From positions 1 to 64,000 of the IMG/VR virus record IMGVR_UViG_3300035181_000829: 64,000 nt of DNA; one strand, given 5' to 3'. Below are positions 1 through 64,000 of this stretch, piece by piece. Both the position numbers and the translations under genes were made by a program. The DNA is from a virus. Under the pieces are notes generated by a model. That model had not been told where the DNA came from. It searched no databases and was given only the letters and a program-made list of their open reading frames with translations. Position 1 is the stretch's first letter; the number at the start of each line of letters is the position of its first letter.

Positions 1-280
1 TCTTCTGGATTTCAATCCGTAGCACATTCGCCTGTTCCCTTACTTGGGCCAATTCCGCTTCTGTCGAATCAGCTCTTGCGGTAGCTGCCGCGATAGAAGC
101 CTGCGCGGCAGCCGACTGTCGGGCAACCTCTCTCGCGGCAGCAATGGCCACTTCTGCGCGCACTTGGTTCTTAGCATCCTGCCGGATCGCCGTCACGATA
201 CCCAAAAGGACAAGTGCAAGGGCGACGTAACGGCCGACAGGCCCCAAGAACCAAGCCAAGATTTTGCCAGCTACAAGCAT
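1..280 (-). CDS. Rz-like inner-membrane spanin (partial, 3' end outside window)
   Basis: An open frame begins with ATG at 280 and runs off the window edge. One base separates it from the stop of the endolysin gene (TGA-T-ATG), so it is probably translationally coupled. The protein has an N-terminal hydrophobic segment at about residues 7-29 (AWFLGPVGRYVALALVLLGI), then a charged, alanine-rich helix (QVRAEVAIAAAREVARQ and onward) that looks like a coiled coil. That architecture, directly after a muramidase, fits an Rz-type i-spanin that links inner and outer membranes at lysis. No sequence signature proves this, and a holin accessory protein is the alternative. Confidence 0.6.
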   Translation of the reverse strand, partial: MLVAGKILAWFLGPVGRYVALALVLLGIVTAIRQDAKNQVRAEVAIAAAREVARQSAAAQASIAAATARADSTEAELAQVREQANVLRIEIQK

Positions 281-281
281 A

Positions 282-1451
282 TCAGGCCCCCGGCCCGGCG
301 TTCTTCCCGGTCTGGTGATCGTCGAGCCGAGCCCGGTAAATCTTGACCTGCTCGAAGATGATGAATGCCGCGAGTCCGACGAGCACCCACGGTCCGATGG
401 ACTTGGCAGTCTCTATGAGGGGCTGGAAACTGCTCAGGAGACCCGTGACCTGCTCGACGTGACCCTGAACCGCACCGACGGTCTGCATGACGGCCATGCC
501 GCCGCCACTGAGCCCCAGCACGGCCGCTGCGCCGTTGGTCTTGTCGGCATGGGCGATGGTGCGGGAACCGGCATCACGAAGATCGGCCACGGTCGCATTG
601 GCCCGCTCCGGCGCGATGTCACGTTGGCCGGACGACATGATCGCCGCCATGAACTGGTCATCCAGCCCGACGTAGATCGGGAGACCATGATCTGCCCGGA
701 ACGCGAGGATCGCGGCGCGAGTCTTCGTACCCCACTTGCCGTCCGGGTTGCCCGCCTCGACGTAGCCCAAGTCACGCAGCCGGGTCTGCACGTTCCGCAG
801 CACGGGGCCATCCGGCGGGATCGTATCCGGCCGATCCGGCCGCCATGCAGTATCGGCCTGCGCTGCGCGATTGGCGTAGGCCGCCGCCAGCTTGTTGTCA
901 TAACCCTGCTTGGCATAGCCGGGGCCGTTGTATGCCCGTGCAAAGGCCGCCCAGTTGTGGCTGCGAAGCTCGTCGTTCAGGTGCTCAGTCAAGATGAAGT
1001 TCACCATCCCCTGAAGCTGCTTTTCTTCGTCGTCCATGAACGCCAGAACCATGTCCTGCGGAGTCATGAACCCAGCCGACAGGTAGTTCATGCCGAGAAC
1101 CTGACCAAGGCCCCACGAGGCAGATTTGAGGGCTGCTGTCTCGTCGATGGCGATAGCCTGCACCAGCACGGGGTAGCTGTCGGCCGGGTAAGCCTTCTCG
1201 CCCCATGTCTGGTACGCCAGACCGGCCGCCACGGCACGGGACTGGGCATCGCCGGAGAGCTGATGGTAGAAGATATGCGGCTCGAACAGCATCGCCGGAC
1301 GATTGTGCGAGTCGAAGCCCGAACTGCGGCATTCCACGTCGGTAACGGCTTGAAGCTCGTCCTGACCAATGCTGATCTGGAAGGCAAGCTTGGGATAGTC
1401 GATGGCGTCAAGCCGTTTTGCCGCGCCGACGAAATTCTTGAAGTCTGTCAT
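282..1451 (-). CDS. Endolysin: DUF3380 N-acetylmuramidase + peptidoglycan-binding domain + C-terminal TM
   Basis: Protein of 389 residues started at ATG 1451, preceded by an AGGGACC ribosome site. Residues about 30-190 carry the N-acetylmuramidase (DUF3380) pattern, with candidate catalytic Glu40 in VECRSSGFD, then RPAMLFEPHIFY and SASWGLGQVLGMN. A PG_binding_1 repeat follows (VQTRLRDLGY, PDGKWGTKTRAAILAF). Near the C-terminus is one membrane segment (IGPWVLVGLAAFIIF). It should cut the glycan backbone of peptidoglycan during host lysis. The C-terminal membrane anchor is unusual for an endolysin and suggests controlled release or inner-membrane tethering. A second, unrelated muramidase (GH108) is encoded at 39510-40142. 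Confidence 0.85.
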   Translation of the reverse strand: MTDFKNFVGAAKRLDAIDYPKLAFQISIGQDELQAVTDVECRSSGFDSHNRPAMLFEPHIFYHQLSGDAQSRAVAAGLAYQTWGEKAYPADSYPVLVQAIAIDETAALKSASWGLGQVLGMNYLSAGFMTPQDMVLAFMDDEEKQLQGMVNFILTEHLNDELRSHNWAAFARAYNGPGYAKQGYDNKLAAAYANRAAQADTAWRPDRPDTIPPDGPVLRNVQTRLRDLGYVEAGNPDGKWGTKTRAAILAFRADHGLPIYVGLDDQFMAAIMSSGQRDIAPERANATVADLRDAGSRTIAHADKTNGAAAVLGLSGGGMAVMQTVGAVQGHVEQVTGLLSSFQPLIETAKSIGPWVLVGLAAFIIFEQVKIYRARLDDHQTGKNAGPGA

Positions 1452-1531
1452 GATCTGGTCCCTGCAACCTGTGAGTGACAGGAGCATATGCCCAGATCAT
1501 GATAGAGTCGATACAGTTCACCCGAATGCGA

Positions 1532-2551
1532 TCAAGTCGCCGAGAGCAGCCCGAGTTCCAGCCCGGAGAGGTCAGTCGTGGCCCAAACTGCGCTTGTCGC
1601 CGGATTGACGGACCACTCTTGGATCATCTGACTCACGCCGTCTGGGCTGACCGCTCCACCGTCGTAGTTCGCGCCGGAGATGCGAAGAAACTGATTGAGA
1701 TGCTGAGGCCCAGATGCACCCTTGCTCCCCAGACTCTTGCCGAAGACGCCTCGGATGCTTGTCGGACTTGCCGGGCCAGCATACGCCGACAAGGCGCTGG
1801 ATACCCGCTGGGCTGCAATACCAGATGCTGCTGCCGTCGCTGCATTAAGGTCACCGAGCTGCGAGTAATTGCCAGTCCAAGCCGAGTAGTTGCCAGCGGC
1901 GTTAGGTTTCTGCGTCGAGAGCCGCCAGCCGATAGTGCTCTCCCCATCCGTGGCGATAATCTCCGAATAGGCGATGACGTTGGTGGTGCTGTTGGACTGC
2001 CAGCAGCCCGCGTGGGTAAAGTAGAAGCTCTTGGGAATGGCCTTCGCGCCGGTCGTGTTCGCCGCACTCGCCGTTGCTTGCAGAACGCCGTTCTTGTAGA
2101 GGCTGATCACCATAGTCGAGCCACCAGTCACCACCACGTCATAATCCGCCTTGCCGGATGGAGCACAGACAACGTTAGCGGAGTTCACTGTGGTATCGCC
2201 TACGGCGACGACACGGAACTGGTTGGCACCATTCTGGTAAGCTTCAACACGCGCAACCTCCACGCCGCTCGGGTTCTTGAGGGAGAGATAGGTGACATAC
2301 CCGCCACCGGTGTAACTATCGAAGTTGAGTTTGTAAAGGTGCCAGTGCAGCCAGAAGGACGTGGTGGGTGCGGACATGAGCGACCCCCCAAGCGTAATAT
2401 TGGGGGAGGCGGCGCCGTTGCCCACAGAGTTGAGAGCCGAGATGCAGCCAAGCGAATATGCGCTATCGAATGCGGCCGTGGTCACGGAGTCATCGGAGAG
2501 CCCGGAAGCACCAACGTCTGCGGCAATGTCGCCGAGGAAGAGAACAGTCAT
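1532..2551 (-). CDS. Putative minor structural/tail protein with LamG-like fold
   Basis: Protein of 339 residues, ATG start. It is rich in Ser, Thr, Gly and Ala and shows beta-strand patterns typical of jelly-roll phage appendage proteins (FWLHWHLYKLNF, VARVEAYQNGANQFRVVAV, STMVISLYKNGVLQ). The general style resembles the 400-residue protein at 13239-14441. Its place downstream of other tail genes suggests a virion appendage or carbohydrate-binding role. No catalytic motif is visible, and the function is inferred from composition and context only. Confidence 0.55.
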   Translation of the reverse strand: MTVLFLGDIAADVGASGLSDDSVTTAAFDSAYSLGCISALNSVGNGAASPNITLGGSLMSAPTTSFWLHWHLYKLNFDSYTGGGYVTYLSLKNPSGVEVARVEAYQNGANQFRVVAVGDTTVNSANVVCAPSGKADYDVVVTGGSTMVISLYKNGVLQATASAANTTGAKAIPKSFYFTHAGCWQSNSTTNVIAYSEIIATDGESTIGWRLSTQKPNAAGNYSAWTGNYSQLGDLNAATAAASGIAAQRVSSALSAYAGPASPTSIRGVFGKSLGSKGASGPQHLNQFLRISGANYDGGAVSPDGVSQMIQEWSVNPATSAVWATTDLSGLELGLLSAT

Positions 2552-2561
2552 GTTTAAGCTC

Positions 2562-2846
2562 CTATGGTAGGATGATTGAATATAGGCGTTGGCTATTCAC
2601 AGAAACGAGCGTCGTCGGCGGTCCGATGATCAAGTGGAATCGCTGCGTTCTCGCCATCACGCCGATGTTGCCAGCCGGACCGCCGATGATCAAGTGGAAC
2701 CGTTGCGTTCTCGCCGCCACGCCGATGTTGCCAGCCGGGCCACCAATGATGCTGTAGAATCGCTGCGTGTGAATCGAAATTACTCCGCCACCACCGACCG
2801 CGATCACCGCGCTTGCCGATACGCTGGAAAGAAGAAGCGACATCAT
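2562..2846 (-). CDS. Small repeat protein, about 20-residue repeats
   Basis: Protein of 94 residues whose ATG overlaps the stop of the upstream gene (ATGA). A hydrophobic N-terminus (SLLLSSVSASAVIAVGGGG) is followed by repeats of the form TQRF(H/Y)(L/S)IIGGPAGNIGV. These are encoded by a 60-base tandem repeat spanning about 2620-2760. The repeat DNA is nearly identical between copies, which implies recent expansion. Function is unknown; a virion decoration or short adhesin is possible. Confidence 0.55.
   Translation of the reverse strand: MMSLLLSSVSASAVIAVGGGGVISIHTQRFYSIIGGPAGNIGVAARTQRFHLIIGGPAGNIGVMARTQRFHLIIGPPTTLVSVNSQRLYSIILP
2620..2760. repeat. 60-bp in-frame tandem repeat
   Basis: Two nearly identical units plus a diverged third, carrying GATGATCAAGTGGAA and CACGCCGATGTTGCCAGCC. 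The period of 60 bases keeps the reading frame and gives the 20-residue protein repeat. Confidence 0.8.
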
Positions 2847-3523
2847 GTGGTCAAATCCCCTACGAGGTAGTAGGTATCCGCCGTGGTGTCCGGAATCAGG
2901 GTTGCGCTCGAAAACTGCACGCGGAGTTTCAGTTTGCTGTCAGCACTGTTGATCGTGACACCCGCCGCCGCTGCGAAGACGACTTGACCGGCCCCTTTGT
3001 TGATGACCGTCCACGGTTGTTTGTTGGTAAGTCCCGTGGGCACAGTGATGGTTTGCGCTGTGGCTGCCGAAAACTTTTGCACAATCTGGCCCGCAAGGTC
3101 TGTATTGAGCACAGTGTAAGTCGATATGGTAATATCAGCCGGTGATGAGATAACGATAGCGCCGCTGGACACCGCGTCCTCTACGACGACAAGGTATGTA
3201 TCCGCCGCATCGGAAAGCGGAATTACCTTGATCCAGCCATACTGTGCCCTCGTTGCGAGCACGCCGTTGGCTGCATAAAGCGTTACGCCAGCGGCGGGAA
3301 CAATCGTGATAGCCCCCGCGTTCATTTGAACGAACATGAGTGATTGCTTGTTCGTCGTGCCAGATGCAACCGTAACCGTGATCGCAGAGGCATTCGAGAT
3401 ACGCTTCACCACTTGCCCAGCGAAGTCTGAGTTGACCGTTGTGTAGGTCGTGCCAGTCAACCCTGTGGGCATATTCAATGCCGCATCGGGACGACCGGGG
3501 TAGCCTGCTCCGTATACGGACAT
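2843..3523 (-). CDS. Putative tail/appendage protein with duplicated domain
   Basis: Protein of 226 residues made of two similar halves. Residues about 25-110 contain TYTTVNSDFAGQVVKRISNAS, and residues about 130-220 contain TYTVLNTDLAGQIVQKFSAAT. Each half also has a TNKQ and an AAGVT element. Duplicated beta-rich units of this type are common in phage fibre and baseplate decorations. It lies between other probable virion genes and overlaps the next gene by an ATGA. Confidence 0.55.
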   Translation of the reverse strand: MSVYGAGYPGRPDAALNMPTGLTGTTYTTVNSDFAGQVVKRISNASAITVTVASGTTNKQSLMFVQMNAGAITIVPAAGVTLYAANGVLATRAQYGWIKVIPLSDAADTYLVVVEDAVSSGAIVISSPADITISTYTVLNTDLAGQIVQKFSAATAQTITVPTGLTNKQPWTVINKGAGQVVFAAAAGVTINSADSKLKLRVQFSSATLIPDTTADTYYLVGDLTT

Positions 3524-3534
3524 TGAAGCTCTCC

Positions 3535-3807
3535 TTACGCGACCGACGACACGGCGAGCAAGCCGTTACCCGGCCCAAGATTGCGTGCATACATGTTCAA
3601 ACTCGCGGTCTTGAGGTTGGATACGACGACAGGGATCATGCCGGAATCAGCGAGGAAATGTGCATCACTGTCGAGGGCAATGGCACCAGCGGCGGGTTGT
3701 GTGGCGGCGAACACGTAGGCGATGCGTGAAACGCCGACATTCTGGAAAGTAAGCAACGTTGCGGCTGCATTGCCAACAAGTTGCCAAGAGTCGTTTGCTA
3801 CCTGCAT
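3535..3807 (-). CDS. Small putative structural protein
   Basis: Protein of 90 residues, ATG start, with a beta-rich pattern (SWQLVGNAAATLLTFQNVG, SRIAYVFAATQPAAGAIAL). The style resembles small virion decoration proteins. A copy of the dispersed palindrome lies 49 bases upstream of its start. No family is recognised. Confidence 0.5.
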   Translation of the reverse strand: MQVANDSWQLVGNAAATLLTFQNVGVSRIAYVFAATQPAAGAIALDSDAHFLADSGMIPVVVSNLKTASLNMYARNLGPGNGLLAVSSVA

Positions 3808-3855
3808 TTTCTATTCCTTTTCATGTTATACAAGCGCGAGTATCCCCCGCGCTTG

Positions 3856-3865
3856 CAATCGATTG
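3856..3865. repeat. Dispersed palindrome CAATCGATTG (intergenic)
   Basis: Context is GCTTG-core-TAGCG. It lies between the stop of the gene ending at 3878 and the start of the gene at 3807, a position suited to an operator or roadblock. Confidence 0.9.
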
Positions 3866-3877
3866 TAGCGATGTGGC

Positions 3878-4102
3878 CTAGAGCGTGGCCTTCGCGGCAA
3901 GCGCGCGGGTGTGGATTGCGGCAAGAGACGCCGACAGATTGGAGTTCAGCAAGTCCCATTCAGCCTGCGTCGGATCGGCACCGCTGCTCACGATGTTCAA
4001 CAGTTGGGCGTGAACATCGGTCAGCGCGGCTTGGATTTCCGACACGGCTTGCAAACCGGCGAGGACGGCGCTCAGAGCGTTCAGCAGGGTAGTGGCATTC
4101 AT
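3878..4102 (-). CDS. Small helical protein, unknown
   Basis: Protein of 74 residues from ATG 4102 (MNATTLLNALSAVLAG), which follows the stop of the holin-like gene closely. It is an alanine- and leucine-rich amphipathic helix without charged clusters. The position in the lysis and membrane cluster suggests an accessory role there, but nothing is diagnostic. Confidence 0.5.
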   Translation of the reverse strand: MNATTLLNALSAVLAGLQAVSEIQAALTDVHAQLLNIVSSGADPTQAEWDLLNSNLSASLAAIHTRALAAKATL

Positions 4103-4103
4103 G

Positions 4104-4847
4104 TCAGGCTCCCTTCGTGGCAATCGAGGCCGCTTCCAACGTGATGAGGACTTGCAGTGCCCCCTGCGCGATGGCAAGCGCATTCTGCTGCGCATCGGCA
4201 GTTCCCGGCTTCAAGCCAAGGATGACCGGCGAGGCCGTATTGATGGCTGCGGCGACCTTGCTGGCCGCGTTGTCAAGTGACACAACGACCTTGGGCTGTG
4301 CACACGCCGTCAACACTGTCGCCGAGCAAAAGGGCTGCGACGAATAGTCGGCTGCGGCCTTGACGTAGACCGCAAACTGCGACTTGATATTGTATAACGA
4401 TTGCGCCGGGGTCAGGTTGGCCGTTGCACCATCGGTATTGGTGATGGCACATGCCGCGATGATGGACAAGGCACACGCCGCTGCGACGGACCGCGCGGGT
4501 CGGAACAAGCTTGCAATCGATTGCAAGACCCGCTGCGCCACATTGCTATTACCAGACTGCGAACTTCCGGTGTCAGATTGGGAAGCGGTCGTTCCATCAC
4601 CGCCGCTGCCGGTCGTTGGCTTTCCGGGGGTCAGTCGCAACGGTTGCGTGGCCGACACGCGGCCCCAGATAACCAGCACCATGCCGATGCCTTGCAGGAT
4701 GCCATCGATTGCAGAATTAAGTTGGGAGGCGGAGTCAGCGGTGAAGCTGATGCCAAACTGCGGAAGGAACGTCGCCAGCAGGCCGACGATCAGTCCGATG
4801 ATGGTCTTGCTCTGCAAGAACCATTTGCTTTGAATTTCGCTGTCCAT
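4104..4847 (-). CDS. Holin-like protein fused to a lipoprotein-like domain
   Basis: Protein of 247 residues. Residues about 12-65 have two hydrophobic segments (TIIGLIVGLLATFLPQFGI and GILQGIGMVLVIWGRVSA) of the kind seen in phage holins. A Ser/Gly/Thr-rich linker follows and contains LQSIAS, encoded by a full 18-base copy of the dispersed palindrome at 4510-4527. Next comes a hydrophobic stretch with a lipobox-like end (ALSIIAAC), then a soluble domain with paired cysteines (QPFCSATVLTAC). It looks like a holin joined to an outer-membrane lipoprotein-like module, perhaps spanin-related. Two adjacent genes merged by loss of a stop is one explanation. Confidence 0.6.
   Translation of the reverse strand: MDSEIQSKWFLQSKTIIGLIVGLLATFLPQFGISFTADSASQLNSAIDGILQGIGMVLVIWGRVSATQPLRLTPGKPTTGSGGDGTTASQSDTGSSQSGNSNVAQRVLQSIASLFRPARSVAAACALSIIAACAITNTDGATANLTPAQSLYNIKSQFAVYVKAAADYSSQPFCSATVLTACAQPKVVVSLDNAASKVAAAINTASPVILGLKPGTADAQQNALAIAQGALQVLITLEAASIATKGA
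4510..4527. repeat. Longest perfect copy of the dispersed palindrome (18 bp, inside CDS)
   Basis: CTTGCAATCGATTGCAAG is a perfect 18-base inverted repeat within the holin-like gene. It defines the outer limits of the symmetric site. A degenerate copy (CATCGATTGCAG) lies at 4703-4714 in the same gene. Confidence 0.95.
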
Positions 4848-4923
4848 TAAGTCCTCTCTTGGAGTTGGGGAGTCAGTGCCAATATCCTACACCAAGAAAG
4901 CCGCAAGAGAAAGTGAAACTTTT

Positions 4924-5370
4924 CTACTGATTCTTCCTGATAAGGGCGAAGTAGGCCCTGCATAGGAAATGGTTTCTATCGGGGTAGAACGCCATGAGGA
5001 TCGGACTCCAATGCGGTCGCTCGCCTTCCGGCAACGCCTTGTATCGCGCGACCATGTGGAGGTAAACAGATAGCGCGGCCATACCCTTCCATAGAACATC
5101 GCTCATGCGCCCGAGGATTCCAAGAATCTGATTGTCGAACTGGAAGAACGGCCCGGCGAGCGGGTAGAAAACATTCCAGTAGAACGCATTCATGCCGTTG
5201 CCGAGAAACCCCAGCCAGATTGCGAGTATCAACCACCCGGCGGCGGTATCTTCACGCTCAGCTTTTCGCGGGAAAAACCCAAGCAACCCGAAAGCCGCAA
5301 GAGTCACAAGCACCATACCAACGATGAACGCGATAACGTTAGTCCAGTCTTCGATCATACCATAGTTCAC
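4924..5370 (-). CDS. Multi-pass membrane protein, unknown
   Basis: Protein of 148 residues with GTG start at 5370, chosen because AAGGAAG sits at good spacing and the GTG overlaps the preceding stop (GTGA). Three hydrophobic segments are visible (VIAFIVGMVLVTLAAFGLLGF, GWLILAIWLGFLGNG, FYWNVFYPLAGPFF). The position near holin and endolysin genes suggests a role in lysis timing or membrane function. No family is recognised. Confidence 0.6.
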   Translation of the reverse strand: MNYGMIEDWTNVIAFIVGMVLVTLAAFGLLGFFPRKAEREDTAAGWLILAIWLGFLGNGMNAFYWNVFYPLAGPFFQFDNQILGILGRMSDVLWKGMAALSVYLHMVARYKALPEGERPHWSPILMAFYPDRNHFLCRAYFALIRKNQ

Positions 5371-5561
5371 TTCTGACTTCCTTTGTCGTGTGCGATCTTT
5401 TGTCGCGCTAACTTAGATAGCGTTTCATCCATGAGACGATTAACGCTATCAAACTTTTCAGTTGTTCTCTGCCGAAGTTGTTGCGTCTGCTCAACTTCGG
5501 GGGAGGCAATGGCATGATTGCTTGGTAGTGCGTTGAAATACCATTTCGCGAGACGATTCAT
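5367..5561 (-). CDS. Small hydrophilic protein, unknown
   Basis: Protein of 64 residues, ATG start, mostly charged helix (VEQTQQLRQRTTEKFDSVNRLMDETLSKLARQK). It sits between two membrane-protein genes and overlaps the next by GTGA, so it belongs to the same translational unit. Confidence 0.5.
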   Translation of the reverse strand: MNRLAKWYFNALPSNHAIASPEVEQTQQLRQRTTEKFDSVNRLMDETLSKLARQKIAHDKGSQK

Positions 5562-5562
5562 A

Positions 5563-5796
5563 TTAGTCTAGCCTTTCCTTGATTACTTCAAGGACTACCA
5601 GAAACTTTCCTACTGTTTTGTTGAAGCTTACGGAAAGCTGGTTGAACTCGCTGCGCATTGCGGCCATGTCAGTCCGCGACTGTTCATCTCGCCGCGCGCC
5701 GATGAAGTATCGTTCGATAAGAAAAAGAACCCAACCAATACCTAAGATGCCATAGGGCGCAAGGACATTGGTTATGATTTTGAAAAGACCGTCCAT
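5563..5796 (-). CDS. Small membrane protein with cytoplasmic coiled coil
   Basis: Start taken at ATG 5796 (MDGLFKIITN); the frame is open further upstream but offers only a TTG without a ribosome site. One transmembrane segment (YGILGIGWVLFLIERYFIG) is followed by a heptad-like helix (MRSEFNQLSVSFNKTVGKFLVVLEVI). This layout resembles spanin- or holin-associated proteins. Function unknown. Confidence 0.55.
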   Translation of the reverse strand: MDGLFKIITNVLAPYGILGIGWVLFLIERYFIGARRDEQSRTDMAAMRSEFNQLSVSFNKTVGKFLVVLEVIKERLD

Positions 5797-5896
5797 CCAT
5801 CTTGCCTGTTTATGTTTTGTTGGGATGGGCTGTGCTTCTATGGGTATGGGATTCAAGTTACTATAGCACTACATATGGTGGAGTTCAACCCCGCCT

Positions 5897-6661
5897 TTAC
5901 TGCGCAACGAGGTATGAGTAGTAAAGCGAAATGCCAACACCTGTTATGGCGGAATCGGCAGTGGCCGGGGCAACAAAGGTGATAACATCGCCTGCGCTCA
6001 CCGTGACAACACCCGCGTTCGTGAAGGTGAATACACCGCTGGACGAGATGGAGACATTACCAATCGATGAACCATTCTGTCGCACATCGATGGCATACGT
6101 CGCGGACGGATTGGTGATTACACTGCCTTTTGACAGTGCAAAGTTCGTATCGAACGTTCCAGCGTTGAGCATCATCAGCCGTGCGAGAACTTCACTGGAT
6201 TTCGGATTCGGCATGAACATGCAGCCAACAGCTTCTACGGCCTTGATGTTGTATCCGACTGCCCCTGTCGTATCGATGATGTTCACACCATCGCAATACA
6301 AGAGCTTTTGCGCGGCGGGGTGAATGGTTGGACCCGTGCCCGCTGGCGTCTTGATTGTCACGTCCTGCGACGTGTTGTTGATCACGAAGAACAGGTGCTT
6401 CGCTGCGGGGTGAATCACGTTGAATGGCACGGTCGCACCGGAGCCTATATTCAGGCACACAAACCGCAGGGCGAGGCGGGATGACAGGTCGTTTGTCGTA
6501 TCAAAGGCCAGTGTGTAGCTGGTCGTTGTGCCCGCCGTTGCCAGCACGTATTCGTCTGACATTGCCGCTTCTAGCGACGCAAGCGCGGTATTCGTTGCAG
6601 TCGCTTTCATCGACTGTGACTCGGAAACTTGGAGAATTTGGAGCAGGGTCGAGACGGCCAT
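5897..6661 (-). CDS. Putative tail tip/appendage protein
   Basis: Protein of 254 residues from ATG 6661, just after the tail-hub stop at 6663. It has beta-rich repeats (TSYTLAFDTTNDLSSRLALRF, VTVSAGDVITFVAPAT) and ends in TGVGISLYYSYLV, a pattern seen in phage tail appendages. The immediate link to the hub gene supports a distal tail location. The exact role is unknown. Confidence 0.6.
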   Translation of the reverse strand: MAVSTLLQILQVSESQSMKATATNTALASLEAAMSDEYVLATAGTTTSYTLAFDTTNDLSSRLALRFVCLNIGSGATVPFNVIHPAAKHLFFVINNTSQDVTIKTPAGTGPTIHPAAQKLLYCDGVNIIDTTGAVGYNIKAVEAVGCMFMPNPKSSEVLARLMMLNAGTFDTNFALSKGSVITNPSATYAIDVRQNGSSIGNVSISSSGVFTFTNAGVVTVSAGDVITFVAPATADSAITGVGISLYYSYLVAQ

Positions 6662-6662
6662 G

Positions 6663-9600
6663 TTAAACGATTCCTTTCGCTGGGTGGCCTCGGCCAACCT
6701 TGTCCGATATTTGGTATACCATGATGTTTACGTGATTGCCCGGTGTCAGGCCGTCAGTCGTCTGGTCTGCCGCAGAGTATACGATAGTTTGGGCATCGTT
6801 GACAACAATGGTTCGCAGGACGGTCGCAAACGTGCCATCATACACATCGATTTCATAACGCTCGTAGGCTTCCGAGTTCGGAATGTCGATATAATCAGGC
6901 CACGCTATGCCGAATCTATCCCGACGAGTCCACACAATTGTCAGGTTGTTCGAGCCGTCGCGGGTGCCACCTAGGAAACATGGCGAATAAGGAAACAACC
7001 TCTGTGCCGTATTGGTGAAGGTTTCTGCTGCCACATCGGAAGTGTTGATGCCTATCGTAACAGCCTTGTAGGACATAGGACGATTACGGTTAGCAAGATC
7101 GTCGGTGAAGTTAACCAACGCGGCCTGTTGCAGCAGAACGAATTCTTCGTTGACAACGTGAGTATCAGTGCACTCCGATCTATCCGTTCCCGCGATGCCA
7201 CGGATGAATGCGCCGTTAAGCTGGAACTGGTTTCCGGTAAGGTGCGTTGCCGTGAGGAAGCTGACAAGCTCATTTCCAATGAGTGCAAGGTTTGAACCAC
7301 TAAGTAGTGCATCAGAGGTAACCGAAGTCAGCTCATTATCCGAGTTGTATAGTTGAACGACGATTGAACTGGTAATATCCGGCACCCTGCAATCGATTGC
7401 ACCGAGCAACGCACCGCTAACAACCTTACCCGCGACGATAGGCACGATGTTGGTCGAAATATCAACGTAGGTTGCACCGGAGTCGAGTGAACGGTAAAAC
7501 TCGGCGCCCTCCCAAGCCCCGTCTTCGGCTGCAAACCCAACATAGAAGCCCGCGTCGTTTTCGGTCGAGCGGATGGCGGGAATATCCATCAGGTATAGGA
7601 TAGTGTTTGCGAGTTTTATAGTGGCAGAGCCTACTGGCGAGATGTATTGCGAAGTGCCAGCGTTGCCGGTGATGCTGAGCACATTCAAGTCACCCGCGCG
7701 GCGCGGGGCCTTGTATAACGTGCCTTCGCATTGCAAGATGCCATCCGCACCACGGGTGACCGTGGTAAGCTTGACGATGGTTTCACTGTAAATCGGAAGC
7801 TTGTCGGTCTTGAGTGCCAAGTTCAAGATCGGGTTTTCGAAATACTGCCCGTTGTAAGAGGCTAGGACGGCAGCACAGTAAACTTGGCAGCGAACAAACC
7901 GTGTGCCAGCCGGAAGCTGGAAAGTCACCTTGCCTGTGGTGTAGGAAAGATTGGTGGTTCCAAGTATTATTTCAACAAAACCCGTGCCGTATGCGTCGAT
8001 GTAGCCATTAAAATCAGGAACGGTGTTTCCGTTCGCATCAAGGGTGCCTTTGAACGCATACAGCAGAACGCCGTGCGAACCTTCCCATACGAGATTGTAA
8101 CCACTATACTGTTGCTCACCGTCGATACAGAATTGCGCCACATGACCACCAGCCGCAATTTGATCATCCGTGAGGTAATTGCCGAGGTCAAAATCTTGGT
8201 AGAAGATACCACCAGACCAGTTACCGTTACCACCCGGAATGGCCTCTACACCTAAACCCCCCCACGTAGACATATAACCAACGTTGCCAGCGCCAAGCCA
8301 TACTCCGGGTGAGTATACATGCACAACGCCGTTGGAACCGTTAAGCAGGCCGGGGCGCGGATCGACACCACCACCGAACGGCGCTTGCAGAACTTCGATA
8401 TTCTGATCGTAATGCGTAGCCGAATTATCCCGCAGGGAGATAATGTCAGTGGGCGCAATCTGCACATACTTGTGCGGAAGCTTGAACTTCGCAGTATTCT
8501 TTTGCGTCCAAGCATCTTGCATACGCCGAACGACTGCATCCTTCATTATGCGGGGGTAGCTAACGACCGGGTATTCCGCAGTGGAGGTCTGTGTGCTCGG
8601 CGATTTCTTGACCGTGTTGCCCTTCTTGTTTATCCAAGTGTTAGGACCACTCTGGTCACGCACATATATCGCGTTGTTGATCTGGTAGTCGCGGCCCGGA
8701 TCGCTGTAGCTGATGCTCAACGAACGCGGGAGTTCCATAATGTCCGCGTAGCTATATTCGATCAGCGGGCTGGGCGATGACCCCGGCGTTTTCGCGTCAA
8801 GATCATCGGTGCTGATGATGTAATCGATTGCAGTGCGACGGCGGGGGCGGAAGACGATCTGATTCATAATATCGGCAGCATCAATATCGAACACATCGAG
8901 CATTGCCGTGATTGCGTCACGAATGCTTGTTTGCGTGCCGATGGTGTAGCCCGCGACAAAGGCATCGTCACCTGTAACCGGCAACGCGGTCAGATCGTAG
9001 TATTTCTCGTCAACTTCCCCAATATCCATGAGGTCTTCAATGATCCCCGCCGCCGTATCGTTTTCATAGCGAACGGTTTCAAACGTGAGGTTCGGGATGC
9101 GGTTGCCGAAGTTGGCAAGTTGCAGCGTATCAAACACGATATGCGCCCGGTCAATGTAGGCAGGCACGGGGCTGTTCAGTGCAACTTCCATCGCGGGATC
9201 GGAAATCTGATCTTCTGTGCCGCGATACAACGTCACGTTGTTGACCTGCGTCATTTGCAGAATCGATTGCTTCGACCAGTCCGCGAAAGCTGCAAACAGG
9301 TTGTAGTAAGAGTGCCACCCACGTTGACCAGTGCCGTCGCCGACGATACCACCTTCGCCGGTAATGCTGGCCTTAGACGGCACATATTTGAACGTGATTG
9401 GCGGGATAGTGACAGTGTGGATATTCGGGTAGACATACCAAATCTCTACCTGAATGCGCAGCCACCGAGCATACCGGGGGATTTGCAGTCCGTTGAGGAT
9501 TTTCTTGTCAACAGCCCCGCCGGTCGCCAGCACAGTCGTTGCCGATGTATCATGGAAAATCTGGAACGTGGTCCAGCTCTTACCTTCTTTCTGGTAGTCG

Positions 9601-10784
9601 TAGTCCGGGCGGTCAACAAGGGTTTGGTCGGTGCCGTAGTCTTGAAGTGCCTGAATGGTCACTTGGCGGAGATAGTATCCACCGGCTGCGCTGGTATCAA
9701 TTTCAATATCGACGGTAGGCCGCGTATACTGATCGTCAAGCGAGCCAGTATCAATTCCCGCGTAAAGCAGGCTCACGTCCTTCACAATGTATGCGTAGTT
9801 GGTCGCGGTGACAATGTTAGCAGAGATTGTATCGGGCGTAACGAACGTGAAGTCATTGGCAATAGGTCCAGTGTAGTAGCACTTGAACGTATCATTGACG
9901 CCCGCCATCACGCCGTCGCTATTGAATGTGTTCGGCACAAGTTCGGGCAGCAAGCCCGCCACTTCGTTCGAGAACATGTCAAAAGGGATGGTGATCTTAT
10001 TTACCGTGGACGGAGACAAAAGGGAGAACAACTGTTGATAGTGGGAGATACCCTGAATATCTGTGAGGAAGTTGTGTGTAACGGTCTGCGAATGCCCATA
10101 GGCCATGCAATCCTGCAACGGTATATAGTAGCCCGTCGCATTGTCGCGCCAGTAAAGGATATGCCCAGCCGAAATGAAGTCTGAAATCTTGGTGTAGTCA
10201 ACCTGCACGAATGTCTGACCATCCGAGGCAAGAATGTATCTCTCTGTGCTGGCAGTAGACGTGTAGGTAGGGTCCAAGGACCAAGGCAACAATTCCGGGT
10301 CATACTGGTGTGCAAGATACCTGTCAGGGTATGGCAGGCATCCTACCTTACCAGAGTTCTTCGAGGTATCGATAGCCATGCTACCTACGAAATCGCGCAT
10401 GAGCTTACCGTCTGCCCAGATGCGCCCAACACCAATAATCGGACCCTTGCAGAGCATGAAGTCGGACGACACATGATAGGTGTAGGTAGTCTGTTTCTGT
10501 GAGTGCCCGCCCTTGCCGCCCACTTTATTCGTGGAAGACACTTCAATTAGATCGGTTGACGCAATGAGAATGCCAGCGATGCGGGTTGTGCCGTATGTTA
10601 TGGGGATAGGCGCTCCTAGGTTAGCCCTCGTTGTGGACGTATCAGACAAACGAGGGCCTTGAATGTCCGCAGGACGCGGAGCAAACAGGGCATTGTCAAT
10701 ATACCCACCGAGGGCCGAACCAAGAAATCCGCCAACGGGTCCGAGTAGGGCACTGCCGATAGACCCGAGGATCAGAGAAGCCAT
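6663..10784 (-). CDS. Tail hub / host-specificity protein (GTA megatron and lambda gpJ type)
   Basis: Protein of 1373 residues from ATG 10784 with a strong AAGGAG. The N-terminus (SIGSALLGPVGGFLGSALGGYID, then GAPIPITYGTTRIAGILI) is characteristic of the large tail-tip proteins of siphophages and gene transfer agents. The middle carries NAIYVRDQSGPNTWIN-type hub sequence, and the C-terminal part is fibronectin-like and beta-rich (SPCFLGGTRDGSNNLTIVWTRR). It should form the central tip below the distal tail and contact the host. It follows NlpC/P60, DUF2163 and DUF2460 genes in the order of the GTA tail module. A palindrome at 7390-7399 lies in frame (AIDC), with degenerate copies at about 8821 and 9261. 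Confidence 0.85.
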   Translation of the reverse strand: MASLILGSIGSALLGPVGGFLGSALGGYIDNALFAPRPADIQGPRLSDTSTTRANLGAPIPITYGTTRIAGILIASTDLIEVSSTNKVGGKGGHSQKQTTYTYHVSSDFMLCKGPIIGVGRIWADGKLMRDFVGSMAIDTSKNSGKVGCLPYPDRYLAHQYDPELLPWSLDPTYTSTASTERYILASDGQTFVQVDYTKISDFISAGHILYWRDNATGYYIPLQDCMAYGHSQTVTHNFLTDIQGISHYQQLFSLLSPSTVNKITIPFDMFSNEVAGLLPELVPNTFNSDGVMAGVNDTFKCYYTGPIANDFTFVTPDTISANIVTATNYAYIVKDVSLLYAGIDTGSLDDQYTRPTVDIEIDTSAAGGYYLRQVTIQALQDYGTDQTLVDRPDYDYQKEGKSWTTFQIFHDTSATTVLATGGAVDKKILNGLQIPRYARWLRIQVEIWYVYPNIHTVTIPPITFKYVPSKASITGEGGIVGDGTGQRGWHSYYNLFAAFADWSKQSILQMTQVNNVTLYRGTEDQISDPAMEVALNSPVPAYIDRAHIVFDTLQLANFGNRIPNLTFETVRYENDTAAGIIEDLMDIGEVDEKYYDLTALPVTGDDAFVAGYTIGTQTSIRDAITAMLDVFDIDAADIMNQIVFRPRRRTAIDYIISTDDLDAKTPGSSPSPLIEYSYADIMELPRSLSISYSDPGRDYQINNAIYVRDQSGPNTWINKKGNTVKKSPSTQTSTAEYPVVSYPRIMKDAVVRRMQDAWTQKNTAKFKLPHKYVQIAPTDIISLRDNSATHYDQNIEVLQAPFGGGVDPRPGLLNGSNGVVHVYSPGVWLGAGNVGYMSTWGGLGVEAIPGGNGNWSGGIFYQDFDLGNYLTDDQIAAGGHVAQFCIDGEQQYSGYNLVWEGSHGVLLYAFKGTLDANGNTVPDFNGYIDAYGTGFVEIILGTTNLSYTTGKVTFQLPAGTRFVRCQVYCAAVLASYNGQYFENPILNLALKTDKLPIYSETIVKLTTVTRGADGILQCEGTLYKAPRRAGDLNVLSITGNAGTSQYISPVGSATIKLANTILYLMDIPAIRSTENDAGFYVGFAAEDGAWEGAEFYRSLDSGATYVDISTNIVPIVAGKVVSGALLGAIDCRVPDITSSIVVQLYNSDNELTSVTSDALLSGSNLALIGNELVSFLTATHLTGNQFQLNGAFIRGIAGTDRSECTDTHVVNEEFVLLQQAALVNFTDDLANRNRPMSYKAVTIGINTSDVAAETFTNTAQRLFPYSPCFLGGTRDGSNNLTIVWTRRDRFGIAWPDYIDIPNSEAYERYEIDVYDGTFATVLRTIVVNDAQTIVYSAADQTTDGLTPGNHVNIMVYQISDKVGRGHPAKGIV

Positions 10785-10795
10785 TAGTATACTCC

Positions 10796-11275
10796 TTAAA
10801 CGACGCCGCGAATTTTCCAGCAAGCGTGGATTCTTGGTATCAGGTAGGTAGGATCGATTGGCATCTCGATGACGCCGCGACGTTCTTGTGCATAAGAATG
10901 GATCATCGTTTCGCGGCCTTGGCTATCCTTGCCCGTATACACGACGATATGTCGGGGCACGCCGCGTTTTTCGATCCATAACGTGATCGCATCACCGGGC
11001 TGCAATCGATTGCAGAGGGCATCACCGGGCTGGTAATCGGTGCGGTCCATGTGATCGTAGCACAAGGTATCGAATGTCATGCTGTCAGGCATGTGCGAAT
11101 ACCCGGTAATCTTGGGGCCTTCGGTGAAGATACCTAGGCGGGTGCCGGATACGATAAGCAAGCCGATACAATCCATACGCTCAAGTGAACGGCCCATATG
11201 TTGAAACCGCGCCCCCTTGTGGGAACGCAATTCGGTGAGCCATTCCTGCCGGGTGACGGTCTTAGGCTTTTGCAT
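10796..11275 (-). CDS. NlpC/P60 tail peptidase (cell-wall hydrolase)
   Basis: Protein of 159 residues from ATG 11275, overlapping the DUF2163 gene by 14 bases. Catalytic Cys36 lies in RMDCIGLLI and His109 in VPRHIVVYTG; MIHSYAQ follows as the third element. It should cleave peptide stems of peptidoglycan during DNA entry, as GTA gp14-type proteins do. Residues 82-96 contain QPGDA twice, separated by LCNRL. This is a 10-residue in-frame insertion produced by a 14-base direct repeat flanking a dispersed palindrome. QPGD is normally present once in the family, so the insertion looks recent and tolerated. Confidence 0.85.
   Translation of the reverse strand: MQKPKTVTRQEWLTELRSHKGARFQHMGRSLERMDCIGLLIVSGTRLGIFTEGPKITGYSHMPDSMTFDTLCYDHMDRTDYQPGDALCNRLQPGDAITLWIEKRGVPRHIVVYTGKDSQGRETMIHSYAQERRGVIEMPIDPTYLIPRIHACWKIRGVV
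10989..11032. repeat. 14-bp direct repeats flanking a dispersed palindrome
   Basis: GCATCACCGGGCTG occurs at 10989-11002 and again at 11019-11032, with CAATCGATTG at 11003-11012 between them. The unit is exactly 30 bases, so the reading frame is kept. Confidence 0.9.
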
Positions 11276-12122
11276 CGGGATACCTGCTGAGCATATCGTT
11301 ACCAACCGTGAACGGTTCTCCGCCAAACCGGCGCGAATTGCCGTAGGACTGGCATGTATTGTAGTTCTTGTCACAGCCCCGCACAAGCGTCACTTGGTCA
11401 CCAGTCGTGATGGGGAATGGCATGTCGAGAAACAGCGTAATCTTGCTGGAAACATGACTGATAATTTCCATTGCGAGGCCAGCGTTGTTCCCGGTAACCC
11501 ATATGGCTTTGCCCCAAGTGTAGTTTGATGCAAAGAAGTCGGCAGGTGTGAACAAAAACGTGTCATTTAAGCCCATTGCCGTGATTGGATAGGTGGTAGC
11601 ATAGGTGCTCTGAGAAAGGCCACATTTTGTATCACAAAAGTTGTAACGGCACTGCACCGAAGTCACGTCCGTAAATATCTGCGATAGCTGCTGGGCGATG
11701 CCGCGAAGATCAGCCCGAAAGCTGGTATCCTGCATGGTGATCGCGCCGATCCATGTAGTCTTGAGAGGGAACGGCACGACACCCTTGTTGGACCAGTAGG
11801 CTAGAAGCAGGTCAACCCGTGCGAACTTGAATCTACCAGCCGAAAGGTCCGCATCAGTGAGGGAATCATCACTGATGATCGCATCGATATTCAAGTTGGA
11901 AACCGCAAGGCCGGACTGATTCTCGATTGCGGTCATCTTAAACGACGCCGCAGATTTATAGACTTGCAGTGTGCCGTCATCCTCCATCAGCTTTATGTCA
12001 GTGTCATGTGCTGTGAAGCGGAAGACCATACCATCCTGTCGGCTGATCTTCACGCATTCGGCATACTGCGTCCGCGTCTGAGTGAAGCGGTTCAGCATTT
12101 CGATGTAGGTAGCGCGGTTCAT
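11262..12122 (-). CDS. DUF2163 / BR0599-type tail protein
   Basis: Protein of 286 residues, ATG start. It has the family layout: an early LAVSNLNIDAIISDDSLTD element, a middle RGIAQQLSQIF element, and two cysteine motifs (CRYNFCDTKCGL and GCDKNYNTC) followed by RRFGGEPF. In GTA gp13 and its relatives such cysteines bind a metal or iron-sulfur centre in the tail tip. It is translationally coupled to DUF2460 upstream (ATGA-type overlap) and overlaps the peptidase gene downstream. Confidence 0.85.
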   Translation of the reverse strand: MNRATYIEMLNRFTQTRTQYAECVKISRQDGMVFRFTAHDTDIKLMEDDGTLQVYKSAASFKMTAIENQSGLAVSNLNIDAIISDDSLTDADLSAGRFKFARVDLLLAYWSNKGVVPFPLKTTWIGAITMQDTSFRADLRGIAQQLSQIFTDVTSVQCRYNFCDTKCGLSQSTYATTYPITAMGLNDTFLFTPADFFASNYTWGKAIWVTGNNAGLAMEIISHVSSKITLFLDMPFPITTGDQVTLVRGCDKNYNTCQSYGNSRRFGGEPFTVGNDMLSRYPDAKA

Positions 12123-13237
12123 TCAAAAACCTCGACCAGCACGATGCTGCTGAAATTGGCGACTGCGCTGTCACGCATACCAGCCGTGATTTCGGACGGC
12201 AGAACCGTCCCGTCCTTGAAGCGAACGGGAACATGGAAGTAGTAACCAGCGGTGATCAATGCGCCGACAGGTGGTAGCGTGGGCGTGAGTGTGATCGAAT
12301 GGGTTTCATCCACACCGCCCCATGCCGTTCCGTCATACTTCTGCAACGTGAGATAGTGGGCGGGTGAGATAGCGGCGATACGCAGCGGGGCACCCGACTG
12401 CGGCGCGTTGTTCGCCGTGTTGGCGAATCCTGTGATATAGACCAAATCACCGACATTGAAACCAGCGGTATTCGAGGTTATCAGGTTGTTGCCGGTCTTC
12501 GTAAACGTGTTCGTGGTCGCGGGACGACCAAGCGAAAAATCAATCTGGCATGTTGCCATATTGTAAGACCAGTTGAAAACTTGAAAGCCATCGACCGCGA
12601 GCACAAGCGTCGATACATCGGGATAACGGATGCGACGTTGTTTCTGGTAAGCGCCATAGGTATAGTATTTGTAAAGCGGGTAGGACGCCTGTGCACCGAC
12701 CGCGACGGCAATCTGTTGGTCTAGCATGGTCACATTGGTAAGCGACATGCCTGCATCACTTTCCGCGCTTGTGTTGTCCAGCGGGTCCATGAACAGGAAT
12801 GCGGCGAAGTCACCGGAGACAACGTGCCAGATGCGCATTACCTGCGCTATCTCGTTGGCTGGCAGGTTATCCATCTTGATATTGTATTCGTGCTTCGGGT
12901 ATTTCCACCGCTGTTGCCGCTGTTCGGCCCCGCTGTCCACTTCGGACTTGTAGGTCTCGTAAGTGGGCACCCCGGTCGAGCCGTATGTGATGCACTCTGG
13001 GAAAATCAGATCGGTGTAAACCATGTCGGTATCCTCGGTTCCTTCGGTCGCTGCAATCGATTGCCGACCGCCATTCGGCGCACGATCTGCACGAAACATT
13101 ACATCGATGCCAACGCCAAACACTTTGACAACATTACCGGCTATCATGCAATCTATGCCAACACCGTAAACCTTTTTGAACAAGGATGATTTGGTTAGAG
13201 CATCGATGCCAGTTCCGTATACTTTCGTATAGGTCAT
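12119..13237 (-). CDS. DUF2460 distal tail protein with N-terminal triple repeat
   Basis: Protein of 372 residues. The DUF2460 core starts near residue 80 (YTDLIFPECITYGSTGVPTY, then RWKYPKHEYNI and a FAAFLFMDPLDNT element). Family members form the distal tail ring. Ahead of the core are about 70 extra residues with three copies of KV(Y/F)GxGID (KVYGTGIDAL, KVYGVGIDCM, KVFGVGIDVM) and a linker with GGRQSIAATEG. The linker is encoded across the palindrome at 13054-13063. I do not know this repeat from other DUF2460 proteins. Confidence 0.8.
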   Translation of the reverse strand: MTYTKVYGTGIDALTKSSLFKKVYGVGIDCMIAGNVVKVFGVGIDVMFRADRAPNGGRQSIAATEGTEDTDMVYTDLIFPECITYGSTGVPTYETYKSEVDSGAEQRQQRWKYPKHEYNIKMDNLPANEIAQVMRIWHVVSGDFAAFLFMDPLDNTSAESDAGMSLTNVTMLDQQIAVAVGAQASYPLYKYYTYGAYQKQRRIRYPDVSTLVLAVDGFQVFNWSYNMATCQIDFSLGRPATTNTFTKTGNNLITSNTAGFNVGDLVYITGFANTANNAPQSGAPLRIAAISPAHYLTLQKYDGTAWGGVDETHSITLTPTLPPVGALITAGYYFHVPVRFKDGTVLPSEITAGMRDSAVANFSSIVLVEVFE

Positions 13238-13238
13238 A

Positions 13239-14441
13239 TCAAACCCCGTCGATGCCTACTTGAAGGTCATTGACAACAGTTGGCGTCAATGCAACACCGC
13301 CTGGCCCCGCCGTAGAATACATGCTGACCACCCTTGGGGCCGTGCTCGTGATGGGGATACCACCGCTATCAATGTAGGTGCCTGCGGAGTTGTAGAGTCG
13401 GCTTATGATCCCACCGGACCCCGCGCTCAAAAGCCCGGTGAACGTGCGGGCCGCAACAGCCGTCACATTACCGATGCTTGCTGCAAGATCATCGACAGTG
13501 TAAATGTCTATCTGGTTCGTTGCAGTCTGTTGCACGTAGGCCGTGAGGGCTGTCGGGTCGAACAGCGTATTAACGTTGGCGTAGTTTGCCCCCGCTGCTG
13601 GCGTCCAGTTTGTCGTAGCCGTCGCACCATTGGGTTTCAGGTAGATGATCTGCTGCGGGCCAAGCATGGTGTTGGGAAGCCCGGTCTGGCTACGCAATAC
13701 ATAGATGTCATCGATCCAGTGGGTGTAACCACCTGTGAAGTAGCCGTTGTGGTTATTCACGATTGCAGCAGATGTAATAAGCGCCGTAGCAGCTTTCCTC
13801 AAGCCCGCCGAATAGGCTTGGGTAAGCACTGCTACACCGTTGACATTGATGCTCACGTAAGGGGTCGCGCCGATCATGTCGAGCATCACTTCGACATACG
13901 ACCATATGTTAACACGAAGCGCGCCGGGTGGTGTTGACAGCCCCGCAATCATGGCTGGCGTAATCAGCCCGGTGTTTGCCATATCGAACGACACCGACGA
14001 AAAGAACAGCATACCAGAAGTTGACAGCCAAAGGGATGCCTGTTCAACATTCGACACACCGTCATCGTAGCCGAACTGCACGAGGCAGATGGCCTGATTG
14101 GGCAGCTTGTCGAACTTGAATCCGAACCCAAGCACAACCCTGTTTGTCACTGCAAGGTTGTATTGTATCGGAATGGGTTTCGTGCCATTGAAGTCTGCAT
14201 TATACGTTCCCGCGTCGGGACGCTGTATCTGCAACGACTGACCGGCAACACGGTAGTCCGTAGCCACGATCAGTGGTCCGCTTGCCGTGGAATAGCCGCC
14301 GCTGGCATCCTTGAACCAGTTCGCCGTATTGGCGGGTAAAGCAAAACCAAGATAGTTGGCAAGATCTATCGCCGCAAGTTGGGTAGTATACAAAGCCGTT
14401 GGTTTCATATATTCGAAGCCTTGGAACGCTGCCAGTGCCAT
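13239..14441 (-). CDS. Large LamG-like virion protein
   Basis: Protein of 400 residues between the tape measure and DUF2460 genes. Concanavalin/LamG-like strands are suggested by VVLGFGFKFDKLP, LRVNIWSYVEVMLDMIG, TPYVSINVNGVAV and THWIDDIYVL. The C-terminal half is TxxA-rich (ANVNTLFDPTALTAYVQQ). Similar proteins in siphophages sit at this locus and probably decorate the tail tip. The function is inferred. Confidence 0.65.
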   Translation of the reverse strand: MALAAFQGFEYMKPTALYTTQLAAIDLANYLGFALPANTANWFKDASGGYSTASGPLIVATDYRVAGQSLQIQRPDAGTYNADFNGTKPIPIQYNLAVTNRVVLGFGFKFDKLPNQAICLVQFGYDDGVSNVEQASLWLSTSGMLFFSSVSFDMANTGLITPAMIAGLSTPPGALRVNIWSYVEVMLDMIGATPYVSINVNGVAVLTQAYSAGLRKAATALITSAAIVNNHNGYFTGGYTHWIDDIYVLRSQTGLPNTMLGPQQIIYLKPNGATATTNWTPAAGANYANVNTLFDPTALTAYVQQTATNQIDIYTVDDLAASIGNVTAVAARTFTGLLSAGSGGIISRLYNSAGTYIDSGGIPITSTAPRVVSMYSTAGPGGVALTPTVVNDLQVGIDGV

Positions 14442-14457
14442 GTTGTATCCTCGCTTG

Positions 14458-14467
14458 CAATCGATTG
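14458..14467. repeat. Dispersed palindrome CAATCGATTG (intergenic)
   Basis: Lies in the 29-base gap between the tape measure stop (14471) and the next start (14441), in the context CTTG-core-TAGTC. Confidence 0.9.
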
Positions 14468-14470
14468 TAG

Positions 14471-17400
14471 TCAGGTATTGCGCCGTGCTTTTTCAAGCGC
14501 AGCACCAAGTTGTTTCGCGTGTTGATCCGCCGAACGCCGGAAGGTATCAGCCGGGGCTTGGCCTCCGTTCACATGGTAGTGCACATTCAGATGGGTATCG
14601 CCGTGGTGGACACTGTTGTTATCGCCCCCGCGCACGTTGTTGTTCACCGCACCTTGACCCATCATAGCAGCAAAATCGGCGCTGCCAACCTGACCGCTTA
14701 CCTCGCCGCCCGCTGCGAATCCATTGAAGCTCTTGCCAGACATTAATCCAATAAGCTTCTGCGTATCGCCCGGTTTGATGGCTCCGCTGTTGATCGCTTT
14801 CAGCAATGGGCGGAAATTCTTCGTCGCCTCGCTATGCACAACGAACTCGCCGTTCGAAAGCCAAGCAGGGATACTGTCGCTCGTGCCATTACCAGCGCCA
14901 TACACATCGCCGCCGTCAGCGAAGCCAAGGAAGCTTTTGATGCCGCCGAGGATTGAATTGCCGATTCCACCGAAAATACCACCGAGCGTTCCGCCAGCAG
15001 CACCACCGCCACTACCACTTAGGCTAACCGGGTTAAAGGTAGCCGAACCGAGCGACTTACCACCGCTTGCTGCCTGAGTCGCGGCGTTCAGCCCAGCAAC
15101 GAACTGTGCACCAAACGTATTGATCGTCGTCACAAGCGAGGTTGAAAACTGCGTGAAGATCGACTTGAACTGATCAGCCGCTTCGGTCGCATTCTTGCTG
15201 AGCGCATCAAGTATGCCACCACCGCCCGCCGCAGCCCCAGCGGTAGAACCCGCTGCACCGGATGGGGCCGTAGTGTGGGTTAACCCGAGGGCTGACAGAA
15301 TACCACCTATAAGACCACTGCTACCTACAGATGGCGTGCCAGCGCTGCCCTGTTGTGACGGTTGCTGCGCATTGCCGAAGATCGAACCACCACCGCCGGT
15401 CAGGCTGGAAATGGATTGCTGGATCAGGCCCTTGGTGAAGCCCGCGAAAATCTGCTTGGAAATGTCCAGCATGGACTTCTTGAAGCTATCCCAAGCGTTC
15501 TTCGTGTCGAAGATGAAATCGCCGATACCTTTGGACAGAGTGTCGAGCACGCCGGTCGTGGCCGTCGATACAATGTCAGTAAGCGTGACAAGGCTCTTTT
15601 CGTATTCTGCAAAGCCTTTGTCGATCCCCGCTGCGACGATGGTCCAAGTATTCTTAGTATGGAACGCCAAATCGTCAAGATCACGCTCGAACAGCTTGAT
15701 GGCATCGTCACGACGCTTCATCGAGTTCTCAAACGATGCTACCGCTGCAAGGTCAGCGGCTTCGGCCTTCTGCAACGCAACGATGGTTGCCTGATAATCG
15801 CCCGCGATCTGGTCGGTCAGCTTTCCCTTGGCACCGATGGATTTCAGTTGCTCTTGCAGTTTGGCAATCTGACCTTCGTATTTGCTCTTTACCGCAGCCT
15901 CATCATAGTTGAAGTTGAAGTCGATGCGTTGATCGATGGTCAGCCCTCGGGTGCTGTCGTTCAACGTCTTTTGTGCATCAAGCAACGTTTTCTGCGCCGC
16001 CCGAAGTTCGTCGGCAATCTTATTGGCCGTATCAACGCCGCTGCTACCGCCTCGTGCGGGTCCACGGGCACCACCGGGTTTGAATGACGCGGAGACAGTG
16101 GCTACAGCTTTCTGACCGGAGAGCACACCGTTGGTAACGACCTGTTCGATCTGTGCGAGCAAGTTTTTAGATACATCATCGAGAAACTTGACCATCTCAG
16201 GCGAAAGGCTCAACGCCTTTGCGGAGGCGTTCACAAGATCGACAACAACTTGCTGGTATTTCGCAAACTGCGAGGCGGTGAATGCCTGCACATCGGCGGG
16301 GGACGCATTCGGATTCTGAGCGAGGTAGTTCTTGATTGCGTCAATCGCGGGCTTGCCTTCAATAAGGTCAACAAGGCCCGGAATGTTGGCGGGGTCAAAT
16401 GCGAGGCCAGCCTTGTCAAATGCAGCCTGTGCTGCGGCGGCATACCCGGCGTAGTCATCGGTTCCGATAGCGTCAAAGATCGCCTGATACTGTTTGGTGG
16501 ACTTATCTGCAACAGCTTGGGCATCTTGCAACGTAGTTAGATTAGTGCCTGCCGCTGCGGCTTGCAGTGACGTGGCTAGGCTCTTGGACGTTTCCGACAG
16601 GAGCTTTTCGTAATTGATCCGCGTTTTCAGGTTTTCAGCATCAAGCACAGCACGAGCCGTATCGATGCCCGCATCAATTACCTTCGTGGTTTGCTTGGCC
16701 GTATAGCTCGCAATTATTTGACCGGCCTGCGATTCCGAAACGTTGCTGTCAGTGCTTAGGATGGTGCGAAGAATGTCATCGAGGTTTATGGCCCCTTTGG
16801 TATCCTTGAGCTTATTGACAATATCCGTGATCACCTGCTTGTTTTGCAGGAGCTTCGCAAAGTCAATCGATTTGAACTGGTCCGGCAGGGTGGTATCCCC
16901 GCTTGCAATCGATTGTAGGAACTTCGTAAGGCCGACCGCGCGATGTTCCTGCGCACCATGAAGAACCGAAAGCGTCCGGTCTAGTAGTTCATTTTCGCTA
17001 GCTGTCTGCTGCGTATACTCAATAACAGACTTGGCGATTTCGGTGCCGTAGTTGTCCACAAGCCAACTGCTGAGGTAGCTCTGCATATTCTGCGCGTAAG
17101 GCTGCTTTTCCTGTATGTATTTCGCAACCTGATTGCTGGCTGCAATAATGCTGGCCCGATCTTTCTCGTTAACGCTCGCGAGGTTCTTGCTGAAATCATC
17201 CTGTGAAGCCTTTATAGCGTCGGAAATGGTGCCAAGTTGTTTTGCAGCGTCATCTATTGATGCCTGCGTATTCTGCACATACATAAGAGGTTGGCTGTAA
17301 AGCGTAGTGTCTGCAAGGCCACTATCATACCGTTGTTGGTCCAGTTGCAGGTTAGCCGATATGTTCCCCGCATCCTTCTGCGAGAATGCACTTCCTTGCG

Positions 17401-19138
17401 TATTATCCCTGTTGAATGCTGTGGCACTAGCCTGCGCTGCCTCTACCTGCTTCTGCATTGCAGCGTCCGCAGCATCGCCGAGGCTGTTCCAAGCGGTTAC
17501 TTCCTCGTAGATAATTGCGGTAAGCGCGGCCACGGCTGACACTACAGCAATAATGCCAAGCAAGATTTCGCCGCCGCCGACAGCAAACAGGCCCAAAGCC
17601 ACTTCGCCCATCGTGCCGAGGGCACTTCCTACAGCAGCAATAACGGATGCGAGGTCGAGCGCCAAGAACGCCTTGAAGGCGATTACCATCCCACCGAGCG
17701 ATTCGACAAACGCCGCAATGTTCAAGGCAAACAATTCGCCAAACGCTATAGTGGTTTCCGCAATGGCAGCGGGAAGAAGGGCGACGTTCTCGATAAACAA
17801 TAGTATCGCATCGCCAATACCGAAGAAGAAGCCGTAGACACCGGCATAAACTTCACTAGCCGTCATCGCTGTAAGAGCGCCGGTCGTTGCAACAGCCGTG
17901 GTGCCAATAGCAACAAGCGAGGCCGTCACTGTGCCGATAACACTGGATACCCCGCCAAGCGTTGCTGATGCAAGCGAGAACAAGCCAAGAGCGCGGGCTA
18001 GTGCGCCGAACGCCGCCGCCGCACCTATTACCGCAGTGGATGCCGCAACAAAGCCTACCGTATAGTTGATGAATGTCTTCGTTTCGGGGTCAAGTTCACG
18101 GTAAGCTTTGGTCAGTCCGATCAGATAGTCAGCCGCCGCCTTGATAGCCGGAGCGAACTGTTCACCGACCGACCGTTGAATATCAGCAAAGGCGTTGCTA
18201 AGAAGATCAAGACTACCCTTGGTGGTATTCAGGTTTTTAAGGGTGAAGTCGAACGCCGTGGTAGTGTTGGAAATCTGGTCCAACATATCACGGTAGGAAG
18301 ACGTGGCGTGGCCCGCAGCAGGAACAACGTCCTTCATAAGCTGGATAGACGCCGCAAGGGCTTGGTTGCCGAAGATTTTGGCAAGCTGACCTTGTGACAG
18401 GTTCTTCGACGCAAGTTCTTGAAGGATAGATTCAAGACCACGGAAGTTCCCGGTGGCGTCAATAACGGAAACACCAAGGTCACGCAGAATCTTCTGTGCG
18501 TCGCCTACAGGGTTGGTCAGGCGGATGATGACGTTGCGAAGACCAGTTCCGGCCTGTTGACCACGAAGACCAACGTTGAACAATTCGTCAAGATAGGCGG
18601 TTGTCTGCTCAAGGGACAGGCCAGCAATTTCAGCAACGGGGCCGACTTGACGAAGGCCAAACTGCAATTTCTGCAAGCTGGCGAGTGAACTGTTGATAGA
18701 TGCCGTGAACAAGTTGGCAACGTCCGTCGCACTCGACGCCGGAAGCTCAAACGCGGTAAGGCTCGCTGCGATCAAGTCAGCGGCTTGACCAACGTCCGAC
18801 ATGGTAGCAGAGGACAGCAAGAGGACGCCGTTCAAGCCTTGCATGGCCTGTTGGGCAGTAAAGCCTGCCTGCGCAAGTTCCTGCATGGCAGTGACAGCTT
18901 GGCCCGCAGACACCGCTGTTACCAGAGAGAAATTTCGAGCTGCATCCGCCATCTGGGTGATTTCACTGGCAGTCGCACCGGCAACGGAACCAGTGAACAC
19001 AACAGCCTGTTGAAAATCGATGAATGACTTTACCGCGCCGCCGAAACTATTGGCAGCAGAGGTAAGTAGGGCGAAGGAAGCCGCCGCCCTACCAATGTCT
19101 GTGGCGATTTTCCCGAAGTCAACGTTAGCGTCGGCCAT
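14471..19138 (-). CDS. Tail tape measure protein
   Basis: Protein of 1555 residues. Residues about 35-340 carry the TP901/PhageMin_Tail core (VVFTGSVAGATASEITQMADAA, LAQAGFTAQQAMQGLNGVL, LGVSVIDATGNFRGLESILQEL). Hydrophobic helices lie at about 360-550, coiled-coil-rich sequence follows, and the glycine-rich C-terminus ends with FVVHSEATKNFRPLLKAINSG. It sets tail length and helps deliver DNA. A simple ruler of about 1.5 Angstrom per residue would predict a tail of roughly 230 nm. The palindrome at 16906-16915 is read in frame as LQSIASGD. Confidence 0.95.
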   Translation of the reverse strand: MADANVDFGKIATDIGRAAASFALLTSAANSFGGAVKSFIDFQQAVVFTGSVAGATASEITQMADAARNFSLVTAVSAGQAVTAMQELAQAGFTAQQAMQGLNGVLLLSSATMSDVGQAADLIAASLTAFELPASSATDVANLFTASINSSLASLQKLQFGLRQVGPVAEIAGLSLEQTTAYLDELFNVGLRGQQAGTGLRNVIIRLTNPVGDAQKILRDLGVSVIDATGNFRGLESILQELASKNLSQGQLAKIFGNQALAASIQLMKDVVPAAGHATSSYRDMLDQISNTTTAFDFTLKNLNTTKGSLDLLSNAFADIQRSVGEQFAPAIKAAADYLIGLTKAYRELDPETKTFINYTVGFVAASTAVIGAAAAFGALARALGLFSLASATLGGVSSVIGTVTASLVAIGTTAVATTGALTAMTASEVYAGVYGFFFGIGDAILLFIENVALLPAAIAETTIAFGELFALNIAAFVESLGGMVIAFKAFLALDLASVIAAVGSALGTMGEVALGLFAVGGGEILLGIIAVVSAVAALTAIIYEEVTAWNSLGDAADAAMQKQVEAAQASATAFNRDNTQGSAFSQKDAGNISANLQLDQQRYDSGLADTTLYSQPLMYVQNTQASIDDAAKQLGTISDAIKASQDDFSKNLASVNEKDRASIIAASNQVAKYIQEKQPYAQNMQSYLSSWLVDNYGTEIAKSVIEYTQQTASENELLDRTLSVLHGAQEHRAVGLTKFLQSIASGDTTLPDQFKSIDFAKLLQNKQVITDIVNKLKDTKGAINLDDILRTILSTDSNVSESQAGQIIASYTAKQTTKVIDAGIDTARAVLDAENLKTRINYEKLLSETSKSLATSLQAAAAGTNLTTLQDAQAVADKSTKQYQAIFDAIGTDDYAGYAAAAQAAFDKAGLAFDPANIPGLVDLIEGKPAIDAIKNYLAQNPNASPADVQAFTASQFAKYQQVVVDLVNASAKALSLSPEMVKFLDDVSKNLLAQIEQVVTNGVLSGQKAVATVSASFKPGGARGPARGGSSGVDTANKIADELRAAQKTLLDAQKTLNDSTRGLTIDQRIDFNFNYDEAAVKSKYEGQIAKLQEQLKSIGAKGKLTDQIAGDYQATIVALQKAEAADLAAVASFENSMKRRDDAIKLFERDLDDLAFHTKNTWTIVAAGIDKGFAEYEKSLVTLTDIVSTATTGVLDTLSKGIGDFIFDTKNAWDSFKKSMLDISKQIFAGFTKGLIQQSISSLTGGGGSIFGNAQQPSQQGSAGTPSVGSSGLIGGILSALGLTHTTAPSGAAGSTAGAAAGGGGILDALSKNATEAADQFKSIFTQFSTSLVTTINTFGAQFVAGLNAATQAASGGKSLGSATFNPVSLSGSGGGAAGGTLGGIFGGIGNSILGGIKSFLGFADGGDVYGAGNGTSDSIPAWLSNGEFVVHSEATKNFRPLLKAINSGAIKPGDTQKLIGLMSGKSFNGFAAGGEVSGQVGSADFAAMMGQGAVNNNVRGGDNNSVHHGDTHLNVHYHVNGGQAPADTFRRSADQHAKQLGAALEKARRNT

Positions 19139-19149
19139 TTATTACCTAT

Positions 19150-20084
19150 TCAACGTGTCAGCCTTGCAAAGCCCGGACCATCCCCTGTTAGCTGAGATTG
19201 ATCCGCAGTGGTTTTGTTCTGGCGTTCCACGACCCTTTCGTATTCTAGTTCATCGCTGAAGGAAGATGATACGAGGGACACGATAGGCATGAACATGAGC
19301 GGCTGATTGCCAAGAGCGCCTGCGTTCGGTAGATGACCTTTATCAAAGGCATTGTAGCCGATCATTATGGTCATCCACCATTCAGGGTCTTCGTGGATGA
19401 ACCTTCGGGGGCAGCGGTCCTGTTGTTCCCCCGAAGGTAGCTGCCAGTAGTGCTTCTGTCCGAACTTTCGAATTGCCGGTGCGGTGCAACCACGTTCTTT
19501 CTTCTGATCGTCACTGCAACTATCGCACCGCCAATCCGAGAAGCTCTTTCGACGGACAGATGCTACTGAGTGTTGGATTCGTTCTGGGAGGCCGGGGCGG
19601 TCACTTGCTCCGTGTCCTCCTTTGGCTTCAAAGGGGACGCCACCATCCCGTTCTTCACCATGATTTCGGTGGACAAGTCCATGATCAACGAAATCGGCAT
19701 CGCCGTGATGCAGTCACGGGACACGGAGACAGAAAAGGTGCCATCGCCATTCGGCACGGTTTCGGTGGCGTATTTGATCGGCACGCCGTTCTCGCCGATA
19801 TAGTTATCCCAGCCCTTCAAGCCCCTACGAACAACTTCGTAGGCGCGGGCGGTCGGCTGCGGAATCAGCGTGGCAACGCCATCGACAAGCTTGGCGTTTT
19901 GCACCATGTCGGTCATTTCGATCTTGTCGTTGTAGGTCAGGTTGCCGATGTAGAACACAGTCGGCTTGTCGGGCATCCGGCCAGCTTCGACTGCGGCCTT
20001 GTAATCCGGGTGGTCAGGGTGCCCCGTATCGCTGGGGTGAATGAAGCTGACCTTTTCTTTCGTGAAAACACCGTGAAGTGCCAT
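19150..20084 (-). CDS. Tail assembly chaperone gpGT-like fusion made by -1 frameshift
   Basis: The chaperone frame starting at 20084 stops at 19563. A second open frame in the -1 register continues without a stop down to 19150, with no usable start codon until 19374. A slippery heptamer C CCT TTG lies at 19629-19635 (minus strand) in the correct register. After slipping, the T part reads through SDWRCDSCSDDQKKERGC, HYWQLPSGEQQDRCPRRFI and EDPEWWMTIMIGYN. The cysteine pairs and position before the tape measure gene fit gpT-type chaperone extensions. The predicted fusion is about 311 residues. Confidence 0.8.
19563..20084 (-). CDS. Tail assembly chaperone gpG-like
   Basis: Protein of 173 residues, ATG 20084, between the tail tube and tape measure genes, where siphophages encode their G chaperone. 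It has a compact N-terminal domain (FTKEKVSFIHPSDTGHPDHP, KPTVFYIGNLTYND) and a disordered acidic/proline tail (PLKPKEDTEQVTAPASQ) that contains the slippery site. It should coat the tape measure during tail assembly. Confidence 0.75.
   Translation of the reverse strand: MALHGVFTKEKVSFIHPSDTGHPDHPDYKAAVEAGRMPDKPTVFYIGNLTYNDKIEMTDMVQNAKLVDGVATLIPQPTARAYEVVRRGLKGWDNYIGENGVPIKYATETVPNGDGTFSVSVSRDCITAMPISLIMDLSTEIMVKNGMVASPLKPKEDTEQVTAPASQNESNTQ
19629..19635 (-). promoter_or_regulatory. Programmed -1 frameshift slippery site CCCTTTG
   Basis: The heptamer fits X XXY YYZ exactly (C CCT TTG) in the zero frame of the chaperone gene. It lies 22 codons before that gene's stop. Confidence 0.75.
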
Positions 20085-20111
20085 AATTGCTGCCCCTCCT
20101 ATGGGCCTCTG

Positions 20112-20423
20112 CTATGGGTATGCTTTGGTTGCCGTAAGTTTTCTTACTCTTGACCCCCGAGGCATATGTTTGACCATTCCATCCGCCGCGTCCCGTGTGA
20201 GCTTGACCGCGACAGTGTAGAACATTTCTACACCCTTCTCGTCGTAAAGTCCAGTGAACTTTTCCACGAGGTAGACCGTGATTTCAAACGCTTGTCCAGA
20301 TGCCATTGGTGGGATACTCATGCCAGTGTCCAACACGATGAACGGGCAGTTCGAGAGTTGGAGCTTCCTCGGGTCAATTCCACCGAAATCATGGTTATCT
20401 CCGCTTGCAATCGATTGTAGCAA
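20112..20423 (-). CDS. Small putative tail/neck protein, start uncertain
   Basis: About 103 residues if started at TTG 20423; no in-frame ATG exists until residue 35. The body (DPRKLQLSNCPFIVLDTGMSIPPMASGQ, ITVYLVEKFTGLYDEKGVEMFYTVAVKLTRDAADG) is coherent and lies between the tail tube and chaperone genes. The first codons run across the palindrome (LQSIASGD), and a terminator lies just upstream. It may therefore be started at TTG, or translated only at low level. Confidence 0.55.
   Translation of the reverse strand: MLQSIASGDNHDFGGIDPRKLQLSNCPFIVLDTGMSIPPMASGQAFEITVYLVEKFTGLYDEKGVEMFYTVAVKLTRDAADGMVKHMPRGSRVRKLTATKAYP
20408..20417. repeat. Dispersed palindrome CAATCGATTG next to terminator
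   Basis: CTTG-core-TAGC sits directly downstream of the tail-tube terminator hairpin and at the beginning of the next reading frame. Confidence 0.9.
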
Positions 20424-20452
20424 AAAGGGGCGAGGTTGTTTCCCCGCCCCTT
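20422..20452 (-). terminator. Intrinsic terminator after tail tube gene
   Basis: On the minus strand AAGGGGCG and CGCCCCTT pair around a 12-base loop and are followed by TTTTTG. It lies 25 bases after the tail tube stop, so it would reduce transcription into the chaperone and tape measure genes. Confidence 0.8.
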
Positions 20453-20476
20453 CTCTCGCTGCCCCCTCGTTGTTCC

Positions 20477-22033
20477 TTAGCAGAACTGGACCCGGATTTC
20501 GTCATCGCCAGACCACGACACCCCGTTCAGTTGGAAGTTCGCTTGCAGCGTGGCGAGGCCGTTGCGGTCGCCGTAGGTCAGGCCCGTGTAGTTGCAGCGG
20601 TCGGCATAAAACCGGACGGTATTGCCAACATCGGTGCCGACGCGGACCGCTATCGGGAATTGCACCGACTTGGAAAAGTTTTTCCACATGCCGGTGTAAA
20701 TCTCGTAGGTCGCTTCGGGGTCAAGTTGGGCGGTCGGCGCGCGGCCCGAGATGATCGAACCGTCATAACCATCGGCCTTGTTCATGCACTCTTTCGGGTT
20801 GATGGTGTTCGCAAGCGTGATCGTAAACGCCTGTGCGCAGAAGTCGTTGTCACCCGAGATGGACATTTGGGCCAATTCCAACTGCGACGGAACAGTGGGT
20901 TCGAAGGTTGCATCAAGCGGGATTGGTTCCTCCACCGGATCGGCGTAATTGCCGGTGAACTCGAACTTGGCTTCACTGTAGTTCCCCGCCGTGCCGGTGA
21001 AGGTCACGGTGCCCGTGCAGTCGGTGATCTTGGACAGTTGTCCATCCTGATAGGCCCAAAGCGTGCCTACGAGCATCGTCACGTTGTCCGACATGGGTTG
21101 ATACATGTAGCCTGTTTCGTAAAGTTGCACGATCCATTCCTGACCAGCAACGAGGTTGCCCGTCCAAGTCGGGGTGATGGTGGCACCGCTGCTGCCAAGC
21201 GGGACCGGAGTCGTCGCGGAAGTAACGGTCACCGCCGCCGTGGCGAAAGTCACGGTGATGGCACTGCCAACAACCGTGGCAACGAGCCGGGTATCAGCAT
21301 CGATCAGTGCCGCAATCGCGGTTGCGACCGCAGCCGTGGTCGCATCGCCTGCCTGCACGGTGTAAGGGAACACGACGCCGCCGACGACAGCATACAACGT
21401 ATTGCCCGCCGTCAACGTGCCACCGACAGTGAAGACGAGCGAAGTCGGGTTCGAAGCGTTCAGCGTAAGCGTGGTCAGCGCCGAATCGTTGGACGCCGCC
21501 TCGTTCCGAGTGTTCGGAAGCACGGTCGTATCGAGTTCTCCGCTGCCCCAACGCGAAACAGCCAGCTTGGCCGTGGCACTTGCACCACCAAGCACGCAGG
21601 TCACGCGATACGAGCCGAACTTGGAAGTCGGCGCGGCGGTCTTGCCCCATGCCACAGCAGGACCGACCACGAGGCCGTTGTTGACGATTTCCCCGATCTG
21701 CGAAGCCGCGCCGGTCGTGACAAGCGTTTCTTTCCAGCCGCAGCAGCGCATAAGCGTCCCGACCTTCGGACGGGTGATACCAACATCGCCCGACGACTTG
21801 ATTTCGTGGGAAAACGTGGCCTTCATCAGCTTGCGACCGACGCCGCTCGGAATGGGCGAGAACGAGGGCCGGAAGACTTTGCGTTCCAGCTTCGTCGGAT
21901 TCAGCGCCAAGGACAAACCGGACACCAACATGGCATCGTTGAGCTTGTCGGGCGTGGCGGGCGTCCCGCGAGCCGTCTGCGGCTTGAACAGGATGAGCGT
22001 GCGTTCCGTGAGAATGTTGGGTTTAACAGCCAT
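20477..22033 (-). CDS. Major tail tube protein with Ig-like insertion
   Basis: Protein of 518 residues. The N-terminus (KPNILTERTLILFKPQTARGTPATPD, LERKVFRPSFSP) and C-terminus (ATLQANFQLNGVSW) fit the large tail tube proteins of siphophages of Gram-negative hosts. Residues about 190-290 hold a repeat-rich insertion (AGDATTAAVATAIAALIDADTRLV, SAITVTFATAAVTV) resembling domains exposed on tail or capsid surfaces. It should polymerise into the tail tube. It is followed by a terminator, as expected for a highly expressed gene. Confidence 0.85.
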   Translation of the reverse strand: MAVKPNILTERTLILFKPQTARGTPATPDKLNDAMLVSGLSLALNPTKLERKVFRPSFSPIPSGVGRKLMKATFSHEIKSSGDVGITRPKVGTLMRCCGWKETLVTTGAASQIGEIVNNGLVVGPAVAWGKTAAPTSKFGSYRVTCVLGGASATAKLAVSRWGSGELDTTVLPNTRNEAASNDSALTTLTLNASNPTSLVFTVGGTLTAGNTLYAVVGGVVFPYTVQAGDATTAAVATAIAALIDADTRLVATVVGSAITVTFATAAVTVTSATTPVPLGSSGATITPTWTGNLVAGQEWIVQLYETGYMYQPMSDNVTMLVGTLWAYQDGQLSKITDCTGTVTFTGTAGNYSEAKFEFTGNYADPVEEPIPLDATFEPTVPSQLELAQMSISGDNDFCAQAFTITLANTINPKECMNKADGYDGSIISGRAPTAQLDPEATYEIYTGMWKNFSKSVQFPIAVRVGTDVGNTVRFYADRCNYTGLTYGDRNGLATLQANFQLNGVSWSGDDEIRVQFC

Positions 22034-22057
22034 GTCATTTGTCCTTTCGGTTTCTCA

Positions 22058-22540
22058 TCAAGGGGCGCCAATTCTGGCATAGGGGTTGTTGAGCCGTGTT
22101 CTGTATGTGATGAGAGTCGAGAGGACGCCACCGGGGTAGATTTCCTTGAAACCCACAATGGTTGTCGTATTGCTGTCTTCTTCGACATTTAGGGTCAAAC
22201 CCCCAATGTTATGATCGCCCAAGAGCGCATACTGTAGCAGGCCCAAATAATAGCCGTAAACATCATGCACATCAATACTTATGTTTCTGGTGAAGCGAAA
22301 CGGAAACATCACCGGAAGTTCGTAGGTGCTGACCATGCCGATCTTGGCTATTTTCTTTTCCTGCCCATAGTCAATTCCGACGCAGGGGGTGGGCGTATTG
22401 TCCACATCGGATATGTCCGAATCGTATACTTTCTGCCAAACATCGGTGCTATGGTCCTGCATCGCTTGCAGTTTGGTGACCATAGCCGCGTGAACTTGCT
22501 GGCGAATCGTGAGGCCATGATCCGAAGTAATCTGTGTCAT
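22058..22540 (-). CDS. Tail terminator-like protein
   Basis: Protein of 160 residues between the neck and tail tube genes, the usual place for the tail terminator. The alternating strands and helices (IRQQVHAAMVTKLQAMQ, TPCVGIDYGQEKKI, YELPVMFPFRFTRNISIDVHDVY) suit the fold of that family. The assignment rests mainly on position. Confidence 0.6.
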   Translation of the reverse strand: MTQITSDHGLTIRQQVHAAMVTKLQAMQDHSTDVWQKVYDSDISDVDNTPTPCVGIDYGQEKKIAKIGMVSTYELPVMFPFRFTRNISIDVHDVYGYYLGLLQYALLGDHNIGGLTLNVEEDSNTTTIVGFKEIYPGGVLSTLITYRTRLNNPYARIGAP

Positions 22541-23196
22541 TTCGCGATCCTTGCTATAGCGGCCAAGTCGATTGTTGCCATCTCAGTCATAAGGATAGCT
22601 CCGATTTCTGCACCGAGCTTGCCCTTTTGGCCTTCCCATGCACGATCAAGGAACCCCTTGTATTTCCGTAGCTGCACCTTATCAACAAACATATAAAGCA
22701 GTATCAGATCGCCAGCCGCGCTCTTGTAGGCAATGTATGACTTACCCGTTTTCTTCGAGCGAAAGATGAAAGTGCCAACGTTACGCCAGCTATTCGGACC
22801 ACCAAGCTTCGGTGTGCCATCCGCACGCAATGCAGCCGGTAGGGGTATGGTCAGCGCCGCCGCCTCGCTCGGGAAGATAGTTGACCCTACGTTGTGTGCC
22901 TTGGCCGATACCGGGCCATATATGTAAGCGCGAATGTCATTGAAGTTAGAACCGAATGCCCGCGCGCCGGAAATAAGTGCTTTCTGCATCTGCCCGGTGC
23001 GGTAGGGCGCTGAACCATCGGCATAAGCCGCGACAACCATATCGACAAGTGCCTGCTTTAGCGCATCGCGCACAAGAGCCGACATTCGGGATTCAGCCTG
23101 TCCGCTATACGTTATCCACGAACGGACAGGTCCGAACATCTCTGCGATGACCGGACCAAGGGGAACAATGAATACCTGAGTGTTGCTAGGTGCCAT
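22537..23196 (-). CDS. HK97 gp10-like tail completion/neck protein
   Basis: Protein of 219 residues. The ATG at 23196 overlaps the preceding stop by one base (TAATG); longer upstream frame is a shadow of the connector gene. The core (RDALKQALVDMVVAAYADGSAPYRTGQMQKAL, then STIFPSEAAALTIPLP and GKSYIAY) resembles the minor-capsid/gp10 neck family. It should join the head connector to the tail. Confidence 0.65.
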   Translation of the reverse strand: MAPSNTQVFIVPLGPVIAEMFGPVRSWITYSGQAESRMSALVRDALKQALVDMVVAAYADGSAPYRTGQMQKALISGARAFGSNFNDIRAYIYGPVSAKAHNVGSTIFPSEAAALTIPLPAALRADGTPKLGGPNSWRNVGTFIFRSKKTGKSYIAYKSAAGDLILLYMFVDKVQLRKYKGFLDRAWEGQKGKLGAEIGAILMTEMATIDLAAIARIAK

Positions 23197-23846
23197 TACC
23201 GCATCCCAAGTAGGCGCACTTCTCCCCGCAGAAGGGCTGCGGATTCGGGGATAAGGCCACTCGCATTGACGTGATACTTGACTAGGTTGTTCCGACCGGA
23301 GCGCGCTTGGTCCTCGCCTGCCGATTGGTTCACTTGCCTCTTGATGCTGAATGCTGCCTGCACGGCACATGCTGCCTTGATGTTCCGCGAAACAAGAAGG
23401 AGGTCAGTATCCGTAGCATCGGGCAGGTAACCGGCGTAATAGTCGATCTTCAAACTCCGCTCGGTGAAGAACGTATCACCGGGGTATAGCACGATCTGGT
23501 TGCGCGCATAGTCAACCTGATAATAGCTCGTAAGAAGCGGAATTGCGTTCGCCCAATCGCCGAATTGACTATATGTGACGATGGGCATTTTTGCGGGGTC
23601 GATTGGCCGCTCGTCCAGCGTAATCTTGTTCACTTGCCGCCCGATGGACAGCACAACGTCTGTGCGCGAGACGGACGCATACTGCGTGTAAGCTGCATAA
23701 TCGTAGTTCCTGCGGGTATACGCGCGGATCAGGGCCGTTGCGTCCATAATCGCGTCGGTGAACATATCGTCCCGCCCGGTATAGCTGATCGACAGGTCCA
23801 TCCGGCTCTTAACGTCTTGGATGGTGCAGAACTTGTTTACCGGCAT
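23196..23846 (-). CDS. Head-tail connector/adaptor protein
   Basis: Protein of 216 residues, ATG start. The helical N-terminus FCTIQDVKSRMDLS, the RDDMFTDAIMDATALIRAYTRRNY element and the late LLLVSRNIKAACAVQAAF helix match the gp6/gp15-type adaptor layout. Order (capsid, this gene, gp10-like, terminator, tube) supports it. Confidence 0.7.
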   Translation of the reverse strand: MPVNKFCTIQDVKSRMDLSISYTGRDDMFTDAIMDATALIRAYTRRNYDYAAYTQYASVSRTDVVLSIGRQVNKITLDERPIDPAKMPIVTYSQFGDWANAIPLLTSYYQVDYARNQIVLYPGDTFFTERSLKIDYYAGYLPDATDTDLLLVSRNIKAACAVQAAFSIKRQVNQSAGEDQARSGRNNLVKYHVNASGLIPESAALLRGEVRLLGMR

Positions 23847-23860
23847 GACATTCCCCGCTG

Positions 23861-23870
23861 CAATCGATTG
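23861..23870. repeat. Dispersed palindrome CAATCGATTG (intergenic)
   Basis: Lies 15 bases upstream of the connector start and abuts the hairpin at 23876-23893. Confidence 0.9.
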
Positions 23871-23875
23871 TAAGA

Positions 23876-23893
23876 GGGGGGCCGAAGCCCCCC
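23876..23893 (-). terminator. UUCG-loop hairpin, terminator-like
   Basis: GGGGGGC-TTCG-GCCCCCC on the minus strand is a very stable tetraloop hairpin followed by TCTTAC, so the U-tract is weak. It may attenuate transcription or protect mRNA ends downstream of the capsid region. Confidence 0.65.
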
Positions 23894-23897
23894 ACCC

Positions 23898-24206
23898 TTA
23901 GCCCGCGCGCCGCAAAGGACGCCGTTTGATGCCGGTCGGACGGCGAACAACCGCGCCGGATTGGGTTTCTTCTTCCGGGGCCGGAACCTTGCGCTTGACG
24001 GAGAAGATCGGTTTCTCGAAGACTTCGCCGTCGCGATCTTCGATCAGGTCCATCAAACCTTCGAGGACGTTCAAGACAGCTTCATCTTCCACGATCATCG
24101 GCTTGCCGTTTTCGAAACGAATGCACTCGCCGATCTTCTTCGGATGACGCAGACTGTAGACATTCCCCCGCGTGAGGGTCGCAGTATTAACAAGTCGGGT
24201 TGCCAT
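23898..24206 (-). CDS. Small head-region protein, unknown
   Basis: Protein of 102 residues after the capsid gene. A folded N-terminus (RGNVYSLRHPKKIGECIRFENGKP, EAVLNVLEGLMDLIED) leads to a basic, proline-rich tail (RRPTGIKRRPLRRAG). It may be a head completion or decoration protein. No family is recognised. Confidence 0.6.
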   Translation of the reverse strand: MATRLVNTATLTRGNVYSLRHPKKIGECIRFENGKPMIVEDEAVLNVLEGLMDLIEDRDGEVFEKPIFSVKRKVPAPEEETQSGAVVRRPTGIKRRPLRRAG

Positions 24207-24231
24207 GATACGATTTGCCTTTCAGGTTTAG

Positions 24232-24265
24232 GGCTCTGACATGATTGGTGCGTGACGCCAGAGCC
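24232..24265 (-). terminator. Hairpin downstream of capsid gene
   Basis: GGCTCTG and CAGAGCC pair across a 20-base loop in the gap between the capsid gene (stop at 24297) and the next gene. No U-tract follows; it could be an RNA processing or stability element. Confidence 0.35.
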
Positions 24266-24296
24266 TTAATCACTGTTACTCCCGCAGGTCGGCGGA

Positions 24297-25253
24297 TCAG
24301 CCGATGTTGATGGCCTTGACGACCATGTTTTCCTGTTCAAGCTGGAAGTCGTAGCGCATCGTGAAGACGATGATCAGCACACGCTCACGGGTGTCCTTGT
24401 CAAATTCCATCCGCATGTTGCGCTGGACGCCGAACAGAAGGTTCTGCGGGTCCATCATCAGGGCGACGTTGGTGGGCATGGAGGCCGCGCCGATCAGCGG
24501 AACGCCGAAAGGAGCAAACTGCGTGCCGTTGCCGCCGATCAGCACCGAATCGCCAAGGCCGGTCTGGCGCTGCGCGACTTGCAGCATGTATTGCAGCCGG
24601 GTATTGTGCGACGTGTAAAGCTTCATACGGTTCAGGATGCGTTTGAAGCGGTCGGGCAGCGTCTGGATCATCTCGTTGAAGGTAACCGCGTCCAGCACGG
24701 CACCGCCGTTGTTGACGATATTCGAAACGGCCTGTTTCAGCACGCCATCACGTTCGGCAAGGAAGGAGTCGCCCGATCCGGTATCCCCGTTCAGCATCCC
24801 ATCTTCAATGTCGATGCGGATGCGTTCGGCCAGCTTCGCCAGCACGGTCTGCTGGAACTGGCTGGCGTCGATCTGGCCCCCTTCGATGTTGTCTTCCAGC
24901 ACTTCGTAGGGCAGGTTGACTTCGGCGATGACTTCGAAGGTGTTCAGTTCAACTTTCGACGTGGTGACCTTCACGCGGTCGGCGCGCACAAGCGCACGGG
25001 TGCCGGTCTCGCCTTGTTCCGGCGTCGAGATGGTGCCTTGGTTCGCAATGCGCAGCGCACGGGTCGCAAGGTCCAGTTTGTTCACGATCATTTTCGGACG
25101 CTGCATGTTGATCATGCGAATGTCGTCCAAGAAGGCCGTGTCCTGCGCCAGAATGCGGATGAAGTTGTTCTGCTGTTCGGGCAGCATCAGGCCCGCCGTG
25201 GTAAGGTCCGACAGCGCCATGTCGGCCTTTGCGAGCATTTCTTTCAGTTTCAT
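24297..25253 (-). CDS. Major capsid protein, HK97 fold
   Basis: Protein of 318 residues from ATG 25253 (MKLKEMLAKADMAL). The helix-turn sequence TTAGLMLPEQQNNFIRIL, the N-arm/E-loop region (TRALVRADRVKVTTSKVELNTFEVIAEVNLP) and the C-terminal FGVQRNMRMEFDKDTRERV are typical of HK97-fold capsid proteins of long-genome phages. It lies downstream of portal, protease and scaffold-like genes, the usual head order. No protease propeptide is obvious, so maturation may act mainly on the scaffold-like protein. Confidence 0.85.
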   Translation of the reverse strand: MKLKEMLAKADMALSDLTTAGLMLPEQQNNFIRILAQDTAFLDDIRMINMQRPKMIVNKLDLATRALRIANQGTISTPEQGETGTRALVRADRVKVTTSKVELNTFEVIAEVNLPYEVLEDNIEGGQIDASQFQQTVLAKLAERIRIDIEDGMLNGDTGSGDSFLAERDGVLKQAVSNIVNNGGAVLDAVTFNEMIQTLPDRFKRILNRMKLYTSHNTRLQYMLQVAQRQTGLGDSVLIGGNGTQFAPFGVPLIGAASMPTNVALMMDPQNLLFGVQRNMRMEFDKDTRERVLIIVFTMRYDFQLEQENMVVKAINIG

Positions 25254-25294
25254 GTTCTTTGGTCCTTTTGCTTGACGTTGGTCGTTGGTGCCGG

Positions 25295-26692
25295 TCAGAA
25301 CAGGTTCTTGGTCTGCTTGTTCTTCATCCACGATCTGCTATCGGGGTCAACCGGTGCAGCTTTCTTCATGGTTTCCAAGACAGCTTCGGAATCCCCTTCC
25401 GACGCAATCGCTTTCTTGGTGGGTCGCCGCGAGGCCATTGCCTCGACGGTTCCCGCGACCGCTTCGACACGCTTGGCGAGCGGATCAAGGGCCTTGGTGA
25501 TCAGGTCAGCGAACGCCGCCGGATCGGGTTGGGCCGAGGCGGTCACGACCGCCGCAGCTTTCTTCTTCGTCGGCTTCGCAACGGAAGCCTGTTCGGTGAT
25601 GTAGTCGGCATTCGATTCGGCCCACTTGTTGAGCTTCTCGATTTCATCCGCCGAATACTCTTTCGAGAGTTCTTCGGTGCCCATGCCGATGAAGTCCTCG
25701 AACATTTGGTTCAGATCGCCGACGATCTGTGCAAAGTCAGCCGCTGCCTTGCTAAGCGCGGTGCGAACATCGCCGGTGAAGTCATCGCCGAGGATGGACG
25801 TGATTGCCCCGCTGAATGCAGCCTGCACGTCACCGAAGCCGGGTGGGGTCGCATCGTATTCCATGCCGTCTTCGATGGCACCGGCCAAGGTATTGTCGTC
25901 GGTATAGGCCGCAGCCCATTGCGAGAACTTGCGGAGCTTGGTCTGCACACCCTTTTCTTGCTTGCGCTTGGCAAGAAACTCCGACTTCTTGGACGGGGCC
26001 GCAGCCGAAGCGCCCTGCGAGGAACGCGGCGTCTCGATGCCCTCACTGGTCGCCGTGGGCTTCTTCTTGCCAGAAACGGTTCCCTCGCCCGCAGCAGCCG
26101 CGCCGCCGTCTTGGTTCAGGTTGGCGTCGGTCATGTCGTCCTTGGTTTCGGTGGCAGGCGCGTCTTCTTCTTCGGCATCAGCAGCTTCCTCGGTGTCGTC
26201 TTCCGGCGCGGCGTCACTGACAACACGCTTGCCGACGAAGGCTTGCACGCCCTCCTCATCCGTGGCGACCTTCGAAACCATCTCGAACGATTCGTCGGTG
26301 GTGCCCTTCGCACGGGCGATCCAGTCGCCGTCCGCGTTCTGCACGATTTCCACGTCCGCCGAATCCCATTCGGCTTCTGCAAGATAATCAAGCACGTCCG
26401 ACTGGTCGGGGAAGTGCTCGCCATCGAACAGCATCTTTGCCATGACCGTCTCGGTCTTCTGAACAAAATCGGCTTTCTTGCCAGTGGCGACGACCTTGTG
26501 GGCCTTCGCCTCGGTCACCGCCGCGCCGGGGGCGGAACGTTTCTTGATCGCCATGTCTTTTAGTCCCTTTGTTGATTTCACTTGCTTGAAGGGGGTTTCG
26601 TTTGCCCCGCGATCCACGAGAGAAACGTAGCTGGTCTGCGCTCCGTGCAGGATACTCGCATTACGCTTCGTGTGCTTGATTACAGCTTTCAT
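25295..26692 (-). CDS. Scaffold-like head protein
   Basis: Protein of 465 residues. The N-terminus SYVSLVDRGANETPFKQVKS is the leader normally found at the start of XkdF-type prohead proteins. It continues with MAIKKRSAPG at residue 47, an acidic low-complexity middle (EDDTEEAADAEEEDAP) and a helical C-terminal half (DPAAFADLITKALDPLAKRVEAVAGTV). This composition suits an internal scaffold or core protein. Apparently the leader and the protease domain of XkdF are carried on separate genes here. Confidence 0.65.
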   Translation of the reverse strand: MKAVIKHTKRNASILHGAQTSYVSLVDRGANETPFKQVKSTKGLKDMAIKKRSAPGAAVTEAKAHKVVATGKKADFVQKTETVMAKMLFDGEHFPDQSDVLDYLAEAEWDSADVEIVQNADGDWIARAKGTTDESFEMVSKVATDEEGVQAFVGKRVVSDAAPEDDTEEAADAEEEDAPATETKDDMTDANLNQDGGAAAAGEGTVSGKKKPTATSEGIETPRSSQGASAAAPSKKSEFLAKRKQEKGVQTKLRKFSQWAAAYTDDNTLAGAIEDGMEYDATPPGFGDVQAAFSGAITSILGDDFTGDVRTALSKAAADFAQIVGDLNQMFEDFIGMGTEELSKEYSADEIEKLNKWAESNADYITEQASVAKPTKKKAAAVVTASAQPDPAAFADLITKALDPLAKRVEAVAGTVEAMASRRPTKKAIASEGDSEAVLETMKKAAPVDPDSRSWMKNKQTKNLF

Positions 26693-26695
26693 CGC

Positions 26696-27325
26696 TCATC
26701 TCATGTTGTAGCGGTGCGTTTTACCCGCGACCGGATCGGTGACACTTGTCTTTGAGATGGTATGAGCCGGGGAACCATCAGAGCCGAGGCCGGTCTTGCC
26801 CCACTGAATTTCACCGTTGTTGTCCATACGGACTAGAAATGGATGAACATGTTTATCATAGGAATCAGGTTCCGTAAAGCCATAATACCACGAAGCGTAT
26901 TCAATGGTAACATCGGCCTTTTCCCGGTAGGTCATAATCTCGAAGCTGTATCCGTTGAGCTTCCCGTCCTTGACCTGTTTCCATACGTCTTTGTCGTTGA
27001 TCTTGGTCGCCGCAACCCATGAACCTTCGCGGAAATCGGGATCACCTTTGCGGGCGATGAAGCTTTCAACGATGACCGCATCCACGAGTTCGTTGTCGTG
27101 CTGCACATCGATACTGGTGAGAAGCCCATCGGCCATGAAGCGGTGCGCCGTCTTGCGCAGTTCACTCGCAGTCATGAAGTGACCGTGGGCGTCTATCACA
27201 TCGGGGGCATAGACCTCACCAAGAACGATCTGTTCATCCCGCAGAACCTTTTCGATCTTGTAATGCGCGGTAGCCTTGACAATGCTGGGGGCGTGACGCA
27301 GCAATTCGCGAATTGTCTTAACCAT
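26696..27325 (-). CDS. XkdF-like prohead serine protease
   Basis: Protein of 209 residues from ATG 27325. The core ILGEVYAPDVIDAHGHF-type strand (here VLGEVYAPDVIDAHGHFM), TASELRKTAHRFMADG, IDVQHDNELVDAVIVESF and GSWVAATKINDKDVWKQVKDGKLNGYSFE match the Peptidase_S78_2/XkdF family. Candidate catalytic residues are His in QHD and Ser in GYSFE. It should process head proteins during prohead maturation. Confidence 0.8.
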   Translation of the reverse strand: MVKTIRELLRHAPSIVKATAHYKIEKVLRDEQIVLGEVYAPDVIDAHGHFMTASELRKTAHRFMADGLLTSIDVQHDNELVDAVIVESFIARKGDPDFREGSWVAATKINDKDVWKQVKDGKLNGYSFEIMTYREKADVTIEYASWYYGFTEPDSYDKHVHPFLVRMDNNGEIQWGKTGLGSDGSPAHTISKTSVTDPVAGKTHRYNMR

Positions 27326-29129
27326 CGATGACCTCCGAATCACTTGCAATCGATTGCAGCCGCTTTGCTTCAATCTGTTCAGCCATCTTTAGCATAGCGG
27401 CTTCGCTCAGTCTACGCAACATTTTCGTAACCGGGGAAACACCATCTTCTTCCGAGCCGGGAGGCGTGACCTCTGTCTCTTGCGGCATCACATCGGTTAG
27501 TTGCTGCACAATATCGGTAAGGCCGGGGACTTGACCGCCCGCCATGATTGCCGTCATACTGCTTTGGAACGGCACGTCGCCCCATTCTTCCTCGATGGGC
27601 TGAATGTCCGCGTCAAGATAACGGTTGGCAATCTTGATAGCGATGTTCGGGGTAATGGCCCCTTCCGCGCCAAGGGTGGCAACAAGGCGGGAGACTTCGG
27701 CAGGGTCCGACAGGCCGGGGCCTGCCGACCGCAAACGCCAGAAGCGGAAGTTGTGGCTTGCCAACACAAGCTGATCGAACATTTCATCCCATGCAATACG
27801 TTCGGGAATGAAAATCTGCTGGTCAGCGGTCAGCATTGATGCGAAGGCCGATGCGCGGTTATACTCGGATGCGCTGCCAATGTAGATCGGCGGAAGTCGG
27901 AAGGATGACCGGCCCTTGCGTTCTGCATCGCCGACATAGTTTTGAAACAGTCCCTCATGTTGGCGTTCAGACAGCATCGGCTTAATGTCAACCTTGGGGG
28001 CTGGCAGTGATCCATCGATTGCAGCGGCATCGGCACCCTCGGAAGTCGCTTCGAGCACCACGATCCTGTTCATGGAGGCTTGCCCGCGCACGCCAAGGAT
28101 ATATTGCTCAATCTTGTCGTAGCTTTCTTCGGTAAGCGCGCCCCCGGAGACGAGCACGGCCATTGCCGGGATTGCGTTGTCGCGGAAGAAGCCAAGGTTG
28201 ACCATTTCTGCTTCCCGCGCACCGAGAAGGGCCGGGATTGCGCCCGCCCAGCGTGGAACGCCAACCGGAATGCCGGGAGAGTAGTGTCCATCGTAGAAAA
28301 TGGACGTGGCTTCTTCCTCAATGGTCAGGTCTTCGTTGACTACTCCGCTGGTGGGATCAATGATGCGAGGGTCGCCAAATTCCTTGAACCATGTGCGCCG
28401 CCCGTATTCATCGATCTGTATGAAGCGACGGAAACGCCGGGTGAACGTCACCTTTTGACGAAGCACCGGGTCGAACATGGTTACCTCGGTCGCTTCGCGG
28501 TCCTTCATGGTCATCCGCATCGTGATCATGGGAACGTGCTCGAAGCTGACTACACGGCCAGCCGCATCCTCGATTACTTCAAAGCAACGTGCGCCGAGCA
28601 CTTCCTTGTCGATGCGGCTTTCCTCACGGTGTTTTCGCAGGGTGCGGCCATCTGTCGTGATGGTTCCGAGTAGCCGCATGATGCGCTGGCGTTCGTTCTG
28701 TGCCGCGCGGCCCATCTCTTGTCCATCCGGCCCGCAGTATTCGAGACGCAGGCCGTAGCTCTCGATGTTGGTCACATAGGAATCGACACATTGGCGCAGA
28801 ATGGTCGAAGCGTTGTAAATCTTGATCAGGTCACGGTAAGGGAACAGTGGAACAACGATCCGCATGGCATTGGACCGGAACACGTCGATACCTAGCGAGT
28901 TGCCGTCAACGTTGTCGTAACCGAGAAGGTTGAAGTCATCATGGAAAAGGCCGTAGATGCCTTTCTTCATGTTTTCCATGCTGGTGAGGCCGGAAAGGGC
29001 GGAAGTATAGCCCACCTCGGACTGGCCGGGGATTCCGCCTTCAACAATCCCCGTGCCGCTTTTCTTGCTGTTTGCCGCCGCTTTGGTAGTGGAAGGCGTA
29101 TTGATTTTGCGGACAAGCCTGCGCGCCAT
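27318..29129 (-). CDS. Portal protein, PBSX/HK97-like
   Basis: Protein of 603 residues from ATG 29129 with AAAAGGAG upstream. It shows LIKIYNASTILRQCVDSYVTNIE, the LRKHREESRIDKEVLGARCFEVIED motif and VPRWAGAIPALLGAREAEMVN, all typical of PBSX-family portals. It forms the dodecameric DNA gate at the head vertex. The palindrome at 27347-27356 is read as RLQSIASDSE at the extreme C-terminus, where an added tail is easily tolerated. A degenerate copy sits at about 28011-28022. Confidence 0.9.
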   Translation of the reverse strand: MARRLVRKINTPSTTKAAANSKKSGTGIVEGGIPGQSEVGYTSALSGLTSMENMKKGIYGLFHDDFNLLGYDNVDGNSLGIDVFRSNAMRIVVPLFPYRDLIKIYNASTILRQCVDSYVTNIESYGLRLEYCGPDGQEMGRAAQNERQRIMRLLGTITTDGRTLRKHREESRIDKEVLGARCFEVIEDAAGRVVSFEHVPMITMRMTMKDREATEVTMFDPVLRQKVTFTRRFRRFIQIDEYGRRTWFKEFGDPRIIDPTSGVVNEDLTIEEEATSIFYDGHYSPGIPVGVPRWAGAIPALLGAREAEMVNLGFFRDNAIPAMAVLVSGGALTEESYDKIEQYILGVRGQASMNRIVVLEATSEGADAAAIDGSLPAPKVDIKPMLSERQHEGLFQNYVGDAERKGRSSFRLPPIYIGSASEYNRASAFASMLTADQQIFIPERIAWDEMFDQLVLASHNFRFWRLRSAGPGLSDPAEVSRLVATLGAEGAITPNIAIKIANRYLDADIQPIEEEWGDVPFQSSMTAIMAGGQVPGLTDIVQQLTDVMPQETEVTPPGSEEDGVSPVTKMLRRLSEAAMLKMAEQIEAKRLQSIASDSEVIDG

Positions 29130-29191
29130 ATCTGCTAACTCCTTTTGGATTAGCAGCAACTATACTCCACAACTTTTTTTGGCACAAGCTA

Positions 29192-29201
29192 CAATCGATT
29201 G
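29192..29201. repeat. Dispersed palindrome CAATCGATTG (intergenic)
   Basis: GCTA-core-CAGGC lies between the stop at 29206 and the portal start at 29129, about 60 bases upstream of the portal ATG. Confidence 0.9.
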
Positions 29202-29205
29202 CAGG

Positions 29206-29694
29206 CTATTTCTTGAGGATGAACCTGCGTTTCTTCTTGATAACTAGCTTCTTTGGGGCGGGTGGTGGTGGTGGTATACGCAGTATGTATGGCTTGTTCA
29301 CGTGTTCCTTGAGGAACGGCTTAATACCCCACAGGAACGGCTGCGAGTATTGTAGGCCCGCGTTCATAATCTTTTCTTCGGTAGTCTGTGCGAAGATATG
29401 GCTCTGCAACTGTTCGTAGGTCGGACGCGAAATTAACATCTGACCGTCATAGGTCTTGGCTAGTAGCGTGTTGAAGAAGTAGAAGAATACCTTCTCTTGA
29501 ATCGTCATCGTTTTGATCCAACGCGGCTCGTGCATCTTATAGGCAAGTTGCATGAGGTTTGCAGGAGAGGCGTCGAAGCCAGCGTAACGCACCATACCCC
29601 CGATCAGACTATGCTGTAGCAGCATTGTCCAATGCTGGCCGAACATTTTGTTAAGCCGCTCACTGTCGTTTAGGCGTCTTACAATTGCCATCAT
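29206..29694 (-). CDS. Unknown head-module protein with basic proline-rich tail
   Basis: Protein of about 162 residues started at ATG 29694 (AAGGAAG upstream). The helical body (RLNKMFGQHWTMLLQHSLIGGMVRYAG, KVFFYFFNTLLAKTYDGQ) ends in PPPPPAPKKLVIKKKRRF. The tail resembles the basic termini of several neighbours. Function unknown. Confidence 0.6.
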   Translation of the reverse strand: MMAIVRRLNDSERLNKMFGQHWTMLLQHSLIGGMVRYAGFDASPANLMQLAYKMHEPRWIKTMTIQEKVFFYFFNTLLAKTYDGQMLISRPTYEQLQSHIFAQTTEEKIMNAGLQYSQPFLWGIKPFLKEHVNKPYILRIPPPPPAPKKLVIKKKRRFILKK

Positions 29695-30116
29695 TACTTC
29701 CTTAGCGAATGCCAATCGGCGAAGCGGTTATCCCAGATCAGCCGTGCATCAGGATCGGGGTTGAGAAGTCCATCGCGGATTTCCTCGAACAACATCTGGC
29801 AGCGGGCATTGGCTGACTCGAAATCCCCGGCGTTCCACTGGTAACCGTGATTCAGCGGCTCCAACAGGCGTCCGCGCAGAGTGGTTACGGCAACGGCTGT
29901 GTCATTGATGGCGCCCTGTGTGTAATTGCTGTTGAATTTGGGGTCCAGCGCCCACACGGTCATTTCGTGTGTATCGCCTTTGAAGTAGACGGGGGCCGGT
30001 GGCACACCCGGAACGTCACGAAGTTCAACAAGAAAAATGGCATACCAAGACCAGAACGGGTTCGCTGCAATCGATTGCACGACCCAAGTGCCGCTTTGAA
30101 GTGGCGTATCATCCAT
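29694..30116 (-). CDS. Unknown head-module protein
   Basis: Protein of 140 residues from ATG 30116 (MDDTPLQSGTWVVQSIAANP). The palindrome at 30068-30077 is read in frame (QSIAAN) near the N-terminus. Aromatic-rich strands (FWSWYAIFLVELRDVPG, HEMTVWALDPKF) suggest a beta fold. No family is recognised. Confidence 0.6.
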   Translation of the reverse strand: MDDTPLQSGTWVVQSIAANPFWSWYAIFLVELRDVPGVPPAPVYFKGDTHEMTVWALDPKFNSNYTQGAINDTAVAVTTLRGRLLEPLNHGYQWNAGDFESANARCQMLFEEIRDGLLNPDPDARLIWDNRFADWHSLRK

Positions 30117-30126
30117 AGTATGCTCC

Positions 30127-30555
30127 TTATTTTTTACGACCAAAGAAGGGATCGTTCCCGAGGCGAAAGGCCCATAGTGGGCAGTCGGTGGCTAGGCATT
30201 CAGCCACAAGTTTGCGCGAGCCGGTGCATACGATGCACATGGCGGTGATAGCAGTGCCGCGATTGCGCACGCGCACCCTGTAGCGAAGTTCGGTAGGGTT
30301 GTTCTTGTCGTATGGCGTCCGCATTGCGATAACGCGATCCTTTGCAGTAAGCGCGCTGTCGATGCTCTTGTCCCCGCACGCTTCCGCGACAAGTATCGTT
30401 CGGCGAATACTAGTTGCATCGGGGTTGTCACCGTAAACCGCTTCGATAAGGCTTTCTTCGGGCAGAGGCTTCTTATCCGCCGCGACGATGACAAGTGGTT
30501 TGCGTTCCTCGGTGGGGACGTATGCTCCGATTTCGCTTCGTCTTTTAATTGCCAT
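30127..30555 (-). CDS. Zinc-ribbon protein A (CxxC...ECxxxxCPLxxFRxG family)
   Basis: Protein of 142 residues beginning MAIKRRSEIG. The C-terminal module RNRGTAITAMCIVCTG, VAECLATDCPLWAFRLG and NDPFFGRK contains four cysteines spaced to bind one metal. A close relative is encoded directly upstream at 30558-31061. The motif occurs in many phages near terminase genes, and a DNA- or RNA-binding role is likely but unproven. Confidence 0.7.
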   Translation of the reverse strand: MAIKRRSEIGAYVPTEERKPLVIVAADKKPLPEESLIEAVYGDNPDATSIRRTILVAEACGDKSIDSALTAKDRVIAMRTPYDKNNPTELRYRVRVRNRGTAITAMCIVCTGSRKLVAECLATDCPLWAFRLGNDPFFGRKK

Positions 30556-30557
30556 GC

Positions 30558-31061
30558 TTATTCCTCCGTATCCGCATCATCGCCGTCGCCGCCGTCATCG
30601 AACAACGCATCGTCCTCGTCCGTTTCGAAAACGATTTCGACCTTCGGTAGCTCGAACCCACGAAGCGGGTCTTTGCCCATGCGGAATGGGTGCAGAGGGC
30701 AGGTGATGCTGTTGCACTCCCTGACCCCAATCATTTCGCCTTGGCAATCCATGCAGTAAGCCCGGATAGCCGTAGCACGATTCCTGATCCGCGCCCGCGA
30801 CTGGTTGACGACAACGTTGTCGCCGCTAGGTCTGCGGATATGCGCTAGCAGTTCTGACTTCGGCAAGGATTTTGGATTTGCCCCGTGCCAGTCAAGACGT
30901 TGTTGCAGGTATATTACCCGTTCACCAAGCTTTATTGCACGAATGCCCGTCGCTTCATCCGCGCGGACTTCGCACAATGCGCATTCTTCTTCCAGCAGTT
31001 TTCGCGCTTGGACGCTTTCTGCGGATAAGCTTCCTTGATACTTTGGGGGTATGCTGACCAT
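30558..31061 (-). CDS. Zinc-ribbon protein B, paralogue of the downstream gene
   Basis: Protein of 167 residues from ATG 31061 (GAGAGGACT upstream). Its module RNRATAIRAYCMDCQG, VRECNSITCPLHPFRMG and KDPLRGF aligns with that of protein A residue for residue around the cysteines. The N-terminus adds a CALC pair, and the C-terminus is strongly acidic (ETDEDDALFDDGGDGDDADTEE). It overlaps the upstream gene by about 107 bases. Confidence 0.7.
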   Translation of the reverse strand: MVSIPPKYQGSLSAESVQARKLLEEECALCEVRADEATGIRAIKLGERVIYLQQRLDWHGANPKSLPKSELLAHIRRPSGDNVVVNQSRARIRNRATAIRAYCMDCQGEMIGVRECNSITCPLHPFRMGKDPLRGFELPKVEIVFETDEDDALFDDGGDGDDADTEE

Positions 31062-31524
31062 AGTCCTCTCCGACAACGAGTTTAAGCATGGACGTGATGT
31101 TGGGGCGCTCTGTAACGTGGTGCCCCGTGCCTGCCGCGAGGTCAATCGCGGTTACGGTATACCAGTGGCAAAACTCTGGATCGAGTTTCTTGAAGTTGTC
31201 CCGAAGAAACTTGGCTAGGCCATCGAAAGCGCCGTCCGACATGATGACGTAAGCCGGGTATTTCTCGTAGAGGATCGAGGCTAAAACATAGAGTTCTGTG
31301 GCCTGCTTGAAGCATCCGTCCATGAACTCCCACGAATGCTTGGACTCTGCTTTCGCTACAATCGATTGCAAGCGCGCGAGCATGTTCGCATGAAACAGAT
31401 CGAAGTATTCCTCGGCGTTTTCTTGCGAACCTTTTCCGGCTTCAAGAATCTTCCCCATACGAACGATAGGATCGACCGGCTTCGGTCGCTTCTTAACGAC
31501 GATAATTCTACGTTTGATTGGCAA
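30955..31524 (-). CDS. Unknown protein with ligase Ia-like segment
   Basis: Protein of 189 residues if started at TTG 31524 (MPIKRRIIVVKKRPK); the nearest ATG is at 31458. TTG is favoured because neighbours share the same basic N-terminus, although no good ribosome site is seen. ASILYEKYPAYVIMSDGAFDGLAKFL resembles the Y-x-P-x-(I/V)-S-D-x-x-(Y/F)-D-x-L pattern of the N-terminal (Ia) domain of NAD-dependent DNA ligases, without the rest of a ligase. The palindrome at 31359 is read as RLQSIVAK. Confidence 0.6.
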   Translation of the reverse strand: MPIKRRIIVVKKRPKPVDPIVRMGKILEAGKGSQENAEEYFDLFHANMLARLQSIVAKAESKHSWEFMDGCFKQATELYVLASILYEKYPAYVIMSDGAFDGLAKFLRDNFKKLDPEFCHWYTVTAIDLAAGTGHHVTERPNITSMLKLVVGEDYGQHTPKVSRKLIRRKRPSAKTAGRRMRIVRSPRG

Positions 31525-31584
31525 GGCTGGACCCGTTGGCTGTTAGGGCTAGATTACCCGATTTACCCTACGCAGTCAAGGCGT

Positions 31585-33681
31585 TTAAGCGCGTCTTACT
31601 GGCAGTCGTGAGACAGATTTACGTTCAGATACGCTACGACGACCCCGGCGACGTATTAGGTAGTCCAAGTCATCGGCAGTTAGATTTTCTAGTTTCACAT
31701 TGCCAATACTAGTTCTGTTACCGTGTAGCATAAGCCCACGATCACCCTTGTATTTCGGTTGAGTGGTCCACGTAGCGCGGCGCGTAAGCAGGTAAGAGGC
31801 TACGCCACACACGGCATCGGCAATATCCTTCGAGCCGCGCGGCTTGTGGTCGATCTTTTCCTTTGATCCGTTCCGAACATACTCAAGTTCGGTCAGTTCC
31901 TTAATCAAGTGCTGGTTCCGCAGAAGCATAACTCGTTCTTCATACAGTGCATCGCGAAACGTCTTGTAAGGTTGCGTCGTCCTGTCAAGGGACAGATATT
32001 CCGTAGCAAAACCTTTAGCGGCGAGTGTCTGCCGGAAATCTACCGACTGAAAGCCATCTGTCGTTACCACCTTGATTGGCAGTTGGTGTTCATCCCGCAG
32101 CCGATAAATGATTTCACGTATTTTGCTAAACTCGATTTCACCGTCACGCGGCGGCAGCACACGGAGAATCAAGTCGTAGCCAATGACAGGCAAAACTTCT
32201 ACCGTGCTTATGCCGCTGTCGGGATGCTTACGCTCAATAGTCCTCATACCTGCAATGTGGCCGATAGCTATGCCCGCGCTGTCTCTGGTAACGGCAAGGT
32301 CAACGTGGCATACACGCATCGTCTTAATGTCACGACGCACCCTGCTATCATCGATTGTAGGAATCGATATTTCAAGGTCGATATACTCATTGTCAATGAC
32401 AGACTGATAGCCATACTGGTCTGCCAACGTCATACACGAGAATAGGCTTTCACGGTTTTGGATGAACGGGTGAGTAGCTAGGGTAGTGATGCCCGCGAAG
32501 TCTCGAACGCAACCATCAATGTCCTTCTCAAATTCGCTGCGGAAATCTTCTGGCACCGAAATAACCGTGCTGCTTTCCAACATGGACGCAGGGATGACTT
32601 CATTGTCATGCAGTATGCGCGACCGCATCCGTTCATCGCCGACTAACACTCGGAACGATTTGTCCATATACTTGTCCCGCCCCTTCGAATCCCAGAGGGA
32701 TCGAGAGAACACGTAAATCTCTGGATCGTCGCCACCATACATGGCAGCTTCCTTAGCCTTTTCTTCTGTGAAGTCGTCGGGGTAGCGGGACGATGACACA
32801 AGGAACAGTGTGCCGGGCAACTTACCTTTGTGCATGAAGCGTGAGCGGCGGCGTTTCGACAATGTGAGGTATAGTGCCTTGGCTTGGTCATACTCGCCCT
32901 TTTCATCCGCGCTGCTGTTCTTAGACTTAATCACTTTCTGCATGAAGTTTACTTCGTCAAGCAGGCCACCGATCACGTTCATGGAGATAGCGCCAGTATC
33001 CGCCGATGATACGGGCATGATGGTGATATTGTGCTCATGGAACAGCATCTTTGATGTGATGCGGTGATCATAAGGGAAAATCTCGCGAAAGAACGGGCTT
33101 GAGTTCAAGAACTTGCCAAATTCTTCGAACACCGCATTCTTTGCAGTAGAAAGACGCACAGACTGAATGGTGAACACGATGGAGGAATGCTGTTGAATGC
33201 CGAAGGTCTGTTGCGGATTCCGCATACATGACAGCTTGTAAATCTGTCGAGCCATGCCAAGGTTAGCGATGGTAGTCTTACCGCCGCCGATGGCACCTTT
33301 CAGGATGGCTTCGACATATTTCTCTGTATCGATTTCACGCAAGGCTTCAATTACGCCGGGATAGATTTCGCGCTCATCAAGACCAAAGTAGGTGTCACCG
33401 AAAAGGAACTCGTCAAGCGGAACGACACCGCGACGATAACGGGTAAGCTCCAATATATGCTCAAGGTCGCCGTCCTTGGCGACCTCGGTGAGTGCGAATT
33501 GGAATTGATCCCGTAGTAGTTTATCGGGTAGCGAATTTACCTCGCTTGCAATCGCTTGTAGCGTATCCCGAAGCGCAATTTCCCGCGTAAGGTCTTCGTC
33601 GGGTATGGAAGCCGCCCGAATAAGCTTAGGCTTTTTTCGGACGATAATTTTGCGCGATGGCTTGACAAGTTTGCTAACCAC
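31585..33681 (-). CDS. terL: Terminase large subunit
   Basis: Protein of 698 residues starting at GTG 33681, overlapping the small terminase stop. Walker A is GAIGGGKTT at about residues 129-137, and Walker B is IGGLLDEVNF with Asp-Glu at about 242-243. The nuclease half shows HVDLAVTRDSAGIAIG, VVTTDGFQS and KDIADAVCGVA, placing the acidic metal ligands. It packages DNA into proheads and cuts it. It carries the basic N-terminal stretch RKIIVRKKPK. A one-mismatch palindrome at 33549 reads LQAIAS. Confidence 0.93.
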   Translation of the reverse strand: MVSKLVKPSRKIIVRKKPKLIRAASIPDEDLTREIALRDTLQAIASEVNSLPDKLLRDQFQFALTEVAKDGDLEHILELTRYRRGVVPLDEFLFGDTYFGLDEREIYPGVIEALREIDTEKYVEAILKGAIGGGKTTIANLGMARQIYKLSCMRNPQQTFGIQQHSSIVFTIQSVRLSTAKNAVFEEFGKFLNSSPFFREIFPYDHRITSKMLFHEHNITIMPVSSADTGAISMNVIGGLLDEVNFMQKVIKSKNSSADEKGEYDQAKALYLTLSKRRRSRFMHKGKLPGTLFLVSSSRYPDDFTEEKAKEAAMYGGDDPEIYVFSRSLWDSKGRDKYMDKSFRVLVGDERMRSRILHDNEVIPASMLESSTVISVPEDFRSEFEKDIDGCVRDFAGITTLATHPFIQNRESLFSCMTLADQYGYQSVIDNEYIDLEISIPTIDDSRVRRDIKTMRVCHVDLAVTRDSAGIAIGHIAGMRTIERKHPDSGISTVEVLPVIGYDLILRVLPPRDGEIEFSKIREIIYRLRDEHQLPIKVVTTDGFQSVDFRQTLAAKGFATEYLSLDRTTQPYKTFRDALYEERVMLLRNQHLIKELTELEYVRNGSKEKIDHKPRGSKDIADAVCGVASYLLTRRATWTTQPKYKGDRGLMLHGNRTSIGNVKLENLTADDLDYLIRRRGRRSVSERKSVSRLPVRRA

Positions 33682-34303
33682 CGTGGACCTCTACGAGATT
33701 GCTCACTAGCATGGCGAGGGTGTTACGCTGTTGTTCATCCTGCTTGATCCCGCGAAGGTCTTCCTTGACACTTTCGCTGTAGCCGTGCAGGTTCACGTCC
33801 ATTGCTCCATTCATGCGTCCGCGCAGCTTGGCGAGGGCGATCAATAGTTCACGCAACTGTTCGACTTCCTTTCCGCCGGTCGCCAGCAACGCCCCTACTT
33901 GACGTTCGTTGTTGAAGTTGATGCCGATGCGGGCCTTCTGCAACGCAACGAGACGAAGTAGTTCTGTTTCCTCGTCCATGACGATGCCGTTGCCATCAAA
34001 CAAGTGATCGAAGCCGGGCATTTCGTCATCTTGGTGCTCTTGTGGGCGGCACTGCGCTGGATTCTTGGCGCGGAAGTATTGCAGATAGGCCACTAGTGTC
34101 TTCTGGTTGACGTTTGCGTAGCCTCGTTGAATGCAAAACTCCGCTATCTTGCTGTTAGGCTGGCCTTGACGTATCGCCTTGATGATAATCGGATAGAACG
34201 GGTTCTCATTGATGAAGCGGACGGCTGTCCGAGCTTCACGTTCAGATGCCGTCTCTTGCTGCTGTCCCGCTATCTTGATACGCCGAAGGATTTTCTTTGC
34301 CAT
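33674..34303 (-). CDS. terS: Terminase small subunit (probable)
   Basis: Protein of 209 residues directly before terL with overlapping ends. The N-terminal half could be a DNA-binding helix bundle (IIIKAIRQGQPNSKIAEFCIQRGYANVNQKTLVAYLQYFRAK). A helical oligomerisation region follows (EETELLRLVALQKARIGINFNNERQVGALL and beyond). The assignment rests on context plus this layout. Confidence 0.65.
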   Translation of the reverse strand: MAKKILRRIKIAGQQQETASEREARTAVRFINENPFYPIIIKAIRQGQPNSKIAEFCIQRGYANVNQKTLVAYLQYFRAKNPAQCRPQEHQDDEMPGFDHLFDGNGIVMDEETELLRLVALQKARIGINFNNERQVGALLATGGKEVEQLRELLIALAKLRGRMNGAMDVNLHGYSESVKEDLRGIKQDEQQRNTLAMLVSNLVEVHGG

Positions 34304-34308
34304 GTCTG

Positions 34309-35175
34309 TTACTTCGTCTTGCTACGGCTTACCGTGCGTTTCTTCGCGGTGACGGTAGGGGCGGCGGGTTTCTTCGCATTTGCCGACGCTACAATCGATT
34401 GCAAGTCGGCGGCGGCGACCATCGCTTCCATGATCTTGGTGTATGGAACGTCTGCCGCGTCCGCCATCTTGATCACTTCTTTCAGCTTCACATTGGTCGC
34501 TTCATCAATCTGGAAATAGTGGTGCTCTTTACCGCCGAACGAGAACACCATGTATCCACGGTCGAGCTGACTTCCGCTTTCCTTGAAGATGCGGTTCAGC
34601 ACAGATGACAGGTCGTCAACCGACTTGATCGTTTCCTTCGCCTCGTCCAACTTCTTGCGCTGCGCGGGCGTCATGTTGGCCTTTGCCGATTCGATCAAAA
34701 CCTCGAAACGTTTGGAGTCATGGAAGCCCATCTCGCGCTGCACCGTCTTGGGGTCACTGCCTTTTACAAGCTGACTATACAGCTTGACCAGTTTTGCCTT
34801 GTCGGTCACGTCGCCGCGAAGAACGTTCCGCTTGGTCAACGCGAGCTTCTTTTCACGGTCGGTCCAGTTCTTTAGGATAACCGGAACCTCGTGGTATCCG
34901 AGAACCTTCGCCGCTTTCAAGCGGTGGTGCCCGGAACCGATTTCATACCAGCCTTTCTTGCCGGGGGCTTCGCGAGCGAGGATCGGTTCATCGAACCCTT
35001 GCTCGCGGATTTCTTCCACAAGCGCGTCAAACACTGTTTCCGACATGACGTTGGGGTTGTCCTCGTCGGGGATCAACCTATCAACCGAAATGTAGACAAT
35101 ATTCGGCTTCGTTTTGTCATCTGTTGCCTCCTGCACGGGGGCGGGCGTAATGGCAGCGCGCTTACGGATGGGCAT
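34309..35175 (-). CDS. ParB/Srx-domain protein
   Basis: Protein of 288 residues. Residues about 27-105 form a ParB/sulfiredoxin-like domain (VDRLIPDEDNPNVMSETVFDALVEEI, YEIGSGHHRLKAAKVLGYHEVPVIL); GHHRLKAAK occupies the nucleotide-binding GxxRxxA position. The C-terminal half has a helical region and a strongly basic end (KKRTVSRSKTK). The family includes CTP-binding DNA partition proteins and phage nucleases. Because it sits beside the terminase in a genome full of a short palindrome, it is one candidate reader of that site. The palindrome itself occurs in its own gene (34392, DLQSIVASA). Confidence 0.8.
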   Translation of the reverse strand: MPIRKRAAITPAPVQEATDDKTKPNIVYISVDRLIPDEDNPNVMSETVFDALVEEIREQGFDEPILAREAPGKKGWYEIGSGHHRLKAAKVLGYHEVPVILKNWTDREKKLALTKRNVLRGDVTDKAKLVKLYSQLVKGSDPKTVQREMGFHDSKRFEVLIESAKANMTPAQRKKLDEAKETIKSVDDLSSVLNRIFKESGSQLDRGYMVFSFGGKEHHYFQIDEATNVKLKEVIKMADAADVPYTKIMEAMVAAADLQSIVASANAKKPAAPTVTAKKRTVSRSKTK

Positions 35176-35178
35176 GGG

Positions 35179-35526
35179 TTATGTCCTGTTTTTGGTGAGG
35201 CGTTGATACAGATCGGGGTAGAGCCGCGCCAATTGCTCGTTGCTAAGGCGCGTGAACGTGTTCGATTGACAACGACAATACCAGTCTCCGGGGTAAAGGT
35301 AAACCTCCCCGAATGCAGCGGGCGCGGCGAGACCGTAGGTGAATGGCGGCTTGTCACCTTTTCGATGTTGCCGAAACCCTCTTGGCAGAGTGTAGGGCTG
35401 TATCTTCTTGCCGGTAGCCCACTCCACAAGCTTCTGGTCATTGGCCCCCGTGTATTGCATTGCATCGACCGGATTCAGCAATGCAACAGGCTTGCGTGAC
35501 TCTGGCATATAGTCATTGTAGGACAT
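35179..35526 (-). CDS. Small phage protein with PGDWY motif
   Basis: Protein of 115 residues with PVDAMQYTGANDQKLVEWATGK at the N-terminus and VYLYPGDWYCRCQSNTFTRLSNEQLARLYP at the C-terminus. This layout (xAxQYTG, then PGDW/Y, then a final helix) is a widespread phage family of unknown function. Confidence 0.6.
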   Translation of the reverse strand: MSYNDYMPESRKPVALLNPVDAMQYTGANDQKLVEWATGKKIQPYTLPRGFRQHRKGDKPPFTYGLAAPAAFGEVYLYPGDWYCRCQSNTFTRLSNEQLARLYPDLYQRLTKNRT

Positions 35527-35527
35527 T

Positions 35528-37090
35528 TTACACCTTTTTCTTTAGAAGAACTTTTCGTTTGGTTACCGACTTCATGTTGTCGAACACGTCGCGCCGAACG
35601 AACACTTCGTCGGGGCCGGTGCAAACATCGATGTATCCTACATAGCGCATCGCATGGTGGATAGTTCCCCTGCCGTATGTCCACGTAGAACGTATGCCTA
35701 GGTCGCCGATGGAGATGCCCATATTACCGCATTCGCGCAGATACTCGACAATATCACCAAACGTATACCGCTCGCCTTTCAGTTCGGACAAGAAGCCAAG
35801 AATAGCCCCGGAAGTTTTGAAGCGCGAAAGAGGTTCCCGCGCTACGGCTTCGATCTTGTCGCACAAGATGATCATGTTGATCGGCGCGTTGAAAGTTTCC
35901 CTGATCCTTTCGCGCCACGGGGCAATCTGATCCCGCGCCCATTGCGGATCGTCCTTGATGGATGCAAGGTGAGCGATCAGTTGTGGCTTATCGCTACGCT
36001 TAACAACGAACGGGTAGTCAGGGAAGAAGGTCTGTTGGTAGTCCGCTTCCGGCATGATGATCGGAACGCCCATGTAAATTGCCTCGGACAAACCAACCGG
36101 GCAGTCAAGGTGCGACATGGGGGCGATACCTGCGTGCATTGTCCGCAGCAGCTTCAAGAAGTTCAAGCGCGGGTTATTTTCGATAAGGCGATACTGCGGG
36201 CTGTTGGCGTCGAAGTTCACGCCTACTTTTCCGAGTGCCTTTTTCATAGGCCCCCCAAGCGATCCAGAAAGCGAAACAATAAGCTGCGCATCGACGCCGG
36301 ATTTATACAGATACTCGAACCATGCAAGATGTTCCCTATAGCTGACGCCCATGATACGACCGACTGAGATGACCTTGAAGCCTGTTTCAAGCTTCCATCG
36401 ATCCGCATCGTAGATGGCATCGAGTTGGGAAATCTCGATACCGGATGGAACGATTATCGTCTTATCAAGCCATTTGCGGATCGTGCTCTGGGTATAAATT
36501 CCCTGCATCCCTTCGACCACTTCGGAACGGTTATGGTCAGAGATGAAAACGCTGCAATCGCTTGTAAGGTAGCCTTGGCACTGATTAAGCCAATAGGCGT
36601 CGCCTACGTGCGACCGTTTCGGTGTCTGTGGGAACTCCTCGATAAGTACCATTGGCAGGCCGTAGTGCTTGTCGGTGTAGTCGGTCCCTTGGTCATGAAA
36701 CCGTGGGCTTTCAAGCACACGTTTCTGCATGGAAGCCGCGCCGGTGCGGGCGGTGCAGATAACATCAATATGGTATTTGCCCGCGATCCGGTTGAACATG
36801 TTGAAGAAGTCGTCTGTAATAAGACCATCAACAATGAACTGGTCCTGAATATAGCTGGTGCGGATGATCCCAACGTTCGGATGGTTCTCGATTTCGTTGG
36901 CCTGATACTCAACGTCCGGTAGCATCCAGTAAACGAAATGGCCGCGCTTTACTAGTTCGCGGACCATCGAAACATACTTATTGTAGGTAGAAGATGAACC
37001 GAGGTTTGCAACCTGCACGTAAACGGGGTCTACAAGAACACGAAGGCGTGGCGCAGCTATCTGGCGATGCTGCCATTTTTGGTCTGACAT
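35528..37090 (-). CDS. GT-B glycosyltransferase (GT4-like)
   Basis: Protein of 520 residues. The N-terminal Rossmann half begins LRVLVDPVYVQVANLGSSSTY. The C-terminal half has IIVPSGIE, FKVISVGRIMGVSYREHL and the donor-site loop CPVGLSEAIYMGVPIIMPE, consistent with GT4-type enzymes. An additional C-terminal winged-helix-like part (FGDIVEYLRECGNMGISIGDLGIRS) ends in KRKVLLKKKV. The acceptor is unknown: phage DNA bases, virion proteins and host surface glycans are all possible. It is followed downstream by small phage proteins and preceded by a SLOG-fold gene. Confidence 0.75.
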   Translation of the reverse strand: MSDQKWQHRQIAAPRLRVLVDPVYVQVANLGSSSTYNKYVSMVRELVKRGHFVYWMLPDVEYQANEIENHPNVGIIRTSYIQDQFIVDGLITDDFFNMFNRIAGKYHIDVICTARTGAASMQKRVLESPRFHDQGTDYTDKHYGLPMVLIEEFPQTPKRSHVGDAYWLNQCQGYLTSDCSVFISDHNRSEVVEGMQGIYTQSTIRKWLDKTIIVPSGIEISQLDAIYDADRWKLETGFKVISVGRIMGVSYREHLAWFEYLYKSGVDAQLIVSLSGSLGGPMKKALGKVGVNFDANSPQYRLIENNPRLNFLKLLRTMHAGIAPMSHLDCPVGLSEAIYMGVPIIMPEADYQQTFFPDYPFVVKRSDKPQLIAHLASIKDDPQWARDQIAPWRERIRETFNAPINMIILCDKIEAVAREPLSRFKTSGAILGFLSELKGERYTFGDIVEYLRECGNMGISIGDLGIRSTWTYGRGTIHHAMRYVGYIDVCTGPDEVFVRRDVFDNMKSVTKRKVLLKKKV

Positions 37091-37096
37091 GGGGGA

Positions 37097-37513
37097 TTAC
37101 TCCGCTGAGAGTGGATAGATGGTCGCCACCTTGTTCATGTGCATGGCAAGCCCGATGGAATCTGGGATAGTGCCCGCGTAGCCATCCCAGAACACGACGA
37201 TATGAGTTGCCGACGCGACAATCTGACCGTTGCGAGCTTTGAATGCACTTTCGGGGCCAAGCTCACGGATTCTCGGTGATATTTTCGTCACTGGAATCCC
37301 GTTACTCTCCGCCCATTTGACGATGATTTCCTCGACGCCTTTGCCCCCTCCGGTGAAGATGGCAATGTCTCGCATCGATAGATTGTGTCTTACAAGGTGG
37401 TTCATCAAAACCTTGATGACATAGGCTTCGTTCTTGTAGACACTTCCACGGAAATCCCGAACTCCGATGATGCCTACCGAGTGGTTGTGCTTGCCGGGAT
37501 TTGGGATTGACAT
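37097..37513 (-). CDS. SLOG-fold (DUF2493/YspA-like) protein
   Basis: Protein of 138 residues with VGIIGVRDFRG, DIAIFTGGGKGVEEIIVKWAESNGIP, ISPRIRELG, FKARNGQIVASATHIVVFWDG and IYPLSAE, in the order of SLOG nucleotide-binding proteins. The GGGKGVE loop should hold a nucleotide or nucleotide sugar. The stop is seven bases from the start of the glycosyltransferase, so the two may be a functional pair. Confidence 0.75.
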   Translation of the reverse strand: MSIPNPGKHNHSVGIIGVRDFRGSVYKNEAYVIKVLMNHLVRHNLSMRDIAIFTGGGKGVEEIIVKWAESNGIPVTKISPRIRELGPESAFKARNGQIVASATHIVVFWDGYAGTIPDSIGLAMHMNKVATIYPLSAE

Positions 37514-37540
37514 GGGCTACCTCTGGCTGAGCGTGTTGAA

Positions 37541-38065
37541 TTACTTATCTATGGTAGTATAATCTCCTTCGATAATCAAGCTGCTGTCGTGTTGCAAATC
37601 AATCTTCCGAACTTCGGTCACTTTTACCCTTTGTTTATAAGCACTTCGGGGTGTAGATGGTGGAGCTACAACACTAATTTTCTTGGAACTGATGATGGTG
37701 GCCTTGCCTGTTTGCCTCTGTGGATCGGCAAGCTCGGCGACCGCCCCAAGAACACCATTAGCATCCCGCGTGAGCGATACCGTTACCGAAACCCGTAATG
37801 GACGCTCATCTGCTTTATCAGCCTGTGACCTATCCGTAACTATAAGCGTCCGCACGTTGATGCCGCTGGATGAAAGTTTCTTTTCGCCGATAGGTTCGTA
37901 AAGATAACCTTCGTCTATCAATTCCTTGATGCGAGCCGTGCAGCTCGACATGGTAAGTCCGGTGCCTTTGGCTACTTCCTTGCGAGTGCATCCGGGGTTC
38001 ATATCGACGTAGTTGTAAACGTCAAAGCGAACACCTTGTAATACCGAGTTTCTGCCGCCGTTCAT
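37541..38065 (-). CDS. Winged-helix (MarR-like) regulator
   Basis: Protein of 174 residues. VRFDVYNYVDMNPGCTRKEVAKGTGLTMSSCTARIKELIDEGYLYE is a clear winged helix-turn-helix at residues about 12-60. The rest has no recognised family. It overlaps the upstream gene by four bases. It is a candidate regulator for the structural operon or reader of the dispersed palindromes, since winged-helix proteins commonly bind inverted repeats as dimers. Confidence 0.65.
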   Translation of the reverse strand: MNGGRNSVLQGVRFDVYNYVDMNPGCTRKEVAKGTGLTMSSCTARIKELIDEGYLYEPIGEKKLSSSGINVRTLIVTDRSQADKADERPLRVSVTVSLTRDANGVLGAVAELADPQRQTGKATIISSKKISVVAPPSTPRSAYKQRVKVTEVRKIDLQHDSSLIIEGDYTTIDK

Positions 38066-39015
38066 ATCACGATTCCTTTGTCTTTGAGAAGGTAATCTTG
38101 CCGTTCGAGAAATTTGGAACTGGTTGGCACTTTTGGTAATACACGACCTATGTGTTCCTCCACAAAGTTAACTAATATAGCAATTACGGCAATATAAGAA
38201 TCGGTGAAGTTACCACCTTCAACGAGATACTGATGAATGTAGCAATCGATTGCAAGAAGTGTGGTTATCACTGCAACTCGGTAGGCGTCATCCACCTCTT
38301 GCAAAAAGTTAAGCCTAATAGTGCCCATATCGCACACAAGCGGCTTTTCGTCAGCGAGAAATCCGTGATTTACGTTCTGCTCAACAAGAGTGACGATATT
38401 TTCTTGAGTAAGCCCTCGGGAATGGCGAAGGAATAGCCCAACCCCTACGTCAATGGCGGTGCGCGGGTTACAAATTCCAGCAGTCTGATAGAATTTGTCT
38501 GCCCTATCACTTCGCATGTTAAGTGATGCCATATGCAAGAGGGCACCGTATACCTGTTTCCAATATTTAGATATTTGGCTGGACGGCCTATCGTAATCGC
38601 CATTTGTTACTGCAACCATCTGCGCAAGTTGCAAGAGTATAAGGTCAGAATAAGACTGCCTACGCATGAAAAGCTCAACGTAGGCTTTGTGCCGAATGGC
38701 TGGGTTAGGGTTTGCCGCAGTGTCTACACCGCCGCTCCACACTGACTGTCGGTGTAATGCGAAGTCAAAGATTTTTTCGTGATGGGTTATAGCGACAAGC
38801 AATGGCTGTTCATACTTTTCAGAATCGCTGGCCTCTATATTCACAAGAACGGATTCAACATCTTCGTGTGTCCACCCGCTATTCGTCATCCACTCTACAA
38901 ATTTTGCAGTCTTATCCGGCGCAACAGCAAGCTGTTCTGCCATCCTCTTTATGAGTTCTTCGCGCCGCAATTGCCTAGCCGCAAAGGTGGTGCCGGTTAC
39001 GTTGATATTTCTCAT
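38062..39015 (-). CDS. Unknown 317-residue helical protein
   Basis: ATG start, overlapping both neighbours by four bases. It is almost entirely helical (RREELIKRMAEQLAVAPDKTAKFVEWM, YVELFMRRQSYSDLILLQLAQMVAV). The palindrome at 38243-38252 is read as LAIDCYI, a different frame from the usual LQSI. No family is recognised. Confidence 0.6.
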   Translation of the reverse strand: MRNINVTGTTFAARQLRREELIKRMAEQLAVAPDKTAKFVEWMTNSGWTHEDVESVLVNIEASDSEKYEQPLLVAITHHEKIFDFALHRQSVWSGGVDTAANPNPAIRHKAYVELFMRRQSYSDLILLQLAQMVAVTNGDYDRPSSQISKYWKQVYGALLHMASLNMRSDRADKFYQTAGICNPRTAIDVGVGLFLRHSRGLTQENIVTLVEQNVNHGFLADEKPLVCDMGTIRLNFLQEVDDAYRVAVITTLLAIDCYIHQYLVEGGNFTDSYIAVIAILVNFVEEHIGRVLPKVPTSSKFLERQDYLLKDKGIVI

Positions 39016-39416
39016 ATGAATTTGCCTACTTGCTTGCAGAGCCGAAGATAGCAGCCGAGGACAGCACGCCAGTAAATGTCATCGCAGCTTACCTGCATAG
39101 TGACGGGACGCAGGTATCCGTAATCAGGCTCCACGTCATAATTCGTGTAAGTCATTGTGACCCGAAAAGTAGGGTGTGCTTTATTCAACTGCAATGTGCT
39201 GGTTTGGCAATCGGCGCGTGTAGATATACGGGTAGCAAATTCGTATGCGCCTTTGTTCGGCTTTTCGCCTACGCACTCCGCAATGCGCATGACCGTGGCG
39301 GCTTCTGCGCCTTCCTCGGTTTGCTGCAATCGATTGTAAAGGTCGTCAACGAGTGCGGTGAACTTGGCTTGCGCAAGTTTCTTGACGGGCACTCGGACGA
39401 TGATTTTCCGAGACAT
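39012..39416 (-). CDS. Unknown protein with basic N-terminus
   Basis: Protein of 134 residues starting MSRKIIVRVPVKK, like several neighbours. The palindrome at 39327-39336 falls within LYNRLQQTEE. The C-terminal part is cysteine-containing and beta-rich (FRVTMTYTNYDVEPDYGYLRPVTMQ). No family recognised. Confidence 0.55.
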   Translation of the reverse strand: MSRKIIVRVPVKKLAQAKFTALVDDLYNRLQQTEEGAEAATVMRIAECVGEKPNKGAYEFATRISTRADCQTSTLQLNKAHPTFRVTMTYTNYDVEPDYGYLRPVTMQVSCDDIYWRAVLGCYLRLCKQVGKFI

Positions 39417-39435
39417 GGTATGGACCCTTAAATGT

Positions 39436-39466
39436 GTTAGCCGGGCGAGGAAACGACCCGGCTAAC
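39436..39466 (-). terminator. Strong hairpin after GH108 endolysin gene
   Basis: GTTAGCCGGG pairs with CCCGGCTAAC around an 11-base loop. No run of T follows, so it may act as a Rho-assisted or processing hairpin between the endolysin and the next gene. Confidence 0.55.
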
Positions 39467-39509
39467 TTGAGATGAGAAGATCGACGGAGAACCGATCCTG
39501 ATGGAAAGT

Positions 39510-40142
39510 TTAGACGAATTGGCCGGGATTGTCAAGGTAGTAGCGGTTCTCTATTGGGGAGATATGTGTGGCATTGGGGGAGAAGAACTGCTGCGCCCGG
39601 ATGATCCAGCCACCAAGCTGCCCGTTGGGCGTAATTGCATACTTGCGCATGGCCGGATTTCGGGCAACGAGGCCGTAGTAGAACTTTAGCCTTGCGTGAA
39701 CGTAAACGTCGTTCAACTCGCCCGGATAGCTGTCCATCGCGACGGCGCGGAAGGTCGCACCAAGGGTATGCGGGCCAATGGCACCGTCGATGGTCAGCGG
39801 CGCGTCGATCCTGTATGACACGATTTCCTGTAGCAGCTTGACCGACTGTGACCCCGCGTTCACGTTCATGTCGTAGACGTTCGCTTGCAGCGAATCCGGC
39901 AACATGTTGATCTTTGGCCCAACGAAGTAGTTCTTTTCGAAAATTTGGGCGGCGAGGTCAGGGGTCATCAGTTGCACATCGAGGGCGTTGATCGTGCCAT
40001 CGTGGTTGAGGTCGAGGCCAAGCCCGCGCATCGTGGCGAGTGTGACGCCATCCTTTGTCGGTCCTCCGGGGTCAGCCGGATCGTTGGTATATTTGTCACC
40101 TTCGCTACGAAGGATGCCAAGGGTTATATCTCTCACATTCAT
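39510..40142 (-). CDS. GH108 muramidase endolysin with calcium-loop insert
   Basis: Protein of 210 residues. The N-terminus RSEGDKYTNDPADPGGPTKDGVT is the GH108 signature with catalytic Glu14. Residues about 44-60 (DLNHDGTINALDVQLMT) form an EF-hand/dockerin-like loop inside the domain. A C-terminal PG_binding_3-like part follows (YRIDAPLTIDGAIGPHTLGATFRAV, YYGLVARNPAMRKY). It should hydrolyse the glycan strand. No signal peptide is visible, so release would need a holin. Together with the DUF3380 enzyme at 282-1451 the phage has two unrelated muramidases. Confidence 0.88.
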   Translation of the reverse strand: MNVRDITLGILRSEGDKYTNDPADPGGPTKDGVTLATMRGLGLDLNHDGTINALDVQLMTPDLAAQIFEKNYFVGPKINMLPDSLQANVYDMNVNAGSQSVKLLQEIVSYRIDAPLTIDGAIGPHTLGATFRAVAMDSYPGELNDVYVHARLKFYYGLVARNPAMRKYAITPNGQLGGWIIRAQQFFSPNATHISPIENRYYLDNPGQFV

Positions 40143-40152
40143 CGGAAGCTCC

Positions 40153-40371
40153 TTAAACTTGTTTGTCCATCCACCATTTGGCGATGTCTATTTCGATCAT
40201 ATCGCCGGGGGCGGCGGTTTCGATTACTTCCAAGCTTTCTCCGCTCATGTTGGATTTGGGTATCCAGAGGCCAGACCGGACACCGTAGTCTGGGTGCGTG
40301 AAGGAACAACAGAACGCCAAGTCACGCTCGTCCTCTGCACGCACCAACATCGTAATAAAGCGGTCGATCAT
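40153..40371 (-). CDS. Small unknown protein
   Basis: Protein of 72 residues whose ATG overlaps the HU stop. The sequence RFITMLVRAEDERDLAFCCSFTHPDYG and ESLEVIETAAPGDMIEIDIAKWWM is compact, without a recognised family. Confidence 0.5.
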   Translation of the reverse strand: MIDRFITMLVRAEDERDLAFCCSFTHPDYGVRSGLWIPKSNMSGESLEVIETAAPGDMIEIDIAKWWMDKQV

Positions 40372-40646
40372 TACAACACCATTTCCTTGAGGACTTTGGC
40401 CGGGGTGAACTTGATTTTCTTCTTGGCAGGAATGTCGATGGGTTCCCCGGTCATCGGGTTGCGGCCCTTGCGCGCCGCGCTTTCCTTGGCAGAGAACTTG
40501 CCGAAGCCCGTTATAAGCACGGAATCATCGTTTGCCATGATGGTGCTGATGTTAGCAAATGCTGCATCGATGATTTCCCGCACATCGGCGCGGCGGATGC
40601 CGGTCTTCGCCGCAACGATAACGATGAGGTCATTCATGGTAGCCAT
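40371..40646 (-). CDS. HU/IHF-type DNA-binding protein
   Basis: Protein of 91 residues from ATG 40646 with AGAGAGGA upstream. MNDLIVIVAAKTGIRRADVREIIDAAF is the dimerisation helix pair, and the GFGKFSAKESAARKGRNPMTGEPIDIPAKKKIKFTPAK region is the DNA-binding arm with the conserved RNPMTG. It bends or compacts DNA and could assist packaging, recombination or looping between the dispersed sites. Confidence 0.92.
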   Translation of the reverse strand: MATMNDLIVIVAAKTGIRRADVREIIDAAFANISTIMANDDSVLITGFGKFSAKESAARKGRNPMTGEPIDIPAKKKIKFTPAKVLKEMVL

Positions 40647-40926
40647 AGTAGTATCCTCTCTCTGGTTTGATTGTCTCAAAGATGGTTGACAGGGGGGTGA
40701 GGGCACTAAGACCCTCAGGCCAAGGCCCGCTATAGACGATACATATAACGTCTATGGATACCTTGCGATATTCGACTGTAAGGGCTACAGGATCAAAGAT
40801 TGCGTAGCCGTTGATTGAGGGGTTTCGCACACAGAGGTAGCCGTCGCCGCCCGGAGCGTATTCAGTGCACAACAGCGGCCCTACGACCGTATCAAGTATG
40901 AGAATCTGATCCCTTAGCTTTGCCAT
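40630..40926 (-). CDS. Small unknown protein
   Basis: Protein of 98 residues from ATG 40926 (MAKLRDQILILDTVVGPLLC), overlapping the HU gene by 17 bases. Beta-rich (YLCVRNPSINGYAIFDPVALTVEYRK). No family. Confidence 0.5.
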   Translation of the reverse strand: MAKLRDQILILDTVVGPLLCTEYAPGGDGYLCVRNPSINGYAIFDPVALTVEYRKVSIDVICIVYSGPWPEGLSALTPLSTIFETIKPERGYYYGYHE

Positions 40927-41065
40927 CGACATACATCGCCTCAAATAAAAGAACGCGCCGCAGCGCCGCCTTCCTCATGTCCTCTGTCGCAGGCTTATCC
41001 GGCGACAGCAATTCACGCATGTCGCGAATAAGTAACTTACCCGCTTCCTCCGGTATGTCTGGCAT
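40892..41065 (-). CDS. Small unknown protein
   Basis: 57 residues from ATG 41065 (MPDIPEEAGKLLIRDMRELL); overlaps its downstream neighbour. Helical and charged, unassigned. Confidence 0.45.
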   Translation of the reverse strand: MPDIPEEAGKLLIRDMRELLSPDKPATEDMRKAALRRVLLFEAMYVDGKAKGSDSHT

Positions 41066-41252
41066 GACGTTCCCTTTCGCTTGCAATCGATTGTATTACG
41101 CGGGTTAACGTAGCGTAGTCCTGTTCCAGAGTGATGATATTGATGGTTTTCCCCGCGCGCAGGACCAAGGTCGGTGTAAACCCGGCTGGGGCGTTGGCGA
41201 TAAGGGCAAGCGCCGCAGCGCGGTCATTTTCGCTTAGCAATAGCGTCGGCAT
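41037..41252 (-). CDS. Small unknown protein
   Basis: 71 residues from ATG 41252 (MPTLLLSENDRAAALALIAN). The palindrome at 41084-41093 lies in frame near the C-terminus (RVIQSIASER). Unassigned. Confidence 0.45.
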   Translation of the reverse strand: MPTLLLSENDRAAALALIANAPAGFTPTLVLRAGKTINIITLEQDYATLTRVIQSIASERERHARHTGGSG

Positions 41253-41278
41253 TGCCGGTGACCTGCGACGGATGCCCA

Positions 41279-41938
41279 CTAGAATACCCTCGGTGTGCGG
41301 CCACGTAGTTTGCCAGCCCAAGAATCCCGCATGATCTTGGGCATTTGCGCCACAGTCAATTTGTCCTCTTTCAGCATGGCAAGCCCGCGAAAGCGCAGTT
41401 CAGTTGCGCACTGTTGCGCGGTATACGTCCGCAGGCAAACACCTTCCCGCCATTCTTCGGCATACACCATAGGCCGGTTGGGTAGTATCTGTGGCGACCC
41501 CTCGTTGTCGAACACGATCATACCATCGGGTTTGACCATAAAGAACGTGCTCGGTTTCCTGGGATCGACAGTCATATCAACAAACGCACCAGTGGCGAGT
41601 TGCCTTTGTCGCACCGATTCCTTCACACCTATGTATGATGGAAGTGCCAGCCACGGACAAACGCGCAATGCGTATTCCGCACATTTCTGGTGCATCGGCG
41701 GATCACGATAGCAGCCGCGCGGATCGAGTGCAGACCGAATACCACCAAGCAGGAAAGCATCCTTGTTCAGTTTCTCCCCGCAGATCGCACACAGACCGCC
41801 AAGAATAGCCTGCATCACCATCCGGTTATCGTTGATCGCAAATTCCGGTCTGTTCATGGGTCCACGGTAAGCGATGAACGGAACAGGGTATCCGTTGTGC
41901 ATCGGCAGCTTGGCTATGCCTTCTGTCATAACGGCCAT
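41279..41938 (-). CDS. Unknown protein with CxxC-HxxC metal motif
   Basis: Protein of 219 residues from ATG 41938 (MAVMTEGIAK, AAGG upstream). GGLCAICGEKLNKDAFLLGG and PPMHQKCAEYALRVCPWLA suggest a zinc site resembling HNH-associated or plasmid-borne small enzyme domains. The C-terminal half (FFMVKPDGMIVFDNEGSP) is beta-rich. No catalytic residues can be named. Confidence 0.55.
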   Translation of the reverse strand: MAVMTEGIAKLPMHNGYPVPFIAYRGPMNRPEFAINDNRMVMQAILGGLCAICGEKLNKDAFLLGGIRSALDPRGCYRDPPMHQKCAEYALRVCPWLALPSYIGVKESVRQRQLATGAFVDMTVDPRKPSTFFMVKPDGMIVFDNEGSPQILPNRPMVYAEEWREGVCLRTYTAQQCATELRFRGLAMLKEDKLTVAQMPKIMRDSWAGKLRGRTPRVF

Positions 41939-41948
41939 ACCTGAACCC

Positions 41949-42155
41949 TTATGTTGCCGCATGATCGACCACATCAGTCTTTTCCACATCAAGAAAATGT
42001 TTGAGCGTATCCAGCAACGCTTGTGTGCACCAAGCCTCCCGCTCTCTGCGCACCATCACAGTATCCGTAACGATGAACCCATCATCAACCTTGGTTCCCG
42101 CTGTAACGAGGTGAATCGTAATCCCACTGTAGTAAGTCGTCCGTTCGTCTGCCAT
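41949..42155 (-). CDS. Small unknown protein
   Basis: 68 residues; a beta N-terminus (YYSGITIHLVTAGTKVDDG) and a helical C-terminus. Unassigned member of the tightly packed strip. Confidence 0.45.
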   Translation of the reverse strand: MADERTTYYSGITIHLVTAGTKVDDGFIVTDTVMVRREREAWCTQALLDTLKHFLDVEKTDVVDHAAT

Positions 42156-42159
42156 TATT

Positions 42160-42345
42160 TCAACTTTCGGGATAGAGTTTTTCTAGTTCTCCGAGGCTCA
42201 TGTGCTCGTGTTCGACGGGAAGTGTTACAGCGTCCTTGATCTTGCGTTTTCTCCCATCAGAGTTGATCGTCATCGGGAAGGAATCCTGCGAACGAGCGGA
42301 CCATTGTCCGGTGATAAGCATCTCCCTGTAGAAGTATACGGCCAT
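42160..42345 (-). CDS. Small unknown protein
   Basis: 61 residues from ATG 42345 (MAVYFYREMLITGQWSARSQ) with AGAGG upstream. The start lies inside the end of the upstream gene. Unassigned. Confidence 0.45.
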   Translation of the reverse strand: MAVYFYREMLITGQWSARSQDSFPMTINSDGRKRKIKDAVTLPVEHEHMSLGELEKLYPES

Positions 42346-42616
42346 CTGACAACCTCTTATGTTCTTCGTCGTCGTTTTCTGGAAGCAATTCCTCGTATAC
42401 TCTTTCCGTGACCTCTTCATAACCAATTTCAGCGGCGAGGAAGTCGGTGACCCGCTGCGCGACGGCGTTGACTAACTCACGGTCGCGCCGGTCGCGGACG
42501 CCTATACTGGACAGGCCATCGAGCATCTCTAATCTTGCCATCATCCGCTGCTCGACCTCAGTGAAATCGACAGTGACAAGAGTGTCTGTTGCCAACAACT
42601 CGCTAAGCAATGGCAT
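42257..42616 (-). CDS. Unknown acidic helical protein
   Basis: 119 residues from ATG 42616 (MPLLSELLATDTLVTVDF). It ends in an acidic stretch (LLPENDDEEHKRLSDG). It overlaps the downstream gene by about 90 bases, more than usual, so one of the two ends may be wrong. Confidence 0.45.
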   Translation of the reverse strand: MPLLSELLATDTLVTVDFTEVEQRMMARLEMLDGLSSIGVRDRRDRELVNAVAQRVTDFLAAEIGYEEVTERVYEELLPENDDEEHKRLSDGRILLQGDAYHRTMVRSFAGFLPDDDQL

Positions 42617-42794
42617 GTGCGCGATCCCCCCTCGGTGGTAGAGCAAACTCGAACACCGTAACGCCATTCGGTCTTACAACTTCTCGACGTAGCAGCTTGC
42701 CAATACGATGTTTTTGATGCAGCCGGTAAGCATGTATTCCAATCTTTGCGCTGGACTGAAATACATGCGACAGCCCTTTGATCGAATCACTCAT
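42603..42794 (-). CDS. Small basic unknown protein
   Basis: 63 residues, MSDSIKGLSHVFQSSAKIGI and LLRREVVRPNGVTVFEFALP. It has an AACGGAGAAC ribosome-site region like that of the cassettes further right. Unassigned. Confidence 0.45.
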   Translation of the reverse strand: MSDSIKGLSHVFQSSAKIGIHAYRLHQKHRIGKLLRREVVRPNGVTVFEFALPPRGDRAHAIA

Positions 42795-42825
42795 GGGGGT
42801 GTTCTCCGTTCAATGAGCCGACAGT

Positions 42826-43194
42826 TTAGACGATCTTGCCCCGCATGTCCATATAGAAATGTGGAAGATCGGGGTCCGCGTCCCGCACATACCCCCGCCG
42901 CTCTAGATAATTCGCAAGGTGAGGGTTAAGCACGTTCTCGAACTGGACGATGGGCGACAACGCCTCGCAAGCAGCGCAGATCACATTCATCCGACCGCGC
43001 TGCTCAGTTGGAGCAATGATGTTGGCGATGACGATCTTGTCTTGCCGAAGTCGCATGTAAGCGTCGAAGGCTGGAACCTCGCAACCACGGTAATGTATCC
43101 AGTCCGATACCGTTTGAAGCGGCCCGTATACAAGCTTGGGTATCGAAGCCGCCTTGAACGTTGCAATCGAATGTAGCACGGTATACTTGATCAT
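42826..43194 (-). CDS. Unknown protein with degenerate palindrome near start
   Basis: 122 residues. VLHSIATFKAAS near the N-terminus is encoded over CAATCGAATG (one mismatch to the palindrome core). The middle contains a CAAC pair. Unassigned. Confidence 0.5.
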   Translation of the reverse strand: MIKYTVLHSIATFKAASIPKLVYGPLQTVSDWIHYRGCEVPAFDAYMRLRQDKIVIANIIAPTEQRGRMNVICAACEALSPIVQFENVLNPHLANYLERRGYVRDADPDLPHFYMDMRGKIV

Positions 43195-43275
43195 CCTCGT
43201 AGCTCCGCAATGGGTTGGTTTACGCTATTAGCGCAGTTCAGCATTCAGCTCTAGTTTTGTGGGAATGATGGATTC

Positions 43276-43440
43276 CTATTTGAAGTCGCGCAGGCGCTTG
43301 GCGTAGTCGGTGACAAGCTTTTCGTATTTCTGAGTAGAGAAGCGAATACCATCGGCATATCCAAGCCAATACATTGCATAGCCAAGAGCCGCGATTCCGA
43401 TTGCACCGACGATGATGTTGAAGACGGAACCGAACATCAT
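43276..43440 (-). CDS. Small single-pass membrane protein
   Basis: 54 residues from ATG 43440, overlapping the previous stop (ATGA). A transmembrane segment (VFNIIVGAIGIAALGYAMYWLGYA) precedes a charged helix (KYEKLVTDYAKRLRDFK). Unassigned; possible superinfection or membrane factor. Confidence 0.5.
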   Translation of the reverse strand: MMFGSVFNIIVGAIGIAALGYAMYWLGYADGIRFSTQKYEKLVTDYAKRLRDFK

Positions 43441-43625
43441 TTCTGAACCCCATGCTTTTTGATGCAATCGACGCTAACGCACTCGCCAAGGTGGTTCACC
43501 TGAGTCGGCCCGCACCCTTCGCACAACACGACAGGATACAGCCCGGCCTTGGTGTCTTCCTCGGTAGAAAGGCCAGCAAGGTCTTTGTAGTCTGTCTCGG
43601 AACACTGTTTGCAGAAATCAGCCAC
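43437..43625 (-). CDS. Small zinc-ribbon protein
   Basis: 62 residues from GTG 43625, chosen for the ACAGGAGAG upstream. Cysteine pairs DFCKQCSE and LCEGCGPTQVNHLGECVSVDC suggest one or two metal sites. Unassigned. Confidence 0.5.
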   Translation of the reverse strand: MADFCKQCSETDYKDLAGLSTEEDTKAGLYPVVLCEGCGPTQVNHLGECVSVDCIKKHGVQK

Positions 43626-43672
43626 GTTTGTCTCTCCTGTCAATCCGTTCAATAGCCGCGAGCCGTTCGATC

Positions 43673-44032
43673 CTATTTCGTCTCGCAGAATATGAGTTCC
43701 ATGTAGTTGATGTATCGCATAGGGTATTCACCAACAAGAGCAAGAGGTCTGACGCCGACCGAAAGGCTGCTGTCGGCAGTAGCGTAGGCCGTCATCACTT
43801 CCAGCCGAACGTGAGGCGCTTTTACCCACGTGCATTGATGGCCGATGTTGGTTCCGATTGATTTCAGATAATTGCGCTGAAATTCAATCATCGGAAGACT
43901 CTTACCGGGAGGTAGCTTGTGTTCGCTCGACAGACGAATGTATTCCATCAGGTCGTCGTATTCCTGATCGACCAGCCTGCGGCGACGTTCGAGTTCCGCG
44001 AGTTTTCTCGCAGGTGTATATATGATGCGCAT
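43673..44032 (-). CDS. Unknown protein
   Basis: 119 residues from ATG 44032 (MRIIYTPARKLAELERRRRLV) with CGGAGCC upstream. A degenerate palindrome (TGGATTGTAGC) lies 25-35 bases upstream. Helical N-terminal half, beta C-terminal half. Unassigned. Confidence 0.5.
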   Translation of the reverse strand: MRIIYTPARKLAELERRRRLVDQEYDDLMEYIRLSSEHKLPPGKSLPMIEFQRNYLKSIGTNIGHQCTWVKAPHVRLEVMTAYATADSSLSVGVRPLALVGEYPMRYINYMELIFCETK

Positions 44033-44109
44033 TAGTGTGGCTCCGGTGTTTATAGTGGATTGTAGCATCGGGCCATCAGTGGTGCAAGTGGTAGTCCGCG
44101 TTCTGCTTT

Positions 44110-44232
44110 TGGACATTTTCGTTATATCTGCTAGGATTTTTCGTTATATCTTTTCGCTATATATGCTGGAAATTTTTAGACATTTTCGTTATAATCATTT
44201 GTACATTTTTGCTGGAAATTTTTAGACATTTC
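44110..44232 (-). promoter_or_regulatory. AT-rich direct repeats with TATAACGAA motifs
   Basis: GCTGGAAATTTTTAGACATTT occurs at 44165-44185 and 44211-44231. On the minus strand TATAACGAAAA occurs three times in this stretch. The layout resembles clustered promoter -10 elements or iterons upstream of the gene at 44032. The rest of 44233-44475 holds one possible mini-gene and a GC hairpin. Confidence 0.55.
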
Positions 44233-44277
44233 ACGCTAGGGGGGTGTGTTTTAGGCGAATTGTGAAAGAATTGTGGC

Positions 44278-44412
44278 TTAAATGTGGCGGCTAGCGTAGG
44301 TGGCATATGCAGCGCAAGCGGCGATTGTCGCGATTAGCGCAAGGATAGGGTGCGCATTAGCATATCCCGTAATGGTATGGAGAAGGTCGGTATAGGTGGT
44401 ATGGGCTTGCAT
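44278..44412 (-). CDS. Possible 44-residue membrane mini-protein
   Basis: Open frame from ATG 44412, MQAHTTYTDLLHTITGYANA then HPILALIATIAACAAYATYA and SRHI. One hydrophobic segment is evident, but only a weak ribosome site. Too short for certainty. Confidence 0.35.
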   Translation of the reverse strand: MQAHTTYTDLLHTITGYANAHPILALIATIAACAAYATYASRHI

Positions 44413-44431
44413 AGTGTTATCCCGCGATGGT

Positions 44432-44455
44432 GTAGACGCGGGGCTTGAACCCCGC
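44432..44455 (-). other. GC-rich stem-loop
   Basis: GACGCGGGG-TTCAAG-CCCCGCGTC on the minus strand, between the paralogue gene (stop 44476) and the mini-gene. No T-run follows; possible stability or attenuation hairpin. Confidence 0.5.
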
Positions 44456-44475
44456 GTCGTGTTGAAGCTTGCGGC

Positions 44476-44997
44476 TTAGGCGGTGACGCTACCGTAGGTT
44501 TTGCCGCTTGCGGTGAATCGCAGCAGCAGTTGGGTTTGCCCGTCGGTGTAACCCGAATGCCCGTCCGCAAAGGTATGCTTCGCGCCGGTGCCCGCGACGG
44601 GTTCGAGAATGCCCGCGTTGATGAAAACGGCGGCAACCGCATTGTCGAGCCCGCGTGCAGGGAAGGGTTTGTCCGTGCCGTAGGTTTTGCGAATATTGTA
44701 GAGAAGCGGCATATCCCGTTCGGTGGAAGGCTTGCGCGCGTGAGCCGTGAGTTTGATAGCCGTTTTACGGTTGGCGTTGATCGGCTTCGATGCGCCGCCG
44801 TAACCCGATTGCAAGCCCGCTTCGCGATGGAAATGAACGAGAGGTGCTTTCGCCGGGATGGTGGTCGCCGGGATGGTGGTGACGGTTTCCGCTTTCGTGA
44901 TGCGCTTGGCGCTTGCCGATTTCGCCGGGGTGCGCTTGGCGCGCGCCGGTTTCGCTGGGGCGATGGTAGCAGGAAGATTCGTGATGGTGTTTTGCAT
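44476..44997 (-). CDS. Paralogue family protein A (basic N-terminus, FPA(K/R)GLDN domain)
   Basis: 173 residues from ATG 44997 (MQNTITNLPATIAPAKPARA). A basic, alanine/proline-rich tail (RAKRTPAKSASAKRI) leads to a domain with HFHREAGLQSGYGGASKPINANRK, LYNIRKTYGTDKPFPARGLDN and YTDGQTQLLLRFTASG. The same blocks occur in the protein at 48995-49489. The lysine-rich tail suggests nucleic-acid binding; function unknown. Confidence 0.65.
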   Translation of the reverse strand: MQNTITNLPATIAPAKPARAKRTPAKSASAKRITKAETVTTIPATTIPAKAPLVHFHREAGLQSGYGGASKPINANRKTAIKLTAHARKPSTERDMPLLYNIRKTYGTDKPFPARGLDNAVAAVFINAGILEPVAGTGAKHTFADGHSGYTDGQTQLLLRFTASGKTYGSVTA

Positions 44998-45744
44998 GTC
45001 GTTAGTCCCGTTTGCGGCGCGCTTGATTGCGGTTGTGCCGTGACGCGATATTACGCGGCAATTGTGGCAAGAATAAGGCGCTTGCAATGGATTGTAAGCC
45101 GCGCGCGGGGGCCGCCGTGGAGTTGGGAAGGGGCGTCGGGAAGGGGCCGCCGTGACGCTGGAAGGGGTGCTACGCGGCAAGGTCGGGTTTAGGCTGTAAG
45201 GATATGTCGGGCGGCAGAGTTCGCCGTGTAGGACGAAAAAGGGTTTTCCGTAGGTGGAAACGGATTGTTGACCGCTATATGTAGTGTTACCCCGCGTTAG
45301 GTGCGGATTAGGTATTGACGCCGCGCCGGAAGTATGAATCGAGGCGGCAGGGCGATTCGCGCAAGAATGTTTCGTCGCTGATTTGGGGCGAATGCAAAAG
45401 TCGTTATGTGATGCCGCGCCGGAAACGATAAAGAGTGATTAGTCGTTATAACGAAACGGTAACGAATTGTTACGGAAGGCATTTTTCGGATTGACGGTTG
45501 GGCGGTGGCATGTTATAATAGGGTGCCGGACTGTGCCGCACAGCCTGTCAGCCGCACAGCCTGTCAGCCGCACAGCCTATCAATCAATCAGCCTGTCATC
45601 TTCACCATCTCCATCATCTTCTACTCCTACATGCACATTAACTACCCATCTTCTTCATCTTCGTTATCATGCACATTAACTACCCTACAACTTCTTCATC
45701 TTCATCATCTACTCCTACATATACATTAACTACCCTAGACAAAG
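44998..45744 (-). promoter_or_regulatory. Long leader region with repeated GGGTAGTTAATG elements
   Basis: No gene is supported here. On the minus strand GGGTAGTTAATG occurs at 45724-45735, 45674-45685 and 45636-45647, each followed by purine-rich GAAGATGAAGAAG-type sequence. At 45537-45575 there is a triplicated GGCTGACAGGCTGTGC motif. A degenerate palindrome (CAATGGATTGTAAG) lies at 45084. The palindrome CGTTATAACG occurs near 45443. The region probably holds promoters and a 5' leader for the gene at 44997. Confidence 0.55.
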
Positions 45745-45772
45745 AAAAGCCCCACATCTTTCAATGTGAGGC
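45745..45772 (-). terminator. Intrinsic terminator
   Basis: GCCTCACAT and ATGTGGGGC pair (with one G-T) around TGAAAG and are followed by TTTTC on the minus strand. It lies 7 bases past the stop of the gene at 45779. Confidence 0.85.
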
Positions 45773-45778
45773 GATTCT

Positions 45779-46090
45779 TCACCAATCGGTGTTGGCTTCG
45801 TCGTAGGCACGCTGGCTATGTGTGCCATAGAGTTCGATGCTGATGATCCTCGATTCGGGATAAGCTTCCCGCGCCTTGGTCCGCGCGTCGTTGGCCGACT
45901 TGGCGGTTTCTTCGACGGTAAATTCCATCCCGTCTTCGCCGAGGAGCAGGATTTCATACTTGATCTGCTTGATGGGTTCCGGCCCGGTGAGCACACGCAT
46001 CTGGTGCTCCGTGAGGGCACGCTTGCCCGCCGCGACCTTGGTGATAGACTTCTGTGCGAGAAACGCCGCGATCAGTTCCGAGTCATTCAT
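45779..46090 (-). CDS. Small unknown protein
   Basis: 103 residues. Helical N-terminus with basic patch (KSITKVAAGKRALTEHQMRVL), then a beta-alpha unit (YEILLLGEDGMEFTVEETAKSANDARTKAREAYPESRIISIEL) resembling a small alpha-beta fold. Last gene before a terminator. Confidence 0.55.
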   Translation of the reverse strand: MNDSELIAAFLAQKSITKVAAGKRALTEHQMRVLTGPEPIKQIKYEILLLGEDGMEFTVEETAKSANDARTKAREAYPESRIISIELYGTHSQRAYDEANTDW

Positions 46091-46103
46091 TTGTTTGCTC
46101 CGT

Positions 46104-46170
46104 TTTTAGGGCATAAGTGCCCGCAGTTGTATTCGCACGGGCACTTCTTTGTTGCAATGTATCGCAGCAG
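46104..46170 (-). promoter_or_regulatory. Leader cassette copy 1 (palindrome remnant, hairpin, SD)
   Basis: Minus strand order is TTGCAACAAAGAAGTGCCCG, then GGGCACTTATGCCC, then AAAAACGGAGC before the start at 46090. AAGTGCCCG and CGGGCACTT form a second, longer stem. Two close copies follow at 46718 and 47128. Confidence 0.65.
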
Positions 46171-46171
46171 A

Positions 46172-46474
46172 TCAGATGCGGTATTTCAGGATGGTGTCGC
46201 CCTCGCGCAGTTCCCGGCTGAGAATGTAGTCTTCATACGGAATGTCGTGGGTGCCGCCCGCGTCGTAGTGGCGCATCACGCATCGAGCGAAGGCTTCCGG
46301 GTTTGCTTCCCACTCACCCATGATGGCCGAACGTCCTACCTTAACGGTGAACCCGCCATCAACCATGCGGGAATGATCGTTGAACCAAACTTTCCCGGTT
46401 TCGCCGTCGAACTCGGCGGTGATGACCTGCCCACGATCAGTGTAGAGACGGGAGGTATTGAACGTGATCTTCAT
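46172..46474 (-). CDS. Small unknown protein
   Basis: 100 residues, beta-rich (MKITFNTSRLYTDRGQVITAEF, GKVWFNDHSRMVDGGFTVKVG). AGGAG ribosome site. Overlaps the next gene upstream by four bases. Unassigned. Confidence 0.55.
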   Translation of the reverse strand: MKITFNTSRLYTDRGQVITAEFDGETGKVWFNDHSRMVDGGFTVKVGRSAIMGEWEANPEAFARCVMRHYDAGGTHDIPYEDYILSRELREGDTILKYRI

Positions 46475-46707
46475 TTGCTGTCTCCTGTGGAGGCAAAGTG
46501 CAGGTTGTAGACGCCATAGAAGCCGTTATCGGGGCAATCCCGCAGGCGAGTGCTTTCCGCCTTTGCTTCGAGTTCCGTGAATTTCTCGCGCGGGAAAAGG
46601 CGGCGATCCGAGTAGTCTTCGCTCCAACCCTCCATTCCGTGATAGGTGGTGTAGTATTGCGTCCCATCTTGGTTCCGCATGGTGATGTATCCGAGTTCCG
46701 TGGTCAT
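46471..46707 (-). CDS. Small unknown protein
   Basis: 78 residues from ATG 46707 (MTTELGYITMRNQDGTQYYT). Aromatic and beta-rich. It follows leader copy 2, and the AACGGAAC ribosome site replaces AACGGAGC. Confidence 0.5.
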   Translation of the reverse strand: MTTELGYITMRNQDGTQYYTTYHGMEGWSEDYSDRRLFPREKFTELEAKAESTRLRDCPDNGFYGVYNLHFASTGDSK

Positions 46708-46717
46708 GGTCTTTGTT

Positions 46718-46789
46718 CCGTTTGTTATGGGCATAGGTGCCCGCAGAAACGTTACCGCGAGCACTTCTTTGTTGCAATGGATTGTAGCA
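46718..46789 (-). promoter_or_regulatory. Leader cassette copy 2
   Basis: Degenerate palindrome TGCAATGGATTGTAGC, then GCAACAAAGAAGTGC, hairpin GGGCACCTATGCCC and AACAAACGGAAC before the start at 46707. Confidence 0.65.
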
Positions 46790-47116
46790 TTACTTTCTCG
46801 TCGGATCGTCCCCAACAATGAAGTAGAGAAAGCGGGTGGCTATGCTGTGGGCGGGAATGACGAACTCGCTCACGTCGTTATTCTCCTGTGCAGCAATACA
46901 GTAGGCGAGCGCAGCAAGCGCGTTCTCCACCGTGTTATACCAGCCTTTCGCATTGAGGAAATCACTGACCACGTAGGCGGCTTGGCCGGGTTGCTCGAAC
47001 TCGGTGTCCATCACCGATCCGCCGCTAAGTGCGATGGTGCCGAGCGGTTCGCCAGTCTCGTTGGCATACTCCGCCATATCCACGTTGTCGATCACTTCAC
47101 AGGTAACTTTGACCAT
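46790..47116 (-). CDS. Small unknown protein
   Basis: 108 residues from ATG 47116 (MVKVTCEVIDNVDMAEYANE). An acidic N-terminal strand-rich part leads to helices (AAYVVSDFLNAKGWYNTVENALAALAYCIAAQ). HSIAT near the end may be a decayed site. Unassigned. Confidence 0.5.
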   Translation of the reverse strand: MVKVTCEVIDNVDMAEYANETGEPLGTIALSGGSVMDTEFEQPGQAAYVVSDFLNAKGWYNTVENALAALAYCIAAQENNDVSEFVIPAHSIATRFLYFIVGDDPTRK

Positions 47117-47127
47117 TTTATCGCTCC

Positions 47128-47198
47128 ATTTGTTCATGGGCATGAGTGCCCGTGTTAACGTTCGCAGGGGGACAACATTGTTGCAATGGATTGCAGCG
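47128..47198 (-). promoter_or_regulatory. Leader cassette copy 3
   Basis: Degenerate palindrome TTGCAATGGATTGCAGC, then the hairpin GGGCACTCATGCCC, then AACAAATGGAGCG before the start at 47116. Confidence 0.65.
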
Positions 47199-47435
47199 TT
47201 ACTTGTCATACCCAGCTTTGATGAGTTCGCGGATTGCAAGCAGCCCGCTAAGATGGGACTCGACCATCCTGTAGTAGGCGCCCGGTGTCACCCTTTTCAG
47301 TTCTTTCTGGTAATCTTCCACCAGCCAATCAATTTCTGGCAGGATGAAGCCGCAGGCTGATTTTGACAACTTGACACCCGCGTTCGGGTGGAACTCCAAG
47401 CTGTCCTTGAACATTTCCTTGTAGGTGATCGCCAT
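47199..47435 (-). CDS. Small unknown protein
   Basis: 78 residues from ATG 47435 (MAITYKEMFKDSLEFHPNAG), with AACGGAGCAAATG immediately before. A hairpin GGCGGGCTAACAACCCGCC lies 12 bases further upstream. Helical. Unassigned. Confidence 0.5.
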   Translation of the reverse strand: MAITYKEMFKDSLEFHPNAGVKLSKSACGFILPEIDWLVEDYQKELKRVTPGAYYRMVESHLSGLLAIRELIKAGYDK

Positions 47436-47484
47436 TTCATTTGCTCCGTTTGTGGTGGGCGGGTTGTTAGCCCGCCCGGTTTCG

Positions 47485-47799
47485 TTAGTAGCTTGCAAAA
47501 GTTTGCTTGCGACGTTTGCTAGGGTAAACGACGCTAAACCGTTCCGTGGTTTTCCCGTTTACCGTGGCGATGATTTGCCGCGCGGCAGTGCAGCGCAGGA
47601 TAACGAGTCCGCCGCAAGCGATTGCAGCAGTTTCGCCGGGTTGCAGTTCGATGATTTTGGCAACGTTGGAAAACGGATGCACGGGTTGCAGGTCGAAAGA
47701 CCGCGTGCATTCCGAGCCGCGCGGAAAGAAGTTAACCGACGCACCCGTAAACGGGTTGTAGGAGAAGGAGAAGACGCTAGGCGTTTGCTTGCTAAGCAT
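47485..47799 (-). CDS. Small unknown protein
   Basis: 104 residues, beta-rich (SVFSFSYNPFTGASVNFFPRG, AAIACGGLVILRCTAARQIIATVNG). AAIACGG is encoded over a degenerate palindrome at 47619. A hairpin GGCATTCCG...CGGATGCC precedes the start. Unassigned. Confidence 0.5.
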   Translation of the reverse strand: MLSKQTPSVFSFSYNPFTGASVNFFPRGSECTRSFDLQPVHPFSNVAKIIELQPGETAAIACGGLVILRCTAARQIIATVNGKTTERFSVVYPSKRRKQTFASY

Positions 47800-48088
47800 G
47801 TTGGTAGCCCCGTTTGCTAAGGCATCCGCTTATTACGGAATGCCGCAGCTTTATGTTATACGGACCCCTACATTGCTACAATTGATTATTATTATTCTTT
47901 GTTGCTGCCCGCGATCTATCTTCGCACTGCTACATAACATCTTCTCCTTCTCCCGCGTATACTTCTCCTTCTCCTTCTTCTCCATCCGCATGTAATTCAC
48001 CATCATCTCCATCAACTTCGTTATACCCATTAACTACCCTTCTTCTTCATCTTCAATGACTTACAATGCTCATTAACTACCCATCAAC
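47800..48088 (-). promoter_or_regulatory. Leader region with two GGGTAGTTAATG elements
   Basis: No gene is seen. GGGTAGTTAATG lies at 48071-48082 and 48028-48039 (minus), the latter followed by GGTATAACGAAG, a -10-like sequence. Purine-rich tracts (GGAGAAGAAGGAGAAGAAG) extend to 47940. A degenerate palindrome (CAATTGATTA) lies at 47879. Confidence 0.5.
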
Positions 48089-48126
48089 AAAAAAATGGGA
48101 GACTCGACCATTGCTGGGAGTCTCCC
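48089..48126 (-). terminator. Intrinsic terminator
   Basis: GGGAGACTC and GAGTCTCCC form a perfect 9-base stem around a 12-base loop and are followed by ATTTTTTTG. It ends the transcript of the gene at 48177. Confidence 0.92.
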
Positions 48127-48176
48127 TAGTTACCCGCCCCAAACGGAACTAAAGAACGGGTTCGTTCGAATATCTG

Positions 48177-48560
48177 TTAGGCGATTACCACGAAGGACGT
48201 ATGCTTGGTATCGCTGTAGAAGTTGTTCACGCATTCCTCGATCTGGTCCATTGCGTTGAACGCGCCCGCGCCCATGTCAGCGAAGCGGGCCGCTACTGTT
48301 TCCGCGTCCATTGCATTTAGTGCTCGGTAGAAGTGGGCGATCGGCACAACAAATCGGTCGCCCGGAACGTAGGAAGGTCCGCCGGGAATCACTCTCGTCA
48401 ATGCAGAACAGAACGCGATGCCCGCCGCCGTTTCCACTTCTGTGTGGAGATACGCCGTGTTGATTTCCGCCACTTCCACGTCTTCGAGGGCAAGTGCCAT
48501 CTGCACGAAAGTGGGACTATTCTCGAATTCGACTTTGAAGATTGCGAGTTCCATTGTCAT
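48177..48560 (-). CDS. Small unknown protein
   Basis: 127 residues from ATG 48560 (MTMELAIFKVEFENSPTFVQ), AACGGAGCAAATG start context. Mixed alpha-beta with an acidic middle. Single-gene cassette between leader and terminator. Unassigned. Confidence 0.55.
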   Translation of the reverse strand: MTMELAIFKVEFENSPTFVQMALALEDVEVAEINTAYLHTEVETAAGIAFCSALTRVIPGGPSYVPGDRFVVPIAHFYRALNAMDAETVAARFADMGAGAFNAMDQIEECVNNFYSDTKHTSFVVIA

Positions 48561-48937
48561 TTGCTCCGTTGTAGCGGGTCGTTCCCGCGATGTGATATTT
48601 GCAGGTAATCTCCCGCGTTGCAAGCGATTGTAGCGTTACAACCGGTATTCCGCAGGAACCCACGCATTACGTGCCAGTTCTTTTTCCGTTTACTTTGCTC
48701 CGTTTATGGCGGGTTGTTCCCGCAAGGATATGATTGCACGTTACCATCGGTGCAGCAATCGATTATAACAGGTCTGCTAATTTACCTTGTCTTCATCTAC
48801 ATAACGATCTTCATCTTCTTCTACTTCTTCATCATCGTTATATTCATTAACTACCCATCTTCTACTTCTCCATCTTCGTTATCATTATATTCATTAACTA
48901 CCCATCAACTTCAATGACTTAACCTATTAATCTACAA
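48561..48937 (-). promoter_or_regulatory. Leader region with an orphan cassette
   Basis: Contains two GGGTAGTTAATG elements (48892-48903 and 48845-48856), each followed by AATATAA. A palindrome variant CAATCGATTATAA lies at 48756. A full hairpin-SD cassette at 48700-48775 (GCGGGAACAACCCGC, AACGGAGCAA) leads into AGTAA instead of a gene. A second cassette (palindrome variant at 48619, GCGGGAACGACCCGC, AACGGAGCAAATG) then leads into the gene at 48560. Confidence 0.55.
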
Positions 48938-48965
48938 GAAAAAAGGCGGACCTTACGATCCGCCC
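48938..48965 (-). terminator. Intrinsic terminator
   Basis: GGCGGA-TCGTAAGG-TCCGCC followed by TTTTTTC on the minus strand, about 30 bases past the stop of paralogue B. Confidence 0.9.
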
Positions 48966-48994
48966 TCTATCTAGGCTTATTAGGCTTATTAGGC

Positions 48995-49489
48995 TTACGC
49001 CTTGCCGTATTCCATGCCGGCCTTGGTCAGATGCACGGTGACTTGCGTCGTTCCATCGGTCAGGCATTCCTTGCCATCGATGTTGACCTTCATGCCGCCC
49101 GCCGTGCTGATGAGGCCGCAGGCCAGCAGATCACGCAGCACCCCATTGTCAAGGCCCTTGGCGGGGAACGCTTGCGCGCCATACTTCGTCCGCAAGCCGT
49201 AGAGCGATTTCTGCATCCGGTCGGTCACCGCGTCCTTGGCGCGGGTGATGCCCAGCACGATCTGGACCTTGCGACCGGCGTTGATCGGGCTGGACGGGCC
49301 GCTGTAGTCAATGGTCAACCCCGCGTCGCGGTGCACATGCACCACCGGCTGCTTGGCGACCTTCGTGGCCGGAATGTTGTCGGCCTTCGGCGCAGCCGCC
49401 ACCTTCGCCTTGGAACCCGGCAGGGTGATCTTGCGGGCCGGTTTGGTCGTTTTCGCAGCGGGAACAATAATTTCGCTTTTCGTGTCCAT
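48995..49489 (-). CDS. Paralogue family protein B (basic N-terminus, FPAKGLDN domain)
   Basis: 164 residues from ATG 49489 (MDTKSEIIVPAAKTTKPARK), AGAGG upstream. After a lysine/alanine-rich tail come HVHRDAGLTIDYSGPSSPINAGRK, LYGLRTKYGAQAFPAKGLDN and CLTDGTTQVTVHLTKAG, matching protein A at 44476-44997 block by block. It looks like an ancient duplication in the same strip. A DNA-binding or virion-associated role is possible but unproven. Confidence 0.65.
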   Translation of the reverse strand: MDTKSEIIVPAAKTTKPARKITLPGSKAKVAAAPKADNIPATKVAKQPVVHVHRDAGLTIDYSGPSSPINAGRKVQIVLGITRAKDAVTDRMQKSLYGLRTKYGAQAFPAKGLDNGVLRDLLACGLISTAGGMKVNIDGKECLTDGTTQVTVHLTKAGMEYGKA

Positions 49490-49592
49490 GATGAACCTCT
49501 TTGGTTTGGACCCCAACCGTGTCGTTATTGGCGCGGCTGATGTGTTATGTTAGCATGTCGTTATAGTCGATTGCAACGATATAACGAGTTTC

Positions 49593-49802
49593 TTAGCTGT
49601 TGATGACTTCTTCGAGGTCACCAATGATTTCCTTCCACGGCGTTGTCCGCTTGTAGGTCTTCTTCGTGTTCGCCGCGCATTTGGCCCTCAACTGCGTTGC
49701 GGTCATCCTGCTGTTCTTCATCCCCGCTGCAAACAGTCGGCAATGCCCTTTAAGGAATACCGCTTGCACACGAGGTTCGGCAGGATTCAAGATCGTTGTC
49801 AT
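49593..49802 (-). CDS. Small basic protein
   Basis: 69 residues with AACGGAGCAAAGCG upstream. Basic helix-rich sequence (GHCRLFAAGMKNSRMTATQLRAKCAANTKKTYKRTTPWKEII). Possibly nucleic-acid binding. First gene downstream of the tandem promoters. Confidence 0.5.
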   Translation of the reverse strand: MTTILNPAEPRVQAVFLKGHCRLFAAGMKNSRMTATQLRAKCAANTKKTYKRTTPWKEIIGDLEEVINS

Positions 49803-49914
49803 TCGCTTTGCTCCGTTATAACGTGTTTCCGTGCAGTCGATTGTAAGCGAAAATCACCGTGAAAACCACGCGAAAATTAGTGTTCTAAGCCTGCTTTTTC
49901 ATGCTTTTTAATGT

Positions 49915-50215
49915 TCAATGTTATCAATGACTTACGTATATAACGAATAATACACCTTCAACATCAATGACTTATAAGGCACCTATCGATTGTAAGGAAA
50001 AACAACAACAATATCAGTGGCTTATACGTATAACACATATTACGCCTTTAATATCAACAACTTACAAGGTGCCTATCGATTGTAAGAGAATCATCAACAA
50101 TATCAACTACTTAACATATAACGGATAATACACCTTTAATATCAACAACTTACAGGAGCCTATCGATTGTAAGGAAAAACAACAACAATATCAATGGTTT
50201 GTAGACCATCATAAC
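49915..50215 (-). repeat. Three tandem ~90-bp repeats, each with a sigma70-like promoter
   Basis: Each unit holds, on the minus strand, a half palindrome (CTTACAATCGATAGG), then TTGATR, 17 bases and GTTATA. The -35/-10 pairs are 49962-49967/49939-49944, 50052-50057/50029-50034 and 50140-50145/50117-50122. Confidence 0.8.
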
Positions 50216-50460
50216 GACTTCTTCATCATTGACTTCATCTAATACATTAACTACCCTTCATCATCATTTCCTTTATTATCAATGACTTAGCCTACTAATC
50301 TACATTGCCATCACGCAAAACTTGGGGGACTGTTTAGCTGTGTTTAGCTATACTTAATCATATTATTACTATATATACTATCTATTAGTTTTTAGTAGTT
50401 TAGACCCGCGATGGAAGTTCTAGGCCCGCGATTCTTCTAGAGAACCCGCGATTATGCTTA

Positions 50461-50470
50461 CAATCGATTG
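50461..50470. repeat. Dispersed palindrome CAATCGATTG (intergenic)
   Basis: CTTA-core-TAGCG; the only perfect copy between 41.1 and 52.3 kb, in the AT-rich gene-free region. Confidence 0.9.
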
Positions 50471-50675
50471 TAGCGAAGTTTACACTATGCGTAGTGAACG
50501 CAAAAGAGATGTTATAGAACAAAGAAAGCAATGACTTAAAAAATAAGTCGTTATATGCACAATGACTTTATCTTGGATTTTATTATAGTGGGGCTACCTA
50601 TAGCCTGTCTATCGGTTTACCCCGCGTTTGTCGCCATAGGCTGCGTTGTATCCCATTTCAGTATTATCAAATGGA

Positions 50676-51017
50676 TCAGTTGCCGTAGAATACTATCCAT
50701 AGAATGCTTGACGCCACGGTGATCGTAATGCCAGTAAAGATGCCGAGGAAGAAAACCACGTTGACTACTACGGTGCTATGTTTGTTAGGTCTATCTAGCT
50801 TTGGTAGTTCTGGTGGGTAGACCCGCGTATGTGGTGTATATTCTATCTCCCCGCGATCCATTTCATACCGCGACCTGAAATCAGGGTGTTTCATTTCGGT
50901 TTCTGTTATCAGCAGACGCCGGTGATCCCGTATTACCTTTGCGAGCGCGGGTATAAGGTTCTTGGATACCTCGTTCTCTCTCATGCGCAAATGGCAATAT
51001 TCGTTATATTCTTCCAT
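50676..51017 (-). CDS. Membrane-anchored unknown protein
   Basis: 113 residues. The charged N-terminal part (SKNLIPALAKVIRDHRRLLI) is followed near the C-terminus by one membrane span (STVVVNVVFFLGIFTGITIT...). Type II or tail-anchored topology is likely. Unassigned. Confidence 0.55.
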   Translation of the reverse strand: MEEYNEYCHLRMRENEVSKNLIPALAKVIRDHRRLLITETEMKHPDFRSRYEMDRGEIEYTPHTRVYPPELPKLDRPNKHSTVVVNVVFFLGIFTGITITVASSILWIVFYGN

Positions 51018-51076
51018 CTGTTAATTCGATCCTAACGGAGTGCGGCTACTTTATTCGGCATACTATCTATCTATTA

Positions 51077-51283
51077 TCATACCTCTGGTGTTTCATGCTC
51101 AAACTTGTCTCTGTAGTAGATTGCCATATGACGGCTTACCCCGCAAACGACAGGTCGCGCTTGGCCGTAGAATACCATATTCCCCTGTTGTTTGATGTTT
51201 TCAACGTCTTTCACACGAAAGACGGCCCAACTGTAAATACTGTCGCCGTCATAGCGCCGGATCGTGAATACTTTCTTTGTCAT
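51077..51283 (-). CDS. Small unknown protein
   Basis: 68 residues, beta-rich (KVFTIRRYDGDSIYSWAVFR, GNMVFYGQARPVVCGVSRHM). Unassigned. Confidence 0.5.
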   Translation of the reverse strand: MTKKVFTIRRYDGDSIYSWAVFRVKDVENIKQQGNMVFYGQARPVVCGVSRHMAIYYRDKFEHETPEV

Positions 51284-51285
51284 GT

Positions 51286-51627
51286 TTACTCCCCGCGCCG
51301 CGCGTGCATTCCGGCGCTATCTATTGCCATCCATGCGTCGTCCCACGGATACCCCCGCGCGCACGGTCCATCTTGTCTTTTGCTGAACGCAGCGTCCTTG
51401 AACGGGGTTGCGAGCATGTCACGCAAAAGGACCGTCCCGCCGTTCTCCAACCAAGTCTCGAAGTTAGAGGCGTAGAAGGCATCATCCATCGACTTCTGGA
51501 TAATGGCACGCCAAAGAGGCAGCGCGTGTGCGCGGCTGACATGCTGATCATCTGGTTGGGCGTTGAGCATTTCTTCGATGCGGTCGAACACCTGATGGCA
51601 GGTAGGATTGTCTGGACGGCGAATCAT
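51286..51627 (-). CDS. Small unknown protein
   Basis: 113 residues, helical (HQVFDRIEEMLNAQPDDQHV, WRAIIQKSMDDAFYASNFETWL). Ends three bases from the next start. Unassigned. Confidence 0.5.
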   Translation of the reverse strand: MIRRPDNPTCHQVFDRIEEMLNAQPDDQHVSRAHALPLWRAIIQKSMDDAFYASNFETWLENGGTVLLRDMLATPFKDAAFSKRQDGPCARGYPWDDAWMAIDSAGMHARRGE

Positions 51628-51812
51628 CAGTCAATCTCCCATGTCGTGCGCCAGCCTGCGAGCTTTACTACACGCTCTGACTTGACTTGCTTGCGGTCGG
51701 GATTGGCAGCTATCAACCTACGCATTTCAGCGTCCGAAATGCGTCTGCCATTGAGGTAGTAACGAAGGCGATAGAGGTTGCCCCACTTCGATGCTGTCTC
51801 AACAAGTTTCAT
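51627..51812 (-). CDS. Small basic unknown protein
   Basis: 61 residues, MKLVETASKWGNLYRLRYYL and ISDAEMRRLIAANPDRKQVK. The start of the gene after it overlaps its stop. Basic, possibly DNA-binding. Confidence 0.5.
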   Translation of the reverse strand: MKLVETASKWGNLYRLRYYLNGRRISDAEMRRLIAANPDRKQVKSERVVKLAGWRTTWEID

Positions 51813-51817
51813 TTGAT

Positions 51818-52288
51818 TTATCCTTGCTTACGGCGAGCGAACCGAGCATACGGATGGAAGTCACCGCCCGTATTTTTGTCAATGAGGAATGCTTGCATGA
51901 CGGGTTGCCCGTCATGGTTGTCGTTCAAGATACCATTGTTGTCATAGACGCCGTTGAATTCGCAGGCGACGACATTGAGGTGTGCTACCAAACACTTCGC
52001 AACGCTGATCGATTCAGACAAGAGGATCGAGTCATACTCCTGCGTGAGCGAAAGCATGACATTGTGGTCATAGTTGATAGAAATTTCTTCGAACACGTCG
52101 TTGTCGCGAAACACCGAATCAAGCACGAACGCAGCCGCTCCTGTATTCACGAAGTTGTCAGAATCAATCTCGAAAATATCTTTGACACACATAGCACCGA
52201 ATTCATTCCTCTCTAGGAAGATTGCGCGAACAACGCGCTTGGTTTTTTTGTCGAAAGAGGTGATTCCACAATCTATGATGAGTTTCAT
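51818..52288 (-). CDS. Unknown acidic protein
   Basis: 156 residues, MKLIIDCGITSFDKKTKRVV then acidic strands (IFEIDSDNFVNTGAAAFVLD). Leader has palindrome, hairpin CGCGGAACGTAACCGCG and AACGGAGC. Unassigned. Confidence 0.55.
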   Translation of the reverse strand: MKLIIDCGITSFDKKTKRVVRAIFLERNEFGAMCVKDIFEIDSDNFVNTGAAAFVLDSVFRDNDVFEEISINYDHNVMLSLTQEYDSILLSESISVAKCLVAHLNVVACEFNGVYDNNGILNDNHDGQPVMQAFLIDKNTGGDFHPYARFARRKQG

Positions 52289-52360
52289 TCTGGTTTGCTC
52301 CGTTTGCTTGCGCGGTTACGTTCCGCGTATATGTAGGGTAAACCCGTTACTTCTTCGTTG

Positions 52361-52408
52361 CAATCGATTGTAGCATATCAAGAAGGCGATTGTAGCATAT
52401 CAAGAAGG
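52361..52408. repeat. Dispersed palindrome with 22-bp tandem duplication
   Basis: The perfect core at 52361-52370 overlaps a 22-base unit (CGATTGTAGCATATCAAGAAGG) that is repeated exactly at 52365-52386 and 52387-52408. The second copy carries only the right half-site and overlaps the stop of the upstream gene. Confidence 0.92.
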
Positions 52409-52840
52409 CCATGAATCATCGTTGGATTTCAGCGTTAGGTGCACAAGGCCAATACAGTTGCACTGAACAAATAGAGATGTAGTCTTTGATCTTATTACCT
52501 TCGCGGTGCCATCGCAGTTAGGACAAGCGAACCTAAGTGTTTCCCCCGCCATCACCGGCCTTGGCACATGTCCGATAACATTTGACAAAAGCACTTGACT
52601 TTGAGAAACGTAGTCATCCCATTCTGCCCGTTCATTGGCAGTAAATTCCTTTCGGCCATTACAAGGCTTGATCAACGCAGGTGGATTAGGCAAGCACTTG
52701 AGAACAATGTCATTCTCGCCAAGCAATTGCATGTCACACTTTGGCCCACCTTCATGGTGGTAGAAACGACAGTGGTGTGTCGCGTGCAGAGGCATAGCCT
52801 GTGAATGGTATTTGGCTCTGTGTTTCTTTACCATGGGCAT
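52400..52840 (-). CDS. Unknown protein with zinc-ribbon C-terminus
   Basis: 146 residues. CPNCDGTAKVIRSKTTSLFVQCNC at the C-terminus is a four-cysteine ribbon. The N-terminal half has scattered His and Cys (HATHHCRFYHHEGGPKC) that may form another metal site. Its last codons lie in the 22-bp duplication. Unassigned. Confidence 0.55.
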   Translation of the reverse strand: MPMVKKHRAKYHSQAMPLHATHHCRFYHHEGGPKCDMQLLGENDIVLKCLPNPPALIKPCNGRKEFTANERAEWDDYVSQSQVLLSNVIGHVPRPVMAGETLRFACPNCDGTAKVIRSKTTSLFVQCNCIGLVHLTLKSNDDSWPS

Positions 52841-52843
52841 GAT

Positions 52844-53371
52844 TCAGTTCATCAGTGGGGGACGGGGGCGGGGGCCGCAAACTTCTTCGCAATACTTGGC
52901 TTCTTCCGGCGTCATCGCATCATTGTAGGTTTTGGGAAGTATGGTCGAGAACAGTGCGAGCGGCCCTACAAATGACTTTCTGCGTTCATCGGGTATGTCC
53001 GTCTCCTCAAGTCTGCTAAGAGTAACCGAGCCATCATCCTTATATTCGAGGATGGACGTAAAGATGCGCACAGCGGAATCGATAACATGCACATAAACAA
53101 GGTTGGGCTGGGCCGTCATGTTGGCGGGATCAACGCGAATGCCATGAATGAAACCAACAAGTTTGCGAATCCGCATCCACTTCAATGCAAGCGCAAGCTT
53201 GTCGAAGAAAGGTAAGGTAGACACGAAGTCGGCGTTAGCTGGGGCGGGGAAGATGATCTTCTTCTCTTGCATGTTGATTGCAATGAACACGGGATCAGCC
53301 CGCGTATGTGTCTCGATACATCTCAGCACTTCATCGTATAGTTCAACAACCTCTTTGGGAAAATCGCTCAT
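52844..53371 (-). CDS. Unknown protein
   Basis: 175 residues, alpha-beta (VVELYDEVLRCIETHTRADPVFIAIN, LVYVHVIDSAVRIFTSILEY). Overlaps the upstream gene by four bases. Unassigned. Confidence 0.55.
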   Translation of the reverse strand: MSDFPKEVVELYDEVLRCIETHTRADPVFIAINMQEKKIIFPAPANADFVSTLPFFDKLALALKWMRIRKLVGFIHGIRVDPANMTAQPNLVYVHVIDSAVRIFTSILEYKDDGSVTLSRLEETDIPDERRKSFVGPLALFSTILPKTYNDAMTPEEAKYCEEVCGPRPRPPLMN

Positions 53372-53595
53372 TCCGTTTTCACTTTCGTTTGAACCCGCCC
53401 GCCGACATATGTATGCGCAACGATGATCAGGCGTTTTTCTTCGACAGGAAGTTCGTTGGCATCAAACACAACGAATCGTCTACCAGATTCGTCTGTCTGC
53501 ACATGCAGCCGCACTTGGCGCTCGCCGGTCGATTGGCCGTTGAACGTTTTGCGGACAGTGAAGCCCTCGATGGGTGGTCCGTCATTTCGTGCCAT
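53368..53595 (-). CDS. Small unknown protein
   Basis: 75 residues, beta-rich (FTVRKTFNGQSTGERQVRLHVQ, RRFVVFDANELPVEEKRLIIV). Unassigned. Confidence 0.5.
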   Translation of the reverse strand: MARNDGPPIEGFTVRKTFNGQSTGERQVRLHVQTDESGRRFVVFDANELPVEEKRLIIVAHTYVGGRVQTKVKTE

Positions 53596-53646
53596 GGTTT
53601 GCTCCAGATGGTTCGAGGGTGAGGACGGGTATGATGTTGCAGGGGG

Positions 53647-53958
53647 TCATTTCGATACCCCGCGAAACTCATGGCAGGTGATACGGCGGGGGTTTGCCTC
53701 CTTATCAGCATCTTCCTTAGAAAAGTAATGAACTCGGGAAAGTCCATTTGGATACTCATTCACCCAGATCGTCTGGGGCTCGCGGACCTCGACGATATAA
53801 GGGATACCATGATACATAAAATCGCGGTCGGTCTGCACGGTAATCCAATTACCGCCATTATTCACTTTCCACAGAAGCGGATGAGAGCCGCCCATGCTGC
53901 CATCCAAGAATTTGGCTTCGTTACCGCACAGCACGGTCTTGTATTTCTTCTCGGTCAT
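53647..53958 (-). CDS. Tandem paralogue 1 (MTEKKYKTVL family)
   Basis: 103 residues. MTEKKYKTVLCGNEAKFLDG, GGSHPLLWKV, TVQTDRDFMYHGIPYIVEVREP and ITCHEFRGVSK line up with the neighbouring gene along the full length. The pair are tandem duplicates that overlap by four bases. Function unknown. Confidence 0.6.
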   Translation of the reverse strand: MTEKKYKTVLCGNEAKFLDGSMGGSHPLLWKVNNGGNWITVQTDRDFMYHGIPYIVEVREPQTIWVNEYPNGLSRVHYFSKEDADKEANPRRITCHEFRGVSK

Positions 53959-54281
53959 TTCACCACCTCACGAAACTCGCGGCAGGCGATGCGATCGAAG
54001 CCTGCAACAATATCAGCCTCTTTTTTCGTGGTATAACTAGCTTGGGCAAGACCAGTTGGATAATCGTTTATCCATCGTGTTAGAGGCTCGCGTGTTAGAG
54101 GCTCGCGGACCTCGACAATGCAGGGTTTGCCGTAATGCAAAAAATCACGGTCGGTGCGAAGGATATACCACTCACCCTCTACAAGAGCCTTCCACAGAAG
54201 CGGATGCTTTCCACCCATATTGTCATCCAGCAATACGGTTTTGTGGCCGTGAAGCACGGTCTTGTATTTCTTCTCGGTCAT
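53955..54281 (-). CDS. Tandem paralogue 2 (MTEKKYKTVL family)
   Basis: 108 residues. It shares GGKHPLLWKA, LRTDRDFLHYGKPCIVEVREP and IACREFREVVK with paralogue 1. A short internal duplication (REPLTREPLTRW) is seen at residues about 63-74, encoded by GAGGCTCGCGTGTTAGAGGC-type DNA near 54080-54105. Confidence 0.6.
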   Translation of the reverse strand: MTEKKYKTVLHGHKTVLLDDNMGGKHPLLWKALVEGEWYILRTDRDFLHYGKPCIVEVREPLTREPLTRWINDYPTGLAQASYTTKKEADIVAGFDRIACREFREVVK

Positions 54282-54625
54282 TTCATTTCTCCGGGGAATG
54301 TGAGATTGTGTTCCATAGCAAGCTGTTTGGCCTTCTTGAGGAAGTCACAAAGGTCATCTGCGCCGTCATGCACAAATTGTAGCTCGACGCAGAATTCAGT
54401 TTCTGGGGCTAGTTCCAGCGCCAGTTCATCATCGGGGAAATACCGAACGATATTTTCAACAAGGGCGCACTTGGCTTCGTCATACTTGGTGCGCTGCTCG
54501 TCTGTCATCAACTGACCGATGGCGCAGCCTGCGGTGTAAGAGCATCTGCAATTTTCACCATATCCTAGCCTGCCTTGCGCCATGAGGCCAAGGATTGCCT
54601 TGTCAAAGATTTCCTGTTTGGTCAT
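54278..54625 (-). CDS. Unknown cysteine-containing protein
   Basis: 115 residues, helical with GENCRCSYTAGCAIGQLM near the N-terminus and acidic helices after it (DDELALELAPETEF). Overlaps the previous and next genes. Unassigned. Confidence 0.55.
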   Translation of the reverse strand: MTKQEIFDKAILGLMAQGRLGYGENCRCSYTAGCAIGQLMTDEQRTKYDEAKCALVENIVRYFPDDELALELAPETEFCVELQFVHDGADDLCDFLKKAKQLAMEHNLTFPGEMK

Positions 54626-54983
54626 CCTTCGACTCCTTCAAAGGGATAATCGCCATTTTCCCCGGCTTAGTCATCCACGGCTGCAATACAATTGATTGTA
54701 GCCAATCCTGAGGCGTAGGGATCAGCCCAGCGCAATCTTCCCGCACATGCTGTTCCCCGATGAACCGAACTGGTATTTGTTTGCCATCCGAGTTGGTGAT
54801 CGTCACCCCAAACACGCGCTCGGCTTCGAAGATGCCATGCGTGTGATGGCGCAATGCCCGATGCCGGAAATCGGGCACAAGTTCTTTGGTGGCATCGAAC
54901 CAGTTATGGATCGGAAGATAATCTTCTGCCTTGCCGCCGAACTTATGAACCGAAGACAGTGCATGATGATGCGGATGAGCCAT
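54603..54983 (-). CDS. DUF6915 protein
   Basis: 126 residues from ATG 54983. MAHPHHHALSSVHKFGGKAE, YLPIHNWFDATKELVPDFRHRALRHHTHGIF and FGVTITNSDGKQIPVRFIGEQHVREDC match DUF6915, a small family on plasmids and phages. In the closing motif, DWLQSIVLQPWM is encoded over a one-mismatch palindrome. Function is unknown, although the histidine pattern suggests metal binding. Confidence 0.8.
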   Translation of the reverse strand: MAHPHHHALSSVHKFGGKAEDYLPIHNWFDATKELVPDFRHRALRHHTHGIFEAERVFGVTITNSDGKQIPVRFIGEQHVREDCAGLIPTPQDWLQSIVLQPWMTKPGKMAIIPLKESKDDQTGNL

Positions 54984-54996
54984 CAGATGTTCTCCT

Positions 54997-55449
54997 TCAG
55001 AATGAGTCGCTGCTGCTGATCGTCTCAATCACGTTTTCATTGTGATCGAGTTTCAGCTCATCTTCGGGGAGCAGCCATTCGAACTCACCTTGGCCCCCCT
55101 CATTGTTCTCGAAACCCGGATGCGTGGACATCAGCAAGTCCCAGAACATTTCTTGCAAGGCATTATGAACGCTGTCCACGGCTAACACTCCCGGCCTCGT
55201 GTCTGTAAGAGAAGACACCTTCTTCCAAAGGACTTCATCGAGTCTTTTGAATCCATCCGTGCCGCCGAAAATATCCAGATCATCAATCTGCCCGCTGTCC
55301 CCATAACCGCTATAGGTGCAGGTTACCCGGATTACCCCAAGGCCTGTCAGGATCGTGTGCAGGAGCTTGCGATTAGCCAAGGCCACTCTCAGTCTCTGGT
55401 TCTGCTTCGCATCCCAGTCTTTCATGAAATCAGTCACTTGGTCCGTCAT
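54997..55449 (-). CDS. DUF6878 protein
   Basis: 150 residues. RVTCTYSGYGDSGQIDDLDIF, FWDLLMSTHPGFENNEGGQGEFEWLLPEDELKLDHNENV match the DUF6878 layout (Y-x-G-x-GDSGQI and W/F-E-NNEG). It precedes DUF6915, and the two often occur together on mobile elements. Function unknown. Confidence 0.8.
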   Translation of the reverse strand: MTDQVTDFMKDWDAKQNQRLRVALANRKLLHTILTGLGVIRVTCTYSGYGDSGQIDDLDIFGGTDGFKRLDEVLWKKVSSLTDTRPGVLAVDSVHNALQEMFWDLLMSTHPGFENNEGGQGEFEWLLPEDELKLDHNENVIETISSSDSF

Positions 55450-55562
55450 GGTTCTTTCTCTCTTTCTCTTTAGTTTAGGGGCGTTTGTTTCTTAGCGTTT
55501 CCGTAATTAGAATGATATGACGCTGCTAATTTACCGCAGGATGCCTTGCGGCACAATACGGT

Positions 55563-55781
55563 TTATGACTGAGAAGACGCGATGATTGCAGCATTTAGCT
55601 TACCAAGTTCAACGTCCGTTTCGTCAAGCCGCCGACGCAGATCGGAAAGCGCATACTTGGCTGGGCCTTCGTAGTGTGGCCCACGTCTTTTCATCATGTC
55701 TTCATACTGCGCGATGTTGTCAAGCAGGTGCAACCTGTTCTCACGAAGCTGATCACGCCTGCTAATAATATTCGCCAGCAT
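55563..55781 (-). CDS. Small coiled-coil protein
   Basis: 72 residues, nearly all heptad-like helix (RDQLRENRLHLLDNIAQYEDMMKRRG, ALSDLRRRLDETDVELGKLNAA). Its start lies two bases from the upstream stop. Unassigned. Confidence 0.55.
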   Translation of the reverse strand: MLANIISRRDQLRENRLHLLDNIAQYEDMMKRRGPHYEGPAKYALSDLRRRLDETDVELGKLNAAIIASSQS

Positions 55782-55782
55782 A

Positions 55783-56115
55783 TCAGTTGCCGTTGATCGA
55801 TTTCATGCAGGCGTTATACCACCACGCCTCGGTTTCGTTTTCGGTCTGCTTTTTCAGATCGTCGCTGTTGTAGATCGGCCCGGCGTAGACCTTGCTGACG
55901 ACCGCCCGAAGCAACTTGGTCAGGTCCGGGTCAGTGGAGGTCTTGTCGATGATGTTCAACGTATCAATGATCGACGTATTGGATTGGTGCGCTTTCTCGG
56001 TCGCGTTGGCAACCATTGCGAGATTGCGACACGCAGTTTCATCCGCGTGAAGCGGGCCGGATACACCGCACATTGCGATGGAAAGCAACACGGCGAATTT
56101 GGTAGAACTTTTCAT
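55783..56115 (-). CDS. Exported small protein with signal peptide
   Basis: 110 residues with MKSSTKFAVLLSIAMCGVSG then PLHADETACRNLAM: a classical Sec signal with cleavage likely after LHA. The mature part has two cysteines at its ends (TACRNL and YNACMKS) that could form a disulfide. A phage-encoded periplasmic protein may affect envelope functions or superinfection. No family recognised. Confidence 0.65.
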   Translation of the reverse strand: MKSSTKFAVLLSIAMCGVSGPLHADETACRNLAMVANATEKAHQSNTSIIDTLNIIDKTSTDPDLTKLLRAVVSKVYAGPIYNSDDLKKQTENETEAWWYNACMKSINGN

Positions 56116-56146
56116 TGTGGCTCCATTGGGTTGGGGTTATGCCGTG

Positions 56147-56156
56147 CAATCGATTG
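56147..56156. repeat. Dispersed palindrome CAATCGATTG (intergenic)
   Basis: Lies 32 bases upstream of the exported-protein start. The remaining gap to 56331 holds no gene. Confidence 0.9.
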
Positions 56157-56331
56157 TAAGCCCGCTACTAGGATAACGCAAGACGATTGGAGGATACTGG
56201 AAGTAAGGGTGGAATAGACGGGTTTTCCGTTCTTGGAACGTCGTTGTAGGGGCTATTTTAGGCGATTTTAAGGCCAATGTCGGTGGTGCCCGCTAGGGTG
56301 GTAGCTTGAGAGACGGGAAACCAGTGTATGA

Positions 56332-56562
56332 TCAAGCCGTGACGCTTTCGAAGAAGGCTTCAAGCTCTCGGGGGTTGGCATCCGCCGTGGCGTAGTTCAT
56401 CATCATCGCAAAGGCAATGTAGCCTTTACGATGGTCAGGTATCATCCTGAAAACATCGCGTGCTTTCGCTTTCTGACCATTTTCGTAGGCCATGAGAATT
56501 TCCGCCGCGAGGTCTTGCAACGCCTCAAGTGTGCGGTCGTTAACGAGGCCGGTGACACTCAT
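56332..56562 (-). CDS. Small unknown protein
   Basis: 76 residues, helical (LVNDRTLEALQDLAAEILMAYENGQKA). Overlaps the next gene by four bases. Unassigned. Confidence 0.5.
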   Translation of the reverse strand: MSVTGLVNDRTLEALQDLAAEILMAYENGQKAKARDVFRMIPDHRKGYIAFAMMMNYATADANPRELEAFFESVTA

Positions 56563-56933
56563 ACTTTTATTCTTTCTTGAATGAGCTTGACAAGCATGTC
56601 CTTGCGCATGAGCAAGGACATGTCGGCGAAGTTGTTAGGCCCACCCGTATAGTCCCGCAGTCCATTGCAGGACCGGAACAAAATGTCCTGCGTGTGATCA
56701 CGCCATGGAGCATGACTGACCTGCACATAGAGCTTCTCCATGTGCAAGGTAACCTCGCCGCTGACCGCGATGCCGCCTTTGTTGCTGCGAACATCATACG
56801 CACCGTAGCGCAGGGTCAGTAACTTGCCGAGTTCTTTCAGTTGCTTTCTGGCCTCACGATGGAAAGCTTCTTTGTTTACCGGCTCATAATCGCACACTGC
56901 GATCAGAGTCTCGTAGGGATCGGCTTTTGACAT
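56559..56933 (-). CDS. Unknown protein
   Basis: 124 residues with a helical N-terminus (NKEAFHREARKQLKELGKLL) and strands (GGIAVSGEVTLHMEKLYVQVS). Unassigned. Confidence 0.5.
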   Translation of the reverse strand: MSKADPYETLIAVCDYEPVNKEAFHREARKQLKELGKLLTLRYGAYDVRSNKGGIAVSGEVTLHMEKLYVQVSHAPWRDHTQDILFRSCNGLRDYTGGPNNFADMSLLMRKDMLVKLIQERIKV

Positions 56934-56939
56934 GACATA

Positions 56940-57425
56940 TCAATCCTTAAATTTGAGCATGGTTCTCGGGTGGTTGCGGATTTCGGCTCCTAATTCCCGC
57001 GCTTTCTCGACATAGGTATCAAGATGCACAAAGGACATGGCATGAACTTCGCCCTTGTCTATCCGAGCCGGGTCGTCAACAGCGACCATCGGTAGTCCGA
57101 CGCTTTTGATCACATTCGGCATTTTACGAATATCAATGAGCGTGACGCCGCAGTGCTCAACAAGGACGCGGGTCAGTGCCCATTCATCCCACGGGGCGTA
57201 ACCGCTGTGCGTCTTGTTTTTCATGTGGATGGTGGTCCCGCCGAAGCCGCACGACACGTAGCAATCCGGCGTCCTGATGGCGTAGCGGATGGTTTCAAGG
57301 TTGCTACGAAGCGTCCGGTGCTCTAGCTTGACCGCATCGGTAACCTCGCCGAACTGGCGCAGTTGCGCATGATACCACCAGTTCTGCGCTTCGTCTCTAA
57401 GCGGCTTGAGGATGCTGGTATTCAT
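56940..57425 (-). CDS. Unknown protein
   Basis: 161 residues from ATG 57425 (MNTSILKPLRDEAQNWWYHA), overlapping the previous stop. Alpha-beta (CGVTLIDIRKMPNVIKSVGLPMVAV). Unassigned. Confidence 0.5.
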   Translation of the reverse strand: MNTSILKPLRDEAQNWWYHAQLRQFGEVTDAVKLEHRTLRSNLETIRYAIRTPDCYVSCGFGGTTIHMKNKTHSGYAPWDEWALTRVLVEHCGVTLIDIRKMPNVIKSVGLPMVAVDDPARIDKGEVHAMSFVHLDTYVEKARELGAEIRNHPRTMLKFKD

Positions 57426-57799
57426 TTCTTCCCCCACTTTTCCTCGTAGTGGCGAATCTCCATCCGCGCTGCCTTGATGTGGAAGATGCGCATCGAATGC
57501 GCTTTGCACAGGTATCCGGTAAAAACCTTGTGCTCGATAAATTCCATGACAGACTCGGGACTGTCGTCGGACATCATCGTGAATGCCGCGAGGCGTTCAA
57601 CGAGAACGTTGAGAAGTTCCTTGCCGACCTGATGGGCAATGTCTTCATCTGACACATCGATGGGGCTAGGTGCCGCTTGCTTGGTTTCAAACAGTTCAAC
57701 GATGAACTTGTTGAGGTCATACTTGCGAGCGTGTGACACATGCAAGCAGGCAAGCCTAAGCGCATTTTGCGCTTTGATAATTTCGTCTAAGCTGTCCAT
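57422..57799 (-). CDS. Unknown helical protein
   Basis: 125 residues from ATG 57799 (MDSLDEIIKAQNALRLACLH), CAACGGAGC upstream. Helical throughout. Unassigned. Confidence 0.5.
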   Translation of the reverse strand: MDSLDEIIKAQNALRLACLHVSHARKYDLNKFIVELFETKQAAPSPIDVSDEDIAHQVGKELLNVLVERLAAFTMMSDDSPESVMEFIEHKVFTGYLCKAHSMRIFHIKAARMEIRHYEEKWGKK

Positions 57800-57821
57800 T
57801 CCCGGTGCTCCGTTGGTGAAT

Positions 57822-57854
57822 GCTACGCTGTAGGCATAGCGTAGCAATCGATTG
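57822..57854 (-). promoter_or_regulatory. Palindrome-hairpin-SD leader
   Basis: The core CAATCGATTG at 57845-57854 is followed on the minus strand by GCTACGCT-ATGCCTAC-AGCGTAGC (57822-57845) and then AACGGAGC before the start at 57799. It is the clearest example of the cassette layout outside 45-52 kb. Confidence 0.75.
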
Positions 57855-57876
57855 CAAGGGGCACAAGCTGATTATA

Positions 57877-58398
57877 TCAGCCTGCTTTGTCGCGGCAGAC
57901 TTGGAGCGCATTCGAGTAGGCTACAGGGGAGTCGAACTCACTTACACGGCAGATGAATGCAATCTGGTGGACGATCAGGCGAACAGCCGGATCAGTGTCC
58001 TGCTGCACGCCTTCATCCAAACACTCTTTACATGCGGCGACGAGCGAGCGGGCCATGCCGATGGGGTTGACCGCGCCTTCTTGGATCAGCGCTGCATCCT
58101 TGAATCGCTGCGGCATTCCTGCCATGTATACACCCCAGATACGGGGGTAATGGTGCGCGATTTCAGTTGGCAGCATCTCACCAAGTGTGGTTTCCCACAT
58201 TTCGGCTTCCTCCATGAACATTTTCTCATGTTCATCAGTCTCCATGATGTTCCCGGTGATCATCATCACTGCGGAAGAGAGGGTGACCGACTTCGCCGTG
58301 GTCAGCCGACGAACGGTCGATGGTTCGGGCGCCGGTTGCCCGTAGTTCATGTGACCCGCGATTGCCGCGAGGATTGTCAACGTTTTCTTGTCGTCCAT
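57877..58398 (-). CDS. Unknown helical protein
   Basis: 173 residues from ATG 58398 (MDDKKTLTILAAIAGHMNYG). The longer upstream frame is a shadow of the next gene. Methionine-rich helices (METDEHEKMFMEEAEMWETTLGEML). Unassigned. Confidence 0.5.
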   Translation of the reverse strand: MDDKKTLTILAAIAGHMNYGQPAPEPSTVRRLTTAKSVTLSSAVMMITGNIMETDEHEKMFMEEAEMWETTLGEMLPTEIAHHYPRIWGVYMAGMPQRFKDAALIQEGAVNPIGMARSLVAACKECLDEGVQQDTDPAVRLIVHQIAFICRVSEFDSPVAYSNALQVCRDKAG

Positions 58399-58402
58399 GT
58401 CA

Positions 58403-58747
58403 CTACTCCGTGAAACAAAGGTCAAAGCCATAGTAAGGTTCCGTGAAGCCCCAAGGGCCGGTGATCTGAAACGAGGCGGCGGTGGCCCACTCAAACGGGC
58501 CAGCTTCCCACGATACGCAGTGCTGCGCGTAGCCGTGTGGCTTCGACTCTGGTTTGTGCCAGTATACTTCACTGTTGGGGTCTTGCCCCACAGCGGCGGA
58601 AACTTTACGCAAGGCGAGGTAGGTTTGCTCCGCTGCCTCTGCGATGGTTTTGCAAGACTTCGGGTCGAAGTCAAGCACGGCGAAATCATAGAGACGGTCA
58701 TAGCCGATGGCGGGATCGAACCGAAGTTCCTTGATCTTGACAGGCAT
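58403..58747 (-). CDS. Unknown protein
   Basis: 114 residues with AAACGGAGC upstream. KTIAEAAEQTYLALRKVSAA helix and aromatic C-terminal strands (GPWGFTEPYYGFDLCFTE). Unassigned. Confidence 0.5.
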   Translation of the reverse strand: MPVKIKELRFDPAIGYDRLYDFAVLDFDPKSCKTIAEAAEQTYLALRKVSAAVGQDPNSEVYWHKPESKPHGYAQHCVSWEAGPFEWATAASFQITGPWGFTEPYYGFDLCFTE

Positions 58748-58805
58748 ATTGGTTGCTCCGTTTATATGCGCGTGCTTATAGGCTAGCTGCTTGCCTCGTC
58801 CGTTG

Positions 58806-58815
58806 CAATCGATTA
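58806..58815. repeat. Palindrome variant CAATCGATTA
   Basis: One mismatch to the core; 59 bases upstream of the start at 58747 and overlapping the stop of the gene at 58813. Confidence 0.7.
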
Positions 58816-59094
58816 TAGCGTCTCATTGTAGCCTGCCGCGTAGATTGTGCGCGCATACTCAACGAGCACATCGATGCGTTTGATCATCTCTTGGAAGGTG
58901 GCAATATCTTCCATTCGCGCGTTCCAGCCGTTCTGCGCAGTTTGGTAGTTGCGACCATGCAGAACATCTCTGTAGATAATATTCATGGCCGCTCGGCAGG
59001 TAGTGGTAGCTTCTAGAAGAAGGTGCGCCGCGCAGCTAAAATCAGCAGTGGTGTTGCCATTTAGCTTTGGGCGCGCATTGATATTGACCTGCAT
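58813..59094 (-). CDS. Unknown helical protein
   Basis: 93 residues with AACGGAG upstream. Helical (FSCAAHLLLEATTTCRAAMNII, ARMEDIATFQEMIKRIDVLVEYARTIY). Unassigned. Confidence 0.5.
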   Translation of the reverse strand: MQVNINARPKLNGNTTADFSCAAHLLLEATTTCRAAMNIIYRDVLHGRNYQTAQNGWNARMEDIATFQEMIKRIDVLVEYARTIYAAGYNETL

Positions 59095-59099
59095 TAACG

Positions 59100-59552
59100 T
59101 TACTCCGTTGCGGTTGAATTAAGGAAATCGTTCAACCGTGCCAGTGTCAGTTCTTTCCCGAGAATGATCTTGGCGAGGGCTTCACGTTCCTTCCGCAGAA
59201 GCCCGTAGGTTGTGATGACGATTGCGTCATCAGGCGGTGCCTTACCATCGTCCGTTGGTGCCAGCAGCTTGAAGATGGACGCCCGCAGTATCGCGGCCAG
59301 AACCTTATCGCTGACGGCCTTTATGTCAACATCGACGGTATGCGGTTCTTTCTTGGGCGCTTTGACCTTGGGTTCTTCCGCCTTTATGGTAAACCCTTTC
59401 TCAGTCGCAACAGCAATAATCTTCTGGATCGCAAGGCTCTTGGCTTGGGATACCTTACGAATGTCTGCCATTGTAAGGTAACCAGCGGCGTCGAACTTGC
59501 TCCGCAAAGCTTTCACGATTTCTCGTTGTCGTGTCGATGTGAGTTCCATCAT
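59100..59552 (-). CDS. Unknown protein, possible DNA-binding helices
   Basis: 150 residues from ATG 59552 (MMELTSTRQREIVKALRSKF). AAGYLTMADIRKVSQAKSLAIQKIIAVATEKGF is helix-turn-helix-like, followed by a lysine-rich linker (EEPKVKAPKKEPHT). Candidate small regulator. Confidence 0.5.
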   Translation of the reverse strand: MMELTSTRQREIVKALRSKFDAAGYLTMADIRKVSQAKSLAIQKIIAVATEKGFTIKAEEPKVKAPKKEPHTVDVDIKAVSDKVLAAILRASIFKLLAPTDDGKAPPDDAIVITTYGLLRKEREALAKIILGKELTLARLNDFLNSTATE

Positions 59553-59553
59553 T

Positions 59554-59805
59554 TCAAAAGTATACCCGCCGCGTGTCGTCGTCAGGGTTGGGTGCCATCT
59601 TGTCGTAGTCGAAGGACCATGCTTGCGGAGCCTCTGCCTTGCCGATGTAGCGAAAGCCCCTGTAGCGCCCGCGCTGATGCAGGATGCTTTCAACAAAGCT
59701 GGTGATAGACCTCCTGTAGAGAATCGACTCCGGCGACGATCCAGCCAGCGAGAGGTTCATCTTTTCGATAAGAAGGTCGAGAGAGACAGTCTTATTCTTT
59801 GCCAT
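59554..59805 (-). CDS. Small unknown protein
   Basis: 83 residues (VSLDLLIEKMNLSLAGSSPE, FVESILHQRGRYRGFRYIGK). AGGAGCAATC upstream. Unassigned. Confidence 0.5.
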   Translation of the reverse strand: MAKNKTVSLDLLIEKMNLSLAGSSPESILYRRSITSFVESILHQRGRYRGFRYIGKAEAPQAWSFDYDKMAPNPDDDTRRVYF

Positions 59806-59814
59806 GATTGCTCC

Positions 59815-60159
59815 TTAGCCTACTCGGGGCCATACGATTTCCGGCATGACGTAGCCCGCGAAGATGCCACGATGTTCCTCCGAAAGCTTCTTGAGCTTCG
59901 CGCGGTTTTCATCATTCAACGCATTCGCAACCACGCGATATGCGCTGGCAGTGAAGGTATCCACCATGAGCGGCCCGCTGGGAAATTCCCATCCTTCGGT
60001 ATGAAACCCTTTGTGAAATTTCCACTCCCCGTCGATGAACCCACCTTCTACGGGCCACACGTAGCCAGTGTAGTCGGACTGTGCCATGAGTGCTTCATGG
60101 GAGAAGACGGTGATGAGCCGTCCGCCTTTGTCTTTCCATGTGTGTGTTGTTTCGGTCAT
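59815..60159 (-). CDS. Small unknown protein
   Basis: 114 residues from ATG 60159 (MTETTHTWKDKGGRLITVFS). Aromatic and beta-rich (GYVWPVEGGFIDGEWKFHKGF). Overlaps the previous gene. Unassigned. Confidence 0.5.
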   Translation of the reverse strand: MTETTHTWKDKGGRLITVFSHEALMAQSDYTGYVWPVEGGFIDGEWKFHKGFHTEGWEFPSGPLMVDTFTASAYRVVANALNDENRAKLKKLSEEHRGIFAGYVMPEIVWPRVG

Positions 60160-60509
60160 CTCTGTCCCTCTGCTCTGTCGTGGATCGGAATGGCAACGCG
60201 CATCTTCACCCCGCACAATTTTTCAACAAGCTCTCCAAATCGACTGTCGCTGCAATCGACGTAGTTGCCGCCGAACATCGTCCACTTATCGCTCGCAAGG
60301 TCGTCCTCGGCGATGGCGTGAACAACCGTGAACCCGCAGAGGTTCACGGCGACAAGTCTTACCGCCGGGCAACTTGGACTTGGATGAAATGGGCCGTCTG
60401 CGTTCGTAATGCAGCAGGTGACGAAACGGCTGGACCACCCGTTGAGGGTTGTGTCAACTCGTTTGTCGCGCATGTCCTTGTGCGAAAGCACATTAGCAAT
60501 AAGTCCCAT
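60156..60509 (-). CDS. Small unknown protein
   Basis: 117 residues from ATG 60509 (MGLIANVLSHKDMRDKRVDT). AACGGAGCC upstream. A degenerate palindrome (TGCAATCGACGTAG) lies inside at 60251. Unassigned. Confidence 0.5.
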   Translation of the reverse strand: MGLIANVLSHKDMRDKRVDTTLNGWSSRFVTCCITNADGPFHPSPSCPAVRLVAVNLCGFTVVHAIAEDDLASDKWTMFGGNYVDCSDSRFGELVEKLCGVKMRVAIPIHDRAEGQR

Positions 60510-60536
60510 GCTAGGCTCCGTTGGGTAGTTGCTATG

Positions 60537-60546
60537 CAATCGATTG
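60537..60546. repeat. Dispersed palindrome CAATCGATTG (intergenic)
   Basis: TATG-core-TAGGG, 28 bases upstream of the start at 60509. Confidence 0.9.
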
Positions 60547-60583
60547 TAGGGGATTGCCAACTACGGCGCTATAATAAAGCGCG

Positions 60584-60943
60584 CTACTTACCTAGGTATT
60601 TGCTTCTGTCGTCAAGGATTTGATTCGGCAATTCGTGCAGCTTACCTAGGTGCTCCCACTGCACCATTATGTATACGCCCTTGAATTCCAGATACGTAAC
60701 ATCATCGAACGTAAGTATATAGGAAGCTAGCGCGCGTGCGTTTTTGGTCATGCTCTTGGTGATTGGACGTTCACCTTCCGTAGTATCCCACACATCTTTG
60801 AAGAACAGGTTGCGTTTCGGCGTGAACACGATGCTGAATGACTTGCCCCATTCAGTAAGATGATGTGTCCAAACTTCTTGCCGAAACGCATGGTAGTTCT
60901 TTGGCCGTGGCCTGATTATGTCGGAAGGCCGGATGATACTCAC
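60584..60943 (-). CDS. Unknown protein
   Basis: 119 residues with GTG start at 60943 overlapping the previous stop (GTGA). Alpha-beta (KSFSIVFTPKRNLFFKDVWD, VTYLEFKGVYIMVQWEHLG). Unassigned. Confidence 0.5.
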   Translation of the reverse strand: MSIIRPSDIIRPRPKNYHAFRQEVWTHHLTEWGKSFSIVFTPKRNLFFKDVWDTTEGERPITKSMTKNARALASYILTFDDVTYLEFKGVYIMVQWEHLGKLHELPNQILDDRSKYLGK

Positions 60944-61413
60944 GGCGCTGTAACCTTGTCGAAGGCTTCCTGAGCCGCAGCTTGCATGATGTAAGTGTCA
61001 ACGAGTCGCCATGCCAACGAGGGTGGTGTATCTTCGAGCATGTTGACGGTAACGACATGGTAAAGATGACGACTGCCATGCGTATCGCCCGTTGACTCGC
61101 CCGTTGGGCCAAAGATCGCGCAAAGTGTGAACGTGTTCGGCATCACCTTCCATGCAGACGCCTTGATGAATGGGGTGCCACGGTAATGCGGAATCGGGAA
61201 AAACTGCGTTTGGCCGAACACCTCGTCATCATCCTCGCCAACGAGATAATCGCTTTTGTTCGGATTGCCCTTCATCGGGCGAAGGAGGGCTTTGAAACCA
61301 TCCGGGCCGCGAACGAACCGCACAATACGGCTCGGCCCTGTCATGGTCGGCACATTCGAGTAGCGGTGAAAAATAACATCGCTAACCGTCAGATCGGTAA
61401 AGTTCTTGCGCAT
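60940..61413 (-). CDS. Unknown protein
   Basis: 157 residues (MRKNFTDLTVSDVIFHRYSN, GPSRIVRFVRGPDGFKALLRPMKG). Beta-rich N-terminal half. Unassigned. Confidence 0.5.
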   Translation of the reverse strand: MRKNFTDLTVSDVIFHRYSNVPTMTGPSRIVRFVRGPDGFKALLRPMKGNPNKSDYLVGEDDDEVFGQTQFFPIPHYRGTPFIKASAWKVMPNTFTLCAIFGPTGESTGDTHGSRHLYHVVTVNMLEDTPPSLAWRLVDTYIMQAAAQEAFDKVTAP

Positions 61414-61743
61414 CGTTTAGCCCCGCGTGTTTGCTACTCGCATATATTAGCACGGAAGCACTATCGATGCAATCGATTGTAACGTTACTATTTACGCGGT
61501 TTACTGCCTAAAAGTTTCATTAGCAATTCGCTTTTCTCCGCGCGATGAACAGGTGTCACCTTCTTATGCTAAACTGGCCTTGGAGGAACCAAACAAAGCG
61601 AGTATCAACATTGATAACATCTTGCTATCCATTATCAGTTTCTTCCGCGTTTACTACATCATGAGTTATCAAAATTCATTAACTATCCATCTTCTACGCT
61701 TTTTGGCACATCGTCATTGGTTACAAAAAACCATTAACTAATA
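61414..61743 (-). promoter_or_regulatory. Leader region of 61.4-61.7 kb
   Basis: No gene is seen. A palindrome at 61470-61479 is doubled on its left by a second ATCGAT (CTATCGATGCAATCGATTG). Variant dodecamers GGATAGTTAATG (61677-61688) and TTAGTTAATG (61732) lie near its right end, matching the leader layout seen at 45-50 kb. Confidence 0.5.
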
Positions 61744-62190
61744 TCAAATATCAGACATTGCCTTGTCGAGAATCTTGTAAAATTTGCTGGCACCATCTAT
61801 ATCGCAGCCAATTGTCGATTCGATCTGTCTGGCGTTGAAGAAAAGCGTGTCTAGCACGTAAGCACGATGTGTGCCTTCGGTGGGTTTGAAGCGTCCGCTT
61901 GTAACGCATTTCATTGCACCAAGCAATGCTGTCTCAAGCTGAAACTTCATAACTCTGCGCCCTACCTTGATGCGTTCATGGTTCACTACCCGCAGCATCT
62001 CTTGCATGACGTTCTCTGGCTGTCTGTCAAGGTAATGCGAAATTACTTGTGCGATGTGCTGGATAGTCGGATTGTTTTCCGGCTTCTCGCCGTTGCGAAT
62101 GGCGATTTCTTTAATGATGATGGCAAGAATAATAAGGCCGAGAATGAACCGACATTCCGTTTTGCGCTCGGGTGATAGCTGGGTTTTCAT
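61744..62190 (-). CDS. Unknown membrane-associated helical protein
   Basis: 148 residues from ATG 62190 (MKTQLSPERKTECRFILGLI), with one hydrophobic segment (CRFILGLIILAIIIKEIAI) and then helices (YLDRQPENVMQEMLRVVNHERIKVG). Unassigned. Confidence 0.5.
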   Translation of the reverse strand: MKTQLSPERKTECRFILGLIILAIIIKEIAIRNGEKPENNPTIQHIAQVISHYLDRQPENVMQEMLRVVNHERIKVGRRVMKFQLETALLGAMKCVTSGRFKPTEGTHRAYVLDTLFFNARQIESTIGCDIDGASKFYKILDKAMSDI

Positions 62191-62212
62191 GGATGATGTG
62201 TGCCGCGCGCTG

Positions 62213-62222
62213 CAATCGATTG
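62213..62222. repeat. Dispersed palindrome CAATCGATTG (intergenic)
   Basis: GCTG-core-TAACG, 23 bases upstream of the start at 62190 and flanked by GCGCG on both sides. Confidence 0.9.
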
Positions 62223-62240
62223 TAACGCGCGGCACGCTCC

Positions 62241-62567
62241 TTATTCGTCGGTATGTTCGATGGGGGTCGGGTGCTCGGCGTAGAAGTCAGGATCGACGCG
62301 CGGGTGCATTTCCCCGAGAGCCTGTTGCTCGACTTCGGCGAAACTCACTTCCTTGTGGGCTTTCGCTTCTTCGAGCGTTTGGTAAAGCTCGACCGCGTAT
62401 TCCGTGCTGACCGAAAGATCATACACGCCATATCCCGTTGTGATCGGCGGATCATTTTTGGGATTCAAAGCGACGATCTTTTCCCTCGTCGTCTGCGTCG
62501 GGTAGTAGTGAAACTCGCTATCGATCGTCACGCGATAGAAGTCTCCAAGCGAGATAATCAGTGGCAT
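62241..62567 (-). CDS. Unknown acidic protein
   Basis: 108 residues. ATG 62567 is preferred because AAAGGA lies six bases upstream; ATG 62570 is possible. Sequence MPLIISLGDFYRVTIDSEFH and EVEQQALGEMHPRVDPDFYAEH. Unassigned. Confidence 0.5.
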   Translation of the reverse strand: MPLIISLGDFYRVTIDSEFHYYPTQTTREKIVALNPKNDPPITTGYGVYDLSVSTEYAVELYQTLEEAKAHKEVSFAEVEQQALGEMHPRVDPDFYAEHPTPIEHTDE

Positions 62568-62578
62568 CATGTATCCTT

Positions 62579-63010
62579 TCATAGATCAAAGATGCGGAAG
62601 TCTGGGACACTTTTCAAACGTTGTATGGTGAGGAACGAGTAGATCATCAGGCACCGCATCGCCGGATTGGAGTGTATCAAAACCATACCGCGTTGCTGTG
62701 TATAGTTCAAGACATGAGTTGCACGGATCAAGACATGCTGCGTATTCACGACCGGCTCGAACTCGTTCGCGATCCGCAAGTCTTGCCCTTGCACGAAGTA
62801 GTGCTTCTGTAAGAGGCCGCTCTTGATGAAATTGTCTGTGAATAGCTCCGTTGGCATAAGCTTGTTCGGCGATATATAATCTCTTACAATTCGTAGGCGG
62901 AAGTCAAAAGGCCACTTTGCGGTATCTGGTGGAGTTCGGACATTGATTATCCCATCCTCCACGAAGACGTATGTAGATTGCTCAAGATCACTTCTCTTGC
63001 GAATAGCCAT
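62579..63010 (-). CDS. Unknown protein with MAIRKRS start
   Basis: 143 residues. MAIRKRSDLEQSTYVFVEDG shares the basic opening of several structural-module proteins. Beta-rich (LIRATHVLNYTQQRGMVLIHSN). Unassigned. Confidence 0.5.
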   Translation of the reverse strand: MAIRKRSDLEQSTYVFVEDGIINVRTPPDTAKWPFDFRLRIVRDYISPNKLMPTELFTDNFIKSGLLQKHYFVQGQDLRIANEFEPVVNTQHVLIRATHVLNYTQQRGMVLIHSNPAMRCLMIYSFLTIQRLKSVPDFRIFDL

Positions 63011-63028
63011 TGGACCCCACCGTTTCGC

Positions 63029-63478
63029 TTAGAACCTGAACTCCGGTTCGTCGTTAATGAGTGACGCTTTTTCCCGCGCAAGCTGCAACAGCGCGCCGAC
63101 GATTGCAGCGTTGATATTTCGGCCCGGAAAAAGCGAAGTTACCTTTTCCCCGCGCTCGTAGACAAGAGCAACGGCAACAATGGCATCTGGCATGAAGTCG
63201 AAATCGCCGACCGGCCACTGATGCGATTTCGGGGTGATCGCAAGCATGTCAAACCCCATCGCGAGAGGAAGCAATGTGAAATTCACGTTGATGTTCATCG
63301 CTAACGACACATTGTAGAGTGGCGATAGTTGCAGATACTCCGAGATGATTTCCTGAAACAGAAGATCGAAGGTCGGATCATCAAATGCTTCCTGTATAAC
63401 GCAGGATAGCATTTCTTCGATTCGGGCGTCGATTACCTGATCATCGACAAGTTTGATGTAAGGCCTGCTGTAGTCCAT
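63029..63478 (-). CDS. Unknown protein
   Basis: 149 residues from ATG 63478 (MDYSRPYIKLVDDQVIDARI), chosen for AGAGGGG upstream and its place directly after the upstream stop. Alpha-beta (PLYNVSLAMNINVNFTLLPLAMG). Unassigned. Confidence 0.5.
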   Translation of the reverse strand: MDYSRPYIKLVDDQVIDARIEEMLSCVIQEAFDDPTFDLLFQEIISEYLQLSPLYNVSLAMNINVNFTLLPLAMGFDMLAITPKSHQWPVGDFDFMPDAIVAVALVYERGEKVTSLFPGRNINAAIVGALLQLAREKASLINDEPEFRF

Positions 63479-63486
63479 TTGCCCCT

Positions 63487-64000
63487 CTAATACCACATTG
63501 AATCTGTGTGCGCCCACAACCATTTTGGAATCCACTTGGCATCCCCCCACTTGCAATCGATTGTAGCGTGTTGGCGGAACGCTAAATGACGCCATGCAAC
63601 GCCATGATACGCTCCGCAGTAACGAAAGTCTATATCCGTCTGATCCGCGCCGGGCCTTAATTGGATTGCCCCATATTGGCGCATTTTCGCCTTACCCTCC
63701 CACGTATGGTTGTCGTTAGCATATAGTGGAACCCGCCGCAGGTCCGCTAGCGGGGCGCGATAGCGTGTAGGGTTGTTTATTAGCCGCTTGTGGTCCGTTG
63801 GCGCTAGGCTACGCACCGTTGCGGCGCTTTCCCCGCTTAGGGCATCCGCAAGCGCGTTTATCTCGTGGTAGCCGGGGGCACCGTAGTTCTTGTTGCGTTC
63901 GGTTAGCAAGCCGACAAGCTGCATGGCATAGTCGTGATCTACCTCGAATTTATTCGGGTGTTCTCCGTTAAGCACGTCGATCAACACGTTGTAGATTTGC
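63487..64000 (-). CDS. Unknown protein, 5' end probably outside the window
   Basis: The frame is open to the window edge (QIYN before the first in-window ATG at 63987) and no ribosome site precedes that ATG, so the gene likely starts beyond 64000. LVGLLTERNKNYGAPGYHEINALADAL is helical. The palindrome at 63554-63563 is read as ATIDCKWG. Confidence 0.5.
   Translation of the reverse strand, partial: QIYNVLIDVLNGEHPNKFEVDHDYAMQLVGLLTERNKNYGAPGYHEINALADALSGESAATVRSLAPTDHKRLINNPTRYRAPLADLRRVPLYANDNHTWEGKAKMRQYGAIQLRPGADQTDIDFRYCGAYHGVAWRHLAFRQHATIDCKWGDAKWIPKWLWAHTDSMWY

Follow-up and report, generated by a model that had tools for sequence, protein, structure and literature searches.

The stretch of DNA analyzed here, called the window, covers positions 1-64000 in a virus record of 90,231 bp. 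Its minus-strand NlpC/P60-like gene (Table 1) contains two exact 14-bp copies of GCATCACCGGGCTG, both in frame and 30 bp apart from start to start. The copies flank TGCAATCGATTGCA, a perfect 14-bp palindrome, the first two bases of which are overlapped by the first repeat (10989-11002). The gene product reads Y81-QPGDAL-C-NRL-QPGDA-ITLW. An earlier sequence-only reading had described this segment as a palindrome embedded in an in-frame 30-bp duplication, and the repeat itself was confirmed.

The encoded protein gave no Pfam match at 0.001. It was assigned to the NlpC/P60 family via homologues annotated as dipeptide cell wall hydrolase or NlpC-P60, and it shared 32% identity over 94% with the 'dipeptide cell wall hydrolase' of RcTiptonus, RcKickapoo, RcMenchie and RcDurkin. 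A test for the catalytic Cys and His of such peptidases found C36 and H109 invariant in 14 homologues. The order of the genes around it was the same as in RcTiptonus. The protein match with the RcTiptonus group and the shared gene order place the window phage as a distant relative of the Rhodobacter phage cluster RcF. The members of this cluster are 94-kb siphophages that package DNA by a P1-type headful mechanism and have given no sign of lysogeny (PMC8601537).

Exact 14-bp repeats lying within 60 bp of each other were found at 14 places in the real genome, versus 1 in 20 order-2 shuffles. This indicated that local duplication is an ordinary event here.

Table 1. Features of the window (coordinates are those of the window)
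Feature	Position	Strand	Remarks
Dispersed site, exact 10-bp core	3854..3867		
Dispersed site, exact core	4512..4525		
Dispersed site, exact core	7388..7401		
NlpC/P60-like tail-module peptidase gene, 159 aa	10796..11275	-	Cys36 (MDC) and His109 (PRHIVVY) invariant in alignment
14-bp repeat, second coding copy	10989..11002	-	codons Q92-P93-G94-D95-A96
Palindrome TGCAATCGATTGCA	11001..11014		codons C88 N89 R90 L91 and start of Q92; perfect dispersed site, displaced position
14-bp repeat, first coding copy	11019..11032	-	codons Q82-P83-G84-D85-A86
TAC|CAG (Y81-Q82), putative lost ancestral site	11030..11035	-	homologues here: TAC-AATCGATTG-CA
Dispersed site, exact core	13052..13065		
Dispersed site, exact core	14456..14469		
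Dispersed site, exact core	16904..16917		
Dispersed site, exact core	20406..20419		
Dispersed site, exact core	23859..23872		
Dispersed site in portal gene	27345..27358		exactly orthologous to RcTiptonus site at 18993
Dispersed site, exact core	29190..29203		
Dispersed site, exact core	30066..30079		
Dispersed site, exact core	31357..31370		
Terminase, orthologue of RcTiptonus gp25	31585..33681	-	downstream of ParB-like gene
Orphan ParB/Noc-like protein, 288 aa, candidate site reader	34309..35175	-	ParB_N, helix-turn-helix region, C-terminal beta-beta-alpha element
Dispersed site inside ParB-like gene	34390..34403		
Dispersed site, exact core	38241..38254		
Dispersed site, exact core	39325..39338		
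Dispersed site, exact core	41082..41095		
Dispersed site, exact core	50459..50472		
Dispersed site, exact core	52359..52372		22-bp tandem duplication adjoining
Dispersed site, exact core	56145..56158		
Dispersed site, exact core	57843..57856		
Dispersed site, exact core	60535..60548		
Dispersed site, exact core	61468..61481		
Dispersed site, exact core	62211..62224		
Dispersed site, exact core	63552..63565		

The palindrome was present in the same gene in six homologous lineages (RcTiptonus/RcDurkin, L008/L009, L010, L089, L092 and L093). Three of the six (L089, L092 and L093) were found with the palindrome pattern. The others were retrieved with protein queries, independently of the palindrome, the L loci among them via a neighboring tail protein. 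In the homologues the palindrome occupies one constant codon position, 21 bp upstream of where it lies in the window, without the repeat and at equal spacing to PGD; the gene of the RcTiptonus group, for example, holds TACAATCGATTGCA there, read as Y-N-R-L. All 14 bases of the palindrome were identical across the six lineages, while its flanks were on average 36% and 54% identical. At this old position the window reads TAC|CAGCC, versus TAC-AATCGATTG-CAGCC in RcTiptonus, L010 and L089. In outgroup homologues, from phages without dispersed palindromes, the segment is absent; these proteins are shorter in this region, with one (P)GD.

The doubled QPGDA was specific to the window lineage. The homologues were checked for a double QPGDA, and none other than that of the window had one. 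On the other hand, the claim that the duplication added ten residues was contradicted by two results. The number of residues from the Tyr to PGD was identical in the six palindrome-bearing lineages, and the best alignment with the RcTiptonus protein was ungapped over 149 residues. The comparison with relatives that had been proposed did yield homologues without the repeat. They were all of about 30-48% identity, and the order of events at this locus rests on them; no close allele of the window NlpC gene was found in the viral collection by peptide patterns or by a palindrome plus QPGD pattern.

Because the homologues carry the same palindrome 21 bp upstream, unduplicated and with the same spacing to PGD, the sequences indicate that an ancestral site was relocated by 21 bp in the window lineage, and that it was neither newly gained nor accompanied by ten added residues. 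The idea of a site gained together with a duplication stood in one part: the duplication is real, and the place where the palindrome now lies goes along with it. It failed in the other, since the relatives already hold a site in this gene.

The two 30-bp halves in the window, aligned with a 9-bp gap, matched at 18 of 21 positions. In the simplest history that can be written, the interval between the site and QPGD would have collapsed, the 30-bp unit would then have been duplicated in tandem, and the upstream copy would have lost its 9-bp core, AATCGATTG. The outcome would be one site at the original spacing. The start and end states are those seen in the sequences, and we infer the three steps as one route that fits between them.

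The palindrome was not confined to this gene. A symmetric weight matrix found 67 sites in the 90-kb genome of the window phage, compared with 2.75 expected, and 55 in RcTiptonus, compared with 2.5 expected; we refer to the former as a set of about 65. The spacing was more regular than random, with a coefficient of variation of the gaps of 0.63 in the window phage and 0.52 in RcTiptonus, against about 0.98 for positions drawn at random. Intergenic positions accounted for 26 of 55 sites in RcTiptonus and 23 of 37 in the Agrobacterium phage JP1, where about 6-7% was expected. The remainder were inside genes.

For 16 of the 45 mapped RcTiptonus sites, the window phage had a site no more than 30 bp from the orthologous position (about 2 expected), and only five were exact. 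In gp73 (primase) and gp84, the palindrome occurs in the same neighborhood in the two phages but is read in different frames, as VQSIA against ATIDY in gp73 and as YNRL against IIDC in gp84. The frame differs and the palindrome stays, which indicated that the DNA, and not the protein, is what is kept. The protein sequence yields to the DNA site: in orthologous genes the palindrome stays nearby, in another frame or shifted.

Several other repeats were seen in the window. A 22-bp tandem duplication, CGATTGTAGCATATCAAGAAGG (52359-52408), has its start within a dispersed palindrome, half of which it copies. A unit of roughly 90 bp occurs three times, imperfectly, at 49922-50160, and every copy has CTATCGATTGTAAG at its end, forming a half-perfect site at 49983, 50073 and 50160. 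A family of short repeats with the motifs CATTAACTACCC and CTTCATCTTC occupies 45601-50273 and 61674-61697 in many copies. At 53777-54285, neighboring stretches 323 bp apart are 73-80% identical, probably through an internal duplication of a gene.

How the NlpC segment arose can be read in other ways. The 14-16-14 bp layout at 10989-11032 resembles an insertion with target duplication, and the second QPGDA is private to the window. The sequence-only reading had accordingly seen in it the footprint of a copying or insertion process; in its full form, a 16-bp palindromic element would have inserted with a 14-bp target duplication, and the sites would have spread genome-wide in this manner. We consider this very unlikely. 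An empty site lacking the palindrome was not found in the relatives, since all the site-bearing ones already have it in the NlpC gene, without the repeat and at equal spacing to PGD. Target duplications were likewise not seen at other copies: a flanking direct repeat of at least 10 bp was present at 1 of 122 sites in the window genome and RcTiptonus, namely the NlpC site, and shorter flanking repeats occurred in numbers near those at random positions. This suggested that duplication is not the usual origin of the sites, which elsewhere stay at the orthologous position or shift from it with no duplication. The duplication might instead be a consequence of the palindrome, if replication slippage or repair repeatedly made small tandem duplications beside sites. 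The second site with an adjoining tandem duplication, at 52359-52372, is consistent with this. However, 2 of the 14 local duplications touched a site, compared with roughly 0.5 expected by a rough estimate, and flanking repeats at the sites were not generally in excess; slippage at the sites is thus possible but unlikely as the explanation. That the protein (residues NRLQ) and chance together account for the palindrome is hardly credible. The site does lie within a coding region and reads in frame, but its 14 bases are identical across homologues in which the surrounding protein is 30-48% identical, elsewhere it is read in the other frames given above, and about half of the sites are intergenic. 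A relocated member of a maintained set of sites is the reading that we carry forward.

Related phages shared the layout TGCAA-N4-TTGCA with lineage-specific centers (TCGA, ACGT, TCAA, TTAA and CATA). The center was ACGT or ACAT in JP1, TCAA/TTGA in the Stenotrophomonas phage DLP5, TTAA or TCAA in RcZahn, and CATA and variants in the Rhizobium phage RHph_TM16. These four phages had 9-33 exact copies each, compared with no more than 0.4 expected. Other arm spacings gave no comparable signal, except those following from the same sequence. Some relatives with a ParB-like gene (see below) had other palindromes in the 5-4-5 layout, namely TGATA-ACGT-TATCA (L116), TGACA-TTAA-TGTCA (L118) and GGAAA-TCGA-TTTCC (L123). 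Counting L141, dispersed 5-4-5 palindromes beside a ParB-like gene were seen with the arms TGATA, TGACA, GGAAA and AGAAA. No published report of these sites was found in the open-access papers searched.

The variants of the site were biased with respect to the sense strand. In the window phage, TACAA..TTGCA occurred 18 times and TGCAA..TTGTA 3 times. ACAT occurred 9 times and ATGT 0 times in JP1, and TCAA 17-20 times and TTGA 8-9 times in DLP5. In the window record, L004, L094 and L095, the biased variants were all G-to-A on the sense strand.

Among the proteins common to these phages, the ParB/Noc-like protein (Table 1) was the only obvious sequence-specific DNA-binding one. Its ParB_N domain matched PF02195 over the cut-off (E=3.5e-10). 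A profile of the family searched against the PDB gave Noc as the best solved relative (1.3e-17), over ParB_N and the following helices, and the match ran past ParB_N to Noc residue 150-174. Helices were predicted after ParB_N at 125-136, 141-147 and 153-165, forming the helix-turn-helix. The predicted structure had a mean pLDDT of 80. Foldseek matched it in the PDB to Noc, KorB (8qa9 and 8qa8) and ParB, with 190-235 alignment columns to Noc and KorB. The global TM-scores to Noc/KorB were low (0.26-0.40), which we attribute to a different arrangement of the domains. The nucleotide motif reads GHHRxxAA here and GEHR in some relatives, and the strict GERRxR is absent; from this sequence, CTP binding by the protein is uncertain.

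A six-frame search found a single ParB_N match per phage, except in RcZahn, whose copy is divergent and did not pass the cut-off. No Pfam AAA_31 match over the cut-off, as would mark a ParA, was found in seven phages. A clustered centromere was also not seen, the sites being spread genome-wide and more evenly than random. A ParB-like search of genome contigs found only two contigs, both metagenome-assembled, and thus gave no evidence for a chromosomal family. A column-wise search of the ParB-like alignment for specificity residues returned many correlated positions, which may simply follow phylogeny, and was set aside. A LacI-type reader encoded by the phage was rejected, as no PF00356 match was found in six phage genomes.

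The association of the protein with the sites was examined in both directions. Viral contigs searched with the ParB-like alignment gave 42 loci (697 kb) containing 97 exact TGCAA-N4-TTGCA, compared with 0.6 expected. Control loci fetched by the tail protein (1.1 Mb) contained only 4 exact sites, all in family members. In the reverse test, 19 records were chosen only for having at least one TGCAATCGATTGCA. The ParB-like protein was present in 10 of the 11 records with at least five sites and in 0 of the 8 with one or two (Fisher P about 1e-4). The exception, G002 (the record of L174, 104,952 bp), has 28 dispersed sites, and no ParB-like gene was detected in it by the family profile or PF02195. 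Conversely, L113, L114 and L117 have a ParB-like gene 43-44% identical to that of the window, but no set of sites is visible in their roughly 20 kb. In four records with the same TGCAATCGATTGCA site (G001, G003, G009 and G016, the records of L185, L207, L216 and L214), two neighboring ParB_N genes were seen, of about 240-295 and 510-530 aa.

One host strain, Rhodobacter capsulatus YW1, was used to isolate both RcTiptonus and RcZahn (PMC8601537). Their sites differ in the center, which makes a host protein unlikely as the reader, and the reader is probably phage-encoded. The link between the ParB-like protein and the sites is a correlation within related phages, so that another co-inherited protein could be the reader.

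Two readings dispense with the ParB-like protein. The sites might be read by a host regulator such as one of the LacI/GalR type, whose operators resemble TGNAANCGNTTNCA. The TCGA and ACGT forms resemble LacI-family operators, and the phages themselves have no LacI-type domain. Against this, the centers TCAA, TTAA and CATA are unlike a LacI operator, two phages of one host strain differ in center, and the presence of the sites tracks the phage-encoded ParB-like genes; a host regulator is therefore highly improbable. The sites might also act in RNA as small hairpins, such as boxB-like antitermination or processing signals. The arms and the four-base loop could make a short hairpin, and the strand-biased forms of the window phage and JP1 would fit a function in the transcript. 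However, the bases flanking the arms showed no consistent pairing above shuffles, the TACAA...TTGCA form favored on the sense strand gives an A-C mismatch in the RNA stem, and 5-bp A+U-rich stems are weak. The prospect of an RNA function is equally slim.

We consider it fairly probable, from the combined analysis, that about 65 sites are maintained genome-wide, that the NlpC site was displaced by 21 bp within this set, and that the sites most likely load the phage's own ParB/Noc-like protein. By analogy with ParB, Noc and KorB, which load at palindromes and then slide or spread (PMC12704722, PMC7383237, PMC11790492), the orphan protein, whose gene lies directly upstream of the terminase gene, would bind to the palindrome as a dimer. 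The dimer would then slide or spread as a clamp and so cover the genome. Our preferred guess is that this coverage serves genome organization or marking for packaging, and the neighborhood of the terminase favors packaging or genome marking. Protection and long-range control of transcription may also be named. The lack of a ParA match and of a clustered centromere argues against classical partition. DLP5 has been reported to lysogenize as a phagemid (PMC7326821), which leaves room for a role in maintenance.

A broader proposal, on which we are evenly divided, is that a widespread family of large tailed phages uses an orphan ParB/Noc-like clamp, encoded next to the terminase, together with tens of evenly spaced, lineage-specific loading sites, some of them within genes, to coat or mark the whole genome, and that the specificities of protein and site co-evolve. 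If true, this would be a phage counterpart of the genome-wide loading of the Noc/KorB type, with measurable turnover of sites. The set of sites would be a natural record of protein-DNA co-evolution, with the same arms, changing centers and a few lineages with changed arms. It would also place a ParB-type protein outside chromosome segregation, and the role of many orphan ParB-like proteins of phages would become testable in RcTiptonus, RcZahn, JP1 and DLP5. The duplication alone is a small local accident. Its value is in suggesting selection that keeps a binding site nearby, even inside a gene: where the exact place was lost, the site reappeared 21 bp away.

Dispersed sites are known from other systems. 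HIP1 of cyanobacteria is an abundant dispersed palindrome that also occurs inside genes; it is chromosomal and far denser than the sites here, and we know of no ParB-type protein linked with it. The stoperators of cluster A mycobacteriophages are a single short binding site repeated many times along the phage genome. They lack symmetry and are recognized by the immunity repressor, whereas the sites here are palindromic and the candidate reader is of the ParB type. The ParABS systems of phage-plasmids (P1, N15 and actinobacteriophages) resemble the present one in having a ParB_N protein on a phage; here, in contrast, no ParA passed the AAA_31 cut-off, and the sites are dispersed and do not form a clustered centromere. 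KorB of the plasmid RK2 is a clamp of the ParB fold whose several operators are scattered over a single mobile replicon (PMC11790492), but these number about a dozen, compared with tens of sites per genome here, half of them inside genes. The Noc/NBS system of Bacillus shares with these phages a ParB-type DNA-binding protein that lacks a ParA partner and has palindromic sites of 14 bp spread across a replicon, and Noc is the closest solved structure. The system here differs from it in being phage-encoded, with a site every 1.3-2.4 kb and a site sequence that varies by lineage, and in having the nucleotide motif GHHR or GEHR where Noc has GERR.
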